A DNA stretch of 20,905 nucleotides from Candidatus Schekmanbacteria bacterium RIFCSPLOWO2_02_FULL_38_14 (GTDB taxonomy: Bacteria; Schekmanbacteria; GWA2-38-11). Location of the stretch: the NCBI GenBank assembly GCA_001790855.1, contig MGDH01000031.1, positions 1 to 20,905 on the forward strand. The letters are read 5' to 3'. This document shows positions 1-20,905 of this stretch, one piece after another. Position 1 is the first letter of the stretch. Every line of letters begins with the position of its first letter. Under the pieces are notes generated by a model. The model was not told where the DNA came from, did not search any database, and saw only the letters and a list, made by a program, of their open reading frames with translations. The translations under genes and the position numbers were made by a program.

Positions 1-637
1 CGAGCTGCACGGCACGCTTATCCGGATCTGCTGTAGGCAGCCGTACGCCGTTCATCTGTGAATTAACGTACCGGTCTGGCAGCCCTCGGACCACCGCGTA
101 TTTGTCGTCCTGTACCGTAGCGCCCGCTATCAGATTCAACGCGCTTGCCGCATCACTAACCCCCGCTTGACTTAACCATTCAGAACTGATCGAGTCCAAA
201 AGCGCCGGGCTTTCGACACGAAGCTGCAGCAAGCCGGCTTCTGTCCCGCCGACCTGTAGGTCCTGGACAACAAACTCCTCCATCTCCGTGAACTCGCCGG
301 ACAGCGAAGCCTCCACTTCCGTCATCTTTCCCGGTGAAACCACCACATTGGCTTGCACCTGCCGGGTGTAGCCATCTTTCGAAAAAACAAGCGTGTAGCT
401 TCTTGGCGGCACTTGACCGAAAACAAATTGGCCCTCATCCGTGGTGGTTGTTTTACCGCCCGTTTCAGCAATAGAAACCTGTGCGGCGGCAAGAGGTACG
501 CCAAAATCCTTGTCATACACAATACCGCGAATAGAGCCTGCTTGCTGAGCCAGAGCCATCTTTGTAAAGAAAAGCATCATAACTAGAAATATACAGCTAT
601 ACCACTTACGGTTATAGCCATTTACGGCTATAGCCAT
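1..637 (-). CDS. TonB-dependent receptor, N-terminal part (runs off left edge)
   Basis: Outer-membrane TonB-dependent receptor; 212 residues are visible and the C-terminal barrel lies beyond the window. From the ATG at 637 there is a signal peptide with hydrophobic core FLVMMLFF and likely cleavage after ALA at residue 30. A carboxypeptidase-regulatory-like beta-sandwich follows (about 35-112, including GIVYDKDFGVPLAAAQVSI and TTTDEGQFVFGQVPPRSYTL). The start of the plug domain is at about 140-212, with VVRGLPDRYVNSQMNG and RLPTADPDKRAV, a signature of receptors found beside secreted beta-helix proteins. An internal ATGATG at 580 is an alternative start, but it would cut off the signal peptide's basic end. 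Neither start has a clear ribosome binding site. The gene overlaps the small ORF upstream by 10 bases, which suggests translational coupling. The substrate is unknown. It is the last visible gene of a minus-strand operon that may be phosphate-regulated (inference). Confidence 0.85.
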   Translation of the reverse strand, partial: MAIAVNGYNRKWYSCIFLVMMLFFTKMALAQQAGSIRGIVYDKDFGVPLAAAQVSIAETGGKTTTTDEGQFVFGQVPPRSYTLVFSKDGYTRQVQANVVVSPGKMTEVEASLSGEFTEMEEFVVQDLQVGGTEAGLLQLRVESPALLDSISSEWLSQAGVSDAASALNLIAGATVQDDKYAVVRGLPDRYVNSQMNGVRLPTADPDKRAVQL

Positions 638-780
638 ATGCAATAACACCGATTGTTAAAAGCACAAATATGATCATTATTGAACGCATCCCAACCCTTC
701 TGAAAGTCAGCACACCACCCTTCTGTTGAAACCAGCAGAAGAACTGCAAGGGTGTAGAGAATAGTCAGCAGATTTTTCAT
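628..780 (-). pseudogene. truncated Sel1/TPR-like secreted ORF, 50 aa
   Basis: Short reading frame that starts two bases after the stop of the TPR lipoprotein gene. It encodes a signal peptide (MKNLLTILYTLAVLLLVSTE, likely cleaved after CA) followed by DFQKGWDAFNN, which resembles the N-terminus of mature Sel1-repeat proteins (typically ADFQKGxDAYNxGDY). After this the Sel1 similarity stops and the frame ends with a Cys-rich tail. Another frame over the same end encodes a hydrophobic peptide, MIIFVLLTIGVIAYGYSRKW. The simplest reading is a Sel1 protein gene cut by deletion, leaving its leader. A functional 50-aa secreted peptide that couples translation to the receptor gene is the alternative. 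Confidence 0.4.
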
Positions 781-782
781 AT

Positions 783-1988
783 TTACCACGGGCCTCCCAA
801 TCCCTTGTTAATCTGGCGAATTCTGGTCCATAGTTCAGCGTCAGGCTCTACCCCGTGCAAGGCCATTGAGAGGCAGGTGGCGGACAAATCTTCGGCTCGC
901 GGTCTGGAATTGGGATTTTCAACGCCTTCTTCAACGGCCCATTTATAAACCGCCAGTGCGGCCGATGTGTCGCCCATCGACTGATACGCCTCAGCAAGGG
1001 GGCGAAGCGCTCCGGCCCGGTAGATGTTCACAATCTTATCCCCTTGCGAATCAAAGAGGGCAAGGAGGGCATCCGCTTCGGTCCGCGCCTTTTGCCTATC
1101 GCTTGCCCGGAAGCGCAGTTCGACTAACTTTGATATCATAGGGATGCGGTGTTCCGGACGCCATTGGGCGCCATCCGTAAATAGCTGTGCTTCGTTAACC
1201 AGCTCAAGCGCCTTGGCTTTATCCTCATGATCCAGCGCAAACCCGGCCAGCTCCGTCAGCAGTTCAATCCGCTTAAAAATCGGTAATTTGCCCCAGGAAG
1301 TTTTCATTTTCTCTTCCACCAGCGAACGCCGCTCTGCATCGTCATAAAAACGGTTAAAGAGATTGGTGCACGCCTCCAGCGCATTCATTTGCTCGTCAAA
1401 ATCATCTTCCCCGGCAATCATTGCCTTCACCTCGGCTACCTTGCCCGATTCAGAATCTATTACACCCGTTTCAAACTGATCGGCCTGCCGGGTCTGTCCC
1501 AGCAAGGTGTACGTATTGGCAATTTTCACTCTGATTTGGTCTCTGCGCCAGCCTTCGGCAGACTCGGAAATCTGAACGGCAAGATCTAAGTATTGCTGCA
1601 CTTCGCCAGCGTAGCCGCGCCTGGCACAATAAAAAGCGAGGTCGGCATAACCTGCGCCACGGCGCCAGTTACCAATATTTTTAATAAGACTAAGCGCCCG
1701 CAGCGGTTGATCAAGTTCAAGAGATGCCGCAACGACCTTCTCCTGCAACAGCGACCGGTCTTTGATGTGCGGGTTAATCGGAATCGCCGAGGCCGTTTCA
1801 AAAGCGAGGTCGAGCAATTCGTTCTGATAAGCCGCAAGCGGCTTATCCGTTAGGAAGCCAACCACGCCAAACTTGTTTTGTGCAACATCATCTATTCTGT
1901 ACTGCTTGCCGCAACCGGCAGTGAACAAAAACAGCATGAAACCAGCCAACAAGAGGAAAAATCTTAATTTTACTATCAGTTTATTCAT
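783..1988 (-). CDS. TPR-type lipoprotein, 401 aa
   Basis: Predicted lipoprotein: a basic start (MNKLIVKLRF), a hydrophobic core and a lipobox ending FTAGC with the lipidated cysteine at residue 26. The rest is alpha-helical with tetratricopeptide-like pairs, for example QPLRALSLIKNIGNWRRGAG, EVQQYLDLAVQISES, DKAKALELVNEAQLF and DTSAALAVYKWAVEEG. It lacks the +2 Asp that would hold it in the inner membrane (Gly follows Cys), so an outer-membrane location is likely. It lies 24 bases after the beta-helix gene and 2 bases before the truncated ORF and the TonB receptor. A scaffold or accessory role for the receptor or its secreted partner is plausible, but the function is not known. The start has no strong ribosome binding site, in keeping with coupling to the gene upstream. 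Confidence 0.8.
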   Translation of the reverse strand: MNKLIVKLRFFLLLAGFMLFLFTAGCGKQYRIDDVAQNKFGVVGFLTDKPLAAYQNELLDLAFETASAIPINPHIKDRSLLQEKVVAASLELDQPLRALSLIKNIGNWRRGAGYADLAFYCARRGYAGEVQQYLDLAVQISESAEGWRRDQIRVKIANTYTLLGQTRQADQFETGVIDSESGKVAEVKAMIAGEDDFDEQMNALEACTNLFNRFYDDAERRSLVEEKMKTSWGKLPIFKRIELLTELAGFALDHEDKAKALELVNEAQLFTDGAQWRPEHRIPMISKLVELRFRASDRQKARTEADALLALFDSQGDKIVNIYRAGALRPLAEAYQSMGDTSAALAVYKWAVEEGVENPNSRPRAEDLSATCLSMALHGVEPDAELWTRIRQINKGLGGPW

Positions 1989-2012
1989 TTTTTTATATTC
2001 ACAATGTCCTAA

Positions 2013-4142
2013 TTACTTTTGAACCTTCACAGGTACTTTTGTTTTTAATGTGCCTGCCTTGAAAGTAACATTTGCTTTACCTTTTTTCCCCTTGGCTGTA
2101 ATCGTAAATGTGGCTTCACCATTTTCATCAGTATTAGCATTCTTTGGTGAAATCTTTATAGGACCCTGAATTATTGCCTTTACTTTTTGACCCTCAACTG
2201 GACAACCACCATTATCTGTCACTGTCACAGTTACATCACCGGCAGCCTTCCTCTTTAGTGCCAAACTGTCTGGATCCACAGCTATCAATTTAGCCTCGCC
2301 ATCACAAGGAGTTCCAGTTACAGTGAATACCGCCGTGATGTTTTTGTCTGCATCCATCGTCACCTGTCCGTCTGAGGTATCCCCGCTCCATCCCTCGAAG
2401 GTTGAACCGGCGTCAGGTGTTGCTGTGAGAGTTACGGCCGTGCCTTCGTTATAAACCTCATTACAATCCTCGCCGCAGTTTATTCCAGCAGAGTCGCTGG
2501 TAACCGTGCCGCTGCCTGCACCTGTCTTGGTTACTGTAAGGGTATATGTTCCTGCGATCATGCCGTAGGCATCAGCAGCCGTCCACCCTTTCACCCAGTT
2601 TTCACTGGCGCTGAAAGCGCCGCGATACGGAGCCGGTGTGAGAAACCCGTCGGAAATAGCCGCATCGGCACTGGTAAGTGCCGCATTGGCAGGACGTGGG
2701 TCTATTTTTACAACAGGAAGGACACCCTTACCTTCTGTAGAAGTAAACAACGGGCCGCGGGTAATGCTCACAATCGGAGCGTCTGCCGAAGCAGAGCCGG
2801 GAATGACCACATTATTCTTGGCCGGATTACTGGCGCCACCAACAGTTACGCCAACCGCATCCGATTCGGTGTAGGCGGACGCGTGAAGGTTACTGAAGAA
2901 CACACTGTCCGTGATTTCTGCGAGTTTGCCGGAAGTCTGAACCGTGTAGAGCGCATCAGCGTGGTTGAAGTCCCCAATCGAGCACCCGATGCAAGGATTA
3001 ACATTCGAAGTAACCGTGTAATCTGTCGTCCACGTATCCGCAAACGACAGCGTGCCGTTGTAGCCGTAGCCCTGGCCGCCGTCGCCGTCGCTGTTGTCAT
3101 TTTTAATAAGTCTTTCACCCAGATCCATAAAGATGCAGTTGCGATACTGAAGACGGGCGTTGTCACGCCAGGCCATTCCCTGATCCCCGTCAATCGGATT
3201 GCCAATGACGGTGGCATTATAGATCACGGACGTGGTCACTGGCTGCGCGTCAGAATCTTCCGCGCCGTCGGCTTCGAAAACGTTGTCACCCACACCGGAA
3301 CCCTGTTTGGCATCGGCGCTGTAGCCCTGAACGAGAAAAATGAACTGGGCTTTGCCGCGCCAGCCTTCATCAAGGTCGAAGCTGTCGTCACCGACGTTCC
3401 AGATGCTAATATATTTCAGGTTAACCGTGCCGCCCCAGATTTCAATACCATCATCCACATTGTTCATGATCTCAACATGATCGATATCGGTTTCGCGACC
3501 GACAGCACCCAACGACAGACCGTTGAGCTCGTTGGCGAGACCGATCACTTTACCGCCGTAACGCAGCGACAGATAGCTGATCGAACCGCTGTCGTCATTG
3601 TCATCGTTACCTCCGTACAGCGCGTAATTAGCATCAGTCAAACCTTCCATTTGCTTCTCATTTAAACCCGAAGGATCCTTTGTGTTGTCACCCACCGGAA
3701 GGCCCCCGTAATGAGAAGCGGAAATTAATCCTTCACCCATAATCGTCAGATTGCCCCACTCATTGGCACCCGCATGCCACTTCCCGGTTTTAGGGTCCCC
3801 GCCGCTGGGGTGGCCAGCGTCGGCTTTCCAGGTCGCCACATCATCAGTGGAGGTCATAATTACCGGGTTGTCTTTGGTGCCGTTCACAAAGATTTTAGCG
3901 CCGCGTGCCACAGCCAAACTACCGCCGGTACCGGTAGTACTCGCGATAACCGTACCTGCCTCGATGGTCAAAGTCGCGCCTGACAGAACGTATATCTGCT
4001 TCTCCAGCCTGTACACATTGTCCGCAGTCCACGTCGTGGAAGCGGTAATATTTTTCTCTACCTTCACCGTGGCCGCACCGGCAGTGCCGGCCATGAAAAG
4101 GGCCATCATGACCCCTAATACTGTTTTTCTCATGATTTTCAT
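2013..4142 (-). CDS. secreted beta-helix protein with InlB-like and Ig-like C-terminal domains, 709 aa
   Basis: Exported protein. The signal peptide is cleaved after AGA at about residue 23. Residues of about 30-510 form a repetitive beta-rich region typical of right-handed parallel beta-helices (IEAGTVIAS, ARGAKIFVNGT, WGNLTIMGEG, YLSLRYGG, HVEIMNNVDDGIEIWGG). Acidic stretches such as GGNDDNDDSGS and NSDGDGG could bind calcium. About 530-607 is a divergent InlB B-repeat type module (TYTLTVTKTGAGSGTV, CGEDC, FEGWSGDTSDG, ITAVFT), and about 612-709 is an invasin/BIG-1-like Ig fold (VDPDSLALKRKAAGDVTVTV, NTDENGEATFTITAKGKKGK). A strong ribosome binding site (AAGGAGG, 9 bases before ATG) supports the start. 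It heads the lipoprotein and TonB receptor genes, so it probably captures or presents the receptor's substrate at the cell surface. No catalytic motif was recognised. GC drops near the 3' end, which hints at a mosaic origin. Confidence 0.82.
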   Translation of the reverse strand: MKIMRKTVLGVMMALFMAGTAGAATVKVEKNITASTTWTADNVYRLEKQIYVLSGATLTIEAGTVIASTTGTGGSLAVARGAKIFVNGTKDNPVIMTSTDDVATWKADAGHPSGGDPKTGKWHAGANEWGNLTIMGEGLISASHYGGLPVGDNTKDPSGLNEKQMEGLTDANYALYGGNDDNDDSGSISYLSLRYGGKVIGLANELNGLSLGAVGRETDIDHVEIMNNVDDGIEIWGGTVNLKYISIWNVGDDSFDLDEGWRGKAQFIFLVQGYSADAKQGSGVGDNVFEADGAEDSDAQPVTTSVIYNATVIGNPIDGDQGMAWRDNARLQYRNCIFMDLGERLIKNDNSDGDGGQGYGYNGTLSFADTWTTDYTVTSNVNPCIGCSIGDFNHADALYTVQTSGKLAEITDSVFFSNLHASAYTESDAVGVTVGGASNPAKNNVVIPGSASADAPIVSITRGPLFTSTEGKGVLPVVKIDPRPANAALTSADAAISDGFLTPAPYRGAFSASENWVKGWTAADAYGMIAGTYTLTVTKTGAGSGTVTSDSAGINCGEDCNEVYNEGTAVTLTATPDAGSTFEGWSGDTSDGQVTMDADKNITAVFTVTGTPCDGEAKLIAVDPDSLALKRKAAGDVTVTVTDNGGCPVEGQKVKAIIQGPIKISPKNANTDENGEATFTITAKGKKGKANVTFKAGTLKTKVPVKVQK

Positions 4143-4231
4143 CTTTAATATCCTCCTTCATTAAGTTATTGTTACTTACTACTTCTTATATAGAACTTTA
4201 CAGGTTGACCATGAATCATCCTATCTTGTCG

Positions 4232-4258
4232 AAGGGAACCCTGTTTCTACGGTTCCTT
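4232..4258. repeat. hairpin just after the 67-aa gene
   Basis: An inverted repeat (AAGGGAACC / GGTTCCTT, one bulge) encloses CTGTTTCTAC. It starts at the stop codon of the 67-aa gene on the minus strand. No U-tract follows, so it is not a standard terminator. It could be a processing or stability site between the small gene and the beta-helix gene. Its loop sequence also occurs at 5794-5803 beside another hairpin, so it may be a fragment of a dispersed repeat. Confidence 0.4.
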
Positions 4259-4460
4259 AAGCAGCCAGACGAATTTGTCTCTCTCTACCTTTACATTCCC
4301 CTTTCACCCTTGCCTGACTTGCCTGGTAAAAAGGACAGTTCTTGTGGTTTTCCTCCACACAGTATCCATCATAACGAAACTCTAACGGATAAAGTGGTTC
4401 AGAAAAGATGGAATAGCACTCAGGAAACCCGAAGTCTTCATTCAAGAATTCACATTTCAT
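4257..4460 (-). CDS. small Cys-rich protein, 67 aa (paralogue of 5262-5450)
   Basis: Small cytoplasmic-looking protein without a signal peptide. It shares a pattern with the 62-aa protein at 5262-5450: MKCxxLxExFGxPEC near the start, then EFxYxxxC, then C-x7-CPF. Cysteines at residues 3, 15, 34 and 42 are conserved between the two, which suggests a zinc site or an Fe-S cluster; no function is known to me. The C-terminus ends in LAA, which resembles a ClpXP degron. The ATG is preceded by GGAGGTGATT, a near-perfect ribosome binding site that can be sequestered by an upstream complementary segment. It is the first gene of the unit that continues into the beta-helix/TonB genes, after a 114-base gap. 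The paralogue and shared leader make it a real gene despite its size. Confidence 0.75.
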   Translation of the reverse strand: MKCEFLNEDFGFPECYSIFSEPLYPLEFRYDGYCVEENHKNCPFYQASQARVKGECKGRERQIRLAA

Positions 4461-4461
4461 T

Positions 4462-4508
4462 AAATCACCTCCTTTCGCAAATTTTTTAAGTTTAACTGGA
4501 GGTAATTT
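4462..4508 (-). promoter_or_regulatory. Shine-Dalgarno-sequestering leader hairpin, copy 1
   Basis: In the mRNA, AAAUUACCUCC (from 4508 to 4498) is complementary over 11 positions (one U-G pair) to GGAGGUGAUUU (4472-4462), which is the ribosome binding site of the 67-aa gene. The loop is about 25 nt and AU-rich. The predicted transcript would begin just before the 5' arm. The same stem is kept in the second leader at 5455-5501. This is a candidate translation switch, such as an RNA thermometer, a protein-bound operator or a ligand-sensing element. Confidence 0.6.
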
Positions 4509-4517
4509 AGTAAGGCT

Positions 4518-4559
4518 TTATTACAGATGAATTATGGAGAGGTTAAATCCGTGTTAAAT
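4518..4559 (-). promoter_or_regulatory. promoter with PhoB/PhoP-like direct repeat, copy 1
   Basis: On the minus strand there are two copies of an ATTTAAC-type unit (4559-4552 ATTTAACA, 4548-4541 ATTTAACC) with an 11-base period, the geometry of Pho boxes. The proximal copy doubles as a -35 (TTAACC); 17 bases on lies TAATAA (4523-4518) as a -10. This predicts a start near 4511, at the foot of the leader hairpin. It is based on similarity by eye and on conservation in copy 2. Confidence 0.5.
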
Positions 4560-4571
4560 TTTTAAGCTTGT

Positions 4572-4736
4572 TTATTTAAACTTATACAGAAAGGTTTTGA
4601 TGAGTTTGAACATGAATTCATGATTAGGATGGGTAAATCTTTCTCCTTTTTTATTTTTTCCCCACAACAAAAAGGAATAACAAGAAAGGATGATTAGCAG
4701 AAGAAGAATTAATATAAGCATCTTGGAAAGCATCAT
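4572..4736 (-). CDS. small single-pass membrane peptide, 54 aa
   Basis: An ATGATG lies two bases after the stop codon of the PsiE gene. It opens a frame with one strong hydrophobic segment (MLILILLLLIILSCYSFLLW, about residues 6-25) and a basic tail (GKNKKGERFTHPNHEFMFKLIK). The position suggests translation coupled to psiE. There is only a weak purine-rich stretch before the start. A longer version starting inside psiE at 4802 is less likely. It resembles no family that I recognise, and it ends just upstream of the next promoter's repeat. Confidence 0.45.
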   Translation of the reverse strand: MMLSKMLILILLLLIILSCYSFLLWGKNKKGERFTHPNHEFMFKLIKTFLYKFK

Positions 4737-4738
4737 AA

Positions 4739-5191
4739 CTATTTTATTTCTTCCTTTGCTGGAGAATGTTTTATGGCTAAAAGTCTTACAAGGGCTAAAC
4801 AAAGAATTACCAATACAAGAGCAGTTATTTTTAAATAGTCTACATCCTTAAACCAGAAAATCATTACTTCTGTAAGCATTACAACTAACACGGTATCAAC
4901 AATGTAGCTGACCCTAACTCGTCCTTCAGAGAAATATATCAGAGTAGTTCTCAAAACCTCTACAATTGCTAAAAGGGTAAGAACATTAATAACAATAGTT
5001 CTTGAAGCTAATTGTATGTTATTTTCAAAGAATAATTTTAAATCCAAAAAACTCCAGATAGTTCCAGCTAAAAAGGCAAGAAGTATGCTTACAATAAGGG
5101 CGCTTAAGATTACTCTGGTGACTTTTTCAAAAACATTTATTACTTCGAAATTGAAAAATCTTTTTCTTGTTAATTCCATTAATAATTCCAT
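4739..5191 (-). CDS. psiE: PsiE-family phosphate-starvation-inducible membrane protein, 150 aa
   Basis: Integral membrane protein with four hydrophobic segments (about residues 25-50, 62-82, 95-112 and 120-140). The pattern VEVLRTTLIYFSEGRVRV, then a hydrophobic helix, then WFKDVDYLKITALVLVIL fits the PsiE family (PF06146), whose molecular role is not established but which is PhoB-regulated in E. coli. The length matches (about 130-150 aa). AAGGA lies about 10 bases before the ATG at 5191; a second in-frame ATG four codons on is possible. The gene lies 70 bases after the 62-aa Cys-rich gene and is probably co-transcribed with it from the Pho-box-like promoter, in line with the two-component system nearby. 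Confidence 0.78.
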   Translation of the reverse strand: MELLMELTRKRFFNFEVINVFEKVTRVILSALIVSILLAFLAGTIWSFLDLKLFFENNIQLASRTIVINVLTLLAIVEVLRTTLIYFSEGRVRVSYIVDTVLVVMLTEVMIFWFKDVDYLKITALVLVILCLALVRLLAIKHSPAKEEIK

Positions 5192-5261
5192 TAATTATGT
5201 TCCTTTTTATTAGATTTGAATCAAAGTAAAACTCTCCACTGGTAACTTACTACTAAAAAGT

Positions 5262-5450
5262 CTAAGCTGCCTTAAGGTCAGCAGTCAGAGCTAATCCTAA
5301 GTTTCTTATGAAGAAAGGACATACTCTGTAAGCTGCATGAATACAGAACTCTTCATAATGAAATTCTGAAAGACAGTAAGGCTCCTTCTTTGTGGACATG
5401 CTACTACATTCTGGAAGACCAAAACCCTCTTTTAAATGTGGACATTTCAT
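5262..5450 (-). CDS. small Cys-rich protein, 62 aa (paralogue of 4257-4460)
   Basis: Paralogue of the 67-aa protein with the same layout: MKCPHLKEGFGLPEC, SEFHYEEFC, then C-x7-CPFF. Conserved cysteines are at 3, 15, 36 and 44, with an extra one at 26. No signal peptide or membrane segment is seen. I recall similar small proteins with terminal YC...CPF motifs in sediment bacteria, but no assigned function. The C-terminus (ADLKAA) again ends in two alanines. The start is fixed by the strong GGAGGTGATT ribosome binding site, which sits in a hairpin-forming leader almost identical to that of the paralogue. It is the first gene before psiE. A metal-binding regulatory or adaptor role is a guess. 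Confidence 0.75.
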   Translation of the reverse strand: MKCPHLKEGFGLPECSSMSTKKEPYCLSEFHYEEFCIHAAYRVCPFFIRNLGLALTADLKAA

Positions 5451-5454
5451 TTTT

Positions 5455-5501
5455 AAATCACCTCCTTCCTTAAATTTTTTAAGTTTAACTGGAGGTAATT
5501 T
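5455..5501 (-). promoter_or_regulatory. Shine-Dalgarno-sequestering leader hairpin, copy 2
   Basis: Same element as at 4462-4508. The 5' arm AAAUUACCUCC (5501-5491) pairs with GGAGGUGAUUU (5465-5455), which is the ribosome binding site of the 62-aa gene. Substitutions between the copies fall in the loop, not in the stem. Confidence 0.6.
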
Positions 5502-5510
5502 AATATGGCT

Positions 5511-5552
5511 TTATTACAGGCAAATTATGGGAATGTTAAATGGATGTTAAAT
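5511..5552 (-). promoter_or_regulatory. promoter with PhoB/PhoP-like direct repeat, copy 2
   Basis: On the minus strand ATTTAACA occurs twice (5552-5545 and 5541-5534) with an 11-base period: TTTAACATCCATTTAACA. The second copy contains TTAACA (-35, five of six matches); a 17-base spacer leads to TAATAA (5516-5511). The predicted start is near 5504. The repeat period and core resemble Bacillus PhoP and enterobacterial PhoB sites. Confidence 0.55.
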
Positions 5553-5560
5553 TTTTGCAG

Positions 5561-5835
5561 GTCCCTCGCTCGTCATTGCGAAGGGCTTTAGCCCTGAAGC
5601 AATCTGACCCAAAGGGTCATTACGAGAGCCGATTTATCGGCTCGTGGTAATCTCGTCTGGATTGCTTCGCTTCGCTCGCAATGACATTACTCCGCAATCT
5701 CAGTTTTATGTAAATCAATTGCTTAGAGATTGCCACGTCGCTGTCGCTCCTCGCAATGACGCTCGTTATCCCATTTTTTAACAGACCTGAAGGTCTGTTT
5801 CTACAAACTGGATTCCCGCTTTCGCGGGAATGACA
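5561..5835. repeat. composite cluster of hairpin repeats
   Basis: Non-coding stretch after the kinase gene. Outer inverted ends GTCATTGCGA (5572) and TCGCAATGAC (5676-5685), with nested GAAGCAATC and GATTGCTTC, enclose three perfect hairpins: AGGGCT-TT-AGCCCT (5582-5595), GACCC-AAA-GGGTC (5606-5618) and GAGCCGAT-TT-ATCGGCTC (5626-5643). Further on are GCAATCTC/GAGATTGC, AACAGACCT-GA-AGGTCTGTT (5780-5799) and ATTCCCGC-TTTC-GCGGGAAT (5812-5831). Similar modules are common as dispersed repeats in bacterial genomes. No transposase or ORF is present. Confidence 0.75.
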
Positions 5836-5877
5836 TTCTGATAGGAAGATTTTGAAATTTTTAGGATTTAGAATTTT

Positions 5878-7662
5878 TTAAACTCTTGGCAGGGTAAAAA
5901 TAAACCTGCTTCCCTTATTGAGTTCACTCTCCACCCATATTTTTCCGCCGTGTGCCTCAACGATGTGCTTAACAATGGAAAGACCAAGCCCTGTTCCGCC
6001 AAGTTCCCTTGAACGGGCTTTGTCAACACGGTAGAAACGCTCAAATATCCTGTCTGTTTCGTTGGAAGGGATTCCTATTCCATCGTCTTTGACTGAAATC
6101 TCTATGAAATTACCGGAAGGCTTTGCATTGACTGAAACCTTCCCGCTTTCAGGAGTGTACTTTATTGCATTGTCAATAAGGTTATTGAAAACAAGCTCAA
6201 TCTTGTTTCTGTCAACAAAAACATTCTCCGCGCCATTCTGAATGCTAACATCAACAGAGAGTTTCTTTTTTCCCATTTCCTCTCTGAAAGCAGAAATGCA
6301 TCCATCAACAATCTGCTTCAATGTAACCTGAAATTTTGTAATTTGATAATCTCTTGATTCAATCTTTGCCAGCTCAAGAAGATCTGATATCAGCTTGTTC
6401 ATTTTTTCAGCATTAAATTTTATTGTTTCAAGAAAATTTGCAAGAGTAACACTGTCATCTTTTGCCCCGTCAATCAGAGCCTCCGCATAACCTTTGATAG
6501 AAGTAAGAGGAGTTCTCAGCTCATGGGATACATTGGCTACGAAATCCTGCCTTACTCTTTCAAGCTTTTTTATTCCTGTTATGTCATGGAACACAAGCAC
6601 AGCACCTGATAGTGAATCCTCTCCTGCTCCAAAATATGCTGACTGAACCCGAAGAATTGTCTCTTTTGAAAGGAGAGCTGTGATTTCAGCAATTCTGCCT
6701 CTTTTCTCTTTAATTGAAGATTTTATGATATCTGAAATCTCGTGGTTTCTGATTATTTCAGAATAGGACTTGCCTGTGCCTTCAGATTTTTCAATTCCCA
6801 GAATTCTTTCAAGCGCAGAATTTATGAGAATAATTTTTCCTGTCTGGTCAACAGCCATAACACCTTCAACCATGCTCGCAAGAACAGTTGAAAGCTGAGC
6901 CTTTCCCCTGCCCTCTTCTTTTATTTTAAGCTCAAGCTTTCCTGCCATCTCATTAAAAAAATCTCCTAAGTCCCCCATCTCATCCTTTGTATGGATTTTT
7001 GTCCTGTAACTTAAATCCCCTTCAGAAAATTTCTTTGAGGCTTTCATTATCTGGTCAACAGGATTTGTAATGGTTTTGGAAAAAATGAAACTTAAGGCAA
7101 GTGCAAAAAGAAATGAGCCAATAAGCGTAAAAACAATTATCCTCTGAAGATTCATAATCTGATTGTTCAGTTCAATGAATGGAAGAGCAATCCTTGCAAA
7201 ACCTGTTATTTCATTTACATTCTTTATTGATGCTGCAACATAGAGCATCTCTATCTTAATAGTTTCGCTGTAACGGATACTTGAACCAACTCCTGTGTTA
7301 AGCGCATCTCTTATCTCAGGACGGTTAAGATGGTTTTCCATCTTTAAGATATCATTACCGCTCTCGTAAGAATCTCCCAGAACAACACCATTCCTGTCAA
7401 TAATGGTAATTCTTGAATTGGTCTTTGCTCCAAGAGAATCAACAAGCGCATCAATCTCATTTCTCCCTTGAGTTACTAACAATTTTTCTGAAAATATCTC
7501 AGCAAGCAGATGTGCTTCTGTCTCCATTGATTTCCTGACCTGATCAGTTCCGTATTTCTTTGATGAAAGAATTATGAATGTTCCGGTTATTGAAAAAGAG
7601 ACAATAAGAATAGCAAAATAAGTAAGAAAGAGTTTCCAGCGGATTTTAATTTTTATACCCAT
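5878..7662 (-). CDS. PhoR-type sensor histidine kinase, 594 aa
   Basis: Membrane sensor kinase. From the ATG at 7662 there is a TM helix (about 10-33), an extracytoplasmic sensor of about 140 residues, a second TM helix (about 175-195), HAMP (about 196-248, with [18 protein letters not shown]), PAS (about 255-360), a HisKA domain with phospho-acceptor H380 in [16 protein letters not shown], and an HATPase domain (N box [13 protein letters not shown]1 DDGIGIP, F box ERFYRVD, G2 [12 protein letters not shown]). This order is that of PhoR-type kinases. A longer frame starting with TTG at 7698 overlaps the response regulator by 29 bases; the ATG seven bases after that stop is preferred. It is co-transcribed with the regulator. 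The phosphate role is inferred from the domain type, psiE and the Pho-like boxes nearby. Confidence 0.9.
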
Positions 7663-7669
7663 TAAAGTT

Positions 7670-8356
7670 TCACAGATTTTCTTTGAATTTGTAGCCAAGC
7701 TGTTTGACTGTAACTATGTGGTCTGAAATGCCAGGTAGCTTTTCCCTCAATCTCCTTATATGGACATCAATAGTTCTTGTTGTGCCGTAATAGTCATACC
7801 CCCATACGTCATTTAAAAGCTTGTCCCTTGTAAGCACTCTCTCCTTGTTTCTCAGAAGTTCTTCAAGCAGCCAGAATTCTTTTGAAGTAAGCTTAACCTG
7901 ATTTTTATCAAGGAGTACCTCATGGCTTTCGAGATTCAAAGTAAGGTTTTTAAATTTATAGACCTTCTGCTTCTCTCCTCCTCTCTCAATTCTCCGTAGC
8001 AATGCCTTTACTCTTGCCACAAGCTCTTTAGGGCTGAATGGTTTTGTTATGTAATCATCAGCCCCAAGTTCAAGCCCGATAATCCTGTCAGATTCATCAC
8101 CTTTTGCAGTAAGCATTATTATGGGGACGTTAGATACTTTGCTGTCACTCCTTATTCTCTTGCAAACTTCAATCCCGTCAATTTTTGGAAGCATGAGGTC
8201 AAGGATTACCACATCAGGATTCTGTTTCTTCACAAGCTCAAGCCCCTTTTCGCCATCAAAGGCTGATAGAGTCTCAAAATTATCCTTTTCAAGATAATGC
8301 TTCACAAGTTCTGCAATGTCTTTCTCGTCTTCTATTATGAGTATTTTCTTTGGCAT
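7670..8356 (-). CDS. PhoB/OmpR-type response regulator, 228 aa
   Basis: Receiver domain (1-120) with acidic pocket IIEDEKD, phospho-acceptor D53 in [14 protein letters not shown]83 and K105 ([19 protein letters not shown]). A winged-helix DNA-binding domain (about 130-225) follows, with the recognition region [30 protein letters not shown]-type pattern. The length is typical of PhoB. It is the first gene of the pair with the kinase. It is a good candidate to bind the 11-bp-period repeats at 4541-4559 and 5534-5552. No such repeat was seen upstream of the regulator itself, so autoregulation is not supported. The split of the names PhoB, ResD and similar cannot be made from sequence alone. Confidence 0.92.
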
Positions 8357-8378
8357 TGATTTTTGAACTTGAGAACTC

Positions 8379-8397
8379 CCTGTGGTCTTGCCACAGG
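8379..8397. repeat. perfect hairpin upstream of the response regulator
   Basis: CCTGTGG-TCTTG-CCACAGG, a 7-bp perfect stem 22 bases before the regulator's start codon. It may be a leader hairpin, an operator or another small dispersed hairpin like those elsewhere in the window. Confidence 0.45.
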
Positions 8398-8490
8398 CTA
8401 AATTCCTTATATTTAAAAAAATACTACTAATCTAACCTTATTTTCAATGGAAAACTGATATCATTAAAAGAAATGCTCCTGCTGTTCTTT

Positions 8491-9624
8491 TTATTCAACT
8501 CTAAACTTGAACAGCTTCACTCCAACTAAAAGCATTATAATTCCGTAGAGGTACAAACCTCCAAGAAAGGGAAGAACATCTCCTATTTCTTTGCCCCGTA
8601 TCATCAAATCAAAAAAACAGTCCATTGCCCACGCTGGCATTACAAGGTGTGAAAGTTTCTGCATCCATTTCGGTTCAATGAACAGGGGCCACCAGCACCC
8701 TCCCATTGCAGACATTATAAGAATTGTCAGAGTTCCCAAAGACCTTGCCTGCTCCCTTGATTGTGAAAGGGATGCAACAAGGACTCCTATGCTTGAAGCT
8801 GAAAATGCAACGCCAAGTATTGTAAGAAAAAGCCCTGAAAGGGAATTCCCAAGAGAGATATCAAATGCAAAATATCCGAAGGCAAAAAGAACCAGCATCT
8901 GAACCATTCCTATAACTGTTCTTGCAAGGAGTTTTCCGCCTAAGATTGAGGATTTGGATACAGGAGCTACCAAAAGTCGCTGAAAGGTGTGGTCCTCGTC
9001 TCTTTCTCTGAATATTGCCTCGGAAAACCCTACAAGCATTCCAAACATTATGAACATTATGCTGAATCCCGGCACATTCTGGTCAAAAGAACTGATATTG
9101 CCTTTAATTCCTGTAAGGTTTTCTTCCTTTATCTCAACCTGACTTAATCCAAGCTGAGGCGGAAGACTTTTGATTAAAAGCTTTATGGCAGAAGCATTTA
9201 CAAAGGATTTTATTGTCATAACCTCCATCCCCTTTGCAGGGTCCGTGAGAATCCTCACTGTAAAAGGCTTGCGGTCCAAATAGCTTGTTGTAAATCCCTT
9301 TGGAATTATGATTGCGCCTGCTGCCTTGTTTTCATCCCTTACAAGCTGATAAGCCTTCTCGTACTCAACCTCTTTCAAATCAAGGGATTTATTTTCTTTC
9401 AGAACTTCTATCAAGGATTTTGAGAGGGAATCTTTGTCAAGGTCAACAAGAGGAAGAAAAATTTTTACAAAATCTCCGCTCTTTCCATAAATCCCGCCAA
9501 GAGCAAAGCCTATAACAGTAATAACTGCAATTGGAACTGCTACCATCATCAAAAGCGCAGGTCTGTCGCGGAAGAGGAGTTTAAATTCATTAAGGGAAAT
9601 GAACAGAAGTTTTTTCAAACTCAA
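8491..9624 (-). CDS. ABC-2 type exporter permease, 377 aa
   Basis: Membrane subunit of an ABC exporter. It has one N-terminal TM helix (LLMMVAVPIAVITVIGFALG, about 24-43), a large extracytoplasmic domain (about 45-185), then five TM helices. FRERDEDHTFQRLLVAPVSKSSILGGKLLA is the usual ABC-2 (YhiH/DrrB-like) cytoplasmic loop pattern, and SLSQSREQARSLGTL lies between late helices. It starts with TTG inside the last codons of the ATPase gene (TTGA overlap), which implies coupled translation; no ATG is available before the second half of the first helix. Relatives export lipids, drugs or polymers. Its place beside lipid-type enzymes suggests a lipid-like cargo (inference). Confidence 0.88.
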   Translation of the reverse strand: MSLKKLLFISLNEFKLLFRDRPALLMMVAVPIAVITVIGFALGGIYGKSGDFVKIFLPLVDLDKDSLSKSLIEVLKENKSLDLKEVEYEKAYQLVRDENKAAGAIIIPKGFTTSYLDRKPFTVRILTDPAKGMEVMTIKSFVNASAIKLLIKSLPPQLGLSQVEIKEENLTGIKGNISSFDQNVPGFSIMFIMFGMLVGFSEAIFRERDEDHTFQRLLVAPVSKSSILGGKLLARTVIGMVQMLVLFAFGYFAFDISLGNSLSGLFLTILGVAFSASSIGVLVASLSQSREQARSLGTLTILIMSAMGGCWWPLFIEPKWMQKLSHLVMPAWAMDCFFDLMIRGKEIGDVLPFLGGLYLYGIIMLLVGVKLFKFRVE

Positions 9625-10349
9625 TCTCTCAATTCCTTTCCTGTCAGTTTCAGAAAAAGAGCTTCAAGGTCAGTAACATCCGTACCCGAAAGCAGTTCAT
9701 CCAGCGAACCCTGTGCTATGAGATTCCCTTCATCTATTATTGCAATCCTGTCGCAGAGCCTTTCAGCCTCCTCCATGTAGTGTGTGGTATAAAGAACTGT
9801 AACACCTTCATATTTTAAAAGCTCAACATTTTTAAAAATATGCTCCCTTGTCTGAGGGTCAACCCCGACTGTCGGTTCATCAAGAAAAAGGTATTTTGGG
9901 GCATTGATAATGCCGCAGGCAAGGTTAAGTCTTCTCTTCATTCCGCCTGAATAGTTTTTGACTATGTCATCCTTGCGCTCCTTGAGTCCAACAAAATCAA
10001 GAACCCCTTCGATTCTGCTTTTCAGCTCCCTGCCATTAACTCCGTACATTCTTCCAAAAAATTTTAGATTCTCCTCTCCGGTTAAAGAAGAATAAAGTGA
10101 TATCTCCTGCGGTACGACACCAATTATTTTTTTTACCTCTTCCTTGCTTGCAATAACACTTCTGCCTTCAATAAAACCATCACCTGAGGTTGGTCTGATA
10201 TAACCGGAAAGAATGGATATGAGAGTGGTTTTTCCTGCGCCGTTTGGACCCAAGAGCCCAAAAATCTCACCCTTGCCTATTGCAAGGTTTATCCCTTTAA
10301 GGGCTTCAATTTCACCGTATTTCTTTACGAGGTCTTTTGTTTCAATCAT
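9621..10349 (-). CDS. ABC transporter ATPase, 242 aa
   Basis: ATP-binding subunit for the permease that follows. Walker A GPNGAGKTT (34-42), Q-loop region VVPQE (about 78-82), signature YSGGM (133-137), Walker B YLFLDEPTVGVD (153-164) and switch His H190 (TTHYMEE). It belongs to the CcmA/DrrA-like class that pairs with ABC-2 permeases, and the length is typical for a half-size ATPase without a long C-terminal extension. The start codon lies just inside the end of a dispersed repeat (10355-10498), so the promoter, if separate from the upstream genes, would have to lie within that repeat. Confidence 0.93.
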   Translation of the reverse strand: MIETKDLVKKYGEIEALKGINLAIGKGEIFGLLGPNGAGKTTLISILSGYIRPTSGDGFIEGRSVIASKEEVKKIIGVVPQEISLYSSLTGEENLKFFGRMYGVNGRELKSRIEGVLDFVGLKERKDDIVKNYSGGMKRRLNLACGIINAPKYLFLDEPTVGVDPQTREHIFKNVELLKYEGVTVLYTTHYMEEAERLCDRIAIIDEGNLIAQGSLDELLSGTDVTDLEALFLKLTGKELRD

Positions 10350-10354
10350 AATTT

Positions 10355-10498
10355 TTAGTGAATAGTAAGTTGTCAGCAGTCAGCTTTCAGCTATCAGTAT
10401 TCAGAGGCAGAGCAAGGCTCTGCGGCTACATTTCTGAACTCATAACTGACAGGCGAGACCTGCCTACTGTCAGGCAGGCGCCTGTCCTACTATTCACT
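10355..10498 (+). repeat. dispersed hairpin repeat, copy A
   Basis: About 144 bases, with a close inverted copy at 12911-13058 and a shorter copy at 19668-19777. It holds GCAGAGC-AAG-GCTCTGC (10407-10423) and a nested structure: GACAGGCG (10448-10455) and CGCCTGTC (10479-10486) enclose CCTGCCT-ACTGTC-AGGCAGG (10459-10478). The ends carry TTAGTGAATAG and CTATTCACT. It overlaps the last codons of the hydrolase gene. Confidence 0.85.
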
Positions 10499-11171
10499 GA
10501 CGACTATTCACTATAAAAAACCTTCCAATCATTTCTGCAAGAGCTTTCTCATATCCCCTGAAAAAGTGGTCCTGATTTTTGATGATGGCAATCTTTTTGG
10601 GAGGCATTACCGTCTTTGAAAAAGAATCTATTTCATCACTGCCTGCAGCAAAATCCTTTTCCCCCCAGACAAAAAGTTTTTTTAAAGGTAAGGCTGCAAG
10701 CCCTTGGAAATCATACCTGCCGAGGGGCAGGGATATGCCAGCCAAGGCTTTTATTTCTGTTTTTAAAGCAAGCTCCTCAAGGACTCTTGCCCCGAAAGAA
10801 TACCCCGCCATAAATATTTTTTCCGCCTCTACAATTTTTCTTGCATTTTCAAGGACAGAAAAACTGTCCTTGAAAATCTCACTGTAATCATTGCTGCTGT
10901 CAAGCCTTTCCCAGTAATCATAAAGAGTTACTTCAGGCTCTAGCTTCTCGCTTTCCCCAACCCCCCTGTAATTGAATCTGAATACAAAAAAATTCTCCTT
11001 TGCAAGATACTCTGCAATCCCGCAAAGCACATTGTTCATCATATCACCGCCAAGCTTTGGATGGGGAGAAAAAAGGATTAGCAGGTTCTCGCTGCTTCCT
11101 TTTTCATTATAGTCAAGAATCCCTTCAAGGGTTAAACCAGAGGATGAAAATTTTATCTTTTCAGAAAACAT
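10494..11171 (-). CDS. alpha/beta hydrolase, 225 aa
   Basis: Compact alpha/beta hydrolase of the COG2945/dienelactone-hydrolase-like type. The oxyanion-side motif is SPHPKLGGDMMNNV (35-48), then FRFNYRGVGESE (64-75). The nucleophile elbow is GYSFGA with S125; the likely acid is D173 (WGEKDFAAG) and the His is H202 (NQDHFF). It has no signal peptide, so it is cytoplasmic. It starts directly after the YceI stop (TAGATG) and is thus translationally coupled to it. The last residues (NSRQ) are read from the repeat that follows, so the natural C-terminus may have been changed by the repeat's insertion. In context it may release an acyl or ester intermediate; the substrate is unknown. Confidence 0.85.
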   Translation of the reverse strand: MFSEKIKFSSSGLTLEGILDYNEKGSSENLLILFSPHPKLGGDMMNNVLCGIAEYLAKENFFVFRFNYRGVGESEKLEPEVTLYDYWERLDSSNDYSEIFKDSFSVLENARKIVEAEKIFMAGYSFGARVLEELALKTEIKALAGISLPLGRYDFQGLAALPLKKLFVWGEKDFAAGSDEIDSFSKTVMPPKKIAIIKNQDHFFRGYEKALAEMIGRFFIVNSRQ

Positions 11172-11792
11172 CTAATTGTCTTTCTTATTCGCTTCTACAT
11201 TTCTTAAAACATCATTTTTCATCCCCACCATATCAAACTTTATAACCATCTTGTCCTTAACCCTCAAAAAAAGAAATGAAGTTGGTTTTACCTTGAAATC
11301 TTTTAAAGAAATCTCTTTTTGTCCAATAATATGAATTCTTCCGTCAACCGTCATCACATCAACCGGAATTCCAACCTCTTTTTTTGTTCCGTGAATTTCC
11401 AAATCCCCGGTTATTTCAAGCCTTGCTTTTGATTTGTCCTTAGAAACGTAAGATGGCTTTGCGCTTTTGAGAAAAAAAGTTATAAAAAAATACTTTCCTT
11501 CCTCCATATCTCCCATCATGTACTCATCTCTTTTCTGGTGGTTTGTTGTCATGGATTTTACCTTGATTTTCAAAGAACCCTTTCCTGTCTCTGCAATATG
11601 CTCTATATCTCCCTCTGCAAAACCATCAAATTCCTTTGCAATTCCGTCAAAATCGTGGAGTGTTGATTGCATAAAAAATGTAATCCTGCTCTGTTCAGGA
11701 ATAAAATCAAAACGCTGTATCTCGCAATACGTATATGGAATAGCAGGATAAAATAAAAAGAACAAAATAAGAAAATATTTTATTTTTCTCAT
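11172..11792 (-). CDS. YceI-like lipid-binding protein, exported, 206 aa
   Basis: N-terminal signal peptide (IKYFLILFFLFYPAIPYTYC, cleavage near residue 23), then a YceI-type lipocalin-like barrel: FDFIPEQSRITFFMQSTLHDFDG, SMTTNHQKRDEYMMGDMEEGKYF in the usual position for xNxxRDxHM, GDLEIHGTKKEV, and a final KVKDKMVIKFD-type strand. The order and spacing fit the YceI family (PF04264), whose structurally characterised members bind polyisoprenoid lipids. The start codon overlaps the stop of the ligase gene by one base (TGATG). A periplasmic carrier for the lipid handled by neighbouring enzymes and the ABC exporter is a plausible inference. Confidence 0.78.
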   Translation of the reverse strand: MRKIKYFLILFFLFYPAIPYTYCEIQRFDFIPEQSRITFFMQSTLHDFDGIAKEFDGFAEGDIEHIAETGKGSLKIKVKSMTTNHQKRDEYMMGDMEEGKYFFITFFLKSAKPSYVSKDKSKARLEITGDLEIHGTKKEVGIPVDVMTVDGRIHIIGQKEISLKDFKVKPTSFLFLRVKDKMVIKFDMVGMKNDVLRNVEANKKDN

Positions 11793-12892
11793 CAGTAAAG
11801 CCCTTCCCTTAAAACCTGTTTAAGCTCTGATAAAGGCGCAGGGTCTTTAACTCCGTCAAGATAAAAGCCAAGTTGCTTCCATTCCTTCAGAGCCTCTACC
11901 CTTTTACCCTCGTCCCGTTCAATCAGATTTGGAATGAAAAAGGATTTATCAAGGCGATGAAACATCACCTGTCCTCTTTCACCGATTTCAGCATCCATAG
12001 CTATCCGTTTATTATCATTACAATTTGCTTTTTTTTCAATAATTTTTATAACAAGCCTTGGACCCGGCGGATAATAGCTTATTGTGTGGTCTTTTGAAGG
12101 AGAAAGTTCAAGTGTAAGACCAAAAAGAGTGTTGCCATAACCCGGTATAATGACAGAATATGGATAAAGTTTTTTTATTTTTTGATAATCCTCTGCTGTT
12201 AAAACCATACCGCCAAGGTGAATCCCTTTTATTTTCTCTCTTTTAAAAAAAGAAAGCCTTTCCCCGACTTCAATTGCAATAACAGGAGTTGTGAAAAGCA
12301 CACCAATCTCCTGAACACTGAAAATCCTCTCAGCCTGCTCCAGAACATGCTCCTTGTATCTCTCAAAGCCTGAAGAACCCTTTTCCATTTTCTTTATCCA
12401 TCTCGGGTCAAAATCAACACTGAAAGGTTCCATTGATGAAAAAGAGCGCGCCATAGCCTGAGCTGATTTGAATATTATGTGCGGTCCTGAGGGACCAATA
12501 AAAGCCCAGTTCAATTCAACAGGAAACCTTCTCTTCCCTGCAACAAACCTGAAAAACTCCACAAAGGCATGCTGAAATTCAGCCTCAAGGTAGGCAGTAG
12601 TTTTGATTTTTCCTGTTGTTCCGCCTGTTTCACAGATTACAAGATTTTTTTTCTTTTTAAGAAAAGTTTTTGGCAGGAATTCTTCAATTGGAAGGTTGAC
12701 CAGATCCTCCTCTTTCATTGGACCAAGGAGTTTCAGGTCACCTATGGATCTGATTTCATCCAGTACAGAAATCCCCAGTTCTTTTTCTTTTTTTAACCAG
12801 TATGGTGTTCCTGATTTTTTGTCAAAGTGAACTTTAAGAATCTCTCTTAACCACTCATCCTGATTTTTCCTAAACCAAGGTGCTTTTAGCAT
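11792..12892 (-). CDS. PaaK/LuxE-like adenylate-forming enzyme, 366 aa
   Basis: Likely activates a carboxylic acid as acyl-AMP. ATP-binding motif ETGGTTGKIK (88-97), aromatic YGNT-type motif PGYGNTLFG (about 253-261), and RGQVMFHRLD and ERDEG in the positions of later adenylation motifs. The N-terminal AMP-binding region resembles phenylacetate-CoA ligases, but at 366 residues it ends without the usual C-terminal small domain with the A10 lysine. That length is close to LuxE acyl-protein synthetases, which pass acyl groups to a reductase. It heads a tight three-gene set (ligase, YceI, hydrolase), with an inverted repeat copy on each side. Pairing with the SDR-SCP2 reductase upstream would give activation followed by reduction (inference). 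Confidence 0.72.
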   Translation of the reverse strand: MLKAPWFRKNQDEWLREILKVHFDKKSGTPYWLKKEKELGISVLDEIRSIGDLKLLGPMKEEDLVNLPIEEFLPKTFLKKKKNLVICETGGTTGKIKTTAYLEAEFQHAFVEFFRFVAGKRRFPVELNWAFIGPSGPHIIFKSAQAMARSFSSMEPFSVDFDPRWIKKMEKGSSGFERYKEHVLEQAERIFSVQEIGVLFTTPVIAIEVGERLSFFKREKIKGIHLGGMVLTAEDYQKIKKLYPYSVIIPGYGNTLFGLTLELSPSKDHTISYYPPGPRLVIKIIEKKANCNDNKRIAMDAEIGERGQVMFHRLDKSFFIPNLIERDEGKRVEALKEWKQLGFYLDGVKDPAPLSELKQVLREGLY

Positions 12893-12910
12893 ATTAAGTC
12901 ACTTGTTTAT

Positions 12911-13058
12911 AGTGAACAGTAGGACAGGCGCCTGCCTGACAGTAGGCAGGTCTCGCCTGTCAGTTCGGAGTTCAGAGTAGTGAGTAGCCGCAGAGCCTTG
13001 CTCTGCCTCTGAATACTGATAGCTGAAAGCTGACTGCTGACAGCTTGCTATTCACTAA
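12911..13058 (-). repeat. dispersed hairpin repeat, copy B (inverted relative to copy A)
   Basis: Reverse complement of copy A with only scattered differences. It includes the nested hairpin (GACAGGCG...CGCCTGTC) and GCAGAGC-AAG-GCTCTGC. Where A has ATTTCTGAACTCAT, B has TCACTACTCTGAACTCC. It fills the gap between the SDR-SCP2 gene and the ligase gene, with TATTCACT motifs continuing to 13070. Confidence 0.85.
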
Positions 13059-13073
13059 ATACTATTCACTCTC

Positions 13074-14606
13074 TTAAAACTCAAAACTCTTAAAAAATTC
13101 ATCAAACACAGGAGCAAGGGAAAGTGCCTTCCCTATATTCCCCTCTATCTCAACCCTTCTTTGAAAAAATGCCTCCTGAGGTTTTATTTTTCTCTCAATC
13201 AGCTCTTCAAGGCTTTTTGAAGTCAGTACGAATTTGAAGTCTGTCTGAAAACCATTCTCCTGTGATATCTTCTTTAATACGCCATTCTCTATCAGCAAAA
13301 AAACATTCTTGTTCAAATCAGAAAGTTTAATTGAAAACCGGCTGTTTAAGGTTTTGAGGTTAGGAATGATGCTCCCCCCAACTCTTTTTTCAAGGCTTTT
13401 GAAGAAAATTGAATAAACAGGTTCCTTGCAAGGCTCTTTTTTCTCACCAAAATCCACACCAACAGCGTAATCTATTACCCTGAGATAATATTCCTTGTCA
13501 AGCTCAGGGAAAGAAAGTCCGGATGATGCAAGAATCCCTGAAGTCTGCGAAGATTCAAATTCAGGTTCTCTTTCAAAATAAGGTCCATAGATTTTTATTG
13601 AATCATTTATTATCCTCTCAAACCTGTTTGGTTTTCCTGATTCATAGTCATCCTTTGAAACAAGAGTTATCCCTTTTACTCCTATGCCGGGATGGAGTTC
13701 ACTGTTAAGCCATGAAAATGCAGGAGGAGACGGATTGGTAAGATGGAAGGTATTTATTCCTTGGCATTCCCTTTCAGCAATTACGCATATTGCCTTCCCT
13801 ACAAAATCAACAGGCACAATGTTCTTTTTCGCATCAGGGTTTACTGCTATCCTGAATGGAAGGACAAGATAATTATTTTCCTCTCTTATCCCCAGTTTCT
13901 CAAGTTCTGAATCTTTTCTCCTGATTCTTTCCTCAAGTTTTTTTCTTACAGAATAAAGTACTTTGAAATATATATACAAGGCATTAAAATTTGTTGTCCT
14001 TCCGGACGCATAATCACCCATTATTATTCCCGGCCTGAAAAAATTTCCGGGAATTTTCTCTTTCTCAAGAAATTTTCTTGCAATAACCTCTGATTCATAT
14101 TTTGTCTTTTCATAAATATTATTAAAGCCCTGCCCTACATCCAGATCCTTTTCACAGAACCTGCCTTTAAAGTCTCCTGCAACATATGCCGTGCTTACAA
14201 AATGGAATACTTTTGCTTTTATCCCTGATGCAAAATCCAAGATGTTTTTCGTGCCTTCTACATTTGCGCTTTCAAGAAGCTCTGAAGCTGCGGGACTGAA
14301 ACTGGTGCAGGCTGCGCAGTGAAGCACCTCAATCTCCTTTCCTTTAAATAATTTTAAATCTTTCTCTTCAAGACCAAGCCCTTTAAACTCAACATCTCCT
14401 TCAAGGACTTTTAATCTTTCTTCTAAGAACTTATCAGGGTTTCCCATCCCCCAGAAACGAAGCGCCTCAAAAACCCTCTCGCTGCTTTTTACGCCATCCC
14501 TTGTCCTTGCAAGGAGATAAAGGGTGTGTCCTCTTTTGAGAAGTTCTGTCGCGACATAACTTCCTAAAAGTCCTGTAGCTCCTGTCAGAAAAATATTTTT
14601 ACCCAT
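13074..14606 (-). CDS. SDR/thioester-reductase-like protein fused to an SCP2 domain, 510 aa
   Basis: N-terminal extended short-chain dehydrogenase fold of the NAD_binding_4 (male-sterility/thioester reductase) type: dinucleotide motif TGATGLLG (8-15), HCAACTSF (about 96-103), FVSTAYVAGD (136-145), catalytic Y165-x3-K169 (YEKTK) and FRPGIIMGD. The C-terminal part of about 110 residues (400-510) looks like a sterol carrier protein 2 domain: FSIKLSDLNKNVFLLIENG, LTSKSLEELIERKIKPQEAFF, VEIEGNIGKALSLAPVFDEF. SCP2 domains hold hydrophobic lipids, and UbiT of the oxygen-independent ubiquinone pathway is one. The ATG at 14606 is chosen because it lies 9 bases after the U32 stop; a frame from 14654 would add 16 residues without family features. 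The gene is co-transcribed with the U32 gene. Confidence 0.82.
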   Translation of the reverse strand: MGKNIFLTGATGLLGSYVATELLKRGHTLYLLARTRDGVKSSERVFEALRFWGMGNPDKFLEERLKVLEGDVEFKGLGLEEKDLKLFKGKEIEVLHCAACTSFSPAASELLESANVEGTKNILDFASGIKAKVFHFVSTAYVAGDFKGRFCEKDLDVGQGFNNIYEKTKYESEVIARKFLEKEKIPGNFFRPGIIMGDYASGRTTNFNALYIYFKVLYSVRKKLEERIRRKDSELEKLGIREENNYLVLPFRIAVNPDAKKNIVPVDFVGKAICVIAERECQGINTFHLTNPSPPAFSWLNSELHPGIGVKGITLVSKDDYESGKPNRFERIINDSIKIYGPYFEREPEFESSQTSGILASSGLSFPELDKEYYLRVIDYAVGVDFGEKKEPCKEPVYSIFFKSLEKRVGGSIIPNLKTLNSRFSIKLSDLNKNVFLLIENGVLKKISQENGFQTDFKFVLTSKSLEELIERKIKPQEAFFQRRVEIEGNIGKALSLAPVFDEFFKSFEF

Positions 14607-14614
14607 AATTTTTT

Positions 14615-15820
14615 CTACTCGTTTAGATAGCAGATTTTTGCGCTTTCCATCCAAGCCGTTACCTGCTTCCTGTAATGCTCCTCTGATAAATCCTCTCTGA
14701 TAATTCTGTCAAGGATTCTCTCCATGTTCTCAATATACTGGTTGAGAAGTTTTTTATCATATTTTAAAACCTCTCCTGCTTTTTTGTGACAGAAATCGCA
14801 CTCCTCACACCCTTTCTCGCAAGGGAATCCTTTTTCAAAAAACTCCATAAATCCATTCAAATCTTTCTCATCAAGATATACCTCCAGCGCTTCAAGCTTC
14901 TCTATAGATGACTTTTTTCTGAAAGCAAGGTGATGGGGCCAGCCAAGAAGCGGTAAAAGGTTCCCGTCATATTTCCCTTTCAGATATGCCTCTCCGAGAG
15001 CAAGAAGTTCTTCCCTCTTTGAACCCCTTCCTGCAAGTTTTATCCAGTCAATCCCCGCATCATCAAGATATTTTATATCCCTTGGCGCAAACCACGGAGA
15101 TGCCAAGAATTCACCGGGGTTTTTTAGTTTTTCAAGAGTGCACCTCAAGAGACTGTATTGGTTATATATCATTTCTTCCTTCTTATCTCCCCTCTGGCTT
15201 CCGTGCCCTGTATTGTTGTAATGATAATACTCAAGGTGGCAGGAAATTATGCAGGTATGATTTGCAATGACTTCAATCTCTCCTTTTAAAGAGTTTCTCA
15301 TCCTTTTAAGCAAAGAAAGATTTCTGTTAACATCAGGGTCAATTACTATCCTTTGTACTCCCATCTCCTCAAATCTTCTTGCAGCCCTTATATCAGAAAT
15401 ATAACAGAGAGATGATGCAACAATTTCAATGTGCGGATGCCGTTCTCTGATAATTTCAATAAGAAGCGGTATAGTAACAACTATAGAATCAATTCCAATT
15501 TCTGCAATACCATCAAGAAAATCAAGAATCTCCTTCCTCCCTTTTGCAGAGTATTCAATGTTGCCAAGGCATGGAGCATTTGCAAGGTAGCTGAATTTTA
15601 TTCCGAATGAATGGGCTTTTTTTATGTGGTCTTTGAACTGCTTTTTTGTAGGCGCAGGCAGATACTTTGAAGGTCTTGCAGAACCAAGAATTGAAGTCTG
15701 GAATGAACCGTATACTTCCCTTATCTCTCTTTTAGTGTCTGAATATTTTGTATTTAACTTATCAAGTTCCTCAAGATAGGAACTCTCAAAAGTTGTTGGA
15801 AGCGTTATTTTAATTCTCAA
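14615..15820 (-). CDS. U32-family Fe-S protein with extra C-terminal cysteine motif, 401 aa
   Basis: TIM-barrel-like protein of the peptidase U32 family. FSYLANAPCLGN (76-87), IEIVASSLCYISDIRAARRFEEMGVQRIVID and ANHTCIISCHLEYYH (186-200) are in the usual U32 order. Cysteines C190, C194 and C227 are candidate Fe-S ligands. The C-terminus has a C-x3-C-x2-C-x2-C motif (C334, C338, C341, C344) not present in UbiU/UbiV, perhaps a second cluster. U32 members such as UbiU/V, RlhA and TrhP act in hydroxylations, not proteolysis. The start appears to be TTG at 15820, with AGGAG only about two bases upstream; ATT two codons on would have better spacing. It lies between the ScdA_N gene and the SDR-SCP2 gene, in one likely operon. 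Confidence 0.8.
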   Translation of the reverse strand: MRIKITLPTTFESSYLEELDKLNTKYSDTKREIREVYGSFQTSILGSARPSKYLPAPTKKQFKDHIKKAHSFGIKFSYLANAPCLGNIEYSAKGRKEILDFLDGIAEIGIDSIVVTIPLLIEIIRERHPHIEIVASSLCYISDIRAARRFEEMGVQRIVIDPDVNRNLSLLKRMRNSLKGEIEVIANHTCIISCHLEYYHYNNTGHGSQRGDKKEEMIYNQYSLLRCTLEKLKNPGEFLASPWFAPRDIKYLDDAGIDWIKLAGRGSKREELLALGEAYLKGKYDGNLLPLLGWPHHLAFRKKSSIEKLEALEVYLDEKDLNGFMEFFEKGFPCEKGCEECDFCHKKAGEVLKYDKKLLNQYIENMERILDRIIREDLSEEHYRKQVTAWMESAKICYLNE

Positions 15821-15845
15821 ACTCCTGTTTTGTCTTTAATAAATT

Positions 15846-16046
15846 CTATTCTGTAATCATTTTATTAAGAGCCTTTAGCAGGGTATCAACATCAACTCCG
15901 TCAGCCCTTGCTGTTTTTTCAATGCTATTACCGCCACCACAGCAGGCATCAACTTTGAGCTCATTAAAGATTCTTACTGTTTTTGGATACTTCTTTATTA
16001 CATCATTTATTACCATATCCTTTGAGATAAGTGGTTCTGCTTCCAT
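15846..16046 (-). CDS. stand-alone ScdA_N (DUF542) domain protein, 66 aa
   Basis: Small protein that matches the N-terminal domain of the RIC/ScdA/YtfE Fe-S repair family: NDVIKKYPKTVRIFNELKVDACCGGGNSIEKTA, with the CCGGG signature at C35-C36. The hemerythrin di-iron domain of full-length RIC is absent; stand-alone copies are known in anaerobes. AAGGAGA before the ATG supports the start. It lies 25 bases before the U32 gene and 115 bases after the DUF1858 gene. It could supply or protect clusters for the U32 enzyme (inference). Confidence 0.85.
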   Translation of the reverse strand: MEAEPLISKDMVINDVIKKYPKTVRIFNELKVDACCGGGNSIEKTARADGVDVDTLLKALNKMITE

Positions 16047-16161
16047 TTTACTTCTCCTTATAAATAGTTTGTATTCCTTTTTTTCAAATCAAATCATTTT
16101 AAACCTTACCAAAATTTCCATGCTTTTGCCACCAATTTATCAAGCATCTGTGCAATTATTT

Positions 16162-16368
16162 CTAAGAATTAATTGCCGCATTTATTTCTTCAACCATTTT
16201 ATTCACATCTGCATTGTGCATAGCAGCCCCAAATGTAAGAGATTCCATATTGATTCCGGGACAGGTAAAACATCCATTCCCAAAATATTTCTGAATAACC
16301 TCCTTTGCCTTGGGATAATTTTTAATAATATCCCCAATAAGGCTTTCCTTGTTTACTGTTCCAGCCAT
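16162..16368 (-). CDS. DUF1858 (hybrid-cluster-associated) small protein, 68 aa
   Basis: Matches the DUF1858 domain (PF08984; linked to hybrid cluster proteins and redox disulfides). ESLIGDIIKNYPKAKEVIQKYFGNGCFTCPG carries the CxxC pair C33/C36, followed by ESLTFGAAMHNADVNKMVEEIN. The fold and pattern parallel the ScdA_N protein next door, so the two are distant relatives with different cysteine motifs. AGGAGGGAA before the ATG is a strong ribosome binding site. It is the first gene of the minus-strand operon that continues through ScdA_N, U32 and SDR-SCP2, downstream of an FNR-like palindrome. Confidence 0.85.
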   Translation of the reverse strand: MAGTVNKESLIGDIIKNYPKAKEVIQKYFGNGCFTCPGINMESLTFGAAMHNADVNKMVEEINAAINS

Positions 16369-16436
16369 TGTTATTCCCTCCTATTTCATAAATTTTCGTT
16401 ATCAGTCATAAGTTATAGGTTATTAGTTCTGTTATC

Positions 16437-16479
16437 TATATAGTCATTTCTTGAAAATCCCTCTATGATTTAAATCATA
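16437..16479 (-). promoter_or_regulatory. FNR/CRP-like palindrome and -10 for the DUF1858 operon
   Basis: TATGATTTAAATCATA (16464-16479) is a perfect 16-bp palindrome with core TGAT-N4-ATCA, as in FNR-family sites (TTGAT-N4-ATCAA). On the minus strand TATATA (16442-16437) is centred 32 bases further on, which would put the site at about -41.5, the class II activator position. It is consistent with control by oxygen or nitric oxide. Confidence 0.5.
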
Positions 16480-16544
16480 ATAAAGTAAAATTCCAAAAGC
16501 CTATAGCCATTCTGCATATAAATTAACCCTTTTATCATAACCCT

Positions 16545-16561
16545 TGCACAAAGTTTATGCA
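16545..16561 (+). promoter_or_regulatory. NtrC-like enhancer site
   Basis: TGCACAAAGTTTATGCA is a 17-bp near-palindrome with one mismatched pair. It has the length and TGCA ends of NtrC sites (TGCACC-N5-GGTGCA) and lies about 100 bases upstream of the sigma-54 promoter, a usual enhancer distance. Confidence 0.4.
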
Positions 16562-16659
16562 CCTGCGGATTCTATATAATTTTTTATTTTTTTAAAAGTT
16601 AAAAATAAAAACCTTTTTATTCAAAGAGTTAAACTGAATAAAAACATTTAGTGAATTTT

Positions 16660-16674
16660 TGGCATAACTATTGC
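16660..16674 (+). promoter_or_regulatory. sigma-54 promoter of the ammonium transporter operon
   Basis: TGGCATAACTATTGCTTT has GG (16661-16662) and GC (16673-16674) separated by exactly 10 bases, the invariant -24/-12 pair. The start would be near 16686, which leaves a short leader before the ATG at 16713. It fits nitrogen control of amt-glnK. Confidence 0.85.
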
Positions 16675-16712
16675 TTTAAGTAAAACTAAGTTTTACTCAG
16701 GATGAAACTTTT

Positions 16713-18769
<2,057 letters not shown>

Positions 18770-18802
18770 TTAAATAAAAACCCTCCATTCCGTATTTCAA
18801 TT

Positions 18803-19609
18803 TTACATTGGTATCTCTGGCTCAATCACAACCCTGCTGATATTTGCTTCATTGAAGCCTTTTGGAGGGAATTCATTTTTAAAGAAAATAGTATTCCCCT
18901 TTCTGACCAGAGGGACCGGCATTGCAGGGTTTTGTAATAGAAAGGTATATCTCTGGCATTCCTTTCTGCATGGATATATACCAACCTGCTCAAGTTTTTC
19001 AGGTATATCGCAGGAGTTTGCGAGGCAGAATCTTGTGGTTGAGACATAGGCAAAGGGAAGATAGAGAGAAACCGTGATTCCATTGGACAGGAAATTGAAA
19101 TTTATATCCTGCAAAACATTGTCAAATTCAACCCTTTCAATCCTGTTTTCTTTAAGAAACCCTACAAACTCCGGAACATCAAGATTTACGCTCTGGTAAT
19201 ACTCAACAGTATCTTTTGGAAGATGATTTATTACTGCCATCAGCCTTGGTCCCCGTTTCATCTTATTAAGCATTCTTCCCATTACAGGCACTAATTCTTT
19301 ATACTCTCTCCTCAAAAGCCTTAACACTCCCCAGTCATTGAACACGACTTCAATCTTTTTTTCTCCAAGCTCAAGTTCAGACACTCTTTTAAGAAGAGGG
19401 ATAAGCCTTTTGATGCCTTTATTTGTGACAAACGGAGTAACCAGAGTAAAATCTGCATTCCTTTTGATGACAAAATCAATAGCAGCATCCAGTTTATCAG
19501 TGCATGGAATAAGCTCTTCGCAAAACTCATTCCCGAAATAGAGGCGTGTAAAGGTATTATCAAAATATTTAAGATTATCTGTTTTTGATATAAAAACTGC
19601 AAATTCCAT
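18803..19609 (-). CDS. U32-family protein with UbiV-like cysteine pattern, 268 aa
   Basis: Single TIM-barrel-like U32 protein. Conserved stretches are FTLVTPFVTNKGIKRLIPLL (54-73), VVFNDWGVLRLLRREY (88-103), GRMLNKMKRGPR (111-122) and FCLANSC...YPCRKECQRY (194-221). Candidate 4Fe-4S ligands are C36 (or C30), C200, C214 and C218: C-x13-C-x3-C. As I recall, E. coli UbiV uses C39, C180, C193 and C197 (C-x12-C-x3-C), so the match in order and spacing is close, and the length is near UbiV's 292. UbiV acts with UbiU in oxygen-independent hydroxylation of ubiquinone precursors. Whether the substrate here is a quinone is unknown. It lies downstream of the UbiU-like gene on the same strand, separated by a repeat. 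Confidence 0.78.
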   Translation of the reverse strand: MEFAVFISKTDNLKYFDNTFTRLYFGNEFCEELIPCTDKLDAAIDFVIKRNADFTLVTPFVTNKGIKRLIPLLKRVSELELGEKKIEVVFNDWGVLRLLRREYKELVPVMGRMLNKMKRGPRLMAVINHLPKDTVEYYQSVNLDVPEFVGFLKENRIERVEFDNVLQDINFNFLSNGITVSLYLPFAYVSTTRFCLANSCDIPEKLEQVGIYPCRKECQRYTFLLQNPAMPVPLVRKGNTIFFKNEFPPKGFNEANISRVVIEPEIPM

Positions 19610-19667
19610 ATCAGTATTTTACATTTCATTAAATATCCTGCACTAAGTTACTCATCGCACATATTTA

Positions 19668-19777
19668 GAGGCAGAGCAAGGCTCTGCAGCTACCTTTAAC
19701 CCTTGACCCTGACTTCCTTGACCATGGAGAACTCACTACTCTGAACTCATAACTGACAGGCGAGACGCCTGTCCTAC
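19668..19777 (+). repeat. dispersed hairpin repeat, copy C (short hairpin form)
   Basis: Shares GAGGCAGAGCAAGGCTCTGC and CTGAACTCATAACTGACAGG with copies A and B. Here the second hairpin is compact, GACAGGCG-AGA-CGCCTGTC (19755-19773), and lacks the 20-base inner palindrome found in A and B. A stretch of about 35 bases (from CTTTAACCC to ATGGAGA) is specific to this copy. It lies between the two U32 genes. Confidence 0.8.
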
Positions 19778-19801
19778 TGGTCACGAACCACGAGTAACGA
19801 G

Positions 19802-20833
19802 TCACGGTTCATTATTCACTTCTTCTTCAAATCCAACATCCGGATAATAACACATATGGTAGCGGCACGGACGCTTATAGGTTCTGTTATAGAGTTCCTT
19901 CATTTTCACTTTGAGCTCATTCCTTTTTGCACCGCTATTTTCAATCATCTCTTTCACGCTCTTTAAAAAGCCTATGTCCATAATCTTTTTTTCAGTCGGA
20001 TTTCCCCTGCCGACAATCTTGATGCTGTCAAGTCCGATTTCTCCAAAATCAATCACAGCACACACACCGCAGGGAGAATCATCAATGTGACACTTACTCC
20101 ATATATGCTGTCTTTTTATGGCTGTCTCCTGTTTAAGAACATCATCAGCCTCCATTGAACTGTTCCCGCCGGGCAGTACTGAAACCTGATATGGCAGCAT
20201 ACAGGCATTTCTGAAAAGCAGTTTATTTGAAGAACCCCCAAGCCCGTGCTGAAAGGTGCAGAAGCCATCAACATTCACACATCTGGAATTCAGAATAAAT
20301 GCCTCAAGTTCAATATCAGGAGATTTTTTTCTCAGCTCCCTTATCTCTTCAGTTGTCAGATGCCTTGGAAGAATCACCCTTGATGCTCCAAAGTCTTTGT
20401 AAAATTCTATTGTCTCTGAATTAAATGCTGTACCCCCTGTGCTTATATGGATTTTTATTCCAAAATCATTTTTTCTCATAAAAAGAAGAAGGGCTAAATC
20501 TGCAACAATAAGAGCATCAGCACCAGAAGCAACTACCTTCCTGATAAATTCTGTGATTAATGGATATTGCTTCTCTGTATAGTAGTGTTCGTTTAATGTG
20601 AGATAGACCGGAACATTTCTCTCATGAGCAATATTGACAACCTCTCTTAACTCTTCAAAGCTTTTGAGGTGTGAGCCTTTTGGTCTTCTGTCAATTGATG
20701 CAGGGAAATATTTTTCATTCCATTCCTCTGGAATCAACCCGCAATAAAACTCATCAGCCCCTGCCTCTATAAGTTTTTCTGCTTCACCCGGGGCATCAAT
20801 TGGTGAAAGAATTTTAATATTATTTAAGCGCAT
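19802..20833 (-). CDS. U32-family protein with UbiU-like cysteine pattern, 343 aa
   Basis: Peptidase-U32-family TIM barrel: ILSPIDAPGEAEKLIEAGADEFYCG (8-32), NEHYYTEKQYP, GADALIVADLALL (104-116), IHISTGGTAFNSETIEFYKDFGASRVILPRHLT (128-160) and the cluster region C185-x6-C192-x18-C211-x36-C248. E. coli UbiU, as I recall, uses C169-x6-C176-x16-C193-x38-C232, so the layout is very similar. Extra cysteines C255, C258, C323 and C328 occur later. The length is close to UbiU's 331. Predicted role: Fe-S protein in an oxygen-independent hydroxylation together with the UbiV-like neighbour; the substrate is unknown. The C-terminal end (EEEVNNEP) reads into the edge of a repeat region. No ribosome binding site precedes the ATG, and the promoter seems very close. 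Confidence 0.82.
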   Translation of the reverse strand: MRLNNIKILSPIDAPGEAEKLIEAGADEFYCGLIPEEWNEKYFPASIDRRPKGSHLKSFEELREVVNIAHERNVPVYLTLNEHYYTEKQYPLITEFIRKVVASGADALIVADLALLLFMRKNDFGIKIHISTGGTAFNSETIEFYKDFGASRVILPRHLTTEEIRELRKKSPDIELEAFILNSRCVNVDGFCTFQHGLGGSSNKLLFRNACMLPYQVSVLPGGNSSMEADDVLKQETAIKRQHIWSKCHIDDSPCGVCAVIDFGEIGLDSIKIVGRGNPTEKKIMDIGFLKSVKEMIENSGAKRNELKVKMKELYNRTYKRPCRYHMCYYPDVGFEEEVNNEP

Positions 20834-20842
20834 AATTTTTTC

Positions 20843-20870
20843 TTATTAAATTAGATTCCTCTTTTGTCAA
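20843..20870 (-). promoter_or_regulatory. possible near-leaderless promoter of the UbiU-like gene
   Basis: On the minus strand a perfect TTGACA (20870-20865) is followed after 16 bases by TAATAA (20848-20843, a weak -10). The start would fall within a few bases of the ATG at 20833, consistent with the lack of a ribosome binding site. Confidence 0.3.
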
Positions 20871-20889
20871 GTCTTAAAAAACTCAGCAT

Positions 20890-20905
20890 GACAGCCGAGA
20901 CCTGC
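20890..20905 (+). repeat. edge of another dispersed repeat copy
   Basis: GACAGCCGAGACCTGC matches 15 of 16 bases of the hairpin segment in copy A (10448-10463). The window ends inside it, so its extent is unknown. Confidence 0.35.

Follow-up and report, generated by a model that had tools for sequence, protein, structure and literature searches.

Two adjoining gene modules likely to carry out oxygen-independent hydroxylation chemistry in a Schekmanbacteria contig

Introduction

Do three U32-type proteins encoded close together make up one hydroxylation system, and on what would they act? The question is raised by a stretch of 20,905 nucleotides, analysed here in full and referred to as the window. 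U32 proteins have been described as hydroxylases that work without O2 and take their oxygen from prephenate, a unique organic source, and RNA hydroxylation is an established role of the family (PMC11574389). The established products of U32 proteins have so far been ubiquinone and RNA bases only. A preliminary description of the window had read its three U32-type proteins as one set, a single UbiTUV-type system for lipid or quinone hydroxylation.

Results

The three U32-type proteins belong to two units

The count of three U32 proteins stood up: P0002 and P0003 were recognized by Pfam, being the only matches in a PF01136 search of the window genome, and P0001 was assigned by fold, cysteines and pairing combined. 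Their treatment as one set did not, because the proteins fall into two units separated by amt and glnB (16713..18769, plus strand; PF00909 and PF00543), which are members of neither. Unit A is a UbiU-like/UbiV-like gene pair (18803-20833, minus strand). Unit B contains seven genes (8491-15820), encoding the third U32 protein (U32c), a thioester reductase-SCP2 fusion, an EhpF-like adenylase, a YceI protein, a hydrolase and an ABC exporter.

The order of the window organism is represented by four genomes in the sample, its next kin are related only at the domain level, and most of the compared genomes are MAGs. Each of the two order-mates has the seven-gene block at one place and the pair at another. 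Since the pair is ~50% identical in the order-mates, and since the block keeps its complete gene order across three genomes (the pair not being in it), the gene sets of the window are not a chance assembly. We think it likely that two conserved modules, each with its own O2-independent hydroxylation chemistry, adjoin here. The genes and their families, the conserved cysteines, the synteny, the phylogeny, the qhp context of sister pairs and the lack of QhpG described below are observations; for both modules, we infer cluster binding, hydroxylase activity, the oxygen donor, the order of steps and all substrates.

A UbiU-like/UbiV-like pair in clades of its own

The UbiU-like protein P0002 (343 aa; 19802..20833, minus strand) matched Pfam PF01136 (Peptidase_U32) with E 7.8e-39 and canonical UbiU with E 1.5e-34 (hhalign), and its structural model (pLDDT 84.6) had 5D88 as best PDB match (Z 17.6). 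Against the UbiU model NF047963 it scored 98.9 bits, the cut-off being 440, and in the tree it lies outside the canonical UbiU clade with support of 100/100. Placement of the pair within the RlhA/TrhP clades, which the preliminary description had named as evidence against its own reading, was not found: P0002 branches outside both and well apart from them, which rules it out as TrhP. In an alignment of 26 relatives, cysteines C31, C185, C192, C211, C255, C258, C323 and C328 are invariant. The candidate UbiU-type [4Fe-4S] ligand set consists of C185, C192, C211 and C255, all four invariant in the 26 sequences; the first three had been named correctly, and C248, proposed as the fourth, was ruled out as it is not conserved in relatives.

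The UbiV-like protein P0001 (268 aa; 18803..19609, minus strand) had no match in the Pfam search, so its U32 membership is based jointly on the fold, the cysteines and the pairing. For its model (pLDDT 88) Foldseek alone returned chitinase-type barrels only, and re-alignment ranked 5D88, a solved U32 protein, first (Z 13.3), in effect tied with CutC (12.9). The P0001 profile matched UbiV with the cysteines in register (E 1.2e-4; hhalign), and most relatives checked have a UbiU-like gene as partner. In the alignment C30, C195 and C218 are invariant and C214 is conserved in more than 90%. Of the UbiV-type cysteines suggested earlier, C214 and C218 were thereby retained, while C36 and C200 were set aside as ligands, the conserved residues being C30 and C195. 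P0001 lies outside the canonical UbiV clade, in a separate one. An interspersed repeat (19610..19801, no strand assigned) is inserted between the two genes.

The window pair thus resembles UbiU-UbiV, the anaerobic ubiquinone hydroxylases (E. coli YhbUV), in its adjacent U32 genes, U32 barrel and cysteine patterns (CX6C + C + C and CXnC...CX3C). It differs in forming separate clades (100% support), in the spacing of the U-like (CX6CX18CX43C versus CX6CX16CX38C in UbiU) and V-like cysteines (CX164CX18CX3C versus CXnCX12CX3C in UbiV), in the additional invariant C31, C258, C323 and C328 of the U-like protein, and in having no UbiT beside it. Module A would be pictured as a heterodimer that resembles UbiU/UbiV but forms a family separate from the enzymes of ubiquinone synthesis. 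If the analogy applies, there may be one [4Fe-4S] cluster in each subunit, and the pair may transfer a hydroxyl oxygen, probably derived from prephenate, to an aromatic substrate.

Distribution of the pair and a possible RNA substrate

Adjacent pair genes recur in DPANN archaea, Omnitrophota, Proteobacteria and others, forming clades of their own with high support (the U side outside UbiU, TrhP and RlhA, the V side outside UbiV). The presence of UbiA does not discriminate (9/9 genomes and 14/14 controls), nor does that of chorismate mutase. Because chorismate mutase is near-universal, the genomic evidence for prephenate is weak except for two direct linkages: in locus L054 a chorismate mutase, the sole CM_2 detected in that genome, stands immediately downstream of the pair, and in L213 only 13 nt separate U32c from the end of a DAHP synthase-chorismate mutase gene upstream of it.

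The neighbours of orphan pairs vary, including HemN-like rSAM, TP_methylase, ArsP permease and Moa genes, and could indicate RNA or another substrate. The window pair might then modify RNA as the U32 RNA hydroxylases TrhP and RlhA do, standing in for the TrhP absent from the window genome. The pair shares with these enzymes the U32 superfamily, a conserved cysteine motif and the link to prephenate; they have no second U32 partner. In favour of an RNA substrate, RNA hydroxylation is already known for U32, variable neighbours would suit a housekeeping target, the pair occurs in reduced DPANN and CPR genomes, and the window genome encodes no further PF01136 protein. However, the order-mates carry a TrhP-like protein as well as the pair, TrhP and RlhA belong to other, distant clades, and a qhp-associated sub-clade indicates another substrate. 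We consider an RNA substrate quite unlikely.

A sub-clade of the pair accompanies qhp operons

One sub-clade of the pair sits in qhp operons (quinohemoprotein amine dehydrogenase). QhpC was found in 12 of the 12 proteobacterial genomes with the pair versus none among 228 other genomes from a single class (Fisher p 1.7e-20); a class-wide QhpC search returned no further qhp genome, and this result was used as the background. Among complete qhp operons, 13 contain the V-U genes without QhpG, the O2-dependent tryptophan hydroxylase, and 6 contain both. In a search with a Colwellia query (E 1e-10), sensitive enough to pick up QhpG elsewhere at 27-32% identity, QhpG was absent genome-wide from 16 of the 22 genomes searched. 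At three canonical plasmid qhp loci, QhpG is present and the pair is not. A tblastn search of plasmids with P0002 gave distant U32 matches only.

QhpG is a flavoprotein that dihydroxylates tryptophan in QhpC. CTQ formation requires it (PMC7876137). Because QhpG is missing from 16/22 genomes, the pair in qhp operons probably performs or backs up its hydroxylation without O2. The sister pairs take its place in the operon and would carry out the same reaction, hydroxylating the precursor tryptophan of QhpC, although QhpG requires O2 and belongs to an unrelated protein family. The 6 operons with both QhpG and the pair would also suit a different role, in which the pair performs another step of qhp maturation and something unseen replaces QhpG. 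Against this stand the need for QhpG in CTQ formation, the lack of any other recurrent hydroxylase candidate around the pair, and the precedent of UbiI/H/F and UbiUV, where O2 enzymes and a U32 pair likewise occur side by side (PMC6747719); we regard such a role as unlikely. A recurrent aldehyde dehydrogenase and AMP-ligase around the pair fit amine catabolism.

The qhp operon and QhpC accompany the sister clade and not the pair of the window. Since QhpC was not found in the window genome, the qhp role cannot be transferred to the window pair, which would act on an aromatic other than QhpC. If hydroxylation by the sister pairs is correct, U32 chemistry reaches a protein substrate, neither lipid nor RNA. 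The association with QhpG-less operons makes U32 action on protein tryptophan directly testable and bears on how amine dehydrogenase cofactors could form without O2. Our literature search found no paper that ties U32 to qhp or to quinohemoprotein amine dehydrogenase.

Unit B combines a U32 protein with probable carboxylate activation and reduction

All seven genes of unit B are on the minus strand. U32c (P0003, 401 aa; 14615..15820) matched Peptidase_U32 (Pfam, E 6.7e-16) and falls in a separate U32 clade of the tree; two cysteine sets, C190, C194, C227 and C338, C341, C344, are kept in 14-15 of 15 relatives. Its co-transcription with an SCP2 protein was borne out: the next gene (13074..14606) encodes a fusion in which an SDR of thioester-reductase type (NAD_binding_4) is followed by an SCP2 domain at the C-terminus (Pfam, E 1.3e-12). 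Its start is probably the ATG at 14606, the open reading frame itself opening at TTG 14654, inside U32c. The best PDB matches are MxaA and carboxylic acid reductase R domains.

The companions noted earlier, a carboxylate-activating enzyme, a YceI protein and an ABC-2 exporter, were likewise confirmed. The adenylase P0005 (366 aa; 11792..12892) has EhpF, the phenazine carboxylate-activating enzyme, as closest solved relative (3L2K, profile E 1.6e-34); unlike EhpF, it has no phenazine genes in view nearby, its partners being the thioester reductase-SCP2 protein and U32c. The YceI-domain protein (11172..11792; PF04264, E 2.5e-16) has a homologue beside U32c in L215. By eye, its N-terminus is hydrophobic and signal-like. 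The alpha/beta hydrolase (10494..11171; Pfam) has a homologue, at 31% identity, in a ligase-U32-SCP2 cluster of the unrelated genome G027. The DrrA-type ABC ATPase (9621..10349; TIGR01188, E 1.7e-86, just under the cut-off) and the ABC-2 permease (8491..9624; PF12698, E 1.9e-40) are syntenic in L122 and L123.

A possible joint system of the two units

Acting in trans, the pair might still cooperate with the U32c/SCP2 block as a joint UbiT-U-V-like system on one prenyl or acyl lipid. Both lie within the same 12 kb of the window, UbiT has the SCP2 fold, and among 386 genomes U32c and the pair share 7, with 1.1 expected (p 2e-5; p 0.005 at the family level). The units thus co-occur somewhat above chance and may be linked in trans. 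However, 11/18 genomes with the pair are without U32c and 16/23 with U32c are without the pair, the units are unlinked in both order-mates, some archaeal and CPR genomes that lack MqnA have the pair too, and the sister pairs, whose context is the best understood, accompany a protein substrate, QhpC, rather than a lipid. The SCP2 domain reached 27.0 bits against the curated UbiT threshold of 46.9 and is fused to an SDR, which rules it out as UbiT. A single UbiTUV-type system therefore finds no support here, and we judge joint action on one lipid quite improbable.

Relatives of U32c suggest a possible role in quinone or phenolic-lipid pathways

Lipid or quinone hydroxylation, as first proposed for the whole region, does not suit the pair, given its QhpC context, and is a reasonable guess for unit B, which fits it better because of the gene neighbours of U32c relatives. 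Some of these adjoin YceI, type III PKS and UbiE-like methyltransferase genes, and others UbiD/UbiA/UbiE-type menaquinone genes or, in L213, the DAHP synthase-chorismate mutase noted above; at L207, L210, L212 and L216 no lipid or quinone link is visible. The cluster in G027 combines ligase, U32, SCP2 and hydrolase with an MMPL exporter. Module B would tailor a lipid or an aromatic acid: the EhpF-like enzyme would adenylate a carboxylate, the SDR would reduce the activated acid, and U32c, with its second cysteine set, would hydroxylate the compound. SCP2 and YceI may serve as carriers of the intermediate, which would be hydrophobic, and its export may fall to the ABC transporter.

An EhpF-like adenylase and a thioester reductase already make a complete carboxylate-reduction module, and distant ligase relatives adjoin aldehyde dehydrogenase and Fe-ADH genes without U32. 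On these grounds the product of module B could be a common alcohol or aldehyde, fatty or aryl, with no hydroxylase role for U32c. The two near-invariant cysteine sets of U32c argue against this, as does its repeated occurrence beside quinone and phenolic-lipid genes, and we find it unlikely. Our tentative reading is that the pairs belong to a family of aromatic hydroxylases of general use that need no O2 and that, in qhp operons, make the tryptophylquinone precursor of quinohemoprotein amine dehydrogenase without O2, that the U32c branch serves phenolic-lipid or quinone pathways, and that both meet in the window organism.

The term U32 is absent from a 2026 quinone survey, and a literature search for U32 with type III PKS clusters gave no linking paper, its matches looking unrelated in the portions available. 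The U32c operons offer gene sets in which to seek O2-free tailoring of phenolic lipids or quinones. The U32c loci with type III PKS and UbiE-like methyltransferase resemble srs-type alkylresorcinol/alkylquinone clusters, from which the window operon differs in having no PKS. SrsC is a flavoprotein; in those U32c loci, U32c stands at the expected position of the hydroxylase.

Two conserved units containing U32 proteins

The ORF list and Pfam/NCBIfam searches bore out three U32-type proteins in the window, all encoded on the reverse strand: the UbiU-like P0002 (19802-20833), the UbiV-like P0001 (18803-19609; U32-type) and a third protein, U32c (P0003; 14615-15820). U32c heads seven genes on one strand that end at 8491, in the order U32c, SDR-SCP2, ligase, YceI, alpha/beta hydrolase, ABC ATPase and ABC permease, and amt and glnB stand on the opposite strand between this block and the UbiU-like/UbiV-like pair. 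The SDR-SCP2 ORF opens with TTG at 14654, within U32c; judging from orthologues, the true start is probably the ATG at 14606. PhoR/PhoB-type two-component genes (5878-8356) lie immediately downstream of the ABC permease; such a pair does not adjoin the block in the order-mates G002 or G003. Within 1-4200, GC content steps from ~0.52 to ~0.37 near 4 kb. The GC-rich side encodes a surface-type protein (2013-4142); it carries InlB-repeat and Ig-like domains, and its C-terminus resembles an anammox S-layer protein.

The preliminary description had combined the three proteins into one UbiT-, UbiU-, UbiV-type set. G002 and G003 each carry the pair (~50% identity) and the seven-gene block at separate places, with the block in the same gene order in all three genomes. 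Thus, there are two units, each strongly conserved, and a single linked UbiTUV-type locus is contradicted by direct evidence. Among 386 genomes, most of those compared being MAGs, the pair was present in 18 (cut-off at a gap in scores, >175 bits versus at most 142), U32c in 23 and both in 7 versus 1.1 expected (p 2e-5; 0.005 with families collapsed); because anaerobes may simply have more U32 genes, which the statistic leaves in, this co-occurrence weakly supports a link in trans. All tests drew on sequence and context. PF01136 matches in the whole window genome (2.68 Mb, 99.4% complete) were limited to P0002 and P0003, and therefore TrhP and RlhA are apparently missing.

Phylogeny, cysteines and fold of the pair

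A named-genome scan and ORF comparison located the adjacent pair in Thermodesulfobacteriota, Undinarchaeales, Diapherotrites, a Falkowbacteria bin, Omnitrophota and many Proteobacteria. Assignment of its members as UbiU- and UbiV-type proteins held in part: the U-like profile matched UbiU strongly (E 1.5e-34) and the V-like profile matched UbiV weakly (E 1.2e-4) yet with the cysteines in register, but trees placed U-like proteins outside UbiU and TrhP (support 100/100) and V-like proteins apart from UbiV. Across 26 U-like sequences C31, C185, C192, C211, C255, C258, C323 and C328 are invariant; in the V-like sequences C30, C195 and C218 are invariant and C214 is kept in >90%; after alignment, C255 replaced the previously proposed C248, and C30 and C195 replaced C36 and C200. 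The resulting spacings, CX6CX18CX43C (U-like) and CX164CX18CX3C (V-like), differ from CX6CX16CX38C of UbiU and CXnCX12CX3C of UbiV (Pelosi et al.; PMC6747719). AlphaFold models of both proteins were confident, and their best PDB match was 5D88 (U32 protein Mk0906), ahead of CutC for P0002 (Z 17.6 versus 15.8) and tied with it for P0001 (13.3 and 12.9).

An interspersed intergenic repeat of ~150 nt occurs at 10350-10493, 12893-13073 (inverted) and 19610-19801. The last copy separates the UbiU-like from the UbiV-like gene; in most relatives inspected these two genes abut or overlap. Its core is the hairpin GAGGCAGAGCAAGGCTCTGC; among the loci searched, the exact core was present only in those of the window genome.

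A pair linked to qhp operons

Proteobacterial pairs belong to operons that also encode QhpA, D, C, B, F and E, and QhpC (PF08992) was found in 12/12 tested proteobacterial genomes with the pair versus 0/228 further genomes of one class; searches of the window genome and of its orphan relatives found none. Two further lineages (G121, G250) carry the same operon and pair, and the qhp-linked U-like proteins all group in a single clade (100/98). Because canonical UbiU and UbiV are also present in genomes with the qhp-type pair, its proteins are paralogues with another job.

QhpG is an O2-dependent Trp dihydroxylase needed for the quinone cofactor CTQ (PMC7876137, where the term 'peptidase' is absent). 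Thirteen complete qhp operons contain the pair without QhpG and six contain both; a QhpG query (identity confirmed by NF049967) detected QhpG in 6/22 genomes and had no match in any of the 13 with QhpG-less operons. On plasmids of Paracoccus, Leisingera and Cupriavidus, canonical qhp loci contain QhpG and lack the U32 pair. On the simplest reading, the qhp-linked pair would replace QhpG or back it up without using O2, just as UbiUV does for UbiI/H/F; that both occur together in some operons suggests a backup role there.

Pairs outside qhp operons

The window pair branches with the non-qhp members of the tree, whose gene neighbours differ between genomes. G002 has a Yip1-type protein there and G003 a similar one; other neighbours are a HemN-like radical SAM protein (L046/L048), ArsP permease (L251/L253), Moa genes (L252) and, directly after the pair in L054, a chorismate mutase that is the sole CM_2 found in that genome (same place by coordinates). 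At L255-L257 and L260, in two families, a TP_methylase (Pfam check at L255) immediately precedes the UbiU-like gene, possibly reflecting a different substrate class. The window genome carries MqnA and a UbiE-UbiA/MqnP pair and so appears to make menaquinone via the futalosine route. Because this route requires no known U32 hydroxylase, and archaeal and CPR carriers of the pair are without MqnA, the evidence does not favour a quinone as the substrate of the pair.

The seven-gene block and U32c relatives

The ligase P0005 resembles EhpF (E 1.6e-34), and the SDR-SCP2 protein P0004 matches reductase domains of MxaA and carboxylic acid reductase, with a C-terminal SCP2 scoring under the UbiT threshold. 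U32c has two cysteine sets, C190, C194, C227 and C338, C341, C344, kept in 14-15/15 relatives, and so could accommodate more than one cluster. Loci of wider U32c relatives include YceI with type III PKS (L209, L215), a methyltransferase with a PKS start (the latter by eye; L211), UbiE/U32c/UbiD/UbiA (L206), UbiA close by (L204) and, 13 nt upstream of U32c in L213, a DAHP synthase-chorismate mutase; none of these links was seen at L207, L210, L212 or L216. A plausible role is to tailor phenolic lipids or quinones without O2.

In the unrelated G027, the ligase (47%) is clustered with a two-domain U32, an aminotransferase (class III), a free SCP2, an MMPL exporter and a homologue of the hydrolase P0007. 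This cluster (L139) also holds a multihaem cytochrome, CrtI/CrtO-like oxidases and a second SCP2-like protein, and possibly serves a hopanoid- or carotenoid-like lipid pathway. More distant EhpF-like ligases (L140-L148) are without U32, and several adjoin aldehyde dehydrogenase, Fe-dependent alcohol dehydrogenase or PQQ-type repeat proteins.
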